Made by a program: the position numbers and the translations under genes. Positions 1-64,000 of a DNA stretch of 64,000 bases are shown here, piece after piece (within the stretch, counting starts at the first letter, position 1; every line of letters starts with the position of its first letter). Source of the stretch: Lachnospiraceae bacterium (lineage in GTDB: Bacteria > Bacillota > Clostridia > Lachnospirales > Lachnospiraceae); NCBI GenBank assembly GCA_910575005.1, contig CAJTCL010000001.1, positions 248,001 through 312,000 on the forward strand, read 5' to 3'. Below the pieces are notes generated by a model, which made no database searches, was not told where the DNA came from, and saw only the letters and a list, made by a program, of their open reading frames with translations.

Positions 1-682
1 GATATTGATTCATCTGTACCAAAATATCCTCTGTCAATAATTCCGATACAAAATTATATCCATATACCCTCTCCTGCGCCTCAATAATCCCCTCCAAATA
101 ACCTTTCAAATATTCTGGCAGGTATTGAATCTGGTCATAACGATTCCTCTCATATAAACTTCCCACAAAACTGACTGCTGGGAAATCTACAGCATTGCCC
201 TGGCGCACATTTGCGCTACTGTTAATCTTTGCCGCTGGTATGTGGTTGCTATCCGTCCAGGAAAACTTTAACATGCTGCCCAGCCTTCTGGTATTGACTG
301 CCAATGGAAAATGATACAGATGGGGAATCTCCAACTGCTTCAGAGACAAAAACTGCACCTGATCAAAGACAAATATATAATTACATGCACACTTTGCCGC
401 TGGAGAATACAAGGTCCAATGTGGACAATCATAAATCCATGAAATATATTTTATTTGTAATCTGTCTGCCGTTTTCGCAATCAGCGGGAAAAAATTAAAG
501 GAAAAGATACTATCACAAGCATACTGTTCTATCACTTTTGATAATTGCTCTGTAAATGCTTGATCCTCCTCATAATCATGAAATGGAATATTGCACTTCA
601 CAACACCATTGCCCAGAAAAAGTAAGGTCTCTTCCATATCCTCCTGGGAGTTCTCAAACCACGTATAATATAAAATCCTCAT
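1..682 (-). CDS. DUF3880/CgeB-type glycosyltransferase, N-terminal part (cut by window edge)
   Basis: The frame is open from an ATG at 682 to the window edge, so 227 N-terminal residues are visible and the C-terminal transferase half is missing. The visible part fits the DUF3880 N-terminal domain that precedes a group-1 (GT-B) glycosyltransferase domain in CgeB-like proteins: a hydrophobic strand near residues 60-69 and a DCPHWTLYS segment at 85-93, followed by HFPLAVN at 124-130. It is probably a cytoplasmic sugar transferase. It lies 27 bases downstream of the StrF-like gene on the same strand and is likely co-transcribed with it. Family assignment is by recalled pattern; donor and acceptor are unknown. 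Confidence 0.75.
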   Translation of the reverse strand, partial: MRILYYTWFENSQEDMEETLLFLGNGVVKCNIPFHDYEEDQAFTEQLSKVIEQYACDSIFSFNFFPLIAKTADRLQIKYISWIYDCPHWTLYSPAAKCACNYIFVFDQVQFLSLKQLEIPHLYHFPLAVNTRRLGSMLKFSWTDSNHIPAAKINSSANVRQGNAVDFPAVSFVGSLYERNRYDQIQYLPEYLKGYLEGIIEAQERVYGYNFVSELLTEDILVQMNQY

Positions 683-709
683 TTGCTTATCCTCATAATT
701 ATTATTTTT

Positions 710-1753
710 TTATACCAGCATAGTATGCTTAGTGATAATCTGTCTTGCCATAATGGAAATATCTGGACAATTTCCCAAGCAATCTGGCGCATACTTATTC
801 CTGCGCAGCCAAAACTTTACTTGCAGATATTTCTGATATGCCTGAGTAAAAGAACCACAGTCATATAAAAATCCCTGTTCAACGGGACGTTGTGCCGCAG
901 ACTCTTCTGCAATGATTTCTAAAATATTCTTCAATATCGCCATTTCGGTATCAAAAAAACGCTCATCCTCTAATTTCTGAAACATGTCACTTAATTCTTG
1001 TATATGACCTAGGAATAACAATGACTTCCATTGTTCTTTCAATTCCATCATAAGCGCAAAACGTTCCCTATTGCTGGGAGGATAGACTAGAGGCTGCCCG
1101 CTGTAATCTGGCAATATCTCTCCATAGGCTCTAAGAAATTCCTCTTGTGCCCTGTCATAATCAACTAGATTCAAATATCCACAGTCATGAATACACCAAG
1201 GCTGATCTTGTGCCGGAATCCACACTTCATAACCTTCTCGCTGATATTCCAGGGACTTAGAAATATCATAAAAATCCCAACCAGACAGCCATTCTTCCCG
1301 CCAAGGTATATCTACTCTGGTCATCAAAAGCATTCCATCTAACACAGCCGCCCTTTGCTCTTTCTTACATAATTCATTGTGAAATGCTCTCTTCTCATTA
1401 CAGCCAAATACATTACCTATATCCCAGCTTCTATAAAATCTGCGTTCCAAAGAAATTTGCCGTGCTCCTAATACTCCCACAAGCCCTGCTTTTGGATGAT
1501 CTTCAAATAGCTTTAGCATATGCAAAAGAAAATCTCGGTTTATTAAAAATACATCTTGGTGCATATACACTTTATATTCTGCATCTGTTTGCTGCATCGC
1601 CTGTTGATATCCTTGACACATAGATGTCGCTGCCCGTACTGGATAAACCTCCAATTCAACTCCTTGTGGCAAATGAAGCCGTTCAATGTAAAAAAGACAT
1701 TCCTGATAATAACATTCATCGTTGACACAGATGATAAACGCAATTTTTCTCAT
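710..1753 (-). CDS. StrF-like glycosyltransferase family protein (PF13712 type)
   Basis: This 347-residue protein opens with a strand typical of GT-A folds (IAFIICVND, 4-12). The family landmarks follow: a DAEYKVYMHQDVF segment (57-69) whose HQD sits where GT-A enzymes hold the DxD metal site, VLDGMLL (137-143), GWDFYDIS (158-165) and CIHD (187-190). The StrF-like domain ends near residue 215; the remaining 130 residues are unrecognised. Two more proteins here carry the same domain (10089-12332 and 12540-13187), with the same four landmarks in the same order. The ATG follows a purine-rich GGAAAGG. It is expected to be a cytoplasmic sugar transferase. Confidence 0.8.
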   Translation of the reverse strand: MRKIAFIICVNDECYYQECLFYIERLHLPQGVELEVYPVRAATSMCQGYQQAMQQTDAEYKVYMHQDVFLINRDFLLHMLKLFEDHPKAGLVGVLGARQISLERRFYRSWDIGNVFGCNEKRAFHNELCKKEQRAAVLDGMLLMTRVDIPWREEWLSGWDFYDISKSLEYQREGYEVWIPAQDQPWCIHDCGYLNLVDYDRAQEEFLRAYGEILPDYSGQPLVYPPSNRERFALMMELKEQWKSLLFLGHIQELSDMFQKLEDERFFDTEMAILKNILEIIAEESAAQRPVEQGFLYDCGSFTQAYQKYLQVKFWLRRNKYAPDCLGNCPDISIMARQIITKHTMLV

Positions 1754-1837
1754 AACCTTTCCTTTCTCTGCCTATGTAGAAACACAACTTTTATAGGATA
1801 ATATCATAAAATCATCTCCCCTAATTATTCTTAATAT

Positions 1838-1865
1838 GATATACTGAAAATATAAATTTTGACAA
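1838..1865 (-). promoter_or_regulatory. Candidate sigma-A-type promoter for the StrF-like gene
   Basis: On the minus strand, TTGTCA (1865-1860) is followed after 16 bases by TATATC (1843-1838), about 85 bases upstream of the ATG at 1753. A plus-strand TATACT at 1840-1845 overlaps it and could serve the divergent GT2, but no convincing -35 accompanies that one. Read by eye only. Confidence 0.35.
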
Positions 1866-1877
1866 AGGAGCTTTTTG

Positions 1878-2903
1878 ATGCATAAATTACCAGATATATC
1901 CATTATTATTCCATGTTATAATGCCGCTGACTATCTTCCAGCCTGCATTGAAAGTTTAAAAAACCAAACTATTGGGATGGAAGACCTTCAATTTATCTTT
2001 ATTGATGATTCCTCCTCTGATAGTACTTACACTATTTTAAGTAATTTTGAGGAAGCCTTTCCCAATCAGACGATATTATTGCCTCTACCTCAGAATCAAG
2101 GACAAGGATATGCCAGAAACCTTGGCCTTACCTACGCAAATGGACGCTATATTCTATATGTGGATGCTGATGATACTCTTGCTCCCTATGCGCTTGAACT
2201 ACTTTTAGAACATGCAAATAATCTCAATTGTGATATGTTGGAATTTGATTTTATTCGCACAGAACAGGCCTGGCGAAATAAATCAGATGCTTTTATGTCC
2301 ACTGTTTCTTCTTATCAGGTAACAGATAACATCAGCAGACAAATTTTCTGCACTTCTGTTCCCAGATTTGGAACTATCTGCAATAAATTGTATCGCCGTA
2401 AATTTCTTGTGGAACATCAGATCCGAAATGCAGAATATCTGGTACATGAGGACACTCTTTTTTCCCAGCTAGCTTCTCTCTATACCAGGCACTATGCTTA
2501 CCTTCCTGTGCCTTTATACTTTTATCGGCCAAATCCCGACAGCACAATGCTGAAAGCACATACAAACGATTTGCACCAATTTGACCGTCTCCAAGTCCAA
2601 TTACAATTTTTGAAAGAATGCGAGCAGAGGGGATTGCTCCAAGAATACTATCTGGCTATTGAATGTATGTTCCTGCGCACCTACTATATAGATACGCTGT
2701 TATTCGTCCTGCAGCGGTTTTCCACAGCCCCCTTAACGCAACTACAAGAAATGCAGAAAACTGTCCTAACCTGTTTTCCCTCCTGGCAAAGCAATCCCTT
2801 TCTCGTCAACCAACAGACACCTCTCGAACAATTGCTGCTCTCTACACTGGAAGATACCTTCTCTAAGGAAAACTTTGAATCATTAAAAATGCAAATGAAA
2901 TAA
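1878..2903 (+). CDS. Family 2 glycosyltransferase
   Basis: This is a 341-residue GT-A enzyme. It begins with the GT2 strand-loop ISIIIPCYN (about residues 8-16), has a nucleotide-binding IFIDDSSSD segment, a YVDADDT metal-binding motif (DxD) near residue 97, and an HEDTLFSQ segment in the acceptor region. The ATG at 1878 is preceded seven bases upstream by AAAGGAG, which is better than the TTG just before it. It is the only plus-strand gene in the left 52 kb and stands alone, convergent with the gene at 3041. The closest relatives in this window are the GT2 genes at 17850 and 22076. Sugar and acceptor are unknown. Confidence 0.88.
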   Translation: MHKLPDISIIIPCYNAADYLPACIESLKNQTIGMEDLQFIFIDDSSSDSTYTILSNFEEAFPNQTILLPLPQNQGQGYARNLGLTYANGRYILYVDADDTLAPYALELLLEHANNLNCDMLEFDFIRTEQAWRNKSDAFMSTVSSYQVTDNISRQIFCTSVPRFGTICNKLYRRKFLVEHQIRNAEYLVHEDTLFSQLASLYTRHYAYLPVPLYFYRPNPDSTMLKAHTNDLHQFDRLQVQLQFLKECEQRGLLQEYYLAIECMFLRTYYIDTLLFVLQRFSTAPLTQLQEMQKTVLTCFPSWQSNPFLVNQQTPLEQLLLSTLEDTFSKENFESLKMQMK

Positions 2904-2908
2904 ATGTC

Positions 2909-2960
2909 AAAAAAATGTTTCAGAACTGCTTTTTCTTTTTAAAAATACAATTCTGAAACA
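2909..2960 (-). terminator. Rho-independent-like terminator for the minus-strand gene at 3041
   Basis: Arms 2916-2925 and 2951-2960 are a perfect 10-bp inverted repeat (TGTTTCAGAA/TTCTGAAACA) around a 25-base loop. On the minus strand the stem is followed directly by seven T residues. It lies between convergent genes; the T run favours the minus-strand direction. Confidence 0.55.
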
Positions 2961-3040
2961 TCCTTATATTACTATGAAGCCTTGTTTTTGGAAAACTGTG
3001 GTTATGAGAATAGCCTTACCTCCTCACCACTCCTTGCACA

Positions 3041-3406
3041 TTATGCCAATGCTTTATCTATATATCCTTCCAACTTCTCTACAAATGGAAGCAGTCCATC
3101 TTCTATAATTTGTGCCAGCTTCTCATCATCCTTGAACGTATAGGCATCATTTACTTGAGAAACAATTTCATTTAAGGCTTCTTTGGACACTTGTTCTTCC
3201 TTCTCATTCAATAATTCCATTGTTCCATTGATTACTTGAAGCTCCCAATTTACGCCTCGGAAGATATGATCTACATATTCTTGGGTATCTTCCTTCTTCT
3301 CTCCCTTTAATTCCGGGACAATCTCCTTTAACGCTTTACAAATCTTGGGGTTATAGTCTTTTAATGCCTCTAAAGCTTCTACTTGCTCTTTACGATTATC
3401 TTCCAT
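3041..3406 (-). CDS. Small acidic helical protein of unknown function
   Basis: This 121-residue protein has a good ribosome site (AAAGGA upstream of the ATG) and ordinary codon use. It is rich in Glu, Lys and Asp and predicted to be almost wholly helical, with no signal peptide, membrane segment or recognisable catalytic motif. Its size and composition suit a small chaperone or adaptor, but I do not recognise a family. It is the last gene of the minus-strand run, with a hairpin and T run just downstream. A possible gene remnant lies between it and the FemAB-like gene. Confidence 0.65.
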   Translation of the reverse strand: MEDNRKEQVEALEALKDYNPKICKALKEIVPELKGEKKEDTQEYVDHIFRGVNWELQVINGTMELLNEKEEQVSKEALNEIVSQVNDAYTFKDDEKLAQIIEDGLLPFVEKLEGYIDKALA

Positions 3407-3483
3407 GATATATTCGTCCTTTCTTGTAAAATACTCTAATACATATATCGTATAAAAGCTTGTATTACCTTAGACTTGTTTTA

Positions 3484-3588
3484 TAAATTTTCTAAAGTCT
3501 CATTTACCATTTGAATCATAGTGTTCTGCTCTTCCTCTTTCAGGCTTGTCCAAGTATTGACAGATTCTATATTTATAATACCTTCTCA
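3484..3588 (-). pseudogene. Possible C-terminal gene remnant
   Basis: A minus-strand frame without a start codon reads 34 residues, beginning EGIINIES and ending ETLENL before a stop at 3484. Its composition is protein-like (charged, helical), yet a stop lies just upstream and it overlaps the end of the FemAB-like gene. It may be the tail of a gene lost by deletion, or chance coding. Confidence 0.2.
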
Positions 3589-4559
3589 TATGAACGGTTA
3601 ATGCAAAATTCTGTTCCAAATCCCTCTTTAAATCTGGACAATCCTAAATTCAGATAATGCCCCTGATCCTCTGTACATATCCCGAATGTAAATATTCGCA
3701 TCCCTTTTTCAACAGCCGTTTTTATTAAATTACAAATCAAGAAATCCATTGGAAACAATTTTAAATAATTTTCATTGGAAGATAGATACTGTGTATGAAC
3801 AATATCATCACCAAAATAAAACAACATACTTCCAGCAATTATATCATCATCCTTAAAAACACCATAAAACTCTATTCTGTGATCAAAACGATTAAATTTC
3901 AAGTCAAATAAATCATCTAACGAATGCACTGCTGTAAGCTGAAATTTTTTTAAATTCATGAAAAGTACCTGATAATATGCTGCAATTTCATCTCTTGTTT
4001 CTAGTTTTTTAAATACAAGTTCATTTTTTAAAGAATAACGATAATCCCTTCTTTTTCCTGACGTAAACGGTGCCGTAACCTCTTCTTTATAATTTTCCAT
4101 AACCATATAGTAATTCAATTCATTATAACACTGAAATCCGTTTTTATATAAAAAATAATCAAGCAGATCTGTACCTTTCTTTTGATAAATATCAGGAACC
4201 ATTTTTAAATATATCTTTTGAAATCCATTTTCAATTAGAAAAGACTGCAGACCTTCCATTAATTCATTAACAATACTGGCAGTATATATATTAGATGCAA
4301 TCGTAATTCCCCCAAAGGTACTCCCTTTATGTGCAAAAAATGTTTTTTTACCTTCATCCTCAACTTCACATGCAAGTATAACGGCAGCCAGTTCATTTCC
4401 TTTGCGAATACAAATAGAACAATCTTTAAACCGCTCGTTTGGATGATAATTAATGAATTTTCTTGTTTGAAGAAATGTACCATTCATACTTTTATTTGCT
4501 ACAAAATTATCCCATTCTTTTTCATTTTCACATCTGTAAAAACTAAAATTCAACGCCAT
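3573..4559 (-). CDS. FemAB/GNAT-like N-acyltransferase
   Basis: This 328-residue protein resembles the double-GNAT-fold acyltransferases (FemAB / BioF2-like acetyltransferase, PF13480 type). It has an N-terminal WDNFVANKSMNGTFLQT segment, a KGSTFGGITI segment, and a C-terminal GNAT-like region containing AGSMLFYFGDDIVHTQYLSS and FTFGICTEDQGH. Members transfer acyl or aminoacyl groups, for example onto amino sugars or lipid intermediates. Next to a methyltransferase and an aminotransferase set, N-acylation of an amino sugar is plausible but inferred. The ATG at 4559 with AGGGA five bases upstream is preferred over the ATG at 4598, which has no ribosome site and abuts the upstream stop codon. 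Confidence 0.72.
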   Translation of the reverse strand: MALNFSFYRCENEKEWDNFVANKSMNGTFLQTRKFINYHPNERFKDCSICIRKGNELAAVILACEVEDEGKKTFFAHKGSTFGGITIASNIYTASIVNELMEGLQSFLIENGFQKIYLKMVPDIYQKKGTDLLDYFLYKNGFQCYNELNYYMVMENYKEEVTAPFTSGKRRDYRYSLKNELVFKKLETRDEIAAYYQVLFMNLKKFQLTAVHSLDDLFDLKFNRFDHRIEFYGVFKDDDIIAGSMLFYFGDDIVHTQYLSSNENYLKLFPMDFLICNLIKTAVEKGMRIFTFGICTEDQGHYLNLGLSRFKEGFGTEFCINRSYEKVL

Positions 4560-4598
4560 ATCATTCCCTCTATTTTGGCTAACTTTTTGTCGCAGCAT

Positions 4599-5345
4599 CT
4601 AAATATAAATCCGACAATTTACAAAAATTTCACTGCCGTATTCAGGCATCCATCGTACCATATGATAAAAACCGTCCAGAATTTTTTCATCTATGATACC
4701 AGACTTTAATAGTTGATACATCTGGTTATGGGAAAATGGCTTAATAAAATAACTTCCCTCTTCAATGACAACCAACCCATTTTGTATGATTTCTTCTTTT
4801 AATGCCTCTAAATCGTATACCCTATTCTGTTGAAATTGATGATTCCTCTTTGAAAAATCATGTATATCAGAAATCATGGCACTTTCTTGTGCTAAAAGCC
4901 TGTGCATAGAATACGCATTCGGCACATTGATATGTACTATTGTATTCTTATTACAACAATGCACAATATCATTTAACATTTCTTTTGTATTCTCAATCTC
5001 ATGCAAGAGACTTGAACAAATAATGAAATCAAACTGATTTCCAAGTTTCTCAGAACTTGCATCATTCTTTCCAAACAAATCATTAATGCATTTTACTCCC
5101 TCATATGCTGCAGATAATTTTAAGGCATTATTATAAAAATGTTCAGAGGGTTCAATGATTGTATACATTATATCTTTTTCCTGATAGTCCAAAAAAATCG
5201 GATTCATACCACATCCAATTTCTAAAATATTCTTTGGCTTATACTTTTCCAGTATTTCGATTAATTTTTTCTTCCGATATCTAATTTGATAGTCTTCAAA
5301 ATTCTCTATCAGGTAATTTTTTGTATAGTCTTCTATATTTCTCAT
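4599..5345 (-). CDS. Class I SAM-dependent methyltransferase
   Basis: This is a 248-residue Rossmann-fold methyltransferase. Motif I is ILEIGCGMNP (about 40-49), an acidic residue follows in IIEPSEHF, and the motif IV region is FDFIICSSLLHEIEN (about 105-119). The C-terminal half carries HDFSKRNHQ, a segment often seen in methyltransferases of sugar clusters. It is soluble and lies immediately upstream of the FemAB-like gene, whose ATG follows 39 bases later, so the two are probably co-translated. It likely O- or N-methylates a sugar or a precursor; the target cannot be told. Confidence 0.78.
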   Translation of the reverse strand: MRNIEDYTKNYLIENFEDYQIRYRKKKLIEILEKYKPKNILEIGCGMNPIFLDYQEKDIMYTIIEPSEHFYNNALKLSAAYEGVKCINDLFGKNDASSEKLGNQFDFIICSSLLHEIENTKEMLNDIVHCCNKNTIVHINVPNAYSMHRLLAQESAMISDIHDFSKRNHQFQQNRVYDLEALKEEIIQNGLVVIEEGSYFIKPFSHNQMYQLLKSGIIDEKILDGFYHMVRWMPEYGSEIFVNCRIYI

Positions 5346-5456
5346 TTTTTTCCCTTTAAATTAATATGATTTCTATTGTCAATTTTCTAAAAGCTGATAA
5401 CGATCATTTATATATGCTGTTCATGTCATAATTTGATCTATTTTTCCAGAAAAATG

Positions 5457-6881
5457 TTAATTTTCTAATTCACTGCTGATCTGATCAAAAATATTAGCAG
5501 CCGCATTTTTTCCAAAATGTTTTACGTAATCCAGATTTTGTTCAAAAAACTCTGTACGCATATCTTTTTTTTCATCATTTCCAGCCAGTACTACATCTGT
5601 AATAAATTTCTCGATCGCTTTCTCATCTGTGCCGTCTGCGCAATAATGAATCTTGATCAGTTCCTTTCCAAAATCATTAAAATATTGTCCGTCTCGACTC
5701 AACATTAGTAATGGCTTTTTTACATATAGATATTCAGACAAAAATGATACACTGTCCAAAATCATAGCATCCGATTTTATAAACAAATTATGATACATTC
5801 CCTCTTCTACCACCGCGGCATTTTTAAGATTTCTCCATCTCTGCAAATATGCATTCCATTCACTTACATCTTTAAAAATACCTTCATTAACGGCTTTGAA
5901 TACTAAATGAGGATGCGGTTTAAACACCCAGACTGTCTCCTCCTGCATTTTTTCTGCCAGTTCCAAGAAATACATATAATTCGATGCAAAAGTTGAAAAA
6001 TTTACCAGCTCATCCGAAGCTAATGTATGATGCGGCGCATAAATGATTCTTTTTGCCTTGGTATTTCCTGCTTTACAAACGATCTCATTCCATACATCAT
6101 CCTCTTCAACATCCGTTTCATAAAAGTCATCCATTTTGGGATAGCCTGTATATACTGCATTCTTACTTCCAACAAAAGCATATTTTTCAGCCATTGAAAC
6201 AGACATTCTGCTTTCCTCGAAATTTTTCCATGTTATATTATGCAGCAACTGGTTATACTGATCATACGCAAATGTTCCGTTTTTATTATCTGCTGTCATG
6301 ATTCCATATGGAATATAAGTGTGAAGGATATCCATAGAATAATTTAATAAATGAAATGCTCCACGGAATAATGCTGTCCACGGAGTAAGCCAAATACATA
6401 ATTGCGGTTTTATTCCAATTTGTTCCCAGGTAAACTGTATTCCTGTACTGGTATCCATAGTTTGTACTACCCGTAAATGTCTTGACTGAAAATATGACAA
6501 ATTTTTCTCATACTCTTCTTTTGTCTGCTCCTGAGACTGTCCTGGTGCATGATTTGCTATTAAAAAAACATATGGCTCAAATTTATCTGATTGTTCAAAT
6601 AAATGATAAAGCTCATCTCCAATCCAAGACGAAGAATAATTGGCTATAAATCCCACGATCACTTTGTTTTGTTCTCGCAATTTTCTTATATTTATATTTT
6701 CTAAATAAGATTTTATTCTCCAATAAAATTCTCTTCCATTCTCTAATGGCTGTACGGTTTCTAATAATACAGCCAAATAATAATATGTAAATTTTCCTAT
6801 TGTCTGCTCATTCATGACACCAGTGTCTATTGCATCCAACATTAAGTTTATCATCTGTTGTTTCTCATCTATATTTTCCAT
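5457..6881 (-). CDS. CDP-glycerol glycerophosphotransferase-like transferase
   Basis: This 474-residue protein fits the family that includes teichoic-acid poly(glycerol-phosphate) transferases (TagB/TagF type). The signature is IIYAPHHTLASDE near residue 280, then VFKPHPHL about 50 residues later, and a C-terminal SDAMILDSVSFLSEYLYVKKPLL block where these enzymes bind the CDP-linked donor. The N-terminal 250 residues form the acceptor half. Family members move a polyol phosphate from a CDP donor onto an acceptor at the inner membrane face. A clear paralogue sits at 27067-28512, and both travel with a HAD phosphatase and a methyltransferase (6997-8387; 25643-26987). The donor is therefore probably not plain CDP-glycerol; this is inference. 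Confidence 0.78.
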   Translation of the reverse strand: MENIDEKQQMINLMLDAIDTGVMNEQTIGKFTYYYLAVLLETVQPLENGREFYWRIKSYLENINIRKLREQNKVIVGFIANYSSSWIGDELYHLFEQSDKFEPYVFLIANHAPGQSQEQTKEEYEKNLSYFQSRHLRVVQTMDTSTGIQFTWEQIGIKPQLCIWLTPWTALFRGAFHLLNYSMDILHTYIPYGIMTADNKNGTFAYDQYNQLLHNITWKNFEESRMSVSMAEKYAFVGSKNAVYTGYPKMDDFYETDVEEDDVWNEIVCKAGNTKAKRIIYAPHHTLASDELVNFSTFASNYMYFLELAEKMQEETVWVFKPHPHLVFKAVNEGIFKDVSEWNAYLQRWRNLKNAAVVEEGMYHNLFIKSDAMILDSVSFLSEYLYVKKPLLMLSRDGQYFNDFGKELIKIHYCADGTDEKAIEKFITDVVLAGNDEKKDMRTEFFEQNLDYVKHFGKNAAANIFDQISSELEN

Positions 6882-6996
6882 CTTAGACCATGTAACCTTT
6901 CTAATTTATTCATTACAATTTGATCTCTACCTCATTATACCTGAATCCCAGTAATACAGAAATCAAATAATGCATTCTATTTGGTATTGTTCTGTA

Positions 6997-7596
6997 TTAT
7001 AAACGCTCTAAAAATTCAACCAATTTTTTTTCATCATAGATTGCATGACTTGCACAAGCAAGAACGGAAGGTGCAATTTCTCTAACTCCGCCATATCCAA
7101 TTCCTATTTCCGCTTCCGCTATCATCTCAGCATCATTGTTCCCATCTCCTACTGCTACGAAAGGAAGTACCATCTGGCTAATCACCGCATTTTTGTCTAC
7201 AATACTAAAAACATCCTGAATATAATCGTTTTTCACCAATGCTTTTGAACTAAATAAATTCTTATTCATCCCAATCTTTTTCATCAAATCTTCAATCCAT
7301 ACATCTAGATTTCCAGTTACAATATAACAACGCTCCTGATTCTTTCTTACAAACTCAATCAATCGTTCATTTAACTGTATTTCACCTATCATCTGGCTCA
7401 CTTTACTGACTGGTATGTCTTTTAACAACTCTACTCTCTGAAGAAAGCTTTGTTTAAATGGAATTTCACCTCTCATCGTACTCTCAGTTAATTGACTCAT
7501 TTTCTCATAAATGCCTAGTTCTTTGGAAATTGTAGGTAATATTTCCTGCTTTGTCAAAGTAGAATCCAGATCAAATAAAAAAATAAATTTGCTCAT
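6997..7596 (-). CDS. HAD-IB (SerB-like) phosphatase
   Basis: This 199-residue HAD hydrolase has the nucleophile motif FLFDLDSTLT (residues 5-14, DxDST as in phosphoserine phosphatases), motif II in CYIVTGN (about 107-113) and motif III/IV in AVGDGNNDAEMI (about 147-158). A helical cap (residues 15-85) resembles HAD subclass IB. It should remove phosphate from a small phosphomonoester. It is strongly similar along its whole length to the protein at 25643-26245. Both lie directly downstream of a methyltransferase that is itself duplicated, so the enzyme belongs to a conserved small cassette. The substrate is unknown. Confidence 0.82.
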   Translation of the reverse strand: MSKFIFLFDLDSTLTKQEILPTISKELGIYEKMSQLTESTMRGEIPFKQSFLQRVELLKDIPVSKVSQMIGEIQLNERLIEFVRKNQERCYIVTGNLDVWIEDLMKKIGMNKNLFSSKALVKNDYIQDVFSIVDKNAVISQMVLPFVAVGDGNNDAEMIAEAEIGIGYGGVREIAPSVLACASHAIYDEKKLVEFLERL

Positions 7597-7649
7597 TGGT
7601 CTCTCCTTTTCATCTGATTTTTTTACTTTCTAGGAAGCTTTATATACTG

Positions 7650-8387
7650 TTACCTCTCTAAAATAAAAAAATATTGTACTGTCTCTTTTCTGTTATTTAA
7701 TGCATCATCTTCAAATAAAAATCCCTCTTTTTCAATATGAAACCCTTTTTTTATAAGGCTGTTATTTAGAAATTTCATTAATTCATCTCTTGTTCGATAA
7801 ATAGCATGATACTCGTCATTCAGTTCATCTGAATAAAACTCTTTCAGCGTCAGCCTATCCTGCTGTCCGATTGGTTCTCTGATACAAATTTTAGCATGTT
7901 CCTCACAAGAACTTTCTAATTGTTCCAAAAAACAGTCCAGATCTTTATCATTGATATATACTAATATTCCAATCACCAAAACCGTATTATAAGTTCCTTT
8001 TTTCTGTTTTGTAAGTACAGATGCGATATCTGTCGCTGCTCCCTCATAAAAAAAGAAATTCTCTCTCTTATTTCTTTCATTGGCAATTTTGATCAATTCA
8101 CTACTGAAATCAATGCCGCAGTATTCATCAATATCTTCTGTAATTGCATCTGCCCATCTTCCAATTCCACAAGCAATATCTAACAATCTTGTATTCTGAT
8201 CAACCGCAAGCATAGGTTTTAATTTTTCTACCTCTTTTTGATTTCTTTCAGTCACTAACTCTGGATGATCATCTTGATACATAGTAACTGCGTATGGATT
8301 ATCCTCTTTAAATTTACTTGCCCTATGTTCAAAAAATTGTTTTGTCTCTGTATAATCAATATCTTCTATTTTTTGCACAATTCTCAT
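7650..8387 (-). CDS. Class I SAM-dependent methyltransferase (cassette copy 1)
   Basis: This 245-residue protein has the SAM-binding motif LLDIACGIGRWAD (about 79-91), an acidic residue in CGIDFSSELI, and motif IV in NTVLVIGILVYIND (about 142-155). The C-terminal half has a CIREPIGQQDRLTLK segment and ends QYFFILER. It is paralogous to 26250-26987, which ends QYFYILER and shares both the N-terminal layout and the VTMYQD segment. The phosphatase gene starts 54 bases downstream. The target is probably a small molecule or a sugar substituent; nothing in the sequence fixes it. Confidence 0.8.
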   Translation of the reverse strand: MRIVQKIEDIDYTETKQFFEHRASKFKEDNPYAVTMYQDDHPELVTERNQKEVEKLKPMLAVDQNTRLLDIACGIGRWADAITEDIDEYCGIDFSSELIKIANERNKRENFFFYEGAATDIASVLTKQKKGTYNTVLVIGILVYINDKDLDCFLEQLESSCEEHAKICIREPIGQQDRLTLKEFYSDELNDEYHAIYRTRDELMKFLNNSLIKKGFHIEKEGFLFEDDALNNRKETVQYFFILER

Positions 8388-8519
8388 CTTTATCCGCCTT
8401 ATCCTTCTTCACTATTTCTGTTTCATCATCGTTCATTACTTTTATTTTTAGTCTTGATCTTTGTTGTTCTCTTATCAAATATATCTTATATTTTACTTAT
8501 CTATCTTTCCAATATTTTT

Positions 8520-9620
8520 CTAAAAACAATTTACTGCTTCAATCACAGCAGCAATCTGTTCTTCTTCCATATTGGGATAAAGTGGTATGCTTACTTCCTG
8601 TTCACAAACAGTATTTGTCACCTGATAACTCTTTGCCTGATTTTGATACTGCATATATGCACCCTGTTTCAAAATCGGAACTGGATAATGAATATTCGTT
8701 CCTATGCCATGTTGATACAAATATTGTATAAATTCTTCTCTCTTTTCCACTAATACCGGATAAATATGATACACATGCTCTTTCATATGTTTTGGAAGCT
8801 TTGGACATTTTACTTTTGGATTGCATATTTCTTTGGTATATCTTTCTGCAATACTGCGACGTTCTCCATTCCATTCATCCAGATAGTGCAGCTTAACGGA
8901 TAAAAATGCTGCCTGCAGTTCATCCAGCCTTGAATTACATCCCTGGTATAAATGTTCATACTTTTTCAAACATCCGTAATTGCCATATGCACGAATCTTC
9001 TTAGCAGCTTCCATGTCATTGGTGACAACTGCCCCTGCATCTCCCAGCGCGCCCAGATTTTTACCTGGATAAAAACTAAAAGCAGCCGCATCTCCTAATG
9101 TACCTGTGCGCTTTCCATTTATTTCAGCACCATGTGCCTGTGCAGCATCTTCAAATACTTTTAGACTATACTTCTGAGCCAGGCTGCATATCGCGTTCAT
9201 ATCTGCACACTTTCCATACAGATGCACTGCTAGGATCGCTTTTGTCTTATCTGTAATCTTTTCCTCTATTTTATGTACATCTATTGTATAAGTATCTGGA
9301 TCTATATCTACAAATACAGGCACTGCACCTATATCAGTAACTGCCAGCACAGTTGCTATAAATGTATGTGCTGGAACAATTACTTCGTCACCGGCTCCTA
9401 TCTCATATGCCATCAATATCAGACGAATGGCATCTAACCCATTTCCAGTTCCCACACATGCGTTCGCATTGCAATAATCTGCAAATTCCTGCTCAAATCG
9501 GCTGTCTGCTTCTCCTCCAATAAACCAGCTCTGCTGCATCACCTGATGATATGCCTCATCCAATTCCTGCATAATTGGCTGATGTATTCTTTTTAAATCT
9601 AAATATGGTACTTTTATCAT
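8520..9620 (-). CDS. DegT/DnrJ/EryC1 sugar aminotransferase (FdtB/QdtB-like)
   Basis: This 366-residue protein is a PLP-dependent aminotransferase of the DegT/DnrJ/EryC1/StrS family. It has [11 protein letters not shown] (57-67), [10 protein letters not shown] (156-165) and [17 protein letters not shown] (181-197), with K187 as the expected PLP lysine. The [15 protein letters not shown] form is typical of enzymes aminating C3 of a 3-keto-6-deoxy nucleotide sugar. The gene follows a FdtA-like 3,4-ketoisomerase by 51 bases. Together they would convert dTDP-4-keto-6-deoxyglucose to a dTDP-3-amino-3,6-dideoxyhexose. The dTDP-glucose 4,6-dehydratase needed upstream is not in the window. Confidence 0.85.
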
Positions 9621-9671
9621 TTTGTTTACCTGCTTTTTGATTGCTATGTAAAATAACTTGTTTCTATTTTT

Positions 9672-10073
9672 CTAATCTTTATTCACCATTTTTAAAAATG
9701 TGTCATAGTCTCGAATATAATCATCCTCGTTATACACTTCCGAAGCCAAAACCATCAAAACTGCATCTTTAGAAAAATCATACATTTCACGCCACATATT
9801 ATTTGGCACATATAAACCCTCATAAGATCTTTCTAATGATACAATCTTTTTTTCATTCCCATTATCCAGTAATATTTTACAGCTTCCATGAATACAAATC
9901 AGGATCTGCTCCAATGACTTGTGTGCATGCAGTCCACGCCGTACTCCATCTATTGTATCATACATATAATAAACTCTTTTTATTTCAAAAGGAATATCGT
10001 TGAATTCTTCTAATGCCACTAACATTCCTCTGTCATCACCATGCTGCTGAAATGCATATTTAACAATTTGCAT
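9672..10073 (-). CDS. fdtA: FdtA-like nucleotide-sugar 3,4-ketoisomerase (cupin)
   Basis: This 133-residue cupin matches the FdtA/QdtA/TylM-type 3,4-ketoisomerases. It has DDRGMLVALEE (13-23), then RRGLHAHKSLEQ (about 45-56) carrying the histidines of the active-site cup, and a GLYVPNNMWREM segment. These enzymes turn dTDP-4-keto-6-deoxyglucose into the 3-keto isomer. Length is as expected for the family. AGGAGG lies seven bases before the ATG. The aminotransferase that would use the product follows on the same strand. Which C4 epimer is made (Fdt or Qdt outcome) cannot be decided by eye; the symbol names the family. Confidence 0.85.
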   Translation of the reverse strand: MQIVKYAFQQHGDDRGMLVALEEFNDIPFEIKRVYYMYDTIDGVRRGLHAHKSLEQILICIHGSCKILLDNGNEKKIVSLERSYEGLYVPNNMWREMYDFSKDAVLMVLASEVYNEDDYIRDYDTFLKMVNKD

Positions 10074-10088
10074 GTTTGATTCCTCCTG

Positions 10089-12332
10089 CTATGATTTATC
10101 TTTATGACTCAGATCAAAAAGCAACGGCTTTCTATTCATATTATAAAAATCATTTAACTCAAACTGATATTTCTCTTTTAAAATATCTCTCATTTCTTCA
10201 TCTTCTAACATCTCAATAAATAATTTTACTGCAAAACAGTTTTCCCACTTCCAAAGTAAAAACGCTTTTTCACATAAAATTTCTTTTTTACTTAACGCAT
10301 TTGGATTCTTAAAATACTTATGAAACAATGAGATAAACTTTTGATCTCCTATTGTTTCTAAATAACTATACTCTACCCATTGTTCTTCATGACAAGTACG
10401 ATTCTGCTGCCCTGGATTTATGGTGCTTAAATTCTGATTTGCGCTCTTTTCAGAAAACTGTCTGTAGTTGGTTAATCTATCCTGTAAAAAATAAACAGGC
10501 CCTTCTGTTAAAAGACGAAGCCATAAATCAAAATCCTGCAGCTGAAGCAGACCATAACGATAATATCCTACTTTCTCTAATGTCTCTTTACGTATACAAA
10601 CACTCGGCGCACACATAAAATTTGAACTTAGCATCATTCTGTTAATCCATTTAGACTGGCTAAGGTTATCTGCACACAACCTTAAATACAATAAAAAGTG
10701 GTCCTGGCTACTTATATTATCATTTTCATCTATTATATTGATCCATGTAAAACACGCACTATAAGAAGAATGTTCCTCCAAAAAAGCTACTTGTCTATGA
10801 AGCTTCTCCTTCTCCCACACATCATCATGGCCAATCAACGCTACATATTTTCCTTTTGTATGCTCAAATCCTATATTTCCTGCATTACATACATTGTTAT
10901 TCTTTTCCAAAAAAACCGTCTTGATTCTTTCATCTTTGTATGCAGATATAATTTCTCTGCTTCGGTCTGTAGACGCATCATCCACAATGATTAATTCGAT
11001 ATTTTTGTAAGTCTGATTCAAAATACTATCCAACGTTTGTCCAATCGTGTCTTCTCCGTTATACACAGCTGTAATGACACTGACAAGCGGTTCTTCCATT
11101 TTTTCCTGAAACAGACAATCATATACTGGCATTGTATTTCTTAATGAAATATTGGATATTTTAATGACAGCATCTTTTGAAATCTGGCCCATATGCAGTT
11201 TATTCTTTAATTCATCGATTCGATCATCTTCTTTTTGAAGGGCAATTCTGATCAGTACAAAACGGATCCACTGATAGGATTCATACATCTGAGACCATGT
11301 ATGGAATCGAAACCATTCACTATGATTCACGCAAATATTACTTGCCTCCTCCAATCCATAAATCTCCATCATATTCGTCATTTCACGAATCTGCATATCT
11401 GTCGGCCAAATCATCCGAATTTCTTCGGCCAGTTCTTCCATAACTGGATAAACTCCATTTTCCATCAGATGTATCATATTATTTCTAACATCGCATATCT
11501 GAGCTTCTTGTTCCGTAAATTTCTGCAGTGTTTCTTCCTGGTTTTCTTCACACTTAAAAAACTCAGGATATGTTTGTATCATTCTGAATCTATGTTCTGT
11601 ATATTCTTTTAAATTTTCCCATGTTTTGATACGATAACACCACGTTTTTTTTTGATGAGGCACAACCACCTTATAACCGTTTTTTAACATATTTAAAGAC
11701 AAAGCAATATCATAAAAATCCCATCCGTCAAGCACTTCCTCTAAATCTTCCTGCCAGCCAACGTCATACTGTGTAGCCATAATTGTTCCCTGTACAGCCA
11801 TAACCGTCTCATATTCTTGACTTGGCTGCTTAAATTTAAAATCTTCTTCTAATGCCCTTCCATCAAAAACTTCCATGCTTCCGATGTCCCAGCAATCCAT
11901 ACAGTCCGCATTTTCTGGTAGCTTGCTGCATCCAACCATTCCAATTAAACCGATACTTTCATCCTGCTGAAATAGCTGTAATAACTCATGCAGAAACTTC
12001 GGATTCAATATAAATACATCCTGCCGAAGATAGATCTTATATTTTGCATCACTTGCCTGCATCCCTGCACGATATCCCTGCACCATAGAATCTGCCTCTT
12101 GAATACAGATAATGTCTGTTGTAAACTGCTCTGGAACTTCTAATTCACTAATATAACGAATACATTCATTATAATATTGTGTATTATTTGTACATATAAT
12201 AAATGCGATCTGATTTCCATCCACTTTTGCTGTACTCCTTATATGTTTAAAGTAACGCACAAATCTATTAAGATAATTTTTTGTATATTTGTGCAGTTGA
12301 TATATACCATAATCTTCGATTATTTTTCCCAA
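10089..12332 (-). CDS. Two-domain glycosyltransferase: StrF-like plus GT2
   Basis: This 747-residue protein has two transferase domains. Residues about 40-250 are StrF-like, with QIAFIICTNN, YLRQDVFILN, a VQGTIMATQYD segment and GWDFYDIAL, the same landmarks as the proteins at 710 and 12540. After a helical linker, a GT2 domain starts near residue 417 with LVSVITAVYN, an IIVDDASTDRS loop, and LIGHDDVW near 507 as the DxD-like site; a LRLLTEGPVYF segment follows. It probably adds two sugars in succession, or one domain is structural. In the minus-strand order it precedes the FdtA/FdtB pair. Confidence 0.82.
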   Translation of the reverse strand: MGKIIEDYGIYQLHKYTKNYLNRFVRYFKHIRSTAKVDGNQIAFIICTNNTQYYNECIRYISELEVPEQFTTDIICIQEADSMVQGYRAGMQASDAKYKIYLRQDVFILNPKFLHELLQLFQQDESIGLIGMVGCSKLPENADCMDCWDIGSMEVFDGRALEEDFKFKQPSQEYETVMAVQGTIMATQYDVGWQEDLEEVLDGWDFYDIALSLNMLKNGYKVVVPHQKKTWCYRIKTWENLKEYTEHRFRMIQTYPEFFKCEENQEETLQKFTEQEAQICDVRNNMIHLMENGVYPVMEELAEEIRMIWPTDMQIREMTNMMEIYGLEEASNICVNHSEWFRFHTWSQMYESYQWIRFVLIRIALQKEDDRIDELKNKLHMGQISKDAVIKISNISLRNTMPVYDCLFQEKMEEPLVSVITAVYNGEDTIGQTLDSILNQTYKNIELIIVDDASTDRSREIISAYKDERIKTVFLEKNNNVCNAGNIGFEHTKGKYVALIGHDDVWEKEKLHRQVAFLEEHSSYSACFTWINIIDENDNISSQDHFLLYLRLCADNLSQSKWINRMMLSSNFMCAPSVCIRKETLEKVGYYRYGLLQLQDFDLWLRLLTEGPVYFLQDRLTNYRQFSEKSANQNLSTINPGQQNRTCHEEQWVEYSYLETIGDQKFISLFHKYFKNPNALSKKEILCEKAFLLWKWENCFAVKLFIEMLEDEEMRDILKEKYQFELNDFYNMNRKPLLFDLSHKDKS

Positions 12333-12338
12333 ATGAAC

Positions 12339-12364
12339 CTATCTCGCCCATACTCTCGAGATAG
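12339..12364 (-). promoter_or_regulatory. Hairpin covering the ribosome-binding region of the two-domain GT
   Basis: CTATCTCG (12339-12346) and CGAGATAG (12357-12364) form a perfect 8-bp inverted repeat with a 10-base loop, ending seven bases before the ATG at 12332. The only ribosome-site-like purines before this ATG (GAGATAGG) lie in the arm nearest the start, so the structure could hide them. A TATAAT on the minus strand at 12437-12432 could be the -10 of the promoter. No other feature is seen in the gap 12333-12539. Confidence 0.3.
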
Positions 12365-12539
12365 TCTTTTTATATTTTGCCGCCTCATTTTGTATACTTT
12401 GTCGAAATTTAAATTTTACTTAATACTGCAAATTATAACACTATCCATCTTACAAATAAATAGTGCTCTCCTACATATTCGGATTTACCGAATGGTAATT
12501 ATTTGAATGTTCTTTTCCGAAACATGAACTCCTTTTTGA

Positions 12540-13187
12540 TCATAAATAATTTTCTTTAAATATTTTTCTGGCCTGATAATAATTTTTCAAATTTGAGAAT
12601 CCATCATCATGAATACACCAAGGTTGTTTTTGATTTGGAACCACAACCTTATAACCTTTTTTGATAAACTCCTGGCTTTGTGAAACATCATAAAAATCCC
12701 AATTCTGAAACAAATCTTCCCTCCAGGGCAAATCATATTGTGTTGCGATCAAAAGACCATCTACGGCCTCTACCTCCTGATACGCTCCATCTATGCTTCC
12801 AAACTCACTTTTTTGCGACTGATACACCACGCTAAAATAAAGTTTACCGACCCTTGGCGCATTCCACATAATTGCATTTTCAGGTAATTCTTTACACCCC
12901 ACCATCCCAAGCATTGCAATTGTCTGGTCTTTAAAAATATCTAACATGTTTTGAATAAAGTATGGATTTACAATAAAAACATCTTGATGCAGATATACCT
13001 TATATTTTGCATCACTTGCCTGCATCCCTTCATTATAGCCGGAAGCCATTGACTGTGCTTCATAAACAGATAGATATTGCAGCTCATACCCATCTGGAAC
13101 TATGAGATTGTTAAGATATTTCAACATTTCCTCCTCATATCTACTGTTGTTTACACAGGCAATAAAACAAACTTTTCGCTCATTCAT
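12540..13187 (-). CDS. StrF-like glycosyltransferase family protein, single domain
   Basis: This 215-residue protein is essentially just the StrF-like domain. KVCFIACVNN opens it, KYKVYLHQDVFIVN carries the HQD site, VDGLLIATQYDLPW and NWDFYDVSQSQEF follow, and PWCIHDDGF lies near the end. It aligns end to end with the N-terminal part of the proteins at 710 and 10089, so it represents the minimal domain. Its start overlaps the end of the helical-repeat gene at 13180 by eight bases (ATGAATGA), a sign of translational coupling. It is probably a cytoplasmic sugar transferase with unknown donor. Confidence 0.78.
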   Translation of the reverse strand: MNERKVCFIACVNNSRYEEEMLKYLNNLIVPDGYELQYLSVYEAQSMASGYNEGMQASDAKYKVYLHQDVFIVNPYFIQNMLDIFKDQTIAMLGMVGCKELPENAIMWNAPRVGKLYFSVVYQSQKSEFGSIDGAYQEVEAVDGLLIATQYDLPWREDLFQNWDFYDVSQSQEFIKKGYKVVVPNQKQPWCIHDDGFSNLKNYYQARKIFKENYL

Positions 13188-14271
13188 TACCGTCCTTCTC
13201 CTTTAATTTTTCACATAAATTCTGAAATTTTGCTGTCAATTCTCCAGGCTCTATAATGAATGATAAATATTCTTCTGCTCTCTTTACCTCTCCTCTATTG
13301 ACAGCTATCTCTGCTAACAAACATAAAATCAATTCGTCCCCTGGCGCGGTCTTTAATGCTGATCTCAATGTAATCTCCGTTTTTTCGACAAATTTATATT
13401 TCATCAAATATTTTATAAGCCCAAAATAATACTCTTTTTCTGATACATTTATATGTTCTATTAAAAACTTCCACATATCATCTGATACATTTTTATTTTC
13501 CAACAAGAGCGCTATTTCCTTCTCTAAATCTGTCTCCTGGTACATTTCTTTCCACAACAATTGCTGAACTTGAAATAATATTTCTTCCTGCCCTTGATAG
13601 GAAACAGGTATCTTAGGTATCTTATTCTGATACTTTAAAGCCTCTTCTGGTCTCCCTGCGCTTCTACAAATATCTGCCAATTTTGATATAACTCTGTAAT
13701 TTCCCTGCCATTTCCTATCTATATAATCTAAGATAAAGAATAAATAATCGTTCAGGTGATGTCTTTCAAAAATCTCTTCCAATTTTAATGCCACAATCAA
13801 TGGTCGTATTACTGCTGTATTCATCATTATTTCTAGTTGGATAAGAGATACCATATGCTCTTCTAAAAATTGACGTAATTCTTCCTCTGTGTCTTGGCCA
13901 ATCCCAAAATCAAGACGATACAGAATCATCTTAAACTGGAACACATAATCTTGCAGTTCTTCCACGGTATTCACCTGATCCAATATGGTTGTCAGTATCT
14001 TAGCATTATCTTCCAATTCATAGATCGTCATTACGATATAAATAGCTGCAAATAGATCAACTTGCTTGTAATGCTCAAAAAATTCCTTATCTAAAAATAA
14101 TGCTTTGATCTGCATGCGGCTCTCTTTTGTACCCTCTGCCAATAATTGATCTATTTTTGTAATATAACCATTTGTTTTAGAGCCATAAACTTCCTGCCAT
14201 TCCAGCTCTTCTCTCTCTAGTTCCAGAGCCTCCTGTTCCGTCTTTTGGTATTTCGTCTCCTCTAAAAACAT
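13180..14271 (-). CDS. TPR-like helical repeat protein
   Basis: This 363-residue, entirely helical protein has no catalytic motif that I can see. The C-terminal third reads like tetratricopeptide or Sel1-type repeats (LADICRSAGRPEEALKYQNK; ALKTAPGDELILCLLAEIAV; RGEVKRAEEYLSF). Such proteins scaffold glycosyltransferases or bind acceptor proteins. The ATG at 14271 overlaps the upstream GT4 stop region (TAGTGATG) with AGAGG seven bases before, and the 3' end overlaps the next gene. It thus forms a coupled GT4, TPR, StrF-like trio. The scaffold role is inferred from this coupling. Confidence 0.7.
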   Translation of the reverse strand: MFLEETKYQKTEQEALELEREELEWQEVYGSKTNGYITKIDQLLAEGTKESRMQIKALFLDKEFFEHYKQVDLFAAIYIVMTIYELEDNAKILTTILDQVNTVEELQDYVFQFKMILYRLDFGIGQDTEEELRQFLEEHMVSLIQLEIMMNTAVIRPLIVALKLEEIFERHHLNDYLFFILDYIDRKWQGNYRVISKLADICRSAGRPEEALKYQNKIPKIPVSYQGQEEILFQVQQLLWKEMYQETDLEKEIALLLENKNVSDDMWKFLIEHINVSEKEYYFGLIKYLMKYKFVEKTEITLRSALKTAPGDELILCLLAEIAVNRGEVKRAEEYLSFIIEPGELTAKFQNLCEKLKEKDGNE

Positions 14272-14273
14272 CA

Positions 14274-15383
14274 CTAATCCTCTTTTGATTCTAATTGAAA
14301 CTGTTCTACTATGTTCAAAATCTTGGACATAAATACTTTTTCCGAAAAATACAAATTATATATCTCTCTTCCTGCCTTTCTCACCATATCTAAATTGTGA
14401 TTCTGTTCAATTATAAAAATAATTTTTTTCCTCAACGCCTCCACATCTTCCTGTGGCACAGTAAAGCCATTGACTCCATCCTCTATATAATGCGCTATGC
14501 CGCAGACTTCCGTACACAGACAAAGATTTCCCTTCATCATCATTTCCACAGCTACTGTGGGAATGGGATCAACGCGGGACGGCACAATCAGACAATCACA
14601 TTGTTCCATCCATGCTAATGTGTCAGATCGGGATAATTGATGGAGCAAGGTGACATTTTCATATTCCTCACTCAACTTTTTTACTGGCAAAAATATGCTC
14701 TCATCATACATCTGTTCACTTCCGCAGAAGAAAAACTCTGCTCTGTGCAGATAATCTTTGGGCAGCCCGCGAATGGCTTCCACCAATACATCCTGTGCTT
14801 TCACTTTGGAATATGTTCCTGCTGTCAGAAAACGAACTTTATTGTCTGTATTTCTCTGACAACTGATATATTTATCCTCAATACCAAAATGCAAAATCTC
14901 TGTTGTAATACCATACAAGTCCTCTATCACTTGCTGTACATAATGCCCCACTGAAAAAATGTGAATATTGGGCGGCAATTGCCGAAAATCTGGCAGCACC
15001 TTCTGAAAATATTCAAAATACTGCCTGCCCTCATGCAGCCACCAAAGCACCGGAATCCGCATATATTTCAACAGATGCAGCGCCTCAAATGTGACTAGCG
15101 TGTTGGCTACCACAAGATCAAAGCGACCTGCATATGCAAAAAATTCATCTGCCTGTTGTAAAAAATGCTCCTGCACTGTGATTGGAATCTGCATTTTCTC
15201 AAGTTCCTCACGCAATTCCCCATCCAGCATGGTAATCACTTCAATTTGAAAGCCTCGCTCCCAAAAGACATGTATCATATCAAGCAGTACAATCGGTGCT
15301 CCTGTCCTAGAAAGCTGATGGGTAATCACTAATATGTTCTTCTTTGGATTCTTGTTCTGTTCTTTTAACTCCACTTTATTCAT
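14274..15383 (-). CDS. GT4-family glycosyltransferase
   Basis: This 369-residue GT-B enzyme has an N-terminal domain with ILVITHQLSRTGAPIVLLDM, including the GAP loop typical of GT4, and VLWWLHEGRQYF near residue 115. Its C-terminal donor-binding domain has RFLTAGTYSKVKAQDVLVEAI and LIVPSRVDPIPTVAVEMM, where GT4 enzymes normally have a glutamate-x7-glutamate motif; here the first position is D. It should be a retaining cytoplasmic transferase using an NDP-sugar. The ATG has only a weak ribosome site (GATAGG directly adjacent). Confidence 0.85.
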   Translation of the reverse strand: MNKVELKEQNKNPKKNILVITHQLSRTGAPIVLLDMIHVFWERGFQIEVITMLDGELREELEKMQIPITVQEHFLQQADEFFAYAGRFDLVVANTLVTFEALHLLKYMRIPVLWWLHEGRQYFEYFQKVLPDFRQLPPNIHIFSVGHYVQQVIEDLYGITTEILHFGIEDKYISCQRNTDNKVRFLTAGTYSKVKAQDVLVEAIRGLPKDYLHRAEFFFCGSEQMYDESIFLPVKKLSEEYENVTLLHQLSRSDTLAWMEQCDCLIVPSRVDPIPTVAVEMMMKGNLCLCTEVCGIAHYIEDGVNGFTVPQEDVEALRKKIIFIIEQNHNLDMVRKAGREIYNLYFSEKVFMSKILNIVEQFQLESKED

Positions 15384-15464
15384 CCTATCAATCTTTTTTC
15401 ATATTTTCATTTTATATCAAATAAATAATTTCGACAAATTAAAATATTCTCCACCATTTTGAAA

Positions 15465-16658
15465 TTATATTTGCATCAAAAGATCTTGCTCCAACTCAAT
15501 GGCCCGAGCCCGCCAAGTATGGTAGTTTTTCGCTTTCTGATAACCTCTATCCGCAATCCGCTGTGCCTTCTTTGGATCACTTAACAATTCCTGTATCTGT
15601 AACGGCAGTTTATCCAACTCCTCTAGTTCAAAGAACAGCAGTTCTTCCTCTTGCCCCTTCGGTCCCTCATATCCACTAAATTCCTCCTTCATATAACCAG
15701 AGCTATCCGTCACTGCAACCGCTCCCTGCAGCATCCCATTAAAAACTCTATCATGTGTGCCGTCCTTAAACCAAGTCATGGTACTGAGTACAATCTTTGC
15801 ATCCTGCATCTTCACAACCACTTCTTCTGCTGGTATCTTCCCTCCATAATTTACATTCGGCCTGTGAATCCAGGAACAATTCTCCCATCCTGCACCATAT
15901 AACTGTATCGAAATCCCCTGCTCCGCCAAAACCTGCACGGTTCGCTCCCGATAATAAGACACCGCATAGAGATCCACAAAATGAAGCTCTGCAATAATAT
16001 CCTTTAATTCCTCTTCTGACAATCTCAGTCCAGCAGCATTCAATGCCTCCTCCAACGCCTGCTCCGTCGTCTTAAAAGGATGACGAATCAATTCCTGATA
16101 GGCCTGCTTGCAAATTGATTTTGCATCAAAGTCTGTATATTTTGATAAATCTGGCATAATATTTGCTGCAAACGTTCTCGACAGATTTCCCGCATACAAG
16201 ACGTCTGTACCGCGCTCTGAAATCGGACGTTTGGCGCCAGAAATTTCCTTACCAGCATGAGGCAGAAAGCCAACAGTTTGAATCTTGGGATAAAAGCGCT
16301 GCAAATATCTCATATGATTGCGGTCCGTACAGAGTACCACTGCATTTTGAGGCGCCTGATCTAAAGCATTTTTATAACAGAAAGGATGGTCCATCAAAAT
16401 ATTGATACATGGTATTCCCAATTGATCCCAGATATTTTTACCTGCCTTAAGCTCCATATTAAACCCAAGATTATTAAAGGTAATTACTGCTTTTACAGGT
16501 TTTAAAGCAAACTCAGCTAACCGTTTTAATCCCTGCGCCATGTCACGAACGTCAAATACCATCGTTTCATAGCCCAAATTTTCAAATTCTCTCTTTAACT
16601 CAAAGGTAAACAAGTCCAATGTATCATATACACCAATAAAAAATATTAATCTCTTCAA
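15465..16658 (-). CDS. CgeB/DUF3880-type glycosyltransferase
   Basis: This 397-residue protein has an N-terminal DUF3880-like half (ILMDHPFCYKNAL near residue 86; CTDRNHMRYLQRFYP) and a C-terminal GT-B donor domain of the CgeB / Glyco_trans_1_2 type (QLYGAGWENC; KIVLSTMTWFKDGTHDRVFNGML; GAVAVTD). The start is TTG with GAGG six bases upstream, three bases after the preceding stop, so it is coupled to the DUF4422 gene. It is clearly paralogous to 19096-20253, sharing the HDRV-NGML/SAML block. It is likely an inverting or retaining sugar transferase of the spore/surface-glycan type; the acceptor is unknown. Confidence 0.82.
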   Translation of the reverse strand: MKRLIFFIGVYDTLDLFTFELKREFENLGYETMVFDVRDMAQGLKRLAEFALKPVKAVITFNNLGFNMELKAGKNIWDQLGIPCINILMDHPFCYKNALDQAPQNAVVLCTDRNHMRYLQRFYPKIQTVGFLPHAGKEISGAKRPISERGTDVLYAGNLSRTFAANIMPDLSKYTDFDAKSICKQAYQELIRHPFKTTEQALEEALNAAGLRLSEEELKDIIAELHFVDLYAVSYYRERTVQVLAEQGISIQLYGAGWENCSWIHRPNVNYGGKIPAEEVVVKMQDAKIVLSTMTWFKDGTHDRVFNGMLQGAVAVTDSSGYMKEEFSGYEGPKGQEEELLFFELEELDKLPLQIQELLSDPKKAQRIADRGYQKAKNYHTWRARAIELEQDLLMQI

Positions 16659-16660
16659 TC

Positions 16661-17815
16661 TTATCCTCTTTCTAGTCCTTCACAGTCTTCTGTTCTGGCA
16701 TTTGTTTTGTATACTTCATAAAGTGTCTGTACGGCCAGAGATGGATTGGCAATCACCCCTGCTCCTGCGTTCATAATCATCACTTTTGCCATCACCCAAG
16801 ACACCTGTTTTTCCAAAATATAATCTGCCTCCTCCTGTTCCACCTCTCCCTGTGAAAAATGGCGCAGACATTCCATGACCTTCTGATAATGAACCAGCCA
16901 TTGATTCAAATCCCAGCCGCACTCTGAGAGACCTGAAATATTGCGTTGCATCTCTTCCTCAGCAATATATAAAAGCTGCTCTATCACTGGAATCTCTCCC
17001 TTAATATCCGATAATTCCAGCCGTACATCAGGACGCACCTTTAAATATTCATAAAACATCTGTCTGGCTTCTGTGATCTGCTTCATCTTCACAAGCTGAG
17101 CCATCGCTAACTTAAACTCTATGGTCTCTGCCTTCTCCCCTGTAATTCCCACTTTTCCTTCATACACTCTTAATCCATTTTTCTCTACCCAGATCTTTAC
17201 CATCTGCTCTGACAGAAAACCAAATACCCGCTGGTTATATAGATCATAAGATTCCACATCAATGCGTTTTTCCACTTCAAAAAGAATATCAAACAACCAC
17301 TCGGCATATTCTTTAAATATTTTACGTGGAGCTACCATCAGATTTCCGTAATAATATGTGTTCCCTTCCATTGCCTTCTGAAAATAAGGTACATACTGTG
17401 GATATTTTTCTTTGATCACTTCCCCTACTGTCAATAAATCATTGACATTATGCGCCTCTCCAAAGTAATCCTGATAATTGGTATCTGCCTCCATCTTCTC
17501 AGACACAATAATGTCATAATCCTTTAAAATTTCCTCATACTCTTGCTGATTCATAAGCTGCCTCTGCTCATTTAAGAAAAAGCGGCGATAATGGCAAATG
17601 CCGATAATGTCTGCTTCCTGCTCATTTTTCCAAGCCCAATAGACCCCTGTAAGTTCCCCATAATAGTTATTCCACCGAGAAATAGAATCCCCTGTATCAT
17701 CTCCCAAATAACCCAAATCTTCCGCCCCTGCTCTTCCGACCTGCAATGGGACATAAATCTGATCTATCGGTTCCTGAAATCTCTTATGAGTCATAGTAAA
17801 AATTTTTATCTTCAT
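16661..17815 (-). CDS. DUF4422 glycan-biosynthesis protein with C-terminal extension
   Basis: This 384-residue protein opens with IKIFTMTHKRF and has EQEADIIGICHYRRFF near residue 70 and YYGNLMVAPRKIF near 170, the pattern of DUF4422 proteins found in capsule and exopolysaccharide loci and thought to be glycosyltransferases. That domain ends near residue 235. The last 150 residues are helical and unrecognised. The ATG at 17815 has AGGAGG four to five bases upstream and is preferred over longer alternatives. It sits between a GT2 (17850) and a CgeB-type transferase on the same strand. Confidence 0.8.
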   Translation of the reverse strand: MKIKIFTMTHKRFQEPIDQIYVPLQVGRAGAEDLGYLGDDTGDSISRWNNYYGELTGVYWAWKNEQEADIIGICHYRRFFLNEQRQLMNQQEYEEILKDYDIIVSEKMEADTNYQDYFGEAHNVNDLLTVGEVIKEKYPQYVPYFQKAMEGNTYYYGNLMVAPRKIFKEYAEWLFDILFEVEKRIDVESYDLYNQRVFGFLSEQMVKIWVEKNGLRVYEGKVGITGEKAETIEFKLAMAQLVKMKQITEARQMFYEYLKVRPDVRLELSDIKGEIPVIEQLLYIAEEEMQRNISGLSECGWDLNQWLVHYQKVMECLRHFSQGEVEQEEADYILEKQVSWVMAKVMIMNAGAGVIANPSLAVQTLYEVYKTNARTEDCEGLERG

Positions 17816-17849
17816 AAATACCTCCTGCTTATTACTATCACATAATAAA

Positions 17850-18890
17850 TCATTTTTTCTCAAGTGCATCCCTTGATAATAAATTTATTACCTGCTCAAA
17901 TTCTTCTCTTGATATATTTTGATCTATCAGTGCGATCTGAAGCTGATCCATATCTGACAATATCTGCTTAATATAAGGGTTCTCTTTATAATGAGGAATG
18001 ATCTTTTGAACAGTTTGGCAAATTTCCTGAAACACATCATACTTTAAATCTGTGTAACGCAATATCAACATTTTTATCCCTCCAAGATAATAATAGATCA
18101 GGAAATTCAGCTCCATTTCTGTATAATAATATTCTAACAATCCTCTTCTTTCGCATTCCTCCCACAAATCTATGACCACTGCCAACATATCCATATGATA
18201 TGCCGCATTTCTTGTCATAACCGTAGACACTGAATTTTTAAAGTAATGATACATATTTTCTTCCATAAAATAAACGCGATCTACATAAAAATAACTCAAT
18301 ATTCCCCAATAGATATCCTCGTACTTGCACTGTTCTGGAAATGTAAGCTGGTGATCAAAAATAATACTTGCCCGATACATCTTATCAACACACATATGCC
18401 CCATTAACCCTGTTGTTAAAAATTTCCTGCGCTCCTGCACACTGTCAAAATTCAACAGATAATCCTCCCCAAAACGCTTCTTTTTTGTCTTCCAGATATC
18501 TCCTTGATCTGTATCTGTGATCCATCCACATTTGACAATATCACAATCATACCGCTCCATAGCCTGGTACATGCGTTCATAAGTGTCAACTTCTACCCAG
18601 TCATCAGAATCCAAAAATATAATATAAGTCCCCGATGCGTGGCTTAAGGCAATATTTCTGGCTCTTCCCTGTGCGCCATTTTCTGTACAGTTAATCAAGA
18701 TAATATTTTCTGAATATTTTTTCTCCCAACTGCACAGTTTCTCCCAGGTTCCATCTGTAGACGCATCATTGACACAGATAATCTCCAATTTGTCCAGACC
18801 AATGGTCTGATTTACCACTGAATTTAAACAACGGTCAATATATAATTCCACATTATAACAAGGTATAATCACACTGACTTTTTCTTTCAT
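17850..18890 (-). CDS. Family 2 glycosyltransferase
   Basis: This 346-residue GT-A enzyme has VSVIIPCYNVELYIDRCL at the N-terminus, CVNDASTDGTW as the nucleotide-binding loop, IIFLDSDDWVEVDTYE as the metal-binding segment (near residue 90), and KYEDIYWGILSYF in the acceptor region. ATG 18890 is preferred over the TTG at 18920. The domain layout is the same as in the GT2 proteins at 1878 and 22076. It is part of the run of overlapping or closely packed glycosyltransferase genes between 12.5 and 23 kb. Confidence 0.85.
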   Translation of the reverse strand: MKEKVSVIIPCYNVELYIDRCLNSVVNQTIGLDKLEIICVNDASTDGTWEKLCSWEKKYSENIILINCTENGAQGRARNIALSHASGTYIIFLDSDDWVEVDTYERMYQAMERYDCDIVKCGWITDTDQGDIWKTKKKRFGEDYLLNFDSVQERRKFLTTGLMGHMCVDKMYRASIIFDHQLTFPEQCKYEDIYWGILSYFYVDRVYFMEENMYHYFKNSVSTVMTRNAAYHMDMLAVVIDLWEECERRGLLEYYYTEMELNFLIYYYLGGIKMLILRYTDLKYDVFQEICQTVQKIIPHYKENPYIKQILSDMDQLQIALIDQNISREEFEQVINLLSRDALEKK

Positions 18891-18920
18891 CGTCCTAATT
18901 CTCCATTTCCTTGGCTCCAA

Positions 18921-19106
18921 TCACACGTTTTTCATATATTTTTTCAATTTCAATATCATAGCCAACCTACAATAATTTTCTCGACCGTCAATCTGATGTA
19001 ACATTTGTTTACAATATTCTTGAGATGTATCATACAATTGTTCCACAGCCGCCAATATCTCCCTCTCATATTTGACGCTTCCATACTTTCGGCTATTATC
19101 CTTTTT
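18921..19106 (-). pseudogene. Possible remnant of a small helical protein
   Basis: Between the CgeB-type gene (ends 19096) and the GT2 (starts 18890) one minus-strand frame reads about 60 residues and stops at 18921. It contains KYEREILAAVEQLYDTSQEY and then CRLAMILKLKKYMKNV, a strongly protein-like, amphipathic pattern. It has no ATG, only possible TTG or GTG starts, and begins inside the end of the upstream gene. It may be a degraded gene or the old C-terminus of the upstream protein reached by a frameshift. Confidence 0.3.
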
Positions 19107-20253
19107 GTATCATCTCTGCCAACTGCTTGGCCCGATACTGCCAAGTCTGGGTAATTTTCGCATATTCATAGCCCTGTCTTGCAATCTGCTGCAACCTTTC
19201 CGGCTCTTGAAGATATTTTTTTATCTTTGCCGGAAGCTGCTCCAGATCCTTAAGTGAATAAAAGATTGCCTGCGCTCCATCCCGCAATGTCCGCTCTAGA
19301 TATTCGCTGCCGTCAGTCAGGCTCACGCACCCATTGAGCATCGCTGAATAAACGCGGTCATGAACTCCTGACTTAAACCAAGGCATGACATTGAGCACAA
19401 TCCTTGCATCTGCAGTCAGTGGGATAGTCTCATCAAATGGAATTCTATCATGCAAAATCAGATTTTCTTGTTTGCAGTCGAGAAACTGCCACCCTTCCCC
19501 ATAAATATGGACTTTAACATCCTGATTGGCGAGCGTACGAATGACTTCTGCCCTGGCATGACTGCGAAGCATACCGTCCATATCCTGAAACAGACGAATG
19601 GTATCTCTTAAATCTTCCTCCGGTAAGGACAATCCTTTTTGTTTCAAACACATTTCTATGGCCTGCTCCAACGTCAAAAATGTCTGGCTGCACAACAATT
19701 CATAACTAGTCAGCCAAATTTTCCGCAGCCCCTCTCCCAATCCCTGCACATGATATTCCAGGTCATGATCAATCAAATATGCCCCAGTAAAGAGAATATC
19801 CATCGAACGCTCTTGAAATGGAATCTCATTTTCTTTACAGCGGATTCCCGCCAATGGCAGAAAAAAGCTGCGCACCCTTTCTGGATAAAACCGTTCAATA
19901 AATTTCTGATGATATTCATCCACACACAAAAACGTTAGCTTTTGTATCGGAAATATCAATGCTGCATGATAATACATAGGATGATCAACAATAAAATCAT
20001 AGCAATCTATCTCCAGTTCATTCCAAATGCTAGCCCTGCTCTCTGTCAATAAATTCAGCCCCGCATGGTTAAAAAATAGCGCCGCTGTATTGCCAGGTTT
20101 TGCAAAGGCATAAATTTCTGTTCTTGTCTGCGTCTCTCTGTTCATATCTGCCATTAATACTTGATATCCAATTTCCTGAAAGCCTTCCGCCATCAATCGG
20201 GCAAACGTTCTCAAAGAGTCTGTAGCTGATTCAAAGATAATTATTTTATTCAT
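19096..20253 (-). CDS. CgeB/DUF3880-type glycosyltransferase
   Basis: This 385-residue paralogue of 15465-16658 has IDCYDFIVDHPMYYHAAL (DUF3880 half), CVDEYHQKFIERFYP, and the donor domain with VHIYGEGWQFL, RIVLNVMPWFKSGVHDRVYS and GCVSLTDGSEYLE. ATG 20253 is chosen because GAGG lies six bases upstream; ATG 20265 overlaps the preceding stop (ATGA) without a site. It follows the first AAA-like/PD-(D/E)XK gene directly, which is an unusual neighbour for a sugar transferase. A frame continuing past its 3' end suggests some decay or a frameshift near 19100. Confidence 0.82.
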   Translation of the reverse strand: MNKIIIFESATDSLRTFARLMAEGFQEIGYQVLMADMNRETQTRTEIYAFAKPGNTAALFFNHAGLNLLTESRASIWNELEIDCYDFIVDHPMYYHAALIFPIQKLTFLCVDEYHQKFIERFYPERVRSFFLPLAGIRCKENEIPFQERSMDILFTGAYLIDHDLEYHVQGLGEGLRKIWLTSYELLCSQTFLTLEQAIEMCLKQKGLSLPEEDLRDTIRLFQDMDGMLRSHARAEVIRTLANQDVKVHIYGEGWQFLDCKQENLILHDRIPFDETIPLTADARIVLNVMPWFKSGVHDRVYSAMLNGCVSLTDGSEYLERTLRDGAQAIFYSLKDLEQLPAKIKKYLQEPERLQQIARQGYEYAKITQTWQYRAKQLAEMIQKG

Positions 20254-20261
20254 AGCCAACC

Positions 20262-21968
20262 TCATCCATTTTCCAGTTTGCTAAACTTCACCATACAACT
20301 TTTCTTACAGAAACAAAAGCCATACTGAAAGATTGTCTTATATCCTTCATCCAGGAGCTTGGCTGCATAATTTTGCTCTTCCATCTGCTGTAACGCCTGC
20401 TCGCACCCTGCTTCCATCTGACTGAATTTCTGCACACGTTTGATTTCTATGATTATCGCTGCTACCCTGGGATTATGGGGCTCCAAGGCAAGATCTGGCC
20501 TGCCGTTTCCCTGTTCCCGATTGGAATAAATCTGATAACCGCCAATCCCTCCTAGGATTCCCAACAAATAGCCATGATAGAAATTTTCTGCACTGTCAAA
20601 ATAACTGATACTGCCAGAGAGCTGATGATTGATAAACTCCTCTATCTTCTCACAATCCCCTGTTCGCATCCCCTCATAAAAAGCAGTCGGATTATAATCT
20701 TTCTTCCGCTCTTCAAACCACTCTCGGATGGTATTGCGGTAGATATAACGAATTTCATCATTGGGCAATGTCAGTGTCAGATAGATGGTATCTGACGCAA
20801 ATCTTCTTGACACAGCCTTCAGATATCCAGTAAAAAACAGAAAATTCCATAGATTATCCTGGCTCTTATGCATTTCTCCATAGGTGATCTCCTCATGCAC
20901 AGGTTTTTCCACGCTGCCGCCCGCAATCAACTGCTCAATCTCTGTCTTTACACTGTCGTCCGCGCCGTCCACAAGCTCCCGCACAATACTATTGGAGGAA
21001 GTATTCGACCAGTAAGGCTTGGGGTATTCTGTATTTTGTGAGATAATATCTTCCACATAATTGATCACACTCCAGGGATTATATACCTCTGTGTGACCAA
21101 ACAGATAGCCGTCATACCACTGTTTTACTTCCTCCTCCCTGTCACGAATACCATAATAATCCAGCGTCTTTTGCACTTCTTGCGGTGTAAATCCAAAAAA
21201 TTCTGCAAAACTCTCATCTAATATAGATACCATTTTAAGATTATTCAATCCCGTGAAAATACTCTCTCTGCTGATTCTTAGGCATCCTGTGACCACTGCA
21301 AATTCTAGAGCATCATTGGTCTTCAATGCTGACTCAAACAAAGAACGGATAAAATCGATCATTTCATCATAAAATCCCCGAAAATAAGAATTTTCTAAAG
21401 GCACATCATATTCATCGAGCAAAATCACCACATTCTTTTGATGATAATTTTTCAAACATTTTGACAAAAACCTCAGAGCTGTGGCATAATCACTTCTATT
21501 GGCTCTTCTTCCCATTAAAGCCCAATATTTTTCTTTATCCTCTTGTGAGATACAGTCTGACTGCAGCAGATATGCATGTCTGTGATATTCCCAGGCAATC
21601 TCCTCCACCAAACATTCATATGCCATCTGAAAATCTGGCTGTTTCGCCGACTTAAGAGATAGTGAGATCACCGGATACTGCCCCATATGGCTGATATATG
21701 GCTGCCCAGCCTGCCAGATCTTCATCCCCTCAAAATAATGGCTATTATCTATCACTGTACCATTCTGATCTATTTCCTGTTCAAAAAATGTTCGCAGCAT
21801 ACTCAATGCCAATGTTTTTCCAAAACGGCGCGGACGTGTAAAAAGGGTTACTTTACCTCCTTTATCCAACAGCTCCTTGATCAACAATGTTTTATCAACA
21901 TAAAAATAAGGTTTATTCTTCATATCTTTGTAAAACTCAATTCCAATCGGCAATGGCCTTTTTTGCAT
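20262..21968 (-). CDS. AAA-like ATPase with PD-(D/E)XK nuclease domain, copy 1
   Basis: This 568-residue protein belongs to the family with an N-terminal AAA-ATPase-like domain (PF09820) and a C-terminal PD-(D/E)XK nuclease-like domain (PF08011, formerly DUF1703). It has FTRPRRFGKT at 43-52 (Walker-A-like), VVILLDEYDVPLE (Walker B) and GRPDLAL, then IIIEIKRVQ near the C-terminus (nuclease core). These proteins are multi-copy in gut bacteria and their role is unresolved. ATG 21968 has AGAGGTG upstream; the frame runs further up through a hairpin. The last two thirds are almost identical to the copy at 23145, while the first third has diverged. Confidence 0.85.
   Translation of the reverse strand: MQKRPLPIGIEFYKDMKNKPYFYVDKTLLIKELLDKGGKVTLFTRPRRFGKTLALSMLRTFFEQEIDQNGTVIDNSHYFEGMKIWQAGQPYISHMGQYPVISLSLKSAKQPDFQMAYECLVEEIAWEYHRHAYLLQSDCISQEDKEKYWALMGRRANRSDYATALRFLSKCLKNYHQKNVVILLDEYDVPLENSYFRGFYDEMIDFIRSLFESALKTNDALEFAVVTGCLRISRESIFTGLNNLKMVSILDESFAEFFGFTPQEVQKTLDYYGIRDREEEVKQWYDGYLFGHTEVYNPWSVINYVEDIISQNTEYPKPYWSNTSSNSIVRELVDGADDSVKTEIEQLIAGGSVEKPVHEEITYGEMHKSQDNLWNFLFFTGYLKAVSRRFASDTIYLTLTLPNDEIRYIYRNTIREWFEERKKDYNPTAFYEGMRTGDCEKIEEFINHQLSGSISYFDSAENFYHGYLLGILGGIGGYQIYSNREQGNGRPDLALEPHNPRVAAIIIEIKRVQKFSQMEAGCEQALQQMEEQNYAAKLLDEGYKTIFQYGFCFCKKSCMVKFSKLENG
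20265..21415 (-). repeat. Direct repeat, left copy (about 1.15 kb, near-identical)
   Basis: The 3' part of AAA-like copy 1 matches 23150-24300 almost base for base. Differences are scattered single bases giving few amino-acid changes (for example DYYGIRD/DDYGIRD, ISRES/ISKES). The boundary near 21415 is abrupt: upstream sequence diverges clearly. Limits are estimated by eye. Confidence 0.8.
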
Positions 21969-22021
21969 CACAGACACCTCTCTTTCATTTCCTTCTATTC
22001 TAACACAGGCAAACACAATTG

Positions 22022-22063
22022 AGAAGCAGTGATTCCTGTACAATCTCAGAAATCACTGCTTCT
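22022..22063 (-). repeat. Hairpin upstream of AAA-like copy 1
   Basis: Arms 22022-22034 and 22051-22063 form a perfect 13-bp inverted repeat (AGAAGCAGTGATT) with a 16-base loop. It lies between the GT2 stop (22076) and the AAA-like start, about 55 bases before the ATG, with no good T run. A close relative occupies the same place before copy 2 (24902-24937), so the hairpin is part of the duplicated unit. It may end GT2 transcription. Confidence 0.6.
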
Positions 22064-22075
22064 AATTTCCAATTC

Positions 22076-23098
22076 TTATAATAGTTCTCCAATCTTTTCA
22101 CAATATGCATTGAGCGCTTCCTGCCCCAATTCTTGATCTATCCATTCCAGAACTTCCCGATACTCAAACGTTGGGCTGTTCAAATAGCCATTGGCCCTAA
22201 ATTCTGGCGTCTCTCTTTGTACAACCTTTTGCATCTCCTGAAATTGTGATAGATCGAGCTTTAAATCACAGCTTCCCGCAAAACATAAGGTCTCAATAAA
22301 ATAAGTCAATACAAAATAATAGATAATCTCTTCCTGATACTGCTCCCATAAGCCAGAACGGTTCTTAATGTCTTGCAGCACAGATAACTGCACCTTGGCA
22401 TGATCATAGAGTTTTCCAGGCTGACGCACATACTGGTGCATCGTGGACGCCTCATGCATCCGATAATAGTACAAAGGTTCCTCTGTACAATAGACTCTCT
22501 TGGCATAGAATAACAGCGGATAGACAAAGGAAGGTTCCTCATAGGCACACCCTTCCACAAACCGCACCTGTACTTCTTCTAGAAAACTGCGTTTATAAAA
22601 CTTCGTTTGGCTGCCGCAAGTTAGTGCCTGTCCTGCCAAAAACAGTTTGCGCATCTGCTGATCTGTAAGAACAATCAATCCCTTAATCTGTGCAGGATCT
22701 TCCACTTGAACCACACCTTCATAATATTTCGTCATTGGGTACTGAATGATATCCGTATCATACTGTTGTGCAAGTTCATAAAGCTTTTGATAAGCACTCA
22801 CATCTACCCAGTCATCCGCATCTAGGAAAGCTACATATTCCCCAATGGCATGTTCTAGTCCCACATTTCTTGCCCCGCCCTGCCTGCAATTTTGAGGCAG
22901 ATGAAATACCCGAATACTGTCTGGATATTGCTGCGCAATGGCATCTAAAAGCCTTCCTGTATGATCTGTAGAAGCATCATCGACACAGATAATATCTAAA
23001 TTGTCTAATCCAATTGTCTGCCGCAGTAAGGATTCTAGACAGGCAGACAAATATTCTTCCACATTATAACAGGGAATAATCACTGACACCTTTTTCAT
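22076..23098 (-). CDS. Family 2 glycosyltransferase, bracketed by the repeated ATPase genes
   Basis: This 340-residue GT-A enzyme has VSVIIPCYNVEEYLSACL, the CVDDASTDHTG loop, VAFLDADDWVDVSAYQ near residue 90 (DxD site) and CAYEEPSFVYPLLFY in the acceptor half. It resembles the GT2 at 17850. It lies between two long direct repeats formed by the AAA-like genes, so recombination between them would remove it together with one ATPase copy. A hairpin follows its stop codon. It is probably a cytoplasmic sugar transferase; donor unknown. Confidence 0.85.
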   Translation of the reverse strand: MKKVSVIIPCYNVEEYLSACLESLLRQTIGLDNLDIICVDDASTDHTGRLLDAIAQQYPDSIRVFHLPQNCRQGGARNVGLEHAIGEYVAFLDADDWVDVSAYQKLYELAQQYDTDIIQYPMTKYYEGVVQVEDPAQIKGLIVLTDQQMRKLFLAGQALTCGSQTKFYKRSFLEEVQVRFVEGCAYEEPSFVYPLLFYAKRVYCTEEPLYYYRMHEASTMHQYVRQPGKLYDHAKVQLSVLQDIKNRSGLWEQYQEEIIYYFVLTYFIETLCFAGSCDLKLDLSQFQEMQKVVQRETPEFRANGYLNSPTFEYREVLEWIDQELGQEALNAYCEKIGELL

Positions 23099-23144
23099 AA
23101 TCTTCTCTCGCTTTCCTTTTATGATATCTTTCCAAAATTAGGAA

Positions 23145-24845
23145 TCATTGTAACTCAGAAAACTTCACCATACAACTTTTCTTACAGAAACAAAAGCCAT
23201 ACTGAAAGATTGTCTTATATCCTTCATCCAGAAGCTTGGCTGCATAATTTTTCTCTTCCATCTGCTGTAACGCCTGCTCGCACCCTGCTTCCATCTGACT
23301 AAATTTCTGTACACGTTTGATTTCTATGATGATCGCTGGTACCCTGGGATTATGGGGCTCCAAGGCAAGATCTGGCCTGCCGTTTCCCTGTTCCCGATTG
23401 GAATAAATCTGATAACCGCCAATCCCTCCTAGGATTCCCAACAAATAGCCATGATAGAAATTTTCTGCACTGTCAAAATAACTGATACTGCCAGAGAGCT
23501 GATGATTGATAAACTCCTCTATCTTCTCACAATCCCCTGTTCGCATCCCCTCATAAAAAGCAGTCGGATTATAATCTTTCTTCCGCTCTTCAAACCACTC
23601 TCGGATGGTATTGCGGTAAATATAACGAATTTCATCATTGGGCAATGTCAGTGTCAGATAGATGGTATCTGACGCAAATCTCCTTGACACAGCCTTCAGA
23701 TAGCCAGTAAAAAACAAAAAATTCCATAGATTATCCTGGCTCTTATGCATTTCTCCATAGGTGATCTCCTCATGCACAGGTTTTTCCACGCTGCCGCCCG
23801 CAATCAACTGCTCAATCTCTGTCTTTACACTGTCGTCCGCGCCGTCCACAAGCTCCCGCACAATACTATTGGAGGAAGTATTCGACCAGTAAGGCTTTGG
23901 ATATTCTGTATTTTGTGAGATAATATCTTCCACATAATTGATCACACTCCAGGGATTATATACCTCTGTGTGTCCAAACAGATAGCCGTCATACCACTGT
24001 TTTACTTCCTCCTCCCTGTCACGAATACCATAATCATCCAGCGTCTTTTGCACTTCTTGCGGTGTAAATCCAAAAAATTCTGCAAAACTCTCATCTAATA
24101 TAGACACCATTTTAAGATTATTCAATCCCGTGAAAATACTCTCTTTGCTGATTCTTAGGCATCCTGTGACCACTGCAAATTCTAGAGCATCATTGGTCTT
24201 CAATGCTGACTCAAACAAAGAACGGATAAAATCGATCATTTCATCATAAAATCCCCGAAAATAAGAATTTTCTAAAGGTACATCATATTCATCCAACAGG
24301 ATGATGACATTTTTCTGATGATAAGCTTTGAGGCATTCTGATAAAAAAGCCAAAGATTTGGCATAAGCAATCGGTCCCACTTTATGGTTCATGATCCCTA
24401 TATACTTCTCTCGATATAATTCTGTCAGAAAGCCTGATTCTAAGACATAACGATGCCTGTTATATTCCTTGATAATCTCATCTACCAGACTCTCATAAGC
24501 CATCGTAAAATCCGGCTGCTTTGCTGACTTTAAGGAAAGTGAAATCACAGGATACTGCCCCATATGGGCGATATACGGCCGCCCAGCCTGCTCAATTTTC
24601 GTTCCCCTAAAATAATGCCGATTATCTATCACGATACCATCCTGGTCTATTTCCTTTTCAAAGAATGTACGTAACATACTCAATGCCAGCGTCTTTCCAA
24701 AACGGCGCGGACGAGTAAAAAGGTTTACTTCCCCACCTTTTTCCAGTAAATCTTTGACCAACAAAGTTTTATCCACATAGTAAAATGATTTATCAATTAT
24801 TTTTTTGTAAAATTCAATGCCAATTGGCAACGGCTTTTTTTGCAT
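23145..24845 (-). CDS. AAA-like ATPase with PD-(D/E)XK nuclease domain, copy 2
   Basis: This 566-residue paralogue of 20262-21968 has LFTRPRRFGKT (Walker-A-like), VIILLDEYDVPLE (Walker B) and the nuclease-like GRPDLAL with IIIEIKR. Residues about 1-180 differ from copy 1 at many places (KYIGIMNHKVGPIAYAKSL versus KYWALMGRRANRSDYATAL), whereas the remainder is nearly identical. That pattern fits gene conversion or recent partial duplication. The ATG at 24845 follows AGAGGTG, as in copy 1. The function is unknown: not evidently connected with glycan chemistry, though such genes often accumulate at variable loci. Confidence 0.85.
   Translation of the reverse strand: MQKKPLPIGIEFYKKIIDKSFYYVDKTLLVKDLLEKGGEVNLFTRPRRFGKTLALSMLRTFFEKEIDQDGIVIDNRHYFRGTKIEQAGRPYIAHMGQYPVISLSLKSAKQPDFTMAYESLVDEIIKEYNRHRYVLESGFLTELYREKYIGIMNHKVGPIAYAKSLAFLSECLKAYHQKNVIILLDEYDVPLENSYFRGFYDEMIDFIRSLFESALKTNDALEFAVVTGCLRISKESIFTGLNNLKMVSILDESFAEFFGFTPQEVQKTLDDYGIRDREEEVKQWYDGYLFGHTEVYNPWSVINYVEDIISQNTEYPKPYWSNTSSNSIVRELVDGADDSVKTEIEQLIAGGSVEKPVHEEITYGEMHKSQDNLWNFLFFTGYLKAVSRRFASDTIYLTLTLPNDEIRYIYRNTIREWFEERKKDYNPTAFYEGMRTGDCEKIEEFINHQLSGSISYFDSAENFYHGYLLGILGGIGGYQIYSNREQGNGRPDLALEPHNPRVPAIIIEIKRVQKFSQMEAGCEQALQQMEEKNYAAKLLDEGYKTIFQYGFCFCKKSCMVKFSELQ
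23150..24300 (-). repeat. Direct repeat, right copy (about 1.15 kb, near-identical)
   Basis: This is the partner of 20265-21415 in the same orientation, 2.9 kb away. The identity extends over the C-terminal two thirds of the AAA-like gene and stops near 24300. Limits are by eye. Confidence 0.8.
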
Positions 24846-24901
24846 CACAGACACCTCTCTTTCATTTCCCACTATTCTATCACAGGTAAGTATAATTGAA
24901 A

Positions 24902-24937
24902 AGCAGTGATTCCTGTACAATTACAGAAATCACCGCT
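24902..24937 (-). terminator. Hairpin between the nucleotidyltransferase and AAA-like copy 2
   Basis: Arms 24902-24911 and 24928-24937 pair along all ten positions in RNA with one G-U pair, and an inner CTGT/ACAG pair lengthens the stem. On the minus strand it is followed by TTTTC. It lies 51 bases after the nucleotidyltransferase stop codon and could end that transcript. It is the diverged relative of 22022-22063. Confidence 0.55.
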
Positions 24938-24987
24938 CCTATTTTCTTTTGTTTCTTAATTGAAATATGAAATTATCCGCTCAAAGC

Positions 24988-25638
24988 CTAATCAATAAAA
25001 TTATTTTTCACCCAGGCAACTGCTCGTTCATAATCATTTACAGTATCAATCTCCCGCGTCCTCAATTCAAGAAACGGTACTGGAAGATATGGCTCAAGCA
25101 TCTGAAATACATGACCTGTCCCATTTTGCATTTTCTGACTCTTCATCTGAGTAATACCATTCCACTCATAGGTACCAATATTTTTTGAAAATGCACTTAC
25201 ATACTCTCTTCCATTTTCTTCATAAGTCTGAAGCATCCAGGGGTCATCTGTTCCTGGAACCCCTCCACTAATAAATTCATGATCACATGCCAAAATTTTT
25301 GCCATATCTTCTGGATGTACAAGCAAATCCCCATCCAAAGATAAGACATATTTGTTGGCATATCTCGCTGCAAGTGCAACGCTGGCTCCTGTTCCTGTCT
25401 CACGGTAATGACGGTTAAATACAAATAAAATATCTTCACGATATTTCCTCACTACATCAATCACTTTTTCTGCCTGATAACCAACCACAATACGAATATC
25501 TTCTTCCTCCTTGAGCATCTCCAAATGTCTTATAATCAGAGGTTTTCCATCGATATCAACCAATGCCTTGGTACTTCCAAGACCCAATCTATTTCCCATA
25601 CCAGCACAGCTTATGATCACTGTCCTTGAAACTGCCAT
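24988..25638 (-). CDS. Sugar/choline-phosphate-type nucleotidyltransferase
   Basis: This 216-residue Rossmann-like NTP transferase has VIISCAGMGNRLGLGSTKAL (residues 7-26), holding the G-x-G-x-R...K nucleotide-binding loop, IRIVVGYQAEKV, and VLSLDGDLLV (near 98, metal-binding DGD). At this short length it resembles LicC-type cytidylyltransferases and other small activating enzymes rather than RfbF or RmlA. It ends five bases... before the cassette's HAD gene begins upstream on the same strand. It most likely activates the product of that cassette as a CDP or UDP derivative for the CDP-glycerol-transferase-like protein at 27067. Copy 1 of the cassette lacks this gene. Confidence 0.78.
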   Translation of the reverse strand: MAVSRTVIISCAGMGNRLGLGSTKALVDIDGKPLIIRHLEMLKEEEDIRIVVGYQAEKVIDVVRKYREDILFVFNRHYRETGTGASVALAARYANKYVLSLDGDLLVHPEDMAKILACDHEFISGGVPGTDDPWMLQTYEENGREYVSAFSKNIGTYEWNGITQMKSQKMQNGTGHVFQMLEPYLPVPFLELRTREIDTVNDYERAVAWVKNNFID

Positions 25639-25642
25639 TTTC

Positions 25643-26245
25643 TTACACCAGCCTTTCCAAAAATTCTACCAGCTTATCCTCCTGGTAAATCACATGACTG
25701 GCAGATGCCAGTACCGCAGGAGCAATATCGTGCACTCCGCCATATCCAATTCCAATCTCTGCCGCTTCAATCATCTCTGCATCATTATTCCCATCTCCAA
25801 CTGCCACAAACGGCAATACCATCTGGCTGATCACCGCATTCTTGTCCACAATACTGAATACTTCTTCTATATAACCATCCTTGGCCAACGCTTTGGAACA
25901 AAATAGATTGTGTTCCATCCGAAGCTTCGCAGCTAATTCTTCCAACCAGACATCTAAAATGTTTGTTACAATGTAACACCTATCCTGGTTATTTCTAATA
26001 AATTCAGCTAATTTCTCATTAAGAGCGATCTCTCCTATTTTTTTGCACACTTCGCTTATTGGAAATTCTTTAAACAATTCAACTCCCTGCAAAAAACGCT
26101 GTTTATAAGGGAGCTCACCCCATATATTATTTATTGCCAAAGCTCTCAGCTTTTCTGTTAATCCTAATTCCTTAGAAATAGAAGGAAAAATTTCTTCTCT
26201 CGTTATTGTGGAATCCAGGTCAAATAAAAATACATATCTGCTCAT
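25643..26245 (-). CDS. HAD-IB (SerB-like) phosphatase, cassette copy 2
   Basis: This 200-residue HAD phosphatase has FLFDLDSTIT (nucleophile DxDST, 6-15), CYIVTN (motif II) and AVGDGNNDAEMI (motif III/IV). It is clearly homologous along its length to 6997-7596, with the block from VFSIVDKNAV to FVAVGDGNND unchanged. It lies four bases after the methyltransferase stop and four before the nucleotidyltransferase start, so the three genes are tightly coupled. It should hydrolyse a small phosphomonoester; the substrate is unknown. Confidence 0.83.
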   Translation of the reverse strand: MSRYVFLFDLDSTITREEIFPSISKELGLTEKLRALAINNIWGELPYKQRFLQGVELFKEFPISEVCKKIGEIALNEKLAEFIRNNQDRCYIVTNILDVWLEELAAKLRMEHNLFCSKALAKDGYIEEVFSIVDKNAVISQMVLPFVAVGDGNNDAEMIEAAEIGIGYGGVHDIAPAVLASASHVIYQEDKLVEFLERLV

Positions 26246-26249
26246 TGCA

Positions 26250-26987
26250 CTACCTCTCTAATATGTAAAAGTATTGTGCAGTCTCTTTGCGATTATTTAA
26301 TGCATCTTCCTCAAATAAAAATCCTTGATGTCGAATTTGAAATCCCTTATTCAAAAAAGATTTATCAAAAAACTCTTGAAATTCATGACAAGTCCTATAT
26401 ATGGCATTATAATCATCCTTCAATTCATCCGAGAAGAAATCCTTAAGGGTAAGCCTTTCTTTTATCCCCATAGGCTCCCTGACACATATCACAGCATGTT
26501 CGTCACAAATTCTCTCAATCTGTTCTAAGGTATCTGCAAGTTCTTTGTCATTGAGATACATCAATATACCAACTAACAAGATTCTATTATAGCTTCCCTT
26601 ATCGTTTTGGTATAGTACAGATTCAATTTCATGAGCTGCTCCTTCATAAAAATAAAAATTTTCTTTTTTATTTCTCTGATTAGCTATTTGAATCAGCTCC
26701 TTGCTGAAATCAACTCCACAATACTCTTTAATATCCATTGGCAGCGAATCTGCCCATCTGCCTATTCCACAAGCCACATCTAACACCTTTGATTCACTGT
26801 CCAACTGCAACAATGGACAAAGCTTTTCTGTCTCCTTTTGGTTTCTCTCTTCCACTAACTTCTTATTATTATCTTGATACATCGTCACAGAATATGGATT
26901 ATCATCAGAAAACTTTTCGGCACGATTTTTAAAAAACTGTTTTGTTTTCTGATAATCAATATCTGTTATTTTCTCTTTTATTCGCAT
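26250..26987 (-). CDS. Class I SAM-dependent methyltransferase (cassette copy 2)
   Basis: This 245-residue methyltransferase has VLDVACGIGRWAD (SAM motif I, about 79-91), YCGVDFSKELI (acidic residue) and RILLVGILMYLND. It has the same length as, and is clearly paralogous to, 7650-8387. AAGGAG lies upstream of the ATG. It heads a tight trio with the HAD phosphatase and nucleotidyltransferase. A plausible scheme is methylation of an amino- or hydroxy-compound that is later activated and transferred as a phospho-substituent; this is inference from gene order only. Confidence 0.8.
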   Translation of the reverse strand: MRIKEKITDIDYQKTKQFFKNRAEKFSDDNPYSVTMYQDNNKKLVEERNQKETEKLCPLLQLDSESKVLDVACGIGRWADSLPMDIKEYCGVDFSKELIQIANQRNKKENFYFYEGAAHEIESVLYQNDKGSYNRILLVGILMYLNDKELADTLEQIERICDEHAVICVREPMGIKERLTLKDFFSDELKDDYNAIYRTCHEFQEFFDKSFLNKGFQIRHQGFLFEEDALNNRKETAQYFYILER

Positions 26988-27066
26988 AATAACTCCTTTA
27001 TCTATGCTCTGTCAATCGCAGCACCATCATATCGTAAAACCTCTTTCTTTATCTATATAGATCCTT

Positions 27067-28512
27067 TCAGCTAAATAATCCCAAAATATCTCTATAGATA
27101 CATTCAGAAGCTGTACGACCATTTAGGGTTACATAATCTAACACTTCCTGGTACACTTGAGTTCTCTCCTCTTTCATTGTATCTTCCCCTTGCAAAATAA
27201 CTTGTTCTATAAACTGTTCAATAGCGATATAATCTTCCCCTTTTGCGGTATAATAACAGGGCATTATTTTCTCTCCCAAATTGTTAAATTTCTGTTCTTC
27301 TCTTGTCAGAAACAATAACGGCTTATTTACATAAAGATATTCAGCAATAAAAGAAGCAGAATCCATAATCATACCATCCGATGACGCAAAAATATCTAAA
27401 TAACCATCCTCTTCCACCGCTCTCGCATTGGGAAGTGCATTCCACATTTGCAGATACGCATCATATTCTTCAAATGACTTAAAGAAATTAGCTCGAATTG
27501 TCTTGTCTCTAAGATTAGGATGTGGTTTAAAAATAAAACTAATTTTGTTCTGATATTTCTTTGCCAAATATAACCAAAAAAATGCGTTTTTTATAAATGT
27601 TGAATATTGTACAATTGCATTCTCTTCTACTGTATGATGCGGTGCAATAATCAAATGTTTCATCTCTGAACTGTTGACTGAATCAGGACTCTTCCAAATT
27701 TGACTGATTTCATCCATTGAAAAATTTCTTTTATCTTGAAAATAATCCATTTTTACATATCCAGTATAAAGCACATTTCTTCCATGCAGCATACCATATT
27801 TCTTATAGCCCATCAAATTAATTTCTGAATCTGCATAGACTCTCCACATCATATTTACGAACGTATTATCATACACACCATATTTAATATAAGCCTCATT
27901 AAAACTGTTTGCAACATATATTCCATATGGTATATAACAATTAATCACATATAATGGAAATTGTTCTATTTGGAATTGCACTGGTATAGATTTATAATAT
28001 GGTGTATGATGGATGACTATATCTGCAAGCCCGCCAATACCATCCCATCCTTTACAACTATCCTGCTCGCTGTCATATACACGCCTTACATCATAACCAT
28101 TCTTCTCAAAATAACGATAGGATTGTTCCTCTATTTTTGTCCGGCTCTCCCTCTCTCTATCTACCAGAGGACAGACAACCACATAACATTCCAATCGTTC
28201 ATCTTCCAAAAGTATCTGATAGATTTTCTCAGCCGCCCACTCTGCTGCTGAAATCGCCAAGAATGCAACTTTTATCTTTTGCTGTTTCTTTATCTTTTCA
28301 CGAAGATGATATTTTCCATATTCCATAACCCTATCATATAGTCGATCATATAAAGTTTTACCATTTTCCAAACAATCTACCAAATAGAGTAATGAACTTA
28401 GATGTCCATATCTATATGTGTCTGGCAACCTGGCAAAACTTGAGAAATCTCCACGGTCTATCCCATCGATCAATTCCTGCGCTTGTCTTATGTAAATTTC
28501 CTCTTTTCCCAT
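27067..28512 (-). CDS. CDP-glycerol glycerophosphotransferase-like transferase, cassette copy 2
   Basis: This 481-residue paralogue of 5457-6881 has LIIAPHHTVEENAIVQYS near residue 280, ISFIFKPHPNLR about 50 residues later, and SSDGMIMDSASFIAEYLYVN in the donor-binding C-terminus. The N-terminal half shares the GIYVANSFNEA-like acceptor region. ATG 28512 is chosen because GGGAG lies six bases upstream; the ATG 18 bases earlier has none. It lies 79 bases upstream of the cassette methyltransferase. It is expected to transfer a CDP-linked phospho-group at the inner membrane face. Confidence 0.78.
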   Translation of the reverse strand: MGKEEIYIRQAQELIDGIDRGDFSSFARLPDTYRYGHLSSLLYLVDCLENGKTLYDRLYDRVMEYGKYHLREKIKKQQKIKVAFLAISAAEWAAEKIYQILLEDERLECYVVVCPLVDRERESRTKIEEQSYRYFEKNGYDVRRVYDSEQDSCKGWDGIGGLADIVIHHTPYYKSIPVQFQIEQFPLYVINCYIPYGIYVANSFNEAYIKYGVYDNTFVNMMWRVYADSEINLMGYKKYGMLHGRNVLYTGYVKMDYFQDKRNFSMDEISQIWKSPDSVNSSEMKHLIIAPHHTVEENAIVQYSTFIKNAFFWLYLAKKYQNKISFIFKPHPNLRDKTIRANFFKSFEEYDAYLQMWNALPNARAVEEDGYLDIFASSDGMIMDSASFIAEYLYVNKPLLFLTREEQKFNNLGEKIMPCYYTAKGEDYIAIEQFIEQVILQGEDTMKEERTQVYQEVLDYVTLNGRTASECIYRDILGLFS

Positions 28513-28611
28513 ATTTGTCTCCCTATTCATTCCAAATAACCATTGGATTTTGTAACCTTTCTATACTATTATATGTTGGAGTTTGTTCTATCTCATTATA
28601 CCGTAACGTTC

Positions 28612-29589
28612 TTAGATACTGCTCTTGTTACTCACTGTAATAAAATCATTTAATAATTTTGATGCCTTTCTTGCCCCTGTCAAATTCAGATGATCTGTAT
28701 CTAAAAAATCATCATCATCAAAGATATCCAAATAATCGTTCATATCTAAAAATTCAACCTCGTAGGGCAAACTATCCAGTAACGAAAAAATATCCTTTTT
28801 GTATTCCTCATCAATATAATAATTATAAAACCTGGTAAATGGAAAAATTGTAAATATAGGTTTTATTCCATTTTCCTGTAAATATTTTGTCATCTGCTGC
28901 ACAATCTTTCCGTTTTCTTTTCGTGATTCAAAATGTTTTCTCAAACGATTATGATCAGCCGCACGTTTCTGTGCATAAACGTGCTTTTCCTCTTCACTCA
29001 AATTCTGCCATATAATTCCATTTGCAAGTAAAAGATTATTTTGTTCTCTGGCTTTGAGACTCCCATAATAAGAACCTTCTCCTTGAAAAAATCCCCGTGA
29101 AAATTCTGTACATAGTTTTTGAAGCAACTCCTTGGAATATGTAATCTCAAATTTTTTATAGGATGACCATAGATCTATTTTATTCTCCCCCTGATAATTA
29201 TGGGTGTCCCCAAACAAGGGACCATAAACACTGTACATCAAATAATCCATAGTCTTACTAAGTGATAAATCCTGATAGATCATATAATATCCAATATTTA
29301 TGATACAGTTCTCAATCTGCTGCTTCCCTTCCTCCAATGCTTTCTTTATATTTAGAAAATCAAAATATAAATCTTGAGAAGAAATTGAAAAATTGATTGT
29401 TCCTTTCGGTAATTCAGATTCCACAATTCCATTCATTGCATGTGAAGAACCAGCAACTATAATCTTACTGCCAACCTTTCTATTCTTCTCATGCATGGCA
29501 TCCAAATAACAATAATCATAATTTGATAACAGGAAATGCACTGCTATTTGCTGCAGATCCACAAAATATTGCCCTAAAAAGTTTTCCAT
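28612..29589 (-). CDS. SGNH-type protein, possible glycan O-acetyl/acyl hydrolase or transferase
   Basis: This 325-residue protein has two SGNH hallmarks: IIVAGSSHAMNGI near residue 44 (block I, with the nucleophile Ser in GSSH) and FLDTDHLNLTGARKA near 300 (block V, Asp-x-x-His). Between them are INIGYYMIYQD and a helical segment. Similar proteins act on O-acetyl groups of polysaccharides (AlgX/DltD/PatB-like). No signal peptide or membrane helix is visible, so the protein as read is cytoplasmic, unlike AlgX. GGAGGT lies six bases before the ATG. It is the first gene after the terminator that closes the CDP-sugar run. Confidence 0.65.
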   Translation of the reverse strand: MENFLGQYFVDLQQIAVHFLLSNYDYCYLDAMHEKNRKVGSKIIVAGSSHAMNGIVESELPKGTINFSISSQDLYFDFLNIKKALEEGKQQIENCIINIGYYMIYQDLSLSKTMDYLMYSVYGPLFGDTHNYQGENKIDLWSSYKKFEITYSKELLQKLCTEFSRGFFQGEGSYYGSLKAREQNNLLLANGIIWQNLSEEEKHVYAQKRAADHNRLRKHFESRKENGKIVQQMTKYLQENGIKPIFTIFPFTRFYNYYIDEEYKKDIFSLLDSLPYEVEFLDMNDYLDIFDDDDFLDTDHLNLTGARKASKLLNDFITVSNKSSI

Positions 29590-29721
29590 GCATTTACCTC
29601 CACGACTGGAATTTCTTATTATTATCCTTCAATATCTTTCTTATCTATCTCAAAAATCAAAAATTTCACAACAGATTAAGTTAGGTTTTTCGACAAAAAT
29701 TTATGTACATCCATATTAATT

Positions 29722-29780
29722 AAAAAATGTACAATAACCAAACAATAAATTATTCTAAATATACTGTCCGGTTATTGTAC
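29722..29780 (-). terminator. Rho-independent terminator after rfbF
   Basis: Arms 29729-29739 and 29770-29780 form a perfect 11-bp inverted repeat (GTACAATAACC); on the minus strand the stem is followed by ATTTTTTAATT. It closes the minus-strand run that begins at the NeuB-like gene (52349). The rest of the 229-base gap 29590-29818 shows nothing clear. Confidence 0.75.
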
Positions 29781-29818
29781 CACACTTTCATTCTTATTTC
29801 ATTATATATTTTAACTTT

Positions 29819-30601
29819 TCACCATTTTTTCCAGGGAGCATTCCCCTGTTCCCACAATCCTTCTAACAAATGTTTATCACGCATGGTATCCATGCATTGC
29901 CAAAATCCAGTGTGCTTATAAGCGGCAAGCATATGATCCGCCGCCAAATGATTTAACACTTCTCTCTCAAAAACCAAATTATCATCATCTCTTAAATAAT
30001 CAAAAATTTTCGGCTCTGCCACCATAAATCCTGCATTAATCCATGCTCCGTCCTCTTTCGGTTTCTCTTGGAACTTTTCTATTCCAATACTATCTTCATC
30101 AAAGTCTAGAACTCCAAAACGGCTTCCTGGTTGAATTGCTGTCATTGTGACCGTCCGTTGTCCCTTCTTATGAAATTCTAATAATTGATCAATATCAACA
30201 TTACTGATTCCATCACCATATGTAAGCATGAAAGATTCATTTCCCACATATTTATGTATTCTGTGTATTCTTGCCCCTGTCTGCGCTTTCTCACCAGTAT
30301 CTACCAATGTTACCTTCCACGGTTCTGCAATATTATTATGTACAATCATCTTATTATCTTCTGCAAAATCAAATGTTATATCAGAACGATGCAAATAATA
30401 ATCTGCAAAGTACTCTTTAATCACATATCCTTTATATCCACAACATATCACAAATTCATTAAAACCATAGCAGGAATAATATTTCATAATATGCCAAAGG
30501 ATCGGTGCCTCCCCAATCTCTATCATTGGCTTTGGTTTAATATAGCTCTCCTCACTTATCCTCGTCCCAAAGCCTCCTGCTAAAATCACTACCTTCATCA
30601 T
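29819..30601 (-). CDS. rfbF: Glucose-1-phosphate cytidylyltransferase
   Basis: This 260-residue enzyme makes CDP-glucose from CTP and glucose-1-phosphate. It has VVILAGGFGTRISEES (nucleotide loop, about 4-19), KPKPMIEIG, the metal-binding YGDGISNVDI near residue 130 and FWQCMDTMRDKHLLE at the C-terminus, all as in RfbF. Two ATG codons in tandem follow GGAG; the second (30598) has the better seven-base spacing. It is followed by a strong terminator and preceded by rfbG and rfbH in the same run, forming the CDP-3,6-dideoxyhexose entry pathway. A second, altered RfbF-like protein is at 60310. Confidence 0.93.
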   Translation of the reverse strand: MMKVVILAGGFGTRISEESYIKPKPMIEIGEAPILWHIMKYYSCYGFNEFVICCGYKGYVIKEYFADYYLHRSDITFDFAEDNKMIVHNNIAEPWKVTLVDTGEKAQTGARIHRIHKYVGNESFMLTYGDGISNVDIDQLLEFHKKGQRTVTMTAIQPGSRFGVLDFDEDSIGIEKFQEKPKEDGAWINAGFMVAEPKIFDYLRDDDNLVFEREVLNHLAADHMLAAYKHTGFWQCMDTMRDKHLLEGLWEQGNAPWKKW

Positions 30602-30629
30602 TCTTCTCCAATCTTCTCCGTTTTTATCT

Positions 30630-31691
30630 TCACACTATCTGTATACTTTCCTTTATATACTGATTAATCTGTTGTTCCATCACTTCTTTGCTATCACCAC
30701 CATCAAGATAGGCTTTATGCCACTTTACTGTCTGATCAATCGCTTCCTCTATCCCCCAAACCGATTTCCAAGACAACCTTTGTTTTATCTTAGAACAATC
30801 TAATCTCAAATAAGTAGCTTCATGAGGGCCTTGATCCTGTTGGCTTGCCCAGGAACAATAATCCCCCCACTTTGTGCAAAAAATATCTGTCAATTTCCCA
30901 ACCGTAACACAATCTTTTTCATCTGGCCCCACATTATAATTTCCCTGGACAGATGCATCCTCCCACTGTTTCTCTGAAATGAGCAAATATGCCATAAGAG
31001 GCTCAATCACATGTTGAAATGGACGTACCGCATATGGATTTCTAACAATAATAGTTTTCTCTTCCTCAGCCGCCCGAATACAATCTGGAATAATCCTGTC
31101 CTTAGAAAAATCTCCGCCACCGATTACATTTCCAGCCCTGGCAGTTGACACTCTGATATCCCTTTCATTCAAAAAAGATTTCTGATAACTGCTGGTAACT
31201 AATTCCGAACATGATTTACTATTAGAATAAGGGTCATAACCATTTAAATTCTCGTTTTCACGATATCCCCATTCCCACTCTTTATTCTCATATACTTTAT
31301 CAGTTGTTACATTGAGAACAGAGCGCACCGTCTTTGATTTCCTCACACATTCCAGCAAATTTACGGTTCCTAAGACGTTCGTTTCATATGTATATACTGG
31401 ATTTATATAGCTTTCACGGACAAGGGGCTGTGCTGCCAAATGAAATACTATTTCTGGCTGATATTCAAGAAATATTTTCTCCAAACCGGAAATATTTCTA
31501 ATATCTCCATTGCAGGAAATCATTCCCTCTGCTATATTTGCAATTTCAAAAAGATTTTTTATCTCAGATGATGGCAAGCTATATCCAATCACTTCTGCTC
31601 CTGCCATCTTTAATATGGTACATAACCAGGAACCTTTAAATCCGGTATGTCCTGTTACCAAAACTTTCTTTCCTTTATAAAACTCCAGCAT
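30630..31691 (-). CDS. rfbG: CDP-glucose 4,6-dehydratase
   Basis: This 353-residue extended SDR converts CDP-glucose to CDP-4-keto-6-deoxyglucose. It has KVLVTGHTGFKGSWL (NAD loop), FHLAAQPLVRESY, VTTDKVYENKEWEWG and DPYSNSKSCSEL, carrying the Tyr-x3-Lys pair and the Asp/Lys of the dehydratase site. ATG 31691 is chosen over the TTG/ATG further up because it fits the family N-terminus and lies after AAGGTGAGAGG. The start overlaps nothing but lies only five bases after the rfbH stop. A paralogue with the same motifs is at 61084. Confidence 0.93.
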   Translation of the reverse strand: MLEFYKGKKVLVTGHTGFKGSWLCTILKMAGAEVIGYSLPSSEIKNLFEIANIAEGMISCNGDIRNISGLEKIFLEYQPEIVFHLAAQPLVRESYINPVYTYETNVLGTVNLLECVRKSKTVRSVLNVTTDKVYENKEWEWGYRENENLNGYDPYSNSKSCSELVTSSYQKSFLNERDIRVSTARAGNVIGGGDFSKDRIIPDCIRAAEEEKTIIVRNPYAVRPFQHVIEPLMAYLLISEKQWEDASVQGNYNVGPDEKDCVTVGKLTDIFCTKWGDYCSWASQQDQGPHEATYLRLDCSKIKQRLSWKSVWGIEEAIDQTVKWHKAYLDGGDSKEVMEQQINQYIKESIQIV

Positions 31692-31695
31692 CCTC

Positions 31696-33042
31696 TCACC
31701 TTTTCCGATTTTTTTCCACAAACTCTTGTATTTTTGAAACCATATAGTCCATTTTTCTTTCTGTCATACCTGGGTAAACACCAATCCAAAAACTTTGATT
31801 CATAATATAATCGGTATGTTCCAATGTACCCACTACCCGAAATCCTTGCCCAGTTTTTCTCATCTCATCAAAACACGGATGCTTGATCAGGTTTCCTGCA
31901 AATAAATTTCTGGTCTGAATGGAAGATTCCTCCAAAAAACCCACCAATTCATTTCTGGTAAATCCTGCTTTCTCTTTGACAGTTATCAAAAATCCAAACC
32001 AACTTGGATCACTCCCATTCAATGCCTGCGGAAGAACCAATAGATCACTGAATTTCTCTAATTTTTCACGCAAATAATCCCAATTCTTTTTGCGTTTTTC
32101 GGCAAAGCTGTCTAACTTTTCCAACTGCGCACATCCTACCGCTGCCTGCATATCTGTTATTTTTAGATTATAGCCAAAATGAGAATATACATATTTGTGA
32201 TCATACCCTTGAGGCAATTCCCCGTACTGACCTTCAAACCTATGCTGGCAGGTTCCATCCATTCCAGGCTGGCAATAGCAATCTCTGCCCCAATCCCGAT
32301 AAGAATTTACCAAACGATATAATTGCTGGTTATCCGTATAAACTGCTCCTCCCTCGCCCATAGTCATATGATGTGGCGGATAAAAACTGGATGTTCCTAT
32401 ATCTCCAATGGTTCCTGTATATTTCCATTGACCGTCAATCAAAACCTTTGATCCTAATGCATCACAGTTATCCTCAATCAGCCATAATCCATGCTTTTTA
32501 CAAAAATCTCTTACTGTGACAACATCAAATGGATTCCCGAGTGTATGTGCCAACATAACTGCTTTTGTCTTTTCTGAATATGCCTCTTCTAAATGTTGTA
32601 CATCAATGTTATATTGCCCAATTGCTACATCCACAAAAACTGGTATCGCTCCATATTGAACAATAGGAGCAACCGTTGTGGGAAATCCTGCCGCAACAGT
32701 AATCACCTCATCTCCCTTTTTTATCTGCCGTTCCCCCAGTTCAGGAGCCGTCAAAGCCGAAAATGCCAATAAATTTGCAGAGGAACCTGAATTAGTCACA
32801 GAACAAAAACGTACTCCCAAATATTTTGCCAGACCGCTTTCGAATTTCCTTGTATATCTTCCCGATGTCAGCCAAAATTCCAATGAAGAATCGATCAGAT
32901 TTACCATTTCTTTTTCGTCAAAAATCCTACCTGCATAATTGACCCGATCTCCAAATTTATATTCTGCTTCATCAGCAAATTGTTGTTTGTAATACTGTTT
33001 TGTTAATTCCAGAATTTGATCTTTGATAGATTCTGCTGACAT
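31696..33042 (-). CDS. rfbH: CDP-6-deoxy-4-hexulose-3-dehydrase (E1), PMP- and Fe-S-dependent
   Basis: This 448-residue DegT-fold enzyme removes the C3 hydroxyl from CDP-4-keto-6-deoxyglucose. The usual PLP lysine is replaced by histidine in FYPPHHMTMGEGGAVYT (near residue 220), the hallmark of this family. Cysteines in DCYCQPGMDGTC (C-x-C-x7-C) fit its 2Fe-2S site, with a further Cys in IEDNCDALG. NSGSSANLLAF marks the phosphate-binding loop. AAAGGAGG precedes the ATG. Its electron-supplying partner reductase (RfbI/AscD type) is not in the window. Confidence 0.93.
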   Translation of the reverse strand: MSAESIKDQILELTKQYYKQQFADEAEYKFGDRVNYAGRIFDEKEMVNLIDSSLEFWLTSGRYTRKFESGLAKYLGVRFCSVTNSGSSANLLAFSALTAPELGERQIKKGDEVITVAAGFPTTVAPIVQYGAIPVFVDVAIGQYNIDVQHLEEAYSEKTKAVMLAHTLGNPFDVVTVRDFCKKHGLWLIEDNCDALGSKVLIDGQWKYTGTIGDIGTSSFYPPHHMTMGEGGAVYTDNQQLYRLVNSYRDWGRDCYCQPGMDGTCQHRFEGQYGELPQGYDHKYVYSHFGYNLKITDMQAAVGCAQLEKLDSFAEKRKKNWDYLREKLEKFSDLLVLPQALNGSDPSWFGFLITVKEKAGFTRNELVGFLEESSIQTRNLFAGNLIKHPCFDEMRKTGQGFRVVGTLEHTDYIMNQSFWIGVYPGMTERKMDYMVSKIQEFVEKNRKR

Positions 33043-33057
33043 TCTATTATTCCTCCT

Positions 33058-35253
33058 TTACAGTTCCGTAATAAGTTCAAACATTTTCACCGCATCATAG
33101 ATATTCTTAACGCCATATTTATCCAGTGTAAGCGCTACGCATCCATTTTCCCCCACTGTATCCTCCCATCCGCTATACACCTTCTCTTTTTCTTCATAAG
33201 TTTTCTTCTCTCTTCCAGGATTATAAATTTCTTCGTCAAACCAGTTTAAAAATTCTTCACCAAGATTTGTGGCTGCATAGCGCAACTTATTAATCAATTC
33301 ATCATATACAATTTTATCTGTCTTGAATTGCTCCGAAATATTTTTATATATTATCTTCCAATCCATTATCTCCAATAACTCTTCCGGCAAAACTCCTAAG
33401 CTTATCATGCGCAGTACACTTTGATATAACAATCCATAATCCATAGTAACCTCTGGAAGATATCTTTCAGTTGGAGATAATGCTGATAATCCACACTGCA
33501 AAAATTTTTCGTTTTTTTGAATTTCCAAATCATTATCAAACATAAAATTACTCTTTGCACCTAAAGAAATACCAGATTGTGCTGCAATTACCATTGGATA
33601 ATGAATGGTCAATACCTTCTTTTTGAGTATCGAAGCCACTGTCCCCATATAGATATCTTGACATAATCCATTCCATAGTCTTCCTGTCCGAGTAAGAACC
33701 TCTCGCAAAAATGATTTTTTATAACAGGAATTAAGATATCCAGAAGGTAAAGTATACATATATCCCGGCGACTGTAATGCATATACCAATATGTTCTCCA
33801 TCTGTGTCCAGAAAGGTTTATAGTTGTTCTTTTCATATTTACATGGCACAAATACCATATTTGCCCTGAATACTTCACTGCCATCATAATCCGGCCACAT
33901 ATAATTTCCCACATCCCATTTAATAACTGGCTCGTCTGGGAATTTTGATACCACTTGATCTAACACCTGTAAAGCCCAAGGCAGAACTCCATCATCAGAA
34001 CCTACAATTAAAAAATATTCTCCTCTTGCATTCAGAGCCGCATATTCCATACTCTTTACCGGCTCCACTTCCCTGGGAACCCTAATATAACGAATATGCT
34101 TATCGTTCATTTTCTGACAAAGTTCCCATATTTCTGTATTTCCCTCTGCGGAATTATCACTTACTAAAATTTCATATTCTCCCTGATATCTCTGATTCAG
34201 ACAAGTTCTAAGCGTGTGGTGTAAGTACTTTCCAGAATTTCTAGCCGGAATCACAATACTGTATTTACAGCTACTATCCATATCCAGTAAATTTCGCATT
34301 GGTCTCTGATAAATCTGTTCCAAATATGACATATAGTCACCAATGCGGCCAAATACCATATACTTCTGAAACAGTTCTCCCTCATATCGGCTTAATCGTT
34401 CTAAATCTCTTTTAATTTTTGTTTCCTGCAATAAATCAAAATTTTCTCCAGCAGTCAGTACATTTGCATAATCTGTTTTTGATTCTGAATGACAAAGAAC
34501 ACGTATTAATTCAGCAGTAATATCCTTACTTCTTCCGCTCTTATCTTTTACACAGATAGATGGAATCACTGTTATATCTGAATATTCCTGTCTTCCTTTC
34601 ATACTAGCTTCCAACAATTCATGATCAGACGGTATCTGATCACTTTCCACTACTTCTGATTGTACAACCAGAACTACTTTATGCCCCATCCTGCTCAACA
34701 AATTGCCGAACAGTTCACTGACTTCCACTGCATTATGAACAACTGGAAGAATCCAAAGGCTCGCTTTTTGCAGCTGCTCTATAAAATAGCTCATATTAAT
34801 CCGATATCTTCCACTATCATGTAATTGTCTGTCATGCTTCAAATGCTGTGATAAAAATAGCTCTATAATCACATATTCAAAAAAACGGCTTGTCTGATAA
34901 CATATCTCTGATAGGTTTTCCAATACTTCCACATCATCATCCACTTGAAAATATTGCGCTATCAAGGCATGATACTTTTCTTCAACCTCTCTTTGCCCGT
35001 CTTTTTTTTGATTTATCATAATCTGAAGATATGACAGACGTTTGGCTTCCCACGGCTCTTGGCATTCTTCACAGAGGTTAATCATATAATCATAATAAGC
35101 ATTTGCTCCTTTACAGAGAGATACGGGAGGATGGTAATCTCCCAGCCAAGCTTTTACCTCCTCAGGAGAGGCTCCATCTTCATATTTTTTCTTCCCCAAA
35201 TCTACAATATCCTGTAAATCTAAAGGTCTCTGGCTTAATCTCTCTTTTTCCAT
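33058..35253 (-). CDS. Large glycosyltransferase with central GT2 domain
   Basis: This 731-residue protein has a helical N-terminal region (about 1-150) and a Rossmann-like segment (WILPVVHNAVEVSELFGNLL; GHKVVLVVQSE). A GT2 domain starts near residue 325 (YSIVIPARNSGKYLHHTL; ILVSDNSAEGN; YFLIVGSDDGVLPWAL with SDD as the metal site). A long C-terminal helical part follows. GGAGGG five bases before ATG 35253 fixes the start. The DNA lies between rfbH and a C-methyltransferase, so it may transfer the dideoxy sugar made by these neighbours; that link is inference. Confidence 0.8.
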   Translation of the reverse strand: MEKERLSQRPLDLQDIVDLGKKKYEDGASPEEVKAWLGDYHPPVSLCKGANAYYDYMINLCEECQEPWEAKRLSYLQIMINQKKDGQREVEEKYHALIAQYFQVDDDVEVLENLSEICYQTSRFFEYVIIELFLSQHLKHDRQLHDSGRYRINMSYFIEQLQKASLWILPVVHNAVEVSELFGNLLSRMGHKVVLVVQSEVVESDQIPSDHELLEASMKGRQEYSDITVIPSICVKDKSGRSKDITAELIRVLCHSESKTDYANVLTAGENFDLLQETKIKRDLERLSRYEGELFQKYMVFGRIGDYMSYLEQIYQRPMRNLLDMDSSCKYSIVIPARNSGKYLHHTLRTCLNQRYQGEYEILVSDNSAEGNTEIWELCQKMNDKHIRYIRVPREVEPVKSMEYAALNARGEYFLIVGSDDGVLPWALQVLDQVVSKFPDEPVIKWDVGNYMWPDYDGSEVFRANMVFVPCKYEKNNYKPFWTQMENILVYALQSPGYMYTLPSGYLNSCYKKSFLREVLTRTGRLWNGLCQDIYMGTVASILKKKVLTIHYPMVIAAQSGISLGAKSNFMFDNDLEIQKNEKFLQCGLSALSPTERYLPEVTMDYGLLYQSVLRMISLGVLPEELLEIMDWKIIYKNISEQFKTDKIVYDELINKLRYAATNLGEEFLNWFDEEIYNPGREKKTYEEKEKVYSGWEDTVGENGCVALTLDKYGVKNIYDAVKMFELITEL

Positions 35254-35292
35254 TTTATCCCTCCACAAAATACTCGCTATTATGTTTCTATT

Positions 35293-36420
35293 CTATCGGC
35301 ATTCCACCTGTTCTTCTCTTAATATCGCGATCTTTACATCTGGGTATTGATCTGCAATAATCTGTGCCACTTCATCAGAATAACTTGCAGCCATCACTAA
35401 AACAGCATCTATTTTTTCTTGTTTTATTTGTTCTGGTGCAACAATTTTCAAATGTGTACCCGGCGTATATCTGTTTTGCTTAAAACTGGCGGAATCTACC
35501 ACAAATTTGACCTGCTGTTTTATCCCAGTTAATGCAATCACTGCCAACGCCTGATGTCCTGCTCCCCAAATAGCCACTCTATCATAACGATTTACAAAAC
35601 TTTGAATCTCTTTTGTAATTTTATCCTGTCGTTCATAAAACTGATCCAGCTTTAATATCTTTCTCTTTCTCACAATCGCTGCCAGGCAATAATTATGCCA
35701 AACAACATTACATTCCAATACCTCAAACCCGTTTTTTTCTAATAATATACGTAGTGTGTTCTCCGTAAAATAGAGCAAGTGATCTGTGATAAATTCCGAA
35801 AACATCAGATTTTCTAAAATAAAATCCGTATTAGGAACCTCAACCAGCCCAATTGCACCCTCTGCTAAATTCTCATAAATCGCTTTTAGAAAATCATTAG
35901 GATTTGGTGCATGTTCCAAAAAATTCATTATAAAAAACCCCTCAAATGGAGCATTTTCTAACAATGTTCCAACACAATCCATATATCCCTGTTGGACATT
36001 TAATCCTTTTTCTGTACATGCTTCCACATTTTCTTGACAATGTTCTACTCCATAGCCTTCCACGCCAGCCTCATTCATTAAGGACAAAAATTCACCTTTT
36101 CCACTCCCTATTTCGATCACTTTTTTTCCTTGCAGATGATATTTATCCACAAAGTCTTTGAAATAGGTTCTCCGATAAACCTTCATCTCATCAGAAACAG
36201 CAGAAGCCCTTATAACATCTTTATAATAAGGTACTGGCTCATCTACAATCTGAATCATTCCACAATAGGGACATTGATATAAATCTAAATCCACGCCATG
36301 ATCCCTTTCAAGTTCTGTTTCATCTGGAAAGTTTTGTGCCATCCCTGGCATGTCTGAATAGCTCAAAATAGGGTTGTCTTTTATCTCTGCACCGCAGCAC
36401 CTGCATATTTTCTGTACCAT
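35293..36420 (-). CDS. Zinc-ribbon sugar C-methyltransferase-like protein
   Basis: This 375-residue protein has three parts typical of TylC3-like nucleotide-sugar C-methyltransferases. They are an N-terminal zinc site (CRCCGAEI at 6-13 and YQCPYCGM at about 50-57), a SAM-binding VIEIGSGKGEFLSLM near residue 98, and a C-terminal Rossmann-like domain (VAIWGAGHQALAVIAL; RYTPGTHLKIV). These enzymes methylate C3 of a 4-keto-6-deoxy sugar, giving a branched deoxysugar. Its place beside rfbFGH suggests a CDP-4-keto sugar as substrate. AGGAG precedes the ATG. Confidence 0.85.
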   Translation of the reverse strand: MVQKICRCCGAEIKDNPILSYSDMPGMAQNFPDETELERDHGVDLDLYQCPYCGMIQIVDEPVPYYKDVIRASAVSDEMKVYRRTYFKDFVDKYHLQGKKVIEIGSGKGEFLSLMNEAGVEGYGVEHCQENVEACTEKGLNVQQGYMDCVGTLLENAPFEGFFIMNFLEHAPNPNDFLKAIYENLAEGAIGLVEVPNTDFILENLMFSEFITDHLLYFTENTLRILLEKNGFEVLECNVVWHNYCLAAIVRKRKILKLDQFYERQDKITKEIQSFVNRYDRVAIWGAGHQALAVIALTGIKQQVKFVVDSASFKQNRYTPGTHLKIVAPEQIKQEKIDAVLVMAASYSDEVAQIIADQYPDVKIAILREEQVECR

Positions 36421-36431
36421 ATTACTATCTC

Positions 36432-37301
36432 CTAATAATCTCCTGATAATTCAAACGTTATGTTCTGATAAAATTGAATCAATTCTTCAATCGCTGTACC
36501 AATCTCTGTAAATATATACTCTGGCATCTCATCCAGAAGCCTTTCATTGCTGCCTGAATACTCCTTTCCGAGCTCGCCATTCTCAACGATAATTTTAGAC
36601 ATGCTATTTGTTTTTTCCACTACTATCCTGGCAATAGAATAAATATCAACTGCATGTCCTGTGCAGACATTATAATAGTGGCTCCTAGGCTTATGAGCTA
36701 AAAACCATCCCATAATATTACACAAATCTTTGATATACAAATAATCAAAATATACATTCTGATGTATTACAATATCACGATTTTTCAGTGCTTTGCAGAT
36801 ACAGTTAGAAATAAATCTATAATTATAATTTTCATGTTGTCCAAATACACCAAACAATCTAAGATCATAAATATTTTCCGAATCTTTTACCGATTTAGCC
36901 ATGATATATTTTGACAAGCCATAGTCATCCTGTGGAACTGTAGTATCAAAATACTGCTCCTGCATGTTAGGAATGTAGACATCTTTGCCATATTCTGCAC
37001 CAGAACCAAAATAATACATCTTTTCATAACAATCACTACAACGCTTCAAATGAAAAAACATCTGAAGATTATTTTTTAATACCATAGTTTTATATATGTC
37101 TGGCAGCCCAAGTGTTCCCTGGACTGCCGAATGAATTACGTATTCAGGATGTTCTCTATGCAGATACTCTTCTACCTTCTTTGCATCTAATAAATCAAGC
37201 TCCTGATGTCTTGGAGCTAAGACACAATATTCTGCACTTAAATACTCTGCTAAATTCTTACCTATAAATCCACTTGAACCAGTAATCAATACTTTTTTCA
37301 T
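36432..37301 (-). CDS. NAD-dependent epimerase/dehydratase (SDR)
   Basis: This 289-residue extended SDR has VLITGSSGFIGKNLAEYL (cofactor loop, 4-21), YYFGSGAEYGK and DDYGLSKYIMAKSV with the Tyr-x3-Lys pair, then LRLFGVFGQHENY. It probably reduces or epimerises the keto group of the CDP-deoxysugar made by its neighbours. Its ATG overlaps the radical SAM stop by one base (TGATG), so the two proteins are translationally coupled. It ends 12 bases before the C-methyltransferase. Whether it acts as reductase or epimerase cannot be told. Confidence 0.82.
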   Translation of the reverse strand: MKKVLITGSSGFIGKNLAEYLSAEYCVLAPRHQELDLLDAKKVEEYLHREHPEYVIHSAVQGTLGLPDIYKTMVLKNNLQMFFHLKRCSDCYEKMYYFGSGAEYGKDVYIPNMQEQYFDTTVPQDDYGLSKYIMAKSVKDSENIYDLRLFGVFGQHENYNYRFISNCICKALKNRDIVIHQNVYFDYLYIKDLCNIMGWFLAHKPRSHYYNVCTGHAVDIYSIARIVVEKTNSMSKIIVENGELGKEYSGSNERLLDEMPEYIFTEIGTAIEELIQFYQNITFELSGDY

Positions 37302-38341
37302 CACTCACCACGCAATTTTTCCACTGGAAACCCATCAATATTATCTCTTGTATAATAATCATTATCTGCCAAGTCGCAATTTCGGCAGCTTGGATTTTCA
37401 TTTCTTCTATTTTCCAACTGCATTTTACGGAATTCATACATAACATCTCCATCCCATATTTCACGAATAGAGATATTCTTCATATTGCCTAAATTGGTTC
37501 CTCCAATCCAATCAACACAACAAGGACTCACTTCTCCATTACTGCGAATTGCAAGTGTTGTAAATGCCATTGGACAGGCGATCCGCTTTTGATACGTCTG
37601 TTGTAAATCTTTTTTCAACGCATCCTCTTGTTCATCTCCATACAGACTGCCGATAAAACTTTTTTCATCAGAGGCAACCCAGTTATGTGGTTTGTCAATG
37701 TATACTTCATCTGCTACTGACTGAAAGCGCTCTAAAAATTCTTCATTTTCTTCTGAATAAGTGTCTAACATCTTCGCACTGACAAAAGGTTTCTCTTTAT
37801 GCTGCTCCTTTTTGAAGTCCTGAATCATTTTCAAGTTGTTCCATATCTTATCAATACTTACTTGTGGACATCCAGTCACTTCTTCATAACGCTTCTGGTT
37901 TCCCCCATAGATTGAGACTCTGATATAATCTATCTCATATTTTACAAGCTGCTCGCATAATTCCTCTGTCAAAAGGGATGCATTGGTAGTCGTCTCAATC
38001 CTCTCAGCAATCTCTGCTTCTTTGGCAATTTTGAGCATTTCCCCAAACTGAGGATTTGTCAAAGGTTCCCCATACAGACTAAGTTTTAATACTTTCAGCT
38101 TGTCCCCTTCCCAACGCTGGAACTGCTCAATAATATTTTGATATAACTCCATGCTCATAAAACCACGGTTTTCTGTCAGATAATTTTTTGATTTCAAACT
38201 CTGAAAACAGGAAACACATTTAAAATTACAATAATTTGAGGGCTCTATCAGCAATGTAAACGGCTTTTTCAATGGAATAATATCAATCAAATTCTGACGT
38301 TTGTGTTCTTTTAATTCTGTATATTTCAGCATATTTTCCAC
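37301..38341 (-). CDS. Radical SAM/SPASM-like enzyme
   Basis: This 346-residue protein has the radical SAM cluster CNFKCVSC (CX3CX2C, near residue 38) after LLIEPSNY, the SAM-contact segment LSLYGEPLTNP, and ETTTNASLL. The C-terminal half has auxiliary-cluster cysteines: ACPMAFTTLAI, then NGEVSPCCVDW, and CRNCD. Layout matches the proteins at 55377 and 56437. SPASM enzymes in sugar loci perform dehydrogenation, epimerisation or related radical chemistry. No peptide precursor gene is seen, so a sugar substrate is more likely than a RiPP. It is coupled to the SDR downstream. Confidence 0.85.
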   Translation of the reverse strand: MENMLKYTELKEHKRQNLIDIIPLKKPFTLLIEPSNYCNFKCVSCFQSLKSKNYLTENRGFMSMELYQNIIEQFQRWEGDKLKVLKLSLYGEPLTNPQFGEMLKIAKEAEIAERIETTTNASLLTEELCEQLVKYEIDYIRVSIYGGNQKRYEEVTGCPQVSIDKIWNNLKMIQDFKKEQHKEKPFVSAKMLDTYSEENEEFLERFQSVADEVYIDKPHNWVASDEKSFIGSLYGDEQEDALKKDLQQTYQKRIACPMAFTTLAIRSNGEVSPCCVDWIGGTNLGNMKNISIREIWDGDVMYEFRKMQLENRRNENPSCRNCDLADNDYYTRDNIDGFPVEKLRGE

Positions 38342-38343
38342 CT

Positions 38344-38661
38344 TTAAAAATTGTATATTTTCTCCGATATTTCATCTGTCTTACCTGTGCCGTTCTGCAA
38401 TTTAAAAACAGCTACCAAAATTGCTGGAATCATTTTCTGCTGACTTAAATCACTCCATTTACTTTCCAAAATCTCTTTTAACTCCATCGGATTTTGAAAC
38501 TCATATTCCATAAGGCGATCTGTAGGATCTGCACTTTTATCAAGATAATAGGTTTCCATGTCTGTAAAACCATGATTTAAATAATTTTTCTCATTATTTG
38601 TCTCAAAATCTTTCTGCGCAATGTCTAATAACATTTGCTTTTCCTTATCAATCGAGTGCAT
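38344..38661 (-). CDS. Small protein coupled to the carbamoyltransferase
   Basis: This 105-residue, acidic, mostly helical protein (QMLLDIAQKDFET; MELKEILESKWSDL) has no recognised domain. ATG 38661 is preferred: GGAGAGAG lies upstream, and it overlaps the last 14 bases of the carbamoyltransferase gene, indicating translational coupling. It may be an acyl-carrier-like or adaptor subunit, but no phosphopantetheine serine motif is evident. I cannot assign a function. Confidence 0.65.
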   Translation of the reverse strand: MHSIDKEKQMLLDIAQKDFETNNEKNYLNHGFTDMETYYLDKSADPTDRLMEYEFQNPMELKEILESKWSDLSQQKMIPAILVAVFKLQNGTGKTDEISEKIYNF

Positions 38662-40492
38662 ACTTCTCTCTCCAATCTCTGTCTTCCTTAAATTCTGGCT
38701 GATCTTCTTTATGCAAAATAATATTATCAAATACCAGCACATCCATATCGGTTCTCATAAAACATTCATAAGCATCTTTGGGTGTACAGACAATCGGTTC
38801 ACCTCTTACATTAAAAGAAGTATTTACAATGACACTGCAGCCTGTAATTTTCTCAAAGGCCTCAACGATTCCATAATAGCGCGGATTTGTATCTTTATTT
38901 ATAGTCTGTACTCTTGCACTGTAATCAACATGTGTTACAGCCGGTATATCAGAACGCTTCTCATTTACAATCGGCAGCAAATTTATCTCTCCGTCTTCTG
39001 TGTAATATTTCTTCATGCTAAATGGAAGCTGCCGCTCTTCTCTCACAGGTGCAACCAACAACATATATGGACTATTATGGTTCATCTGAAAATATTCAGA
39101 CACATTTTCCTCTAAAACTGATGGCGCAAATGGCCGAAACGATTCTCTATACTTAATTTTTAAATTCATTACAGACTGCATCTTAGTGGAACGAGCATCT
39201 CCAATAATGCTTCTATTTCCTAAGGCTCTTGGTCCAAATTCCATTTTTCCATTGCAAAGCCCGATTACTTTTTCATCTTTTAGTAATTGTGCAATTATAT
39301 TATAGACCTGATCTTCTTGTTGGTATTCCGTATACTTATATCCATTGTCATCCAAATATTTCTTTATCTCTTCCGCTGAAAAATCAGGACCAAGATAACT
39401 TCCCTGCATAAGATCTTGTCCACTGTCAGCGTTTCTGAGCGCTCCAGACTTCTGATTATAAACATACAATGCTGCTCCTAAGGAACCACCCGCATCGCCT
39501 GCGGCCGGCTGAATCCAGATATCATCAAACACTTTTTCTTGCAATAACTTTCCATTTGCCACGCAATTGAGAGCCACTCCACCTGCCAACACCAAATTTT
39601 TCATTCCTGTAAGCTTTCTGGCATATCTTGCAGTCTTCAATAAAACCTCTTCTACTACTTTCTGTACAGAAGCTGCCATATCCATTTCCCGCTTTGTAAT
39701 ATCCGATTCTGGTTCTCGCCTCGAACCTCCAAACAAGTTAGCAAACTTTTCATTTGTCATCACATCATTGCGATAAAAATCAAAATAATCTATATTTAAC
39801 TTGTATGAGCCATCCTCCTTAAGATCAATAATCTCACGTTTTATCAAGTCATAATATTTTGGTTCTCCATATGGAGCAAGACCCATCAATTTATAATCGC
39901 CGGAATTAACTTTAAATCCACAAAAATATGTAAACGCACTGTACAACAATCCAATGGAATGAGGGTAATCAATCTCTCTTAATATCTTAACCTCATTTCC
40001 TTTTCCATAACCAATCGTAGTAGTTGCCCATTCTCCCACTCCATCAAAGGTAATAAATGCCGCCTCCTCAAATGGTGATGGATAGAATGCTGAACTTGCA
40101 TGGGAAATATGATGTTCTGCGACTAGCAGTTTGTCATATTTTCCCAATTTACCCAAAATATTTCTTAATTCCTGATGAATCCATAATTTTCTTCCAAAAA
40201 TAGACTCTGCCGAATTCTCCACTAATGCTTTGGCTTCCCCGCCCAGGGCAAGAATATTTTTGCAGAAACGATCTAATGTCAAAATAGGATTATCATAATA
40301 AACTACATAATCAATATCATCACTCGTGATGCCTGCTGCTTTCATACAATATTTCATTGCATTAACCGGCACATTTAAATCATGTTTGATCCTGGTAAAA
40401 CGTTCTTCCTGAACTGCCGCAATAATCTGTCCATCACGTACGATCGCCGCTGCTGAATCATGATATAGCGCAGATACTCCTAATATTATCAT
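38648..40492 (-). CDS. Carbamoyltransferase, NodU/CmcH family
   Basis: This 614-residue enzyme transfers a carbamoyl group from carbamoyl phosphate, through carbamoyl-AMP, to a hydroxyl. It begins IILGVSALYHDSAAAIV, has VAEHHISHASSAFYPS (metal-binding histidines near residue 130), FITFDGVGEWATT, and LAGGVALNCVANGKL in the Kae1-like half. GLCNGKMEFGPRALGNRS and VNTSFNVRGEPIVCTP lie in the C-terminal YrdC-like half. Length and order are typical. ATGA overlaps the SGNH stop, with GGAG upstream. Here it probably carbamoylates a deoxysugar hydroxyl. Confidence 0.92.
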   Translation of the reverse strand: MIILGVSALYHDSAAAIVRDGQIIAAVQEERFTRIKHDLNVPVNAMKYCMKAAGITSDDIDYVVYYDNPILTLDRFCKNILALGGEAKALVENSAESIFGRKLWIHQELRNILGKLGKYDKLLVAEHHISHASSAFYPSPFEEAAFITFDGVGEWATTTIGYGKGNEVKILREIDYPHSIGLLYSAFTYFCGFKVNSGDYKLMGLAPYGEPKYYDLIKREIIDLKEDGSYKLNIDYFDFYRNDVMTNEKFANLFGGSRREPESDITKREMDMAASVQKVVEEVLLKTARYARKLTGMKNLVLAGGVALNCVANGKLLQEKVFDDIWIQPAAGDAGGSLGAALYVYNQKSGALRNADSGQDLMQGSYLGPDFSAEEIKKYLDDNGYKYTEYQQEDQVYNIIAQLLKDEKVIGLCNGKMEFGPRALGNRSIIGDARSTKMQSVMNLKIKYRESFRPFAPSVLEENVSEYFQMNHNSPYMLLVAPVREERQLPFSMKKYYTEDGEINLLPIVNEKRSDIPAVTHVDYSARVQTINKDTNPRYYGIVEAFEKITGCSVIVNTSFNVRGEPIVCTPKDAYECFMRTDMDVLVFDNIILHKEDQPEFKEDRDWREKYALD

Positions 40493-41721
40493 TTTACTAT
40501 CTCCTTTTCTGCCACATAAGTCTTACTCTTTTTAAATAGATTTTCTTTTACAACCTCAAAGATTCTTTCCGCTATAATCTCATGCCCATATTGTGTGCTA
40601 TGGCACATATCATAGTACATATCTTTTTTCCCATCAAAAGCATCTGTTAAATCATACACATATTTCTTCTCTTTAACAAAACTTAATACTTCCTCATAAA
40701 AAATAGGCTGTCTCTCGATCAATTTCTGATATGCAGGTACAGCATGATAAGCAGCTTGGAACAATTCTTTTTGTTTTTTCTCAAAAACAGCCTTTCCTGT
40801 TCCCACCATCGGCTGCAAAAAACTAATGTATTCTATTCCAAACTCTTTACAAATACCATGCATTTTTCTAATACTGATTTTCCACTCAGATACATCACTT
40901 TGCTCTTCCACCCGCTTCAAACCATGAACTATCTCTCCTGCATTTCTTAGATCTAAAGTATCTGGTGCAAATCCCCCTTTATTTTCAATATGGTTATATA
41001 CTTTGCGCTCATATTTACTTAAATGTGGATATTCCGAGTCGATTACCCAACCATCTACATCATTAAAACCATCAAAAGAAATCACCATAGATAGCCTCAA
41101 TTTTAATCCATCTCTTAACAACTTATAAAACTCCTGATTAACAGAATAGGCTCCCATTCCACCGTTGTACAGTACAACATTTGAATTTATCTCATAGAGT
41201 TTTTCATACAAAATCTTTGCCCAACATTTGGAGACATTACCTACTGTTGGATCTGTTGTACTCCCTCCAAGAACCAAAATATTATAACCTTCTTCTTTTT
41301 CTTTCCCATAAATTTCAAACCCAAGCAGTTTACCATAAAATCGATTATGTCCCAACAAAGAATCAAATGCATCATACTTCTGAGAGTACCCTCCAAAACC
41401 ATACAATAAAAAATCTATCTCAAATTCAAATCCCATATTGATAAGAGAATTATAGATACTTCCATGATCTTTAAAAACAAACGCAACTATAAATATCTTA
41501 CCTTTTTCTTCATATAGCAACTCATATTGATTTTTTACTTCTTTTCCATAAAATTCCTTCTGGTCGGGATTTTCTGTTACAAAATATGCTAAATCATGTC
41601 CTAATTCCATAAGATCACTATATACATACCCGGACAGTGCATCCGTTCCATAAAAAATCAATTTTCGTCCTCTTGATATTTCTAATATTTTTCTCACTGA
41701 ATCCTTATAGCCTGAATGCAT
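40489..41721 (-). CDS. SGNH/GDSL-like protein with N-terminal Rossmann-like domain
   Basis: This 410-residue protein has a nucleotide-fold-like N-terminus (KLIFYGTDALSGYVYSDLM) and then an SGNH domain: NILVLGGSTTDPT near residue 150 (block I), LYNGGMGAYSVNQEF (block II), MVISFDGFNDVDG (block III Asn) and MCHSTQYGHEIIAER near 385 (block V His). It may add or remove an O-acyl group on the glycan. It overlaps the upstream radical SAM frame (TAATG) and the downstream carbamoyltransferase (ATGA), so these genes form a coupled set. No signal peptide is visible. Confidence 0.72.
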   Translation of the reverse strand: MHSGYKDSVRKILEISRGRKLIFYGTDALSGYVYSDLMELGHDLAYFVTENPDQKEFYGKEVKNQYELLYEEKGKIFIVAFVFKDHGSIYNSLINMGFEFEIDFLLYGFGGYSQKYDAFDSLLGHNRFYGKLLGFEIYGKEKEEGYNILVLGGSTTDPTVGNVSKCWAKILYEKLYEINSNVVLYNGGMGAYSVNQEFYKLLRDGLKLRLSMVISFDGFNDVDGWVIDSEYPHLSKYERKVYNHIENKGGFAPDTLDLRNAGEIVHGLKRVEEQSDVSEWKISIRKMHGICKEFGIEYISFLQPMVGTGKAVFEKKQKELFQAAYHAVPAYQKLIERQPIFYEEVLSFVKEKKYVYDLTDAFDGKKDMYYDMCHSTQYGHEIIAERIFEVVKENLFKKSKTYVAEKEIVK

Positions 41722-42946
41722 TAGTCTTCACCTTTTTCCACAAATGGAATCCTTTGCTCTGCTGCGGGAATTCTATTTATATGCATTGTGATATCTTTGC
41801 AAAAATCACAAGCTGCTAACGCATATTTTCTCTCTTGAAGCAATTTTTTTAAGTCTTCCCTAAATTCATCTGCTCCCTTTTCTATCGTATAATCTACATA
41901 ATCATCCTGAATACTCTCACAGAAACCTAAATTTGTCAGATGGGCTTGACGCTGACAACGATATAATTTTCCATTTAAGAACAAATGGCAATCTTTAAAA
42001 GAACAATTATTAAAAATTTTATTTCGTTTTTCCTCAGAATAATTGTTTCTTGTAGTGTCTCCCAAATCCTGCCAGTCCTCATTTGATAAAACATAATACT
42101 TAATCTGCTCTGCTTTCGCTATTTCGATCAATTCCTCCATCTTTAGAGATAAATTTCCATAATCATCTATTCCAAAAATCACCTTATCATTCTTAAGCAA
42201 TTCTATTTCTTTTTTATTTGGAATAATGGTCGAATTAGTCAGTACAGTTATACTCTTTATTTTCTCTTGATTAATCGCCCATTCAAGAAATTCAGCGAAA
42301 CCATTATGCATAAATACCTCCCCTCCAAGAAAACCAACTTCTAATATCTTATCCACAGATTTTACTAACCGCTCCAAGGCAGGGAGATTATGCATAAAAC
42401 AGAAATTATTTGGTTTTTGATAGTATGGCATCAATGCTATACATTTCTCACAATTTAGAGAACATCTTTCTGTGACAGAGATTCCAAGGAATGGCAATAC
42501 CATGCTTTCAGAATCATTCACTGTGTTTGATCTATTTTTATAATAATCATATTTTTCCAGAAGAAGTTCTCCACATAATCTATCATGGACATTAACAAAT
42601 GTTTTTGGTTTTGGAGACTTTAAAATCTCGCTAATCTCATATACATGATCCATATTTCCATCATTCAACACATATAATTCATTCACAATTTCATCATATG
42701 CGGAAGGCGCACAAATTAATATGTCATAATCAGGATAGTTTCTTATCTCCTCCTTTTTGATAATTCCAGTGCCTGTTTTCATTCTATCTATAAATAGTAT
42801 TGGAACATCTATACTTCTGCCCCCCCCCCATTCAGAACATCTGTTTGCAGCGTTTCCAGTACAAGTTTTCCCCAGGCTCCTGCCCCATATAACAATATTC
42901 CTTTTGCATTTTTTAATTCTTGTAATGTATATTTTTTAATTTTCAT
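41721..42946 (-). CDS. Radical SAM enzyme, phase-variable (out of frame here)
   Basis: ATG 42946 with GGAGAGG opens a Rossmann-like start (GILLYGAGAWGKLV), but after 39 codons a run of ten G shifts the frame to a stop, giving 45 residues. The second frame (to 41721) carries on the same domain (GRSIDVPILFIDR, then DILICAPSAYDEIV). It then has the radical SAM cluster CSLNCEKC, GFLGGEVFMHNGF, ITVLTNST and C-terminal cysteines (CSFKDCHLF, CRQRQ..., CDFCKD). With 8 or 11 G the locus would encode one protein; 11 G gives 408 residues. It is thus likely a contingency gene in the OFF state, not a decayed one, because both frames are otherwise intact. Confidence 0.85.
42820..42829 (-). repeat. Poly-G(10) slippage tract in the radical SAM gene
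   Basis: Ten C on the plus strand, ten G on the coding strand, begin exactly at codon 40. The distance between the two open frames (42946 to 42782 is 164 bases) shows that adding one base or losing two joins them. Confidence 0.9.
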
Positions 42947-43013
42947 ACCAATCCTCTCCTACATAACCTTAAAACATTTGTCTTAAAATATTCTTTTTCT
43001 TAAGCTCTAAATT

Positions 43014-44114
43014 CTATGGAACATAGGCATATAACTTTTTCCATTTATGTTCTATTACATAATTAGGATTAATAGTTCTTATTCTATCTTCTAATACTTC
43101 TTTATCATCTGGCAAATGATAGGTACATATAGAAATCTTAGGGCTAAATCTCCTTATGGTATCTTCAGCACCTTTTAACATATCTCTTTCAGAACCTTCA
43201 ATATCTGCTTTTATATAATCTACACGATCTAATTTCTCCTGTTGTACAAAACGATCAATTGTCATAACTTTTACTTCATAATCCTTATCAATAACATTAT
43301 GGCCTTCTAACAGAGAAGCACCTATTAAATCGTTATTTTGTACATGAAATACAGCCTTACCTTCTTGATCTGCCAATGCATAGGGCATAATCTTTATCTG
43401 CTCTGGATATAATTCTGACACCTCTTGCAAATAGGCAATCGCATCCGGCATTGGTTCAAAAGCATAGCATGTACATCCTTTCCTCGCTGCTATAACAGAA
43501 AACAATCCTATATTCGCACCACAATCTAATACAATGTCACCCTTTTGCAGTTCTGTATGCTCTCTCTCATAGCTTCCTTCATCTATTCTCCCATAATCGT
43601 TATATATTACCGGCAAAATCAAATCTCCAGCTTCATATACCCAGGAAAGTAAATAATCATCTTCCTTATTAAATGGATTGATAAAATTATATTTATCAAG
43701 CTGAAGCATACTGTTCAAACAGTCTACATCCTTCTCCCTAAGGTAATCCAAATAATACTTTGCCTCAATCAATGTAATATCTGTTGGATAAGTGACTGGA
43801 TATACTACCGAAAATATGGAGCCTAACTTCTCATTGAGCTGCTTATCCTGATCTCTCAAGGCAACAAAAATATTTCCATTCACTCTGGTTTTTTCCACTT
43901 CACTTGTGGAAAAAACCGGAATACCTTCTATCTCTTCTATCTTTTTATCACTGACCACAAAACCTTCCACAGAAAAGCCCAATGCCCTTACTGCACATAA
44001 AAATTTTCTTCCCATCCAGCCACAGCCAAATATATAATTCTTCTCTTGATTCTGAAGAATCTCTAACATTTTCGATACTTTAAAATCGATTGTCCTTGCA
44101 TCTCTTGCTTTCAT
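43014..44114 (-). CDS. FkbM-family methyltransferase with N-terminal Rossmann-like domain
   Basis: This 366-residue protein has an N-terminal KNYIFGCGWMGRKFL segment (Rossmann-like) and a helical middle. Its FkbM-type SAM domain contains IVLDCGANIGLFSVIA near residue 195, CYAFEPMPDAIAYL, YIKADIEGSERDMLKGA and SPKISICTYHLPDD. FkbM enzymes O-methylate hydroxyls, often of sugars. Unlike two paralogues in this window it has no poly-G run and is intact (the corresponding place reads EQIKIMPYALADQ). The ribosome site is weak. Confidence 0.88.
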   Translation of the reverse strand: MKARDARTIDFKVSKMLEILQNQEKNYIFGCGWMGRKFLCAVRALGFSVEGFVVSDKKIEEIEGIPVFSTSEVEKTRVNGNIFVALRDQDKQLNEKLGSIFSVVYPVTYPTDITLIEAKYYLDYLREKDVDCLNSMLQLDKYNFINPFNKEDDYLLSWVYEAGDLILPVIYNDYGRIDEGSYEREHTELQKGDIVLDCGANIGLFSVIAARKGCTCYAFEPMPDAIAYLQEVSELYPEQIKIMPYALADQEGKAVFHVQNNDLIGASLLEGHNVIDKDYEVKVMTIDRFVQQEKLDRVDYIKADIEGSERDMLKGAEDTIRRFSPKISICTYHLPDDKEVLEDRIRTINPNYVIEHKWKKLYAYVP

Positions 44115-44117
44115 CTT

Positions 44118-45197
44118 TTATCTTACCACTCCATCTATGAAATCTTCCGCCGTGAATGCTTCCTTATAACTTATTGGTAATGGCTTTCCATAAAATTTAG
44201 ACATATAATTTCTTATAAAATTCTTATGTTCTCCAGATAAACATAATGGTTGATATTCATTAAACCACTTGATTCTAAGCCCTCTCTCAATAATATCCTT
44301 TAATGGCTCCTCAAAAATATTACCTATGGAAATATGAATAAATGCACATGGCAAAATATCTCCATACTTTGTCAAATGTAAAATATGTCTGACAGTGCCA
44401 CAGCCTCTGTCTTGACCATAACTTGGGTAAGTATCTCTCATCAATGCAGGATATTTATTTCTTAACTCCTTCAAATAATCATCATCTTGTTTTGTGATTA
44501 AAACTTCTTCTTTTCCTTCCCATGCACCTATTGCGCGCGCAATTAAAATATCCAAATTAAAGCCATTGTCATTTGCAAACTTTGCCAATGCCTCTGTCTC
44601 TGGTGTTTGACAAGATTGGTGACTAATTACTGTATTAATACCTGTCTGCATACCAGCTTCTTTCGCATAAAAAAGCGCCTGGATTGCTTTATCATATGCA
44701 CCATTCTGGCCTCTTGTCTGCTTATATTTCTCTTCATCAAAACTATCTAAGCTAATGCGGATTTTATCTACACCAACTTCTTTTAAGTGTTTCGCTTTTT
44801 CTTCTGTCAACAATAAACCATTGGAACTAATTGCTATATGAAATTTCTGTGGATCCAACGCAGCTATAATATCGTCCAAATTATCAAATGCCAGTGGTTC
44901 TCCACCCGAAATATTAAACTGGGCAAGTCCCAAATCATCTGCCTGCCTTGCAAAATCTTTTAAATCTTCTAATGTCATTTCTCGTTCTCTTTTTTCAAAA
45001 GACAAATTGCAGCAATGTTCACAATGCATATTGCATTTATAATCAAAACAAAAGTCTATGATAGCAGTACATTCTCCTCTAGCAACTTTTTCATCATATT
45101 TAATAATTTTTTCATATACCAAAGGTTTTTCCGCTTTTAATTTTGCACGTCTTGCATTTTCTACTGGTTTTCTGCTTTCCTCGTTAATCTTGATCAA
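44118..45197 (-). CDS. Radical SAM/SPASM-like enzyme (TTG start)
   Basis: This 359-residue protein has CNMHCEHC (CX3CX2C, near residue 55), NISGGEPLAFDN (GGEP SAM motif), IAISSNGLLL and DKIRISLDSFDEEKY. A C-terminal region has GCGTVRHILHLTKYGDILPC, then LCLSGEHK, with cysteines for auxiliary clusters. I place the start at a TTG (45197) because AAGGAGG lies eight bases upstream; a longer frame from a GTG at 45239 has no site. It is the most classical radical SAM of the five here. A substrate in glycan modification is inferred from its neighbours (FkbM genes on both sides). Confidence 0.85.
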   Translation of the reverse strand: MIKINEESRKPVENARRAKLKAEKPLVYEKIIKYDEKVARGECTAIIDFCFDYKCNMHCEHCCNLSFEKREREMTLEDLKDFARQADDLGLAQFNISGGEPLAFDNLDDIIAALDPQKFHIAISSNGLLLTEEKAKHLKEVGVDKIRISLDSFDEEKYKQTRGQNGAYDKAIQALFYAKEAGMQTGINTVISHQSCQTPETEALAKFANDNGFNLDILIARAIGAWEGKEEVLITKQDDDYLKELRNKYPALMRDTYPSYGQDRGCGTVRHILHLTKYGDILPCAFIHISIGNIFEEPLKDIIERGLRIKWFNEYQPLCLSGEHKNFIRNYMSKFYGKPLPISYKEAFTAEDFIDGVVR

Positions 45198-45261
45198 CTT
45201 ATTGTCCTCCTTATATTTTGCCCAATTGCTATGCCACACGCTTTATGGCTTCCAAAATTAT

Positions 45262-46391
45262 TTATTTTTCTACATATGCATAGCAAACAGTTTCTGCCTC
45301 AAAATCACTGTGATGTCTAATCATAATCTTATATTCTGGATTCAAATTTTTAATATAAACTGGAATATTTAAAAAATCTTCACTGGAATGATAAATACAA
45401 ATCGCTAATGTGGGCTTCTGACTTTTAATCAAAGCCTCTGCCCCACGCAATGCCCGCATTTCACTCCCCTCAATATCCATTTTTATGAAAGTCACTTTCT
45501 TATCATGCAAGATATGATCTAACGTATCGACCTCACAACACTCATCTCCATCTTCCGAAAACTTGGTAGCAGTAGAATTACTATCATAATAAAATGTTCC
45601 TTTACAATCTGACACTCCCATCTGATATAAATTCATCCTGCAATCGGAACCGCTATACCCCCCCCTCGTATTTTGGCGTTTGTTTGCAATTTATTATAAT
45701 TTTCTTGATCCATCTCAAATGCGTAGATTTTCTCATACTGATTTGAGGTTACCTTTTCAAAGCTTCTAATAGTATCACCATCATACGCTCCTACATCTAC
45801 TAAACATTCTTGATCTGTAAGTTTTATCTGATCTGTAAAAAAATAAGATTCCCCATTATATGTAATAGGCGTTTCATCATCAATAAACCACTTCTTAAAT
45901 GTTTGACAACAAATTTCTCTTGACATATCATCTTGACACAGTTCCATAACGTTCAACATTTTTTGATAAGCCTCATTTATATCTTTGCCCATTGCCAGAT
46001 AATCATAATTTGCCATAAAACTAAAAATGTTGATTGACGCCACGAAAATACTGCTCTCCTTCAGATAAGCCTGTACTTGCCGATAGACTGCTTCATACTC
46101 CCTAATTGCCAAAACGACAGCTGTATTTTTCTCTGGTTCTTCCCAGGGAAGACACATGATACCATCTACAATTTCTTGATTCCATTTGCTTTTATCATTA
46201 TCATAGAAACAATCAACCTTTATATCATATTTCTTTAAAATACCATACCAGTTATGCCCATGTGAACCTGTGCCAAAAATGCAGATTCTTTCATGTGTTT
46301 TTAACGCATCTAACCACTTTTGTGCATAACCAATTTTTATTTCTTTTACCTGGTTCATCAGTTCTTTCATTTTTTCTTTTTGACAATTCAT
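45262..46391 (-). CDS. FkbM methyltransferase, phase-variable (out of frame here)
   Basis: ATG 46391 (GGAGG six bases upstream) opens a protein with RICIFGTGSHGHNWYGIL (Rossmann-like), ECLVDVGAYDGDTIRSF (SAM motif) and KIYAFEMDQENYNKL. Then a run of eight G leads to an early stop at 45633 (252 residues). The other frame holds the rest of the FkbM fold: [60 protein letters not shown]. With nine (or six) G the protein is complete; nine G gives 376 residues. Both parts are free of other lesions, so this looks like a contingency locus in the OFF state. It should O-methylate a sugar when ON. Confidence 0.86.
45658..45665 (-). repeat. Poly-G(8) slippage tract in an FkbM gene
   Basis: Eight G on the coding strand follow NAKIR. 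The distance 46391 to 45636 (755 bases) lacks one base for a common frame, so nine G joins the two halves. Confidence 0.88.
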
Positions 46392-46450
46392 TTTTGTCCT
46401 CCAAAACTTCCATTTTCCACCAGAATATTTCAATCTCTTTCATTTACGTT

Positions 46451-47539
46451 CTATAAGACCGCATAACAAACCGTCTCAAACATTACCTCTGTATAATGAC
46501 GAATATAAATTTTATACTCTGGATTCAGTTGTTTTATTAAAACTGGTAATTCAAGCATATCCTGCGGACTGTGATAGATACAAATTGCCAACACTGGTTT
46601 CTGAGATTTGATCAACTCTCTTGCACCCTCCAGCGCACTTTGTTCAGCTCCCTCAATATCCATCTTAATAAAGGTTACTTCCTCACCTGCCAGAACCTCA
46701 TCCAATATTTTTACTTGCCCAATTAACTTTTCCTCTTTTCCATTTGCCGCCGCTATTGCACTTTGAATTGAAGAATTGCGTTCTCCTGATACAAATTCAA
46801 TCTCTTCATTTTTATCTGATACCCCGTAAGGGTAACACTGTACATTCGGCACTCTAGCCATATTTCTTTCAAGTTCTCCGTAGATCGTTGGAGATAATTC
46901 AAACAAATGCATTTTCTTATATTTCCCATGACTGGCCTTCAAAAAATCTCTGGCTGAATCTCCTGTATATGCTCCACAATCCACAAACACTTCCTGTTCT
47001 CCTAACTCAATAAGTCCTTTTTCAAAATATTGATTATCAGAACAAATTTTTTTAAAATAATTGTCTGGAATATCTTCCATATTCCAAGAAGCAACCAAAT
47101 GTTGATACACTTCTTTTGATCTCTCGTCCGCTAAAATCTCTAAAACTTTCTCAACTCTTTGCTCTAAATTCTCTCTATTCTCATTTACATACTCTTCTGC
47201 AAAAATTTTCTCAAAAAAAATCCGTACACAATTCTTAATACCATCACTGGCTAATTGCTCCTTTATCGCATCATAATAAAATGATGATTCCACAATTACT
47301 ACCACATCATCTGAATCCATGCTCACCAGCTCTGGATAGGATATACATTTTGTACCATTGTAAGATGTGCCCCAGACAGCCTTATTGTTATCACAAAAAA
47401 AATCAACCTCTATTGATCTTACGGACAGCTTATCTCTCATATCCCTGCCGCCAACTCCCATTGGAAAAATGCATACCTTTTTCCCCTCTAACTTCTCCTT
47501 AATTTTTCTTAAATATCTAGCTTCCACTTTATCGTTCAA
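46451..47539 (-). CDS. FkbM methyltransferase, intact paralogue (TTG start)
   Basis: This 362-residue protein has KKVCIFPMGVGGRDMRDKL (Rossmann-like), EVFVDCGAYTGDSARDFL (SAM motif), [60 protein letters not shown] and [18 protein letters not shown]. It is close to the protein split at 47609-48665 and, at the place where that one has poly-G, reads ARVPNVQCYPYG. The start is placed at a TTG (47539) with AAAGGTGG seven bases upstream. It likely methylates a sugar hydroxyl. Being tract-free, it should be constitutively in frame. Confidence 0.85.
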   Translation of the reverse strand: MNDKVEARYLRKIKEKLEGKKVCIFPMGVGGRDMRDKLSVRSIEVDFFCDNNKAVWGTSYNGTKCISYPELVSMDSDDVVVIVESSFYYDAIKEQLASDGIKNCVRIFFEKIFAEEYVNENRENLEQRVEKVLEILADERSKEVYQHLVASWNMEDIPDNYFKKICSDNQYFEKGLIELGEQEVFVDCGAYTGDSARDFLKASHGKYKKMHLFELSPTIYGELERNMARVPNVQCYPYGVSDKNEEIEFVSGERNSSIQSAIAAANGKEEKLIGQVKILDEVLAGEEVTFIKMDIEGAEQSALEGARELIKSQKPVLAICIYHSPQDMLELPVLIKQLNPEYKIYIRHYTEVMFETVCYAVL

Positions 47540-47608
47540 GTAATAACCACCTTTCAATCATAATGATTAATTTCCTTTTCAAGTAAGTGAAAGCATTTCT
47601 TCCAAATT

Positions 47609-48665
47609 TTATAAAACGGCGTAACAAACTGTTTCTAACATCATGTCTGTATAATGCCGTATATATATTTTATATTCAGGCACAAGAGATTTGATATAGA
47701 TTGGAATATTTAACATATCTTGTGGGCTATGGTAGATACAAATTGCCAATTTAGGCTTTTGAGATCTTATCGTATTCGCGGCTCCCTTTAAAGCAGCCAA
47801 TTCAGAGCCTTCAATATCCATTTTTATAAATGTAACCCGTTCGCCTTTTAAGACGTCATCCAATTTTCGTACTTCTCCAATCATGTTTGACTCTTTGCTG
47901 CCATTGATGGATGAATTGCTGTCACCTCCTGAAAAACTCACCTTTCCATTTTCATCCGAAAGACCGTATGGATAACAGCAATTCTCCCCCCCCCCCTAAA
48001 TTTGTTAAATTTAAGTTTAATTTTTTATAAATGCCAGGATCGAGTTCAAACAGATGCATCTTCTCATATTTACCATTACAAAACTTTAAAAATCCTTCTG
48101 CGGTGTCTCCAATATATGCCCCTCCATCTACAAACACTTCGTCCTCGTGAAGCATTACAATAGTAGGATCAAAATACTGATTTTTTTCATAGATACATTC
48201 AAAGTAATTATCTGGACAATTTTCCAATTCCCAGGACTCCACAAGATACTTAAAAATTTCTTTAGACTTCTCATCCGCGCAAATATCCAAAACCGCATCC
48301 ATAGACTGTTTTAAATCCATCTTGTGCTCCATTACAAATTGATCTGTCGCAAACTTCTCAGGATATACGCGCAGAATATTTCTTATTCCATGCTCCTGCA
48401 GATCCTGTTTAATTTCCTTATAATACAATGATTCCACTATAACTACTATGTTTTCTTGTTTCATCTCTGATAACTGTATCTTAGAAATACATTTCTTAGC
48501 GTCAAACTCTGAACCCCATAACTCTGGATTACTATCGGAAAAAAAGTCTATCTCTATACCATAGTTCTTTAATTTCTGGTACGTAGATTTTGCCGCAATT
48601 CCCATAGGAAACATGCAAACTTTTTTTCCTTTAATCTGCTCCTTTATCCTCTCTAAATATTTCAT
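47609..48665 (-). CDS. FkbM methyltransferase, phase-variable (out of frame here)
   Basis: ATG 48665 (GGAAGG upstream) starts [10 protein letters not shown], then [37 protein letters not shown] and [15 protein letters not shown] run of eleven G leads to a stop at 47952 (237 residues). The other frame continues [53 protein letters not shown] and [18 protein letters not shown]. With ten G the protein is 351 residues and matches its neighbour 46451-47539 along its whole length. Coding quality on both sides argues against a dead gene. Confidence 0.87.
47986..47996 (-). repeat. Poly-G(11) slippage tract in an FkbM gene
   Basis: Eleven G on the coding strand follow NLTNL. The distance 48665 to 47941 (724 bases) is one base too long for a common frame, so ten G joins the halves. 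The tract sits at the same alignment position as the one at 45658. Confidence 0.9.
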
Positions 48666-48685
48666 CTCTATATCCTTCCTCAAAA

Positions 48686-50455
48686 TTATTGTTCACAATC
48701 CACTGGCGGCCACATCTCCTCTAACAATGATGACTGCATCCTTCCATCCGGCAAACGGAAACTCTTCGTTCTCGGTGATACCGTCTCCTCCGGTGAAATA
48801 ATCACTTCACACAACACAGGTCCCTCTGTATTCAATACTTCAGACAAAATCTGCTCTGCTTCTGTATTATCTGCCATCCGAAATACTGGTATCTCATAGG
48901 CCGCTGCCACCTTACAAATATCTGGCATCTGCAAGCCGCTTGAACGGCCGCTCGCCACATAATGACCCTCAAACGTATTTCTTTGCATCGAACGAATACT
49001 TGCATACCCATCGTTATTCCAAATAAACATTTTAATGGGCAGTCCTAAACGCTTGACCGTTTCTAATTCCTGCAAATTCATTTGGAACGCTCCATCCCCA
49101 TTGATTAAAACAGTTCTTCTTTTATCATTCGCAAGACAAGAACCAATCGCATATGGCAGACCAAATCCCATAGAACCCAGTCCTGCTGCATTTTTCATTT
49201 TCTGGCCATACTTAAGTTGGAAGGCCTGATAAGTAATCTCACCGGCAGCGCCCGAGCTTTCCGGTACAACAACATCATGTTCTGTTAATTGATTACACAA
49301 TCTATCAATAAAGTAGTATGCACTTACTTTATCCTTAACCTTCTGGTGCTCCTCTGTTACCACAGGATATTTCTGTCTCACCTTATGACATTCCTCCAGC
49401 CACAAATCCCATTCTCTTACTTGAACATCCCAGTTCTCTCTTTTGACAGCACTCAGCAGCTTATCCAGAAAATCTCCGGCATCACCGATTACTTTATCTT
49501 CCACCTGTTCCACTTTCATTCTCTTTAATTCATTCTCATCTATATCCACAATCACTTTCTTTGCAGATTTAGCGAAATTCTTTTCATTAAAAGCAGTGAG
49601 GCTTGTGTCCAGACGGCTTCCCACAGAAATCAATAAGTCTGCGGACTGTAAAATTAAATTAGCCCCACGATCTCCCATAGCTCCTGGATGTCCTGCATAC
49701 AGTCTGTCTTCTTCATCCATCATATCTATGGTTTTCCATGTAGTCTGAACCGGAACTGGTAATTCTTCCAGCAATTGTTTTAATATATGTTCTGCTCCCG
49801 CGAGTTTAATGCCATTACCAGCCAGTATCAATGGCTTCTTAGCACCTTTTAACAGATCAATCACTTTTGTAATTGTTTCTTCTGCAACACAATCTTCTGC
49901 TTTATCAGGATGATATGCCTCTAAGGAATTTTCATCAATCGACATTCCTTGGATATCCAGCGGAATAGATAGCCACACAGGTCCTTTTCTTCCAGTAGTC
50001 GCTTCTGCATAGGCTCTCTCCAGATGATAGCGAATCTCACCAGCATCCATAACCTGTACAGCATATTTTGTAATAGGTTTCACCATATCAATTATCTGTA
50101 CTTCTTGTGAACCAATTTGGCGGACTCCAGTACTTCCAATTAAGTCTTCTCTCTTTGCTTGTCCTGATAAAATAAACATAGGAGTAGAATCTATCCATCC
50201 GGCAGTTACTCCTGTTATTGCATTTGTTGCTCCAGGGCCAGATGTAGTAAGACATACCCCTATTTCATTTGTATGCTGCCCATAAGCTTCTGCGGCAATC
50301 GCTGCTGCTTGTTCATGAAGACAGCACACATAGTCTATATTCGATTTTCCTAATGAATCTACCAGATGCATAGCACCTCCACCTGGCAGCATAAAAACAT
50401 GGCTAACCCCTTTTGATTTCAAGAAATCAAAAATATAATCTGATACTTTTATCAT
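48686..50455 (-). CDS. ThDP-dependent enzyme, acetolactate synthase/YerE-like
   Basis: This 589-residue protein has the three ThDP-enzyme domains: CLHEQAAAIAAEAYGQ (catalytic Glu48), SGPGATNAITGVTAGWIDS, a central FAD-type domain (ISVGSRLDTSLTAF), and the ThDP motif GDGAFQMNLQEL (453-464) ending in WNNDG. It is like acetolactate synthase large subunits, but no small subunit or ilv genes are nearby. In Yersinia, YerE of this family adds an acetyl unit from pyruvate to C4 of CDP-3,6-dideoxy-4-ketoglucose to start yersiniose. rfbFGH in the same run would supply that substrate. The YerE-like role is inference. AAGGAGG lies five bases before the ATG. Confidence 0.85.
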   Translation of the reverse strand: MIKVSDYIFDFLKSKGVSHVFMLPGGGAMHLVDSLGKSNIDYVCCLHEQAAAIAAEAYGQHTNEIGVCLTTSGPGATNAITGVTAGWIDSTPMFILSGQAKREDLIGSTGVRQIGSQEVQIIDMVKPITKYAVQVMDAGEIRYHLERAYAEATTGRKGPVWLSIPLDIQGMSIDENSLEAYHPDKAEDCVAEETITKVIDLLKGAKKPLILAGNGIKLAGAEHILKQLLEELPVPVQTTWKTIDMMDEEDRLYAGHPGAMGDRGANLILQSADLLISVGSRLDTSLTAFNEKNFAKSAKKVIVDIDENELKRMKVEQVEDKVIGDAGDFLDKLLSAVKRENWDVQVREWDLWLEECHKVRQKYPVVTEEHQKVKDKVSAYYFIDRLCNQLTEHDVVVPESSGAAGEITYQAFQLKYGQKMKNAAGLGSMGFGLPYAIGSCLANDKRRTVLINGDGAFQMNLQELETVKRLGLPIKMFIWNNDGYASIRSMQRNTFEGHYVASGRSSGLQMPDICKVAAAYEIPVFRMADNTEAEQILSEVLNTEGPVLCEVIISPEETVSPRTKSFRLPDGRMQSSLLEEMWPPVDCEQ

Positions 50456-50470
50456 AACGTCCTCCTTGAC

Positions 50471-51523
50471 TTACTGATACAATTCATGTTCCACATATTC
50501 TGCAATCAAATGCCCTATAAAAATATGTGCTTCTTGTATCCTTGGTGTTACCTTGGATGGTATTTTCACAATATAATCACAAATATCCTGCAATTCCTGA
50601 TTATAATACTCACCCATTAACATTACTGTCCGCATTCCCTGCTTCCTTGCAAATCGAATTGCTTCCAGTACATTCTTAGATTTCCCGCTGGTGGAAATCC
50701 CGATTAACATATCGCCTGATCTTCCCTTAGCTTCCAACTGCCTTACAAATACACGCTCGTAACTATAATCATTTCCGATCGCTGTTAAGGTGGAAGTATT
50801 GACGCTCAACGCCTCCGCATTCATTGCTGGACGTTCTTTATAAAAACGACTTACAAATTCTGTTGCTATATGCTGTGCATCTGCTGCACTCCCACCATTG
50901 CCGCAAAGAAAAATCTGCCCTTTCTCTTTTTGAATCTTAGCGGTTTCTATAGCAATTTCCATTACAGTTGAAATCAACTCCTGATTCGAAATAATTTTTT
51001 TAAAAATATCTGTATGTTCTTCCCAACGCTTGTAGAAATAATGTTCAGGAAGTTCTTCTTGATTCAAATTTTTAAGAATCCCAATCAATTCCCACAGACA
51101 ACCACCGCCCCCGTCAGACTGCAGAATAATATCTGCAGAACGCTTTGCCTGATCAATGGCATCTCCTGGACAGATTCCAACTCCAGCATACTTAAGGGGT
51201 TCTACATCATATTTTCCATCTCCGATATAACAAATCTCTTCTCTCTTAACACCAGTTTTCTCTTCCAGTTCAATAAGAGTCTCTTTCTTATGCTTATTAC
51301 CGCGATAAAAATATTTCCAAGGAAATCTATTTTCAAAATATGATACAATCTCAGTATCTTCTCCTGTAATTGCTGCTAGGAGAAACCCTTCCTTTTCCAG
51401 TTCAAAAATTGCATCTATATCTTTCAAATTGATCTTCTTCTGCTCTCTTCCCTGTATGTCAACTGTTACCGTACCATCTGTAAGTACCCCATCTATATCA
51501 AAAACAAGTAATTTTATCATCAT
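50471..51523 (-). CDS. Fusion of KdsC-like HAD phosphatase and GmhA-like SIS isomerase
   Basis: This 350-residue protein has two enzyme domains. Residues about 1-150 are a KdsC/CMAS-type HAD domain (LVFDIDGVLTDGTV near the start; ICYIGDGKYDVEPLKYAGVG). Residues about 190-350 are a SIS domain of the phosphoheptose-isomerase type (LCGNGGSAADAQHIATEFV; DMLIGISTSGKSKNVLEA). The first would dephosphorylate a sugar or ulosonate phosphate, the second would isomerise a sugar phosphate. ATG 51523 starts one base after the NeuB-like stop. Proximity to NeuB suggests one pathway to a 3-deoxy-ulosonic acid or a heptose-derived sugar. Confidence 0.85.
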   Translation of the reverse strand: MMIKLLVFDIDGVLTDGTVTVDIQGREQKKINLKDIDAIFELEKEGFLLAAITGEDTEIVSYFENRFPWKYFYRGNKHKKETLIELEEKTGVKREEICYIGDGKYDVEPLKYAGVGICPGDAIDQAKRSADIILQSDGGGGCLWELIGILKNLNQEELPEHYFYKRWEEHTDIFKKIISNQELISTVMEIAIETAKIQKEKGQIFLCGNGGSAADAQHIATEFVSRFYKERPAMNAEALSVNTSTLTAIGNDYSYERVFVRQLEAKGRSGDMLIGISTSGKSKNVLEAIRFARKQGMRTVMLMGEYYNQELQDICDYIVKIPSKVTPRIQEAHIFIGHLIAEYVEHELYQ

Positions 51524-51524
51524 C

Positions 51525-52349
51525 CTAACCCCGCAGCTTCGCTTTGACTTGCAACTCAGCATCAGTAAGGATCTTTTCGCCAGTTCCTAAAATCAATTCT
51601 GCTTCTCTGATTTCTCTCACAAGCCTGCATAACTCTTCTGGCTCAATAGAAGCTTTCTGGTCACTTCCATACATGTTCTGATTCAGAGTGATATGGCGTT
51701 CGATAGATGTAGCGCCTTTGGCAACTGCACAGACACTCACTAAAGTTCCTGCTTCATGTCCGCTATATCCCACTTTACAGCCATATCTTGCACTAAGCTC
51801 GTCCATCACATTAAGGTTAGCATCTTCTGGTTTCATGGGATAAGTACTGTTACAATGCATCAATTCAAATTCACAACCATTGTTCTTAAAAATTTCAACT
51901 GCATGATCAATCTCTTCGTATGTACTCATTCCCGTTGCAATAAAAGTATATTTTCCTTCTCTTGCAATCTCCTCAAGAAGCGCATCATTTGTAAGCATAG
52001 CGGAAGCAACTTTATTATATTTTAAATCAAACTGCTGTAAAAATTTCTGTGAATCTATGTCCCATGCGGAAGCAAACCATTCGATTCCTCTTTCTTTACA
52101 ATATCTGTCTATCTCCTGATAATCCTCTAAGCCAAATTCCAAACCTTCCTTTTGTTCCCGCTGTGTTGTTCCCCAAGGACTTTCTCTAAATCCGTCCAAG
52201 TACTCTTTGGTATAGACCTTATCTATTGTTCTTTTTTGAAATTTAACCGCATCGCATCCTGCAATGACTGCCAAATCAATCAGCTTCTTTGCCAATTGCA
52301 TATCTCCATTATGATTAATTCCGATTTCTGCTGTCACGAAAATTGACAT
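51525..52349 (-). CDS. NeuB-like PEP-condensing synthase without SAF domain
   Basis: This 274-residue TIM-barrel enzyme of the NeuB family condenses PEP with a sugar aldehyde. It has TAEIGINHNGDMQLAKKLID, AVKFQKRTI, FIATGMSTYEEI, LMHCNSTYPMKPED, VGYSGHEAGT and SIERHITLN. Typical NeuB, LegI or PseI are about 340-370 residues with a C-terminal SAF (antifreeze-like) domain; here the protein ends after the barrel. No CMP-sugar synthetase (NeuA-like) is in the window. It is the first gene of the long minus-strand run, with AGGAGG before the ATG and a palindrome 20 bases further upstream. Confidence 0.86.
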   Translation of the reverse strand: MSIFVTAEIGINHNGDMQLAKKLIDLAVIAGCDAVKFQKRTIDKVYTKEYLDGFRESPWGTTQREQKEGLEFGLEDYQEIDRYCKERGIEWFASAWDIDSQKFLQQFDLKYNKVASAMLTNDALLEEIAREGKYTFIATGMSTYEEIDHAVEIFKNNGCEFELMHCNSTYPMKPEDANLNVMDELSARYGCKVGYSGHEAGTLVSVCAVAKGATSIERHITLNQNMYGSDQKASIEPEELCRLVREIREAELILGTGEKILTDAELQVKAKLRG

Positions 52350-52368
52350 GATTTCCTCCTTGATTCTA

Positions 52369-52388
52369 ATATTTCATCCATGAAATAT
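52369..52388 (-). promoter_or_regulatory. 20-bp palindrome in the leader of the long minus-strand operon
   Basis: ATATTTCAT (52369-52377) and ATGAAATAT (52380-52388) are perfect 9-bp inverted repeats two bases apart, just upstream of the NeuB ribosome site. It could be a repressor site or a short leader structure. On the minus strand a TATACT occurs further upstream, without a clear -35. Confidence 0.4.
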
Positions 52389-52480
52389 ATTTCCAGCAAC
52401 ATACCAGTATATTCATATTAATTAAATATGCTTAAATACTAGAATATTTACTAAATATGTATTGTCTTAAAAGTGTAAAT

Positions 52481-52504
52481 GTAACATAATAACCAATCTG
52501 TTAC
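52481..52504 (-). repeat. Inverted recombination-like site, left (IRL)
   Basis: Read on the minus strand this 24-bp site has arms GTAACAGAT and TTATGTTAC (9 bases each, inverted) around TGGTTA (52495-52490). It matches the right site (53716-53739, opposite orientation) at 21 of 24 positions with an identical centre. Its design resembles a tyrosine-recombinase core site. It overlaps the left arm of the next hairpin by three bases. Confidence 0.65.
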
Positions 52505-52533
52505 TTCTAGTGTCCATTTTAACATTAGAAGTA
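52502..52533. repeat. Hairpin between IRL and the integrase
   Basis: TACTTCTAGTGT (52502-52513) and ACATTAGAAGTA (52522-52533) pair along twelve positions with one G-T, around eight bases. No T run follows in either direction, so it is not an obvious terminator; it may bind protein. The rest of the gap 52350-52736 (387 bases) holds AT-rich promoter-like sequence and a minus-strand TATAAT, and I see no gene in it. Confidence 0.4.
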
Positions 52534-52736
52534 TTCATATGCAAGTGATTTTAATATTTTTCATGTGGAAAATAAGGCCAATTTAACTAAAATCAGAGAA
52601 TTAATCCTTCTTTTGAGGTATAAATGCTGTATTTTAATACATCATTATATCACAAAACAGTTATAAAATTTCGGTGCCTTTTTCTCCAAATTAGACTATG
52701 CTTGTATATATTATAAACCAGGAGGTATATCTATAT

Positions 52737-53309
52737 ATGGCAGCAACAGAACCAATCCGAAATAAAAAACAGTTTAAAGAACTTGCAGAGTATTTCCTGC
52801 AGAAAGGACAACTGCGCAATTATACCATGATCATCATGGGAACATACACAGCATTGAGAATCAGTGATTTACTCCGTCTAAAATGGTCAGATGTTTATGA
52901 TGAAGAGCGGCAGGTATTCTTCACCCATGTCACAATTACAGAGCGAAAAACAGGTAAAATCAAGACAATTGCTTTAAATGCACAGATCTTAGGTGCATTG
53001 CGTCAGTGTTATTCTCAGCGACGCTGTGAATACATTTTTGCCAACAATCGCAAAAATGCCAAAGCAATTAGCAGAGTTCAGGCATGGAGAATTATTCATA
53101 CAGCCGTGGACGTACTTGGCTTTGCAGGCAAGATTGCCTGTCATTCTTTGCGCAAAACCTGGGGATACCACGCTTGGACAAGCGGCGCAGTATCACCTGT
53201 TGTTATTATGGAAATTTACAACCATAGCGATTTTAAGATCACAAAACGGTACCTAGGAGTAACGCAGGATGATTTAGATAAAGCTTATTTAGAAATGGAA
53301 TTAATATAA
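52737..53309 (+). CDS. Small tyrosine recombinase (FimB/FimE-sized)
   Basis: This 190-residue protein is the catalytic domain of a tyrosine recombinase with no DNA-binding core extension. It has TALRISDLLRLKW with Arg41, a beta-hairpin lysine Lys71 (TERKTGK), HSLRKTWG with His136 and Arg139, YNHSD with His163, and TKRYLGV with Tyr172 as nucleophile. The size fits DNA invertases such as FimB/FimE. AGGAGG lies 11 bases before the ATG. No other mobile or phage gene is near. It is flanked by an inverted pair of 24-bp sites and separates two divergent glycan operons, which suggests a switch rather than an element integrase. Confidence 0.88.
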   Translation: MAATEPIRNKKQFKELAEYFLQKGQLRNYTMIIMGTYTALRISDLLRLKWSDVYDEERQVFFTHVTITERKTGKIKTIALNAQILGALRQCYSQRRCEYIFANNRKNAKAISRVQAWRIIHTAVDVLGFAGKIACHSLRKTWGYHAWTSGAVSPVVIMEIYNHSDFKITKRYLGVTQDDLDKAYLEMELI

Positions 53310-53384
53310 AAGAATTCCTGATTAGCACACTTTTAGATGATACATTGGTAATTATAGTGATAAGTTTTAGAAAAGTGAGACCTG

Positions 53385-53585
53385 TCAGACGGCAAGGATA
53401 GTGGCAATCGGAGTGTAGGATTTTTCGGTATAACTCTTGCCCTGAATATGCTTGATTTTAAAAATATCCGACTTAAATAAATATGCTTTCAGAATAACTC
53501 TGTCAGCAAAATCCTTTTCTAAAAATGGTGAGATACTAAAGTGATCGCGATAAAAAATACTTTGATGGAATATCCCGAAATACAA
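53385..53585 (-). CDS. Doubtful 66-residue minus-strand frame
   Basis: The frame is open and its C-terminal part (ISPFLEKDFADRVILKAYLF, then TPIATILAV) looks protein-like, but no ribosome site precedes the ATG. It lies within the putative invertible segment, in the 520-base gap 53310-53830 that otherwise holds only remnants, a terminator, IRR and the promoter region. It may be part of a decayed gene. No family is recognised. Confidence 0.2.
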   Translation of the reverse strand: MYFGIFHQSIFYRDHFSISPFLEKDFADRVILKAYLFKSDIFKIKHIQGKSYTEKSYTPIATILAV

Positions 53586-53662
53586 ATGATGTGGATGTTA
53601 TGAATGATTATATGAATGAACTAGCAGAAAAAATCTTTAGTAGTATTAATTGCCAAGTGTAA
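53540..53662 (+). pseudogene. Possible C-terminal remnant
   Basis: One plus-strand frame without a start reads about 40 residues (DRDKKYFDGISR, then DYMNELAEKIFSSINCQV) and stops at 53662, next to a strong terminator. The composition is protein-like and a terminator right after the stop is what a real gene end would show. An upstream stop and lack of a start suggest the 5' part was lost. Confidence 0.35.
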
Positions 53663-53697
53663 AGGTGTATGGAATATAATTCTATACATCTTTTTTT
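53663..53697 (+). terminator. Rho-independent terminator downstream of the integrase region
   Basis: Thirteen-base-pair stem (53663-53675 with 53679-53691, two G-U pairs), three-base loop, then seven T. It would insulate the right operon from integrase transcription in the present orientation. It lies inside the possible invertible segment. Confidence 0.8.
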
Positions 53698-53715
53698 GTT
53701 AATAAAAAGTAGAAG

Positions 53716-53739
53716 GTAACAAAATGGTTATAATGTTAC
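53716..53739 (+). repeat. Inverted recombination-like site, right (IRR)
   Basis: Arms GTAACAAAA and TAATGTTAC surround TGGTTA (53725-53730). The site is in opposite orientation to IRL with the same six-base centre. A TATAAT (53729-53734) lies within it and might be a -10 element for the plus-strand operon, but no good -35 is seen. Confidence 0.65.
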
Positions 53740-53830
53740 ATTCTTTCCCTTTTGAGCAAATATATGTATGTTTTTACTAAATAACAGTACTGCAAAATAT
53801 CTTTCATTGATTTAGATTAGGAGGAGTCAT

Positions 53831-55363
53831 ATGATTCCATACACAGACAACAAAGAACAAATCATCAATATTGATACAGACTATATGGAACAGCCACAAC
53901 GGGCATATGATCTGTTTCAAAACAGAGTATGTATCTATGAAAATATTCATTCTGGCCACTGTGAAGTCGCCGTTTGTATTATTGCCTTTAATCGGTTAGA
54001 CAAAACAAAACTCTGCGTTGAGAGTGTCTTAAAATATACACAAGATATTGAATATAAGTTAGTACTGCTTGATAATGGTTCCACAGATCAGACATTAAAC
54101 TATTTTAAAGATATCGTTCACCCTAATAAAGTAATCTATCATGTCACAAAAAACGTGGGAGCAATATATGCTGGTACCTTGCTTATGCGAGAAATCAAAG
54201 AAAAATATATGGCTTTTCTGGCAAATGATTGTATTGTTACTTCCAATTGGCTTTCTAATATGCTGATATGTATGAAAAGTGACAGACAAATTGGAATGGT
54301 ATGCCCAGTGTCAACAAATATATCAAATTTTCAAGAAATATATATTGGGGAATACCAAAATATGGAAGAAATGCAGCAATTTGCAGCACAGCACAATAAA
54401 AGCAACCCCTTACTTTGGGAAGAAAGAATGCGATTGATACCTGTATTAGCTATGTACAAAAAAGAAATGCTGGATATCATTGGTGTGCTCGACCCAGGAT
54501 TTTATCATGAATTTTCAGATGATGAATTTTCAGCCAGAATCCGAAGAGGTGGTTATAAAATGGTATTATGTCTTGACACTTTTATAGAACATAATCATTT
54601 TTTTGAAGAAAGAAACCTCGAAAAAGAGAATATATCAACGAACTATGGTTTTCTAAACTATCAAAAAAAATTTGGCAATATTAATCCCATCACGGATATA
54701 CAAAATTATATCAGACAATATCTACTGAATATACAATTAGATATCGGAACAGAACAGTATATAAAGATATTGGGCATTGATGTTAAATGTGGTGGACCTC
54801 TTTTGGATGTGAAAAACAATATTCGCAAAGCTGGCTATCTGTTCTCAAATATAAAGACATTTACCACAAATATTTCTTATTACACAGATTTATCCAATAT
54901 CGCAGAGGAAGTCATACATAATGATATTCAGTACCTAAAAAAATATTATACTCCAGGCAGTTTCCACATTATAGTTACAGATACCCCCTTAAATTCTTAT
55001 ATGAACTCTTTGGAACTACTCGACACAATACTTAATTTATTGGAAAAAGACGGCTATCTATTGATTTCTTTAAAAAATAATCTGGATATCACAAAACTTC
55101 TGCGCATTGTTGATTGGGAGCGAATCGGAGGTATAGATGAATCCACAAATATTGAAATACAAGATATCATACATCAAATTGAAAAACACCAAATTGAAAA
55201 TGTATGGATTTTTAACGAACCATTTTTGCCTGAGGAAGTACCAACATTGAAGTTGGTCACTGATAATTTTGTAAATGCACTCTCAGGTGTATTGGGCGAA
55301 ACAGCAGCAGATATCAAAGAAAAATTACTGATCAAAAAATATTGGCTGCTCATCAAAAAATAA
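53831..55363 (+). CDS. GT2 glycosyltransferase with C-terminal methyltransferase-like domain
   Basis: This 510-residue protein has a GT2 domain (VAVCIIAFNRLDKTKLCVES near residue 45; LVLLDNGSTDQT; YMAFLANDCIVTSNWL as DxD-like site; PGFYHEFSDDEFSARIRRGGY). A C-terminal region from about residue 310 resembles a truncated SAM-methyltransferase fold (ILGIDVKCGGPLLDVKNNIRKAG; FHIIVTDTPLN; LLEKDGYLLISLKN). The usual glycine-rich motif I is weak, so the second domain may bind or regulate rather than methylate. AGGAGG precedes the ATG. It heads the plus-strand run, 92 bases after IRR. Confidence 0.8.
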   Translation: MIPYTDNKEQIINIDTDYMEQPQRAYDLFQNRVCIYENIHSGHCEVAVCIIAFNRLDKTKLCVESVLKYTQDIEYKLVLLDNGSTDQTLNYFKDIVHPNKVIYHVTKNVGAIYAGTLLMREIKEKYMAFLANDCIVTSNWLSNMLICMKSDRQIGMVCPVSTNISNFQEIYIGEYQNMEEMQQFAAQHNKSNPLLWEERMRLIPVLAMYKKEMLDIIGVLDPGFYHEFSDDEFSARIRRGGYKMVLCLDTFIEHNHFFEERNLEKENISTNYGFLNYQKKFGNINPITDIQNYIRQYLLNIQLDIGTEQYIKILGIDVKCGGPLLDVKNNIRKAGYLFSNIKTFTTNISYYTDLSNIAEEVIHNDIQYLKKYYTPGSFHIIVTDTPLNSYMNSLELLDTILNLLEKDGYLLISLKNNLDITKLLRIVDWERIGGIDESTNIEIQDIIHQIEKHQIENVWIFNEPFLPEEVPTLKLVTDNFVNALSGVLGETAADIKEKLLIKKYWLLIKK

Positions 55364-55376
55364 GGAGGCAGAGAAA

Positions 55377-56390
55377 GTGGGACAAAATAAAACCAGACTG
55401 ACCGACAACAGAAATGAACTTGGTCAAAAAACCCCTTTAAAACAACCTTATGTATTATTAATAGATCCCTCAAATTTATGTAATTTAAGATGCTGTTTTT
55501 GTCCTTCTGGCAATATAGAACTAATCAAGAGCACAAAACGCATACAGACAATGATGGATTTTAAACTTTACCAAAAAATAATAGATGACACATCAGAGTT
55601 TGAGAGTCCTATAAAAGTTTTAAGATTATATAAAGAAGGAGAACCTCTCATCAATCCAAATTTTGCTGATATGATTCAATACGCCAAATCTTCCAAAAAT
55701 ATTCTAAGAGTAGATACTACCACAAATGGTATATTGCTTAATCCAGAACTAAACCGAAAAATCGTGGCAGCCGGTTTGGATCAAATCAATATCTCGGTAA
55801 ATGGTATAAATGAAGAGCAAATCTATAAATATTGCCGTGTAAAAATAGACTTTAAACAGTATGTGCAAAATATACGTGATCTTTATGAAAATCGAAACGG
55901 ATGCGAAATTTATATTAAATCAATAAAAGAGAATCTTTCCGAAGAAGAACAGCAAAAATTTCACGAAATATTTGGAGAAATCTCAGACCGAATATTTTTA
56001 GAAAGAATATCTCCGGCATGGCCAGGATTTAAATTTGATAATTTGGAAATGAAATTTGAGACTGGAAATTATGGGCAAGCCATTGAAGATCGGACTGTCT
56101 GTCCATATTTATTTTATATCATGGTCGTTAATTCAGATGGACAAGTGACTACTTGTGTCGGTGATTGGCGGCACCGACAAATACTTGGCGATACCAAAAA
56201 ACAATCTCTAAAAGAAATTTGGTATGGCGAACAAATGAAAAGCTACTGGAAAAATCATTTAACTGGTAATAAAGATGTATATGAAATGTGTAAATGCTGT
56301 GAAGTAATTAAATATGGATGTTTTGATAACATAGACAATGAAGCAAAAGAAATTCTGAAACGACTGAATACGGAAGAATATTTATACTGA
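55377..56390 (+). CDS. Radical SAM/SPASM-like enzyme, tandem copy 1 (GTG start)
   Basis: This 337-residue protein has the cluster motif CNLRCCFC (CX3CX2C, near residue 37) after LLIDPSN, LRLYKEGEPLINP, RVDTTTNGILL and NISVNGINEEQ. The C-terminal part has VCPYLFYIMVVNSDGQVTTC and a terminal CKCCEVIKYGC, consistent with SPASM-like auxiliary clusters. GTG is the start, with AAGGAGG eight bases upstream. It is clearly homologous to the next gene, and more distantly to 37301-38341. Sugar-modifying radical chemistry is likely; the exact reaction is unknown. Confidence 0.86.
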   Translation: MGQNKTRLTDNRNELGQKTPLKQPYVLLIDPSNLCNLRCCFCPSGNIELIKSTKRIQTMMDFKLYQKIIDDTSEFESPIKVLRLYKEGEPLINPNFADMIQYAKSSKNILRVDTTTNGILLNPELNRKIVAAGLDQINISVNGINEEQIYKYCRVKIDFKQYVQNIRDLYENRNGCEIYIKSIKENLSEEEQQKFHEIFGEISDRIFLERISPAWPGFKFDNLEMKFETGNYGQAIEDRTVCPYLFYIMVVNSDGQVTTCVGDWRHRQILGDTKKQSLKEIWYGEQMKSYWKNHLTGNKDVYEMCKCCEVIKYGCFDNIDNEAKEILKRLNTEEYLY

Positions 56391-56436
56391 TAATTTTTTC
56401 CTCTACTATATAATATTTTAAAATTAAGGAGCAAAA

Positions 56437-57444
56437 ATGAAAGCAAAAATTAAACCTCGTATAGATCTGGAAAATAGAACAAAACTGGAGACTGTCATTC
56501 CATTAAGTACCCCATTCATAATCAATATAGATCCCAGTGACAGATGTAATTTTAAATGTAAATTCTGTCCCACCGGCGACAGAGAGTTAATGGAAAAAAC
56601 TGCTGGAAGAAATTTTGGTTCTATGGATTTTGCCTTATACAAGAAGATTATCAATGATATCTGTGAATTTGATAATAAGGTGAAGGTCATACGTTTGTAT
56701 AAAGACGGGGAACCTTTGCTCAATCCGTTTTTTGCAGATATGGTACGTTATGCCAAAGAATCAGGCTGTTGTGATCGGGTAGATACCACTACCAATGCTT
56801 CTCTTCTGACACCAGAAAAAAGCAGACAAATGATTGATGCTGGATTAGACAGAATTAACATCTCTATTGAGGGCATAAACAGTGAACAATACCAAACATT
56901 CTCTGGTTATAAATTAAATTTTGAAGAATTAGTTGAAAATATCCGTTTCTTTTATGAACACAGACAACAATGTGAAATGATTGTGAAAACAAATGGCGAT
57001 ATTTTAACAGAAGAACAAAAGCAGCAATTCTACGATATTTTTGGCGATATCGCGGATGGTGTTTATATTGAAAGCATTATGTCCTGCTGGGCCGGTTTTG
57101 AGTTAAAGGATGTAAAAGTAAATGAAGACAGGGGCATCTATCAACAACAGATCAAAGGTGTGGAAGTATGTCCCTACGTTTTCTATTCTTTTGCAATCAA
57201 TTCAGACGGAACAGCAAGTACTTGTTTCCTGGACTGGTCCCGAAAAATGTTAATTGGAGATGCAAAAACAGAAAAGGTTACAGATATATGGCACGGACAG
57301 AAATTATATGAATATCAAAAAGAGTTTTTAAGTATGAATAGAGCCAAATTTCCTTCGTGCAAAGAATGTGGACAGCTTACACATGGTATGCCCGATAATA
57401 TTGATCATTTTGCAGACCAACTTATGGAAAAGATAAAAAGATAA
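56437..57444 (+). CDS. Radical SAM/SPASM-like enzyme, tandem copy 2
   Basis: This 335-residue paralogue of the preceding gene has CNFKCKFC near residue 35, IRLYKDGEPLLNP, RVDTTTNASLL, NISIEGINSEQ, VCPYVFYSFAINSDGTASTC and CKECGQLTHG. AAGGAG lies seven bases before the ATG. The pair shares order and all cluster cysteines but differs in many other positions, so it is an old tandem duplication with likely different substrates. Both sit between the operon-leading GT2 and a GT4. Confidence 0.86.
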   Translation: MKAKIKPRIDLENRTKLETVIPLSTPFIINIDPSDRCNFKCKFCPTGDRELMEKTAGRNFGSMDFALYKKIINDICEFDNKVKVIRLYKDGEPLLNPFFADMVRYAKESGCCDRVDTTTNASLLTPEKSRQMIDAGLDRINISIEGINSEQYQTFSGYKLNFEELVENIRFFYEHRQQCEMIVKTNGDILTEEQKQQFYDIFGDIADGVYIESIMSCWAGFELKDVKVNEDRGIYQQQIKGVEVCPYVFYSFAINSDGTASTCFLDWSRKMLIGDAKTEKVTDIWHGQKLYEYQKEFLSMNRAKFPSCKECGQLTHGMPDNIDHFADQLMEKIKR

Positions 57445-57506
57445 AAATTTCACTTCATAATACATTGCTTTTTATAAATAAACTACATTTCTGTGGAGAT
57501 ATAAAC

Positions 57507-58823
57507 ATGGAAGAAAAAGATAGGATAAAAATTTTACATATAACGACCCATATGGGAGGAGGAGTGGGAAAAGTTATCTCTGATTTAGCAGTGCACGACA
57601 CGCAGTACACGCACTCTATCCTTCTCCTTGAAGAGCCAGAAAAAAAGCAATTTATTGATAAGTGTAACAAAGCAGGTATTAATGTTAAAGTCAATTCTTC
57701 ACAAACTGAAACCGTATGCGCTTTAAACAATTCAGATGTTGTAATTTTACATTGGTGGCACCACCCTCTGATGTGTAAATTTTTATATCATTTTCCAAAA
57801 TGCAGCATACGGCTGATTTTGTGGAGTCATGTATCTGGCTGTACCTATCCTTTTTTATCATATGATTTTTGCACCAAATTTCACAAAATATTTTTTACTT
57901 CACAATGTTCCTTTCAAAATAAATATTGGAACACTTTACAGCGAAAAGAAATTGCCAAAAAAGCTATTCTAGTATACGGTCTAGGGCAATTATCATTGTT
58001 GAAGAAAAAACAGGATTACCAAACAAAAAATCCTGTCGTTGTAGGTTATATTGGTACCTTAACAAAAAGTAAACTGCATCCAGAATTTGTAAACATCTGT
58101 TATGAGATTTTACAAAAAAACCCACAAATTAAATTTGTATTGATTGGAGATAAAAAAGCTGGTCAATGGATTGAATCGCAAAGTCGGCAGAGAGGCATAG
58201 AAAAACAGGTAGAATTAAGAGGTTATTGTGAGAATATCAATGATTGCCTCCTTGAATTTGACATATTTGGCTATCCATTGAATCCATATCATTTTGGTAC
58301 TACGGAAAATTCTATTTTAGAAGCAATGGCCGCTGCTCTCCCTGTGGTATTGATAAACCAATTAACAGAACAATATATCATAGAAAATGGTTTTGACGGA
58401 CTTCTATCAGACGATCTTGAAAAGTACAAAGAGAACATTTTAACCTTGGCAAAACATGATACACTTAGAAAATATCTGGGAGAAAATGCTTCCACTAATG
58501 TCCACAAGAAATTTGATTTTGAAACTAATAAACAGACATTCATCAAGGCTGTCACAGAGGTAATGCAGTTAAAAACGAAAGTTATCTGTTTTCAGGATAT
58601 TGTTGGCGCTACTCCTTTTGAGTGGTTCACATGTGGAATGCATATCGATGACAAAACATTTTTTCAACATTTCATATATGAAAAAAATGCAGCTCAGAAA
58701 AAAGAACAAAAAACAAAATGTCCTGAGATATTTCTTGAACAGACAAAAAGTTCTGTCACACATTTCTCATCTGTATATCCAAAAGATAAAACCTTAAAAT
58801 TTTTGAGGGAATCATTACTATAA
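57507..58823 (+). CDS. GT4-family glycosyltransferase
   Basis: This 438-residue GT-B enzyme has ILHITTHMGGGVGKVISDLA (residues 7-26), VILHWWHHPLMCKFLYHF, VVGYIGTLTKSKLHPEFV and GYPLNPYHFGTTENSILEAMAAALPVV. The last has the two glutamates (E-x7-E-like, in TTENSILEAMA) that bind the NDP-sugar. The last 80 residues beyond the domain are unrecognised and lysine-rich. ATG 57507 with GGAG is preferred over an upstream in-frame codon. It probably transfers a sugar made by the downstream CDP-hexose genes; that is inference. Confidence 0.83.
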   Translation: MEEKDRIKILHITTHMGGGVGKVISDLAVHDTQYTHSILLLEEPEKKQFIDKCNKAGINVKVNSSQTETVCALNNSDVVILHWWHHPLMCKFLYHFPKCSIRLILWSHVSGCTYPFLSYDFCTKFHKIFFTSQCSFQNKYWNTLQRKEIAKKAILVYGLGQLSLLKKKQDYQTKNPVVVGYIGTLTKSKLHPEFVNICYEILQKNPQIKFVLIGDKKAGQWIESQSRQRGIEKQVELRGYCENINDCLLEFDIFGYPLNPYHFGTTENSILEAMAAALPVVLINQLTEQYIIENGFDGLLSDDLEKYKENILTLAKHDTLRKYLGENASTNVHKKFDFETNKQTFIKAVTEVMQLKTKVICFQDIVGATPFEWFTCGMHIDDKTFFQHFIYEKNAAQKKEQKTKCPEIFLEQTKSSVTHFSSVYPKDKTLKFLRESLL

Positions 58824-58834
58824 AGGAGCAATAT

Positions 58835-59404
58835 ATGATAAAACAATTTGAATTTGAAGAGACTGAAATATCTGGTTTAAAAATAATTCATCCATTTATC
58901 GCTGAGGATGACAGAGGATATTTTATGAAGACATTTCGCGACGATTTATTTCGCCAAAATGGAATCATATTGGACAGTGTAGAAGATATGACCTCTATGT
59001 CTCACAAAGGAGTTATTCGAGGATTGCATTTTCAAACAAAATATTCTCAGAATAAATTAATCCGTGTATCTCAAGGAGAAATTTATGATGTGGTAGTAGA
59101 TTTAAGAAAAGACTCTCCCTCTTTTGGCAAATGGAAGGGATTTTATCTGAATGAAAACAACTTGCTCTCTTTATATGTTCCATCTGGATTTGCACATGGA
59201 TTCATAGCTCTTACAAAAAATGTTGTGTTTCATTATCGGTGCGGGCAGCCTTATGTACCCAATTATGATTCTGGTATTATATGGAACGATGATGAACTAG
59301 GAATCAATTGGCCTCTTCACAAAATAGAACATTTAATCATTTCAGATAAAGATAAGAACTTGCAAACTTATAAGGAATTTAAGAAAAATATTGGCGGTTT
59401 ATAA
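58835..59404 (+). CDS. RmlC-like nucleotide-sugar 3,5- (or 5-) epimerase
   Basis: This 189-residue cupin of the RmlC/RfbC family has EDDRGYFMKTFRDDLF (near residue 25), KGVIRGLHFQTKYSQNKLIR with the catalytic-type His, GEIYDVVVDLRKDSPSFGKW, PSGFAHGFIAL, and a C-terminal DSGIIWNDDELGINWPL signature with an upstream Tyr. Because its neighbours make CDP-4-keto-6-deoxyglucose, it likely epimerises a CDP-4-keto-6-deoxyhexose rather than the dTDP compound. Length is typical. AAAGGAG precedes the ATG. Confidence 0.86.
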   Translation: MIKQFEFEETEISGLKIIHPFIAEDDRGYFMKTFRDDLFRQNGIILDSVEDMTSMSHKGVIRGLHFQTKYSQNKLIRVSQGEIYDVVVDLRKDSPSFGKWKGFYLNENNLLSLYVPSGFAHGFIALTKNVVFHYRCGQPYVPNYDSGIIWNDDELGINWPLHKIEHLIISDKDKNLQTYKEFKKNIGGL

Positions 59405-59415
59405 AAGGAATTACT

Positions 59416-60291
59416 ATGAAAATAATACTTACTGGAGCAACTGGATATATTGGAAAACATTTATTAAAGAGGCTTTCTGCAAAACATGACATATTTTGTA
59501 TTGTACGAAAAAGTTCCGATTTATCAGAGATACAGCCCTTTATAAAACATCTTATTATTTTAAACAACTATCAGAATTTGTATGAAGAATTTTCCCGTAT
59601 TCAGCCAGATATGGTTGTTCATCTGGCTGGAATGTTTCGTGGAGAACACTCCATAGATAACATAGAAGAAATGCTGGAAAGCAATATTACGTTTGCCAGT
59701 ATTTTATTTGATGCTGCACAACAATCTGGCTGCAGCAGCTTTATTAACACAGGTTCCTATTGGCAAAATTATAATGGTGATACATATAATCCAGTAAATC
59801 TCTATGCCGCAACAAAACAGGCATTTGAAGATATCATCTTATATTATGTAAAAGCAAAAATGTGCAAAGCAATCACCTTGCAGATATTTGATTCTTTTGG
59901 ACCCTGTGACAAGAGAAATAAAATTCTCAATATTGTCTCTAGGCTTAAGAATGGAGACACCATTCAAATGTCGCCCGGAGAACAGAAATTATACTTTTGC
60001 TATATTGATGATATTATAGACGCCTACGATTGTGCAATTCAATCCGTGCGAAATATGGAGCCTGGCATATACTATAAATATGCAATCAGAGATGAGAAAC
60101 CTTATACTTTAAAGCAAATCATAGAATCCTATCTGAGATTATCTAAAAAAGATATTCAAATCCACTGGGGAGGACGAGCATACCGACAGCGTGAAATTAT
60201 GGAGCCAGATGGAATCGGAAAAATTCTTCCTGGATGGTCTCCCAAACACAATTTAGATGATGGATTAAAAAAATATATTGCCGAGTCTTAG
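59416..60291 (+). CDS. NAD-dependent epimerase/dehydratase (SDR)
   Basis: This 291-residue extended SDR has IILTGATGYIGKHLLKRL (cofactor loop), MVVHLAGMFRGEH, INTGSYWQNYNGD and NLYAATKQAFEDI with the Tyr-x3-Lys pair (YAATK). It likely reduces the 4-keto group of the epimerised CDP-6-deoxyhexose or acts as an epimerase. It lies 11 bases after the RmlC-like gene and 18 before the RfbF-like gene. The paralogue most similar in layout is 36432-37301. Confidence 0.83.
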   Translation: MKIILTGATGYIGKHLLKRLSAKHDIFCIVRKSSDLSEIQPFIKHLIILNNYQNLYEEFSRIQPDMVVHLAGMFRGEHSIDNIEEMLESNITFASILFDAAQQSGCSSFINTGSYWQNYNGDTYNPVNLYAATKQAFEDIILYYVKAKMCKAITLQIFDSFGPCDKRNKILNIVSRLKNGDTIQMSPGEQKLYFCYIDDIIDAYDCAIQSVRNMEPGIYYKYAIRDEKPYTLKQIIESYLRLSKKDIQIHWGGRAYRQREIMEPDGIGKILPGWSPKHNLDDGLKKYIAES

Positions 60292-60309
60292 AAAGAGAGA
60301 AATAAAAAA

Positions 60310-61080
60310 ATGAAAGTTGTTATTCTAGCGGGCGGGCTGCCAAGTGTTATTATTGAACAGGATGAAAAAGTACCAAAACCTATGGCAGAAATAGGCGGAC
60401 ATCCTATTTTATGGCATATCATGAAGCAATATTCCACCTTTGGATATCAGGATTTCATCATATGCGCAGGTTATAAAATAGAGATGATTAAAGATTATTT
60501 TATGAATTATTATATCTATCAATCAGACATTACGATAGACCTGCAAAATAATGATATTACATTACACAAAAAGAGAACAGAAGACTGGAATGTAACTGTA
60601 CTCAATACAGGCCTGCACTCTTCTATCCCTGAGAGAATAAAGATGATTCAAGGATATCTCGCAGATGAACCATTTATTGTCTCCTATGGCGACTGTGTAT
60701 CTGATATCAATATTGATGAATTAGTCACATTTCATAAAAAACATGGAAAAATTGCAACCTATTCCGTTGCCAGACCGATCGGAAGAAGTGAAATCTTACC
60801 GATTGATACAGACGGACAATTTATGCAAAGCACGGATATCAATATTGCAGACAGCGCCTGGGTAAACGCCTGCAATATGGTATTTGAGCCAGAAATATTT
60901 AATTACCTGAAAGAGGCACATATGGAAAAAGATATGTTACATATTTTACTTCAACATAGACAAGCTCTACCTTACAAACACAAAGGATTTTGGTCCCCAA
61001 TGGAGACAATCCGTGACAAAACTTTATTAGAGGAAATGTGGAACAATAACCAGGCTGTATGGAAAATATGGAAGGATTAA
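60310..61080 (+). CDS. RfbF-like nucleotidyltransferase with altered signature
   Basis: This 256-residue protein aligns along its whole length with RfbF at 29819 (KPMAEIGGHPILWHIMKQY; IICAGYK; SYGDCVSDINIDE; FWSPMETIRDKTLLEEMW). The nucleotide-binding loop reads VVILAGGLPSVIIEQDEKV where RfbF has GGFGTRISEES, so the G-x-G-T-R signature, including its arginine, is missing. The metal-binding Asp (YGD) is kept. Together with the RfbG behind it, it would be expected to make CDP-glucose. The changed loop may lower activity or alter the donor, with the intact RfbF supplying CDP-glucose. Confidence 0.82.
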   Translation: MKVVILAGGLPSVIIEQDEKVPKPMAEIGGHPILWHIMKQYSTFGYQDFIICAGYKIEMIKDYFMNYYIYQSDITIDLQNNDITLHKKRTEDWNVTVLNTGLHSSIPERIKMIQGYLADEPFIVSYGDCVSDINIDELVTFHKKHGKIATYSVARPIGRSEILPIDTDGQFMQSTDINIADSAWVNACNMVFEPEIFNYLKEAHMEKDMLHILLQHRQALPYKHKGFWSPMETIRDKTLLEEMWNNNQAVWKIWKD

Positions 61081-61083
61081 TAA

Positions 61084-62136
61084 ATGTTAGAACAATATCA
61101 TGGCAAAAAAGTGCTGATTACAGGTGATACAGGATTCAAAGGAAGCTGGCTATCGTTAATTTTATATATGTCTGGTGCAGAAGTAACAGGTTATGGCTTG
61201 AATCCTCCAACTACTCCTGCTCTATATGATCTCCTCTGTTTGAACAACTATATAGAACATATAGATGGAGATATCCGTGACAGAGAAAAACTACAAAAAG
61301 TACTTCGTGAGAAACAGCCAGAAATCATTTTTCATTTGGCAGCTCAGCCCATTGTACAATATAGTTATCAAGAACCAGTCTATACCTATGAAACGAATGT
61401 TATGGGAACCGTCAATTTATTAGAATCCGTAAGACATACGCCTTCCGTAAAATCAGTTTTAAATATCACAACAGACAAAGTCTATCGAAATCGAGAATGG
61501 GAATGGGGATATCGTGAAAACGAAGAGTTGGATGGATTTGACCCCTATTCCAATAGCAAATCGTGTTCAGAACTTGTCACACATAGCTATAAAGCTTCTT
61601 TTTTCGATCAATCCGATGTTTGTGTCTCCACCGCAAGGGCTGGAAATGTAATTGGAGGAGGAGATTTTGCTCCAAACAGAATAATTCCAGATTGTTTTCG
61701 GGCAGCCGAACTCAACAAAAATATTATTTTAAGAAACCCCCATTCTATACGCCCTTATCAGCATGTACTTGAACCATTGAGCGCTTACCTGCATATTGTC
61801 TTGGCACAAATGGAAGATCAAGACAAACAGGATTATTACAATGTAGGACCAGATGAAATAAATTGTGTCACCACAGGAAAAATAGCTGAATTATTCTGTC
61901 ACTATTGGGGAAAAGACTTAACCTGGATTACAAAATCTGATCACAGCAAGCACGAAGCAAATTTTCTGAAACTGGATTGTTCTAAAATTAAACACAGACT
62001 TGGCTGGCACCCCCGCTGGAGAATTGAGGAATCTATCAAGAAAACGGTTGCATGGTATCAGTACTATTTAACAGGAGGTAATCTCCTGAAATATACAGAG
62101 AGACAAATACAAGATTTTTTTGAAAAATATAAATAA
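61084..62136 (+). CDS. rfbG: CDP-glucose 4,6-dehydratase, second copy
   Basis: This 350-residue extended SDR has KVLITGDTGFKGSWLSLIL, FHLAAQPIVQYSYQEPVYTY, ITTDKVYRNREWEWG, DPYSNSKSCSELVTHSY (Tyr-x3-Lys), and RAGNVIGGGDFAPNR. All motifs match the copy at 30630-31691, with many differences between them elsewhere. It converts CDP-glucose to CDP-4-keto-6-deoxyglucose. No rfbH accompanies it, so the downstream sugar keeps its 3-hydroxyl. AAGGA lies seven bases before the ATG, three bases after the RfbF-like stop. Confidence 0.92.
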   Translation: MLEQYHGKKVLITGDTGFKGSWLSLILYMSGAEVTGYGLNPPTTPALYDLLCLNNYIEHIDGDIRDREKLQKVLREKQPEIIFHLAAQPIVQYSYQEPVYTYETNVMGTVNLLESVRHTPSVKSVLNITTDKVYRNREWEWGYRENEELDGFDPYSNSKSCSELVTHSYKASFFDQSDVCVSTARAGNVIGGGDFAPNRIIPDCFRAAELNKNIILRNPHSIRPYQHVLEPLSAYLHIVLAQMEDQDKQDYYNVGPDEINCVTTGKIAELFCHYWGKDLTWITKSDHSKHEANFLKLDCSKIKHRLGWHPRWRIEESIKKTVAWYQYYLTGGNLLKYTERQIQDFFEKYK

Positions 62137-62151
62137 GGCAGGATATAATAA

Positions 62152-63144
62152 ATGAAAATATTGATGATAGGCGGAAGTGGAAATATTAGCTGGCATTGTA
62201 CCAATAAATTACTTGAAAACGGGCATGACGTTTATGTACTTAATCGTAAATGCACCATTCTTACTAGGAGAGAACTAAATCCCAATGCCAAAAGAATTGT
62301 AGCAGATATTAATGATTTACAGTCTGTCAAACAACTACTGGGAAATACTAAATTTGATATTGTTGCAGACTTTATCTGTTATAAGATGGAAGATGCTCAA
62401 AGAGATATTGAACTATTCGGGCACAACACAAAACATTTTATTTTTATTAGTTCAGCCGGAAATTATAAGCGCGAGGGATATTGCTTACCCATTACAGAAG
62501 AAAGAGAATTGACCAGTATCAATTGGGAATATAGTAAAAATAAGATACAGTGTGAACAAATATTTATGAAAGCATATAGAGAACAAAATTTTCCGGTAAC
62601 AATCATCCGTCCTGGCCATACTTACGATACATTAATTCCAGAAGCAGTTGGAAATGGAGATTGGACAATTGCCAAGAGAATCATTGAAAAAAAGCCAATT
62701 ATAGTACATGGGGATGGCACAGTATGGTGGACACTGACCAATAGTTATGATTTTGCTGCAGCATTTGCAGGTGTAGCAGAAGATACAGAAACAATTGGAG
62801 AAGCATACCATATCGTCGGCGATGAAGTTCTGACCTGGAATGAGATTACTCATACGGTTGCTCATGCACTAGGAAATCCTATGCCAGATATTGTCTATAT
62901 ACCCGCAAAAATAATTGAATTAGAAGAACCAGTGTGGGGAGCAGGCATTACAGAACATAAGATGTGGTGTGATGTATATGATAATTCTAAGATAAAACAG
63001 GTCGTTCCTACATGGAAAACACAGGTCAGTTTACGCAATGGTATTGAATATACCGTGAATTGGTTAAACGAAAAAGAATGCCGTAAACGGGTAAACTTGG
63101 GACTAGATCATCTGATTGACAAACTCTGTACAAAATATAGATAA
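62152..63144 (+). CDS. Atypical SDR (NAD(P)-binding epimerase/reductase-like)
   Basis: This 330-residue protein has ILMIGGSGNISWHCTNKLLE (glycine-rich loop GGSGNIS), DIVADFICYKMED, FIFISSAGNYKREGY, WEYSKNKIQCEQIF (Tyr-x3-Lys, YSKNK), IIRPGHTYD, and HGDGTVWWTLTNSYDFA, a layout like CSP41/atypical extended SDRs. It could reduce or epimerise the CDP-6-deoxy sugar as a second SDR of this pathway. It lies 16 bases after the second rfbG. Confidence 0.82.
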   Translation: MKILMIGGSGNISWHCTNKLLENGHDVYVLNRKCTILTRRELNPNAKRIVADINDLQSVKQLLGNTKFDIVADFICYKMEDAQRDIELFGHNTKHFIFISSAGNYKREGYCLPITEERELTSINWEYSKNKIQCEQIFMKAYREQNFPVTIIRPGHTYDTLIPEAVGNGDWTIAKRIIEKKPIIVHGDGTVWWTLTNSYDFAAAFAGVAEDTETIGEAYHIVGDEVLTWNEITHTVAHALGNPMPDIVYIPAKIIELEEPVWGAGITEHKMWCDVYDNSKIKQVVPTWKTQVSLRNGIEYTVNWLNEKECRKRVNLGLDHLIDKLCTKYR

Positions 63145-63185
63145 CAATCTATAGATAACAATCACTGACAATTCGGAGAAAAAAT

Positions 63186-64000
63186 ATGATAGAAATATTA
63201 GATGGAGACGTTTGGAATATACAATACAGCGAATATGATATGCTGCAAATTGGAAAATTCTTTTTGGATGACCATTTTACAGATAAAATCGTTATATGGA
63301 AAGATGAAAAACCCATAAAAGTAATTACAAGTATAGATATTGCCAATCAGAGACCTGTGAAAGAAGATACATTGATACATAATGATTCTGTATTTACACA
63401 GGCAAGACAAAAATTCTTGGCATATGGAGAAGACCGTGAAGGCAGATGTCTGCCTGTAATAAATGAAGCGGGAGAATTAGAATATATTTTAACTTATTCT
63501 TATAATCGAGATTTTTCATTAGACAAGTGGGATTATGTCAGAGAATTTGAGGAATTTGATCTATGCTCTGAAGAACTTGATCTTGATTTATTAAAAAGAG
63601 CTGATACATATATCATAGAGAACTTTAACGAATACACAGATACAATCATTAAAATTATTAAAAAGTATTGGAAAAACAAAAGAATTCTTGTGACTGATCA
63701 CAAGGTAAATTATTTCCGAAATGATGTAGAATGTTACAATAGCATAGATGATGTATATCATAAATTATCACAAAATAGAATTATGTTTATCACTGGCAAT
63801 TGTCATGAACGCCAACGAGATTTAGGCAGCAAAAAGAGACAAATTACAAAGTATCTCACCTTGGAATACAATGATATGGAAGTGATGACCAGTCTCTTTT
63901 GGAAAAGTAATATTACAACTTTAGGTAATCTCAATCCCGATAAAAAAATTTTATTGATTAAATATCCAATAGAAACAGATGGTCTGGGTTGTGTGATATC
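63186..64000 (+). CDS. Unidentified protein, C-terminus beyond the window
   Basis: An ATG at 63186 after GGAGAAAAAAT opens a frame that stays open to the edge (271 residues). The N-terminal 100 residues have a CBS-domain-like feel (DKIVIWKDEKPIKVITSI; GRCLPVINEAGELEYILTYS), the rest has alternating strands and helices (RILVTDHKVNYF; RIMFITGNCHERQRDL). No catalytic motif is recognised. It follows the atypical SDR by 41 bases and is probably in the same transcript. Confidence 0.6.
   Translation, partial: MIEILDGDVWNIQYSEYDMLQIGKFFLDDHFTDKIVIWKDEKPIKVITSIDIANQRPVKEDTLIHNDSVFTQARQKFLAYGEDREGRCLPVINEAGELEYILTYSYNRDFSLDKWDYVREFEEFDLCSEELDLDLLKRADTYIIENFNEYTDTIIKIIKKYWKNKRILVTDHKVNYFRNDVECYNSIDDVYHKLSQNRIMFITGNCHERQRDLGSKKRQITKYLTLEYNDMEVMTSLFWKSNITTLGNLNPDKKILLIKYPIETDGLGCVI

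Follow-up and report, generated by a model that had tools for sequence, protein, structure and literature searches.

The G-tract genes and their setting

The window, which is the whole stretch of 64,000 nucleotides that was analyzed (contig positions 248001-312000), contains exactly three G/C runs of at least 7. All three are C runs on the forward strand and hence G runs on the minus strand, which is the coding one (Table 1). One lies in a gene for a probable radical SAM protein (gene 1), and the other two in genes for FkbM-type methyltransferases (genes 2 and 3). In all three genes the longest open frame before the tract differs from the one after it, and all are thus out of frame, as the original prediction had held on the basis of the sequence. 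Every piece is open right up to the tract without any other stop, the open codons upstream and downstream numbering 43 and 365 in gene 1, 258 and 131 in gene 2 and 232 and 124 in gene 3. The length of each tract therefore determines the frame in which a gene that is otherwise intact is read.

The downstream piece of gene 1 matches the Pfam Radical_SAM profile PF04055 with an E-value of 3.4e-05 and 24.5 bits, under the cut-off of 29.5 bits. It has the sequence CSLNCEKC, which we take to be the CxxxCxxC motif of the radical SAM enzymes. In genes 2 and 3, the pieces after the tract score 43.0 and 45.3 bits, respectively, against PF05050 (FkbM, Methyltransf_21; cut-off 22.7). On alignment, the tract occupies a common position in these two genes, after FEMDQENYNKL in gene 2 and an 11-residue segment in gene 3, and before MGVSD and CYPYGLSD, respectively. 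The intact paralogue B and an intact orthologue from another genome of the genus (G001) have a loop of variable length at this position. Hence, the earlier proposal that the tracts were placed in a variable loop stands for both FkbM genes, but it does not extend to tract 1, which lies in the N-terminal part of the radical SAM protein. A search for tandem repeats returned three short rows that all lie away from the tracts, and a search of Rfam gave no matches at gathering scores.

Table 1. Features in and beside the tract-bearing region (positions in the window)
Feature	Position	Strand	Remarks
Gene 1, piece downstream of tract 1, other frame	41721..42818	-	probable radical SAM protein, CxxxCxxC as CSLNCEKC
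Poly-G tract 1	42820..42829	-	10 G on coding strand
Gene 1, piece upstream of tract 1	42830..42946	-	39 aa; start of Rossmann-like N-terminal domain by reading
FkbM methyltransferase paralogue A, intact, tract-free	43014..44114	-	PF05050, E 6.7e-21
Radical SAM/SPASM protein, intact	44118..45239	-	PF04055, E 2.4e-28; PF13186
Gene 2, piece downstream of tract 2, other frame, C-terminal FkbM half	45262..45657	-	PF05050, E 6.7e-11
Poly-G tract 2	45658..45665	-	8 G on coding strand
Gene 2, piece upstream of tract 2, N-terminal domain and SAM-binding half	45666..46433	-	by alignment; no Pfam match of its own
FkbM paralogue B, intact, tract-free, close relative of gene 3	46451..47557	-	PF05050, E 7.8e-13
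Gene 3, piece downstream of tract 3, other frame, C-terminal FkbM half	47609..47983	-	PF05050, E 1.4e-11
Poly-G tract 3	47986..47996	-	11 G on coding strand
Gene 3, piece upstream of tract 3, N-terminal domain and SAM-binding half	47997..48683	-	by alignment; no Pfam match of its own
TPP-dependent enzyme adjoining the module	48686..50455	-	translation read
HAD/SIS protein and NeuB-family synthase, upstream genes	50471..52349	-	

Flagellin genes at contig positions 243975 and 324324 flank the window; they lie some 46 kb and 28 kb away from the tracts, so that flagellin is a candidate acceptor of the glycan. The flagellin gene at 243975 is adjoined by glycosyltransferase genes and glycan genes run throughout the window, the reading of this neighborhood extending up to contig position 312000. 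The window is best read as a putative phase-variable flagellar or surface glycosylation island of a Lachnospiraceae-like bacterium. Reading of the translation shows that the TPP-dependent enzyme next to gene 3 also adjoins the tract-free FkbM orthologue in G001. The 11 records with a relative of this enzyme are labeled as Lachnospiraceae (eight), Eisenbergiella, Robinsoniella and Oscillospiraceae (one each).

Long G/C runs in the genome

Across the whole genome (4.29 Mb) there are just 25 G/C runs of at least 7, which comprise 15 of length 7, three of length 8, one of length 9, four of length 10 and one each of lengths 11 and 12. The seven runs of at least 9 compare with about 0.75 expected by extrapolation from the ratio of length-7 to length-8 runs (Poisson P 1.4e-5), and the excess persists when a ratio of 0.3 is assumed (P 3.8e-4). 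The runs are also clustered: three of the ten of at least 8 fall inside 5.2 kb (simulated P 0.0005). In 20 arbitrarily placed stretches from four genomes of the genus (400 kb), no G/C run of at least 7 was found. The possibility raised at the outset, that such runs are common and randomly placed across the genome, is thus not borne out, and the tracts of the window are homopolymers of at least 7-8 G/C beyond chance. A cut-off of 7 has been used for poly-G tracts in Campylobacter (PMC6321876). Tract 2, with its 8 G, is short, which is a weak point for reading it as a contingency locus.

The survey also bears out the anticipated enrichment in glycan-related genes, with five of the seven runs of at least 9 belonging to glycan regions, where they lie in or at radical SAM, FkbM, MBOAT, DUF6020 and double PglD genes. 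The genes scanned at eight of the 15 length-7 runs are all in one open frame; seven of them match unrelated families (FTHFS, MnmG, ProRS, PlsY, ABC, CobB/CobQ-type and DUF885) and one is without a match.

We consider it highly probable that the three tracts are contingency loci that switch two FkbM methyltransferases and one putative radical SAM enzyme in a glycosylation island. Under such a scheme, poly-G runs in coding sequence would be hypermutable, with Gs gained or lost by slipped-strand mispairing at replication, so that some cells would carry a given gene in frame and others a truncated version of it. The switching would alter the decorations of a flagellar (or other surface) glycan, leaving the backbone genes untouched; the assembled sequence has all three genes OFF. 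We infer the population-level switching of genes 1, 2 and 3, and likewise their substrates and flagellar target. The eight combinatorial glycan states and the +14 Da glycoforms envisaged in the original prediction would follow only from such switching and are predictions as well.

Two other explanations turn on whether the frameshifts are real and lasting. The genes could be pseudogenes whose frameshifts fell by accident into G runs and have since become fixed. In favor of this, each of the three genes is frameshifted, no in-frame case occurs among the three runs of at least 9 that are clearly intragenic in this genome and the G001 orthologue of gene 3 has no tract. We regard this as very improbable, as the pieces are open to the tract without another stop and a cluster of three long G runs within 5.2 kb is hardly to be expected by chance. 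Alternatively, the frameshifts could be homopolymer artefacts of sequencing or assembly, with the true tract lengths keeping the genes in frame. Homopolymers are error-prone in sequencing, and the genome is in 88 contigs with the sequencing technology not given. However, an error may shift a length by one but cannot create runs of 8-11 G or their excess, and genomes assembled into fewer pieces have out-of-frame tracts as well, namely G024 (four contigs), G044 (five) and G013 (ten), for which the technology is likewise not given. Among the alternatives we accord this one the slightest chance.

Tract length, frame and selection among relatives

We surveyed 29 genomes of the genus, which has been little studied, one per species, and examined 178 of their 180 runs of at least 9; 60 of the 178 fit no gene. 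Among the 53 clear cases of intragenic, G-coding runs, 28 keep the frame and 25 break it, and this near-even split further argues against pseudogenes. The state of the tract class in the genus is thus not fixed, contrary to what would have spoken against switching, and lengths at one homologous site range from 9 to 13. At this site, in a double-PglD gene, 9 G (G023) and 11 G (G012) are in frame, 12 G (G000) and 13 G (G024) are out of frame and the tract is absent in G044. At a second homologous site, G024 has 9 G and is in frame, G044 has 10 G and is out of frame, and the aligned flanks are 99.8% identical. Hence, both tract length and ON/OFF state vary between relatives at these other sites of the genus, and together with the rarity, length, clustering and glycan association of the runs this upholds the character of contingency loci that had been claimed for them. 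The double-PglD locus of G000 could be taken for a pair of genes separated by the tract. We rejected this, since in G023 one frame is open over the 219 codons that precede the tract and the 205 that follow it; the locus is accordingly treated as one two-domain gene.

That all three genes of the window are OFF, as was emphasized at first, is correct with respect to the frames but uninformative, given that it would arise by chance with a probability of (2/3)^3 = 0.30. A coordinated OFF state is therefore rejected, the OFF fraction in the genus being 25/53.

No tract-bearing orthologue of gene 1, 2 or 3 was found in the 29 genomes. Gene 3 has a single close orthologue there, that in G001 (56% identity, intact and without a tract), and the best matches to genes 1 and 2 are distant, at 33% and 30% identity. 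A pattern scan of genome contigs with the gene 3 piece gave 11 matches, none of them a relative. The dN/dS of gene 3 relative to the G001 orthologue is 0.18 for the part upstream of the tract and 0.10 for the part downstream, and seven comparisons involving OFF genes elsewhere give 0.05-0.26 on both sides, with synonymous sites near saturation in nearly all comparisons. Both halves of the OFF genes are thus under purifying selection, which speaks against pseudogenes, although a low long-term dN/dS is compatible with a recent loss of function, which would stay hidden.

This constraint would also be accounted for by transcriptional slippage, in which the RNA polymerase adds or drops Gs such that part of the mRNA is in frame, giving a constant low expression without heritable states. 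There is a precedent in the poly-A tracts of Buchnera (PMC2831843). On its own, such slippage leaves unexplained that sequences from different species can be closely similar and yet differ in DNA length, and we deem it very unlikely as the sole explanation; transcriptional and replication slippage may, however, operate together.

The 102 tract-bearing pieces of the genus include, among the top 25 families listed, Hexapep (nine), Acyl_transf_3 (eight), PglD_N (seven), methyltransferase profiles (up to four) and group-1 glycosyltransferases (three). All of these are missing from the 16 families that at least two of 101 random ORFs match (again among the top 25 listed), and the enrichment per family is modest (P 0.02-0.6, with one member assumed in the control). 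If contingency switching is the correct reading, a genus-wide poly-G repertoire whose targets include acyltransferase, methyltransferase and glycosyltransferase genes would cause surface glycans to vary from cell to cell, possibly affecting recognition by phages and the immune system too. The switch states would then be readable from tract lengths in deep sequence data, and the gene list and the shared flank of the tracts furnish specific predictions.

Known poly-G switches and the tract flanks

Homopolymer phase variation is known mostly from pathogens, and Campylobacter, Bifidobacterium breve and Neisseria all belong to phyla different from that of the window's bacterium. In the porA-type switch of Neisseria, the poly-G lies in the promoter spacer between the -35 and -10 hexamers. 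Similarly, 16 of 167 genus tracts lie between such hexamers; this promoter-spacer class is separate from the tracts of the window, which are in coding sequence.

The kind of system is already known from Campylobacter and Bifidobacterium, and the initial description of it as undescribed was too strong. In Campylobacter, poly-G tracts affect flagellin-modification genes (Cj1295 and the maf groups) and, in C. fetus, radical SAM and SAM-dependent methyltransferase genes (PMC6321876; PMC3068675). The likeness extends to tracts of about 7-11 G in the coding sequence of flagellar modification, methyltransferase and radical SAM genes, with lengths that differ between strains. In contrast, the window genes are candidates for such switching, and the families FkbM, double PglD, MBOAT and DUF6020 do not figure in the available part of the Campylobacter account (PMC6321876). 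The pilus switch of Bifidobacterium breve likewise operates by replication slippage at an intragenic G-tract that controls a surface structure in a gut commensal, although that structure is a pilus rather than a glycan (PMC9187656). Clostridium flagellar glycosylation islands resemble the present region in that variable glycan genes, including those for methyltransferases and nonulosonates, occur together with flagellins; in the accessible portion of that account, the terms phase-variable and homopolymer occur at four places, all of them reference titles on Campylobacter (PMC13317340). Our literature search found no report of poly-G phase variation for the Lachnospiraceae-like group.

The genus tracts may be more than opportunistic G runs and share a sequence context that is A-rich at -10 to -7, often has C at -1 and has TA immediately behind the run. 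This would imply that poly-G switches are made or kept in the lineage by some dedicated or strongly context-dependent process, for both translational and promoter-spacer use, a reading that we hold to be unlikely. In a sample of the phylum the TA flank follows 57 of 546 runs, with a differing base composition and most runs taken without a check of their context, and in other families of the order it follows 17 of 50 in whole counts. An earlier count of no TA at seven loci from those families was set aside as not representative, given the whole counts. Within the genus, TA stands directly after half of the tracts, and it does so at coding and non-coding sites alike.

Split genes and poly-G tracts in a putative flagellar glycosylation island

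Exactly three G/C runs of at least seven bases occur in the whole 64-kb window, and at each of them one gene is split into two open pieces lying in differing frames (see the table). This confirms the observation underlying the original prediction, namely that a radical SAM gene and two FkbM genes are each put out of frame by a poly-G tract. In gene 1, a putative radical SAM gene, the tract comes early, 39 codons in; its Pfam match of 24.5 bits is below the cut-off of 29.5, and a CSLNCEKC motif is present. At the tract site of the FkbM genes 2 and 3, the intact paralogue B shows NMARVPNVQCYPYGVSD and the orthologue of gene 3 from G001, another genome of the genus, a longer NISNFREGKVKKEKIICYPYGLAD at the same place, bearing out the proposal that these tracts occupy a variable loop. 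Phase-variable glycan decoration is the best explanation of the three tracts, and a very probable one.

Features of the window (window positions), flagellins on its contig (contig positions), and runs in the same genome (contig C11) and genus (positions in locally numbered stretches around runs, L)
Feature	Position	Strand	Description
Tract 1	42820-42829	minus (coding)	10 G
Tract 2	45658-45665	minus (coding)	8 G
Tract 3	47986-47996	minus (coding)	11 G
Gene 1	41721-42946	minus	putative radical SAM protein
Gene 2	45262-46433	minus	FkbM methyltransferase, tract 3' of SAM-binding half
Gene 3	47609-48683	minus	FkbM methyltransferase, tract 3' of SAM-binding half
FkbM paralogue	43014-44114		intact, no tract, among the split genes
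FkbM paralogue B	46451-47557		intact, no tract, among the split genes
Radical SAM/SPASM gene	44118-45239		intact, among the split genes
Flagellins below window	199184, 243975		
Flagellins above window	324324, 330761, 348975		
C11 run			MBOAT acyltransferase, out of frame
C11 run			start of DUF6020 membrane protein, longest frames differ across run
C11 run	L100:17819-19109		two-domain PglD acetyltransferase (position is that of the gene), out of frame
Putative promoter-spacer tracts, G013	L106:3827, L106:18361, L107:1358, L107:6269, L107:9447		five in 26 kb
Putative promoter-spacer tracts, G022	L113:4808, L113:7427		
Putative promoter-spacer tract, G042	L208:2511		
Putative promoter-spacer tracts	L173, L182, L183, L226		

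Flagellins on both sides and glycan genes throughout lead us to regard the window as a flagellar glycosylation island, in which flagellin is the putative acceptor. All five flagellin N-terminal family matches of the genome are on this contig, of which the window covers 248001-312000; a caution is that the nearest lie about 46 kb from the tracts on one side and about 28 kb on the other. Glycosyltransferase genes adjoin the one at 243975, and most scanned window ORFs are glycosyltransferase, nucleotide-sugar, NeuB, carbamoyltransferase, methyltransferase or radical SAM genes. A nucleotidyltransferase, a dehydratase, a long DegT protein and a TPP enzyme (29819-33042 and 48686-50455) make up a set that we take to resemble a branched-sugar (yersiniose-like) pathway. 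For the neighboring TPP enzyme, 10 of the 11 records with a relative are labeled Lachnospiraceae, Eisenbergiella or Robinsoniella, the latter two belonging to Lachnospiraceae, and the sample names include rabbit, water deer and horse guts. Two AAA-ATPase-like/PDDEXK_9 genes of near-equal length (20262-22043 and 23145-24920) lie amid glycosyltransferases, and a phage-integrase-family gene (52698-53309, 203 aa), a possible inversion or mobile remnant, is placed where the main gene direction of the island flips.

Parallels are described in reports on the Campylobacter phasome (PMC6321876), B. breve pili (PMC9187656) and Clostridium flagellar glycan islands (PMC13317340). The type of system is already known; among the matches listed, which covered few subscription journals, we found no report of poly-G switching in Lachnospiraceae.

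Excess of long runs in the genome

In the window's own genome (88 contigs totalling 4.29 Mb) there are 25 G/C runs of at least seven bases: 15 of length 7, three of 8, one of 9, four of 10, and one each of 11 and 12. Seven reach at least nine, against about 0.75 expected by extrapolation from the 7-to-8 ratio (Poisson P 1.4e-5, or 3.8e-4 with the ratio set to 0.3), and three of the ten runs of at least eight fall within 5.2 kb, with a simulated probability of 0.0005. Across 20 stretches of 20 kb, taken at arbitrary places in four genomes of the genus, there were 37 runs of six and none of at least seven. The genes at eight of the 15 length-7 runs, put through Pfam, are all single open frames; seven match unrelated families (FTHFS, MnmG, ProRS, an ABC protein, CobB/CobQ-type, DUF885 and PlsY) and one has no Pfam match.

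The seven runs of at least nine comprise two in the window, three in contig C11, one at an integrase gene and one in non-coding DNA. The DUF6020 and PglD runs of C11 lie among the PEP mutase, sugar transferase and DegT genes of a polysaccharide region, 27 kb from the MBOAT gene. The run at the integrase gene (G10, L103:7010-7019, contig C15) stands at the gene start, 9 bases ahead of a possible ATG, where a ribosome-binding site is expected.

Frame states and constraint across the genus

In 29 genomes of the genus we found 180 runs of at least nine, spread over 26 genomes, with none in G004, G005 and G041. All but two, which sit at contig edges in G007 and G017, were classified (178 runs) by the open frames on either side, the cut-offs being 60 codons and a 1.5-fold margin over the next frame. 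Clearly intragenic runs read as G numbered 53, 28 in frame and 25 out of frame, and those read as C five, two in frame and three out; 40 had a long frame downstream only, 20 upstream only, and 60 fitted no gene. The window's genome contributes none in frame and three out of frame to the intragenic G-read class, per-genome counts being small.

Variation of tract state among relatives, the kind of observation that the original prediction called for, is seen at other sites of the genus, none of which is a window gene. The two-domain PglD gene has in-frame alleles with 9 Gs (G023) and 11 (G012), out-of-frame alleles with 12 (the window's genome) and 13 (G024), and no tract in G044. Its tract, in these four tract-bearing genomes, lies between the domains, each of which might still be produced separately from a broken frame. 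Another gene, by our own reading a probable acetyltransferase (its scanned piece matched nothing in Pfam), is a single open frame with 9 Gs in G024; in G044, where the DNA is 99.8% identical, it has 10 Gs and its frame is broken. A methyltransferase frame differs between G014 and G042 through a base beside the tract rather than its length.

The one close orthologue of gene 3 in the genus is the intact G001 gene (56% identical). Beside it lie a radical SAM gene and one for a TPP enzyme, and the 3.7 kb examined there contain no G/C run of at least six. The best genus relatives of genes 1 and 2 are 33% (over part of its length) and 30% identical, respectively. These being the closest relatives, we infer switching of genes 1-3 from their form and the behavior of the class. 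The split window genes show no lesion besides the frameshift. For gene 3 against G001, dN/dS is 0.18 before the tract and 0.10 after it, and comparisons that include OFF genes elsewhere give 0.05-0.26 on either side, with synonymous sites near saturation; these values speak for long-term constraint and are compatible with a recent loss of function.

Carrier genes, promoter spacers and flanking sequence

At each gene-touching G-read run of at least nine we took the longer piece, dropping two low-complexity loci, and compared the resulting 102 pieces with 101 background ORFs (102 drawn, one very long ORF left out), considering the best 25 Pfam families of each. The tract pieces matched Hexapep (9), Acyl_transf_3 (8), PglD_N (7), methyltransferase profiles (at most 4), group-1 glycosyltransferases (3), MBOAT (3) and GNAT profiles (at most 3), one protein sometimes matching several; none of these families is among the 16 with at least two control members. 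Taking one control member, enrichment has P 0.019 for Hexapep and 0.035 for Acyl_transf_3, and is weaker for PglD_N (0.065), Methyltransf_11 (0.37) and MBOAT (0.62).

A putative class of promoter-spacer switches is suggested by 16 of 167 distinct tracts, which are flanked by near-consensus -35 and -10 hexamers (TTGACA and TATAAT-like; at most two mismatches over both together, spacer of 15-19 including the tract), versus a mean of 0.4 and a maximum of 3 in 500 shuffles.

TA directly follows 88 of the 180 genus runs on the 3' side (e.g., L111:16203, L114:10198 and L136:2530), and the mirror pattern, AT ahead of the run, occurs at 11. The background after short runs is about 6% (99/1623 for G4, 18/325 for G5). 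TA follows about 10% of runs of at least nine in a phylum sample (57/546; 147 other genomes, one further genome without runs being left out) and 17 of 50 in other families of the order. The bias persists without promoter-like tracts (64/151) and at intragenic tracts (27/53); the window's genome shows it weakly (1/7 runs of at least nine), and in the window only tract 2, with its 8 Gs, has it. This signature of the genus is worth following, and our guess is that a soft TpA step aids strand slippage. Fifty intragenic G-read tracts share two further features: positions -10 to -7 are rich in A (52-62%), and position -1 is C in 52% of cases.
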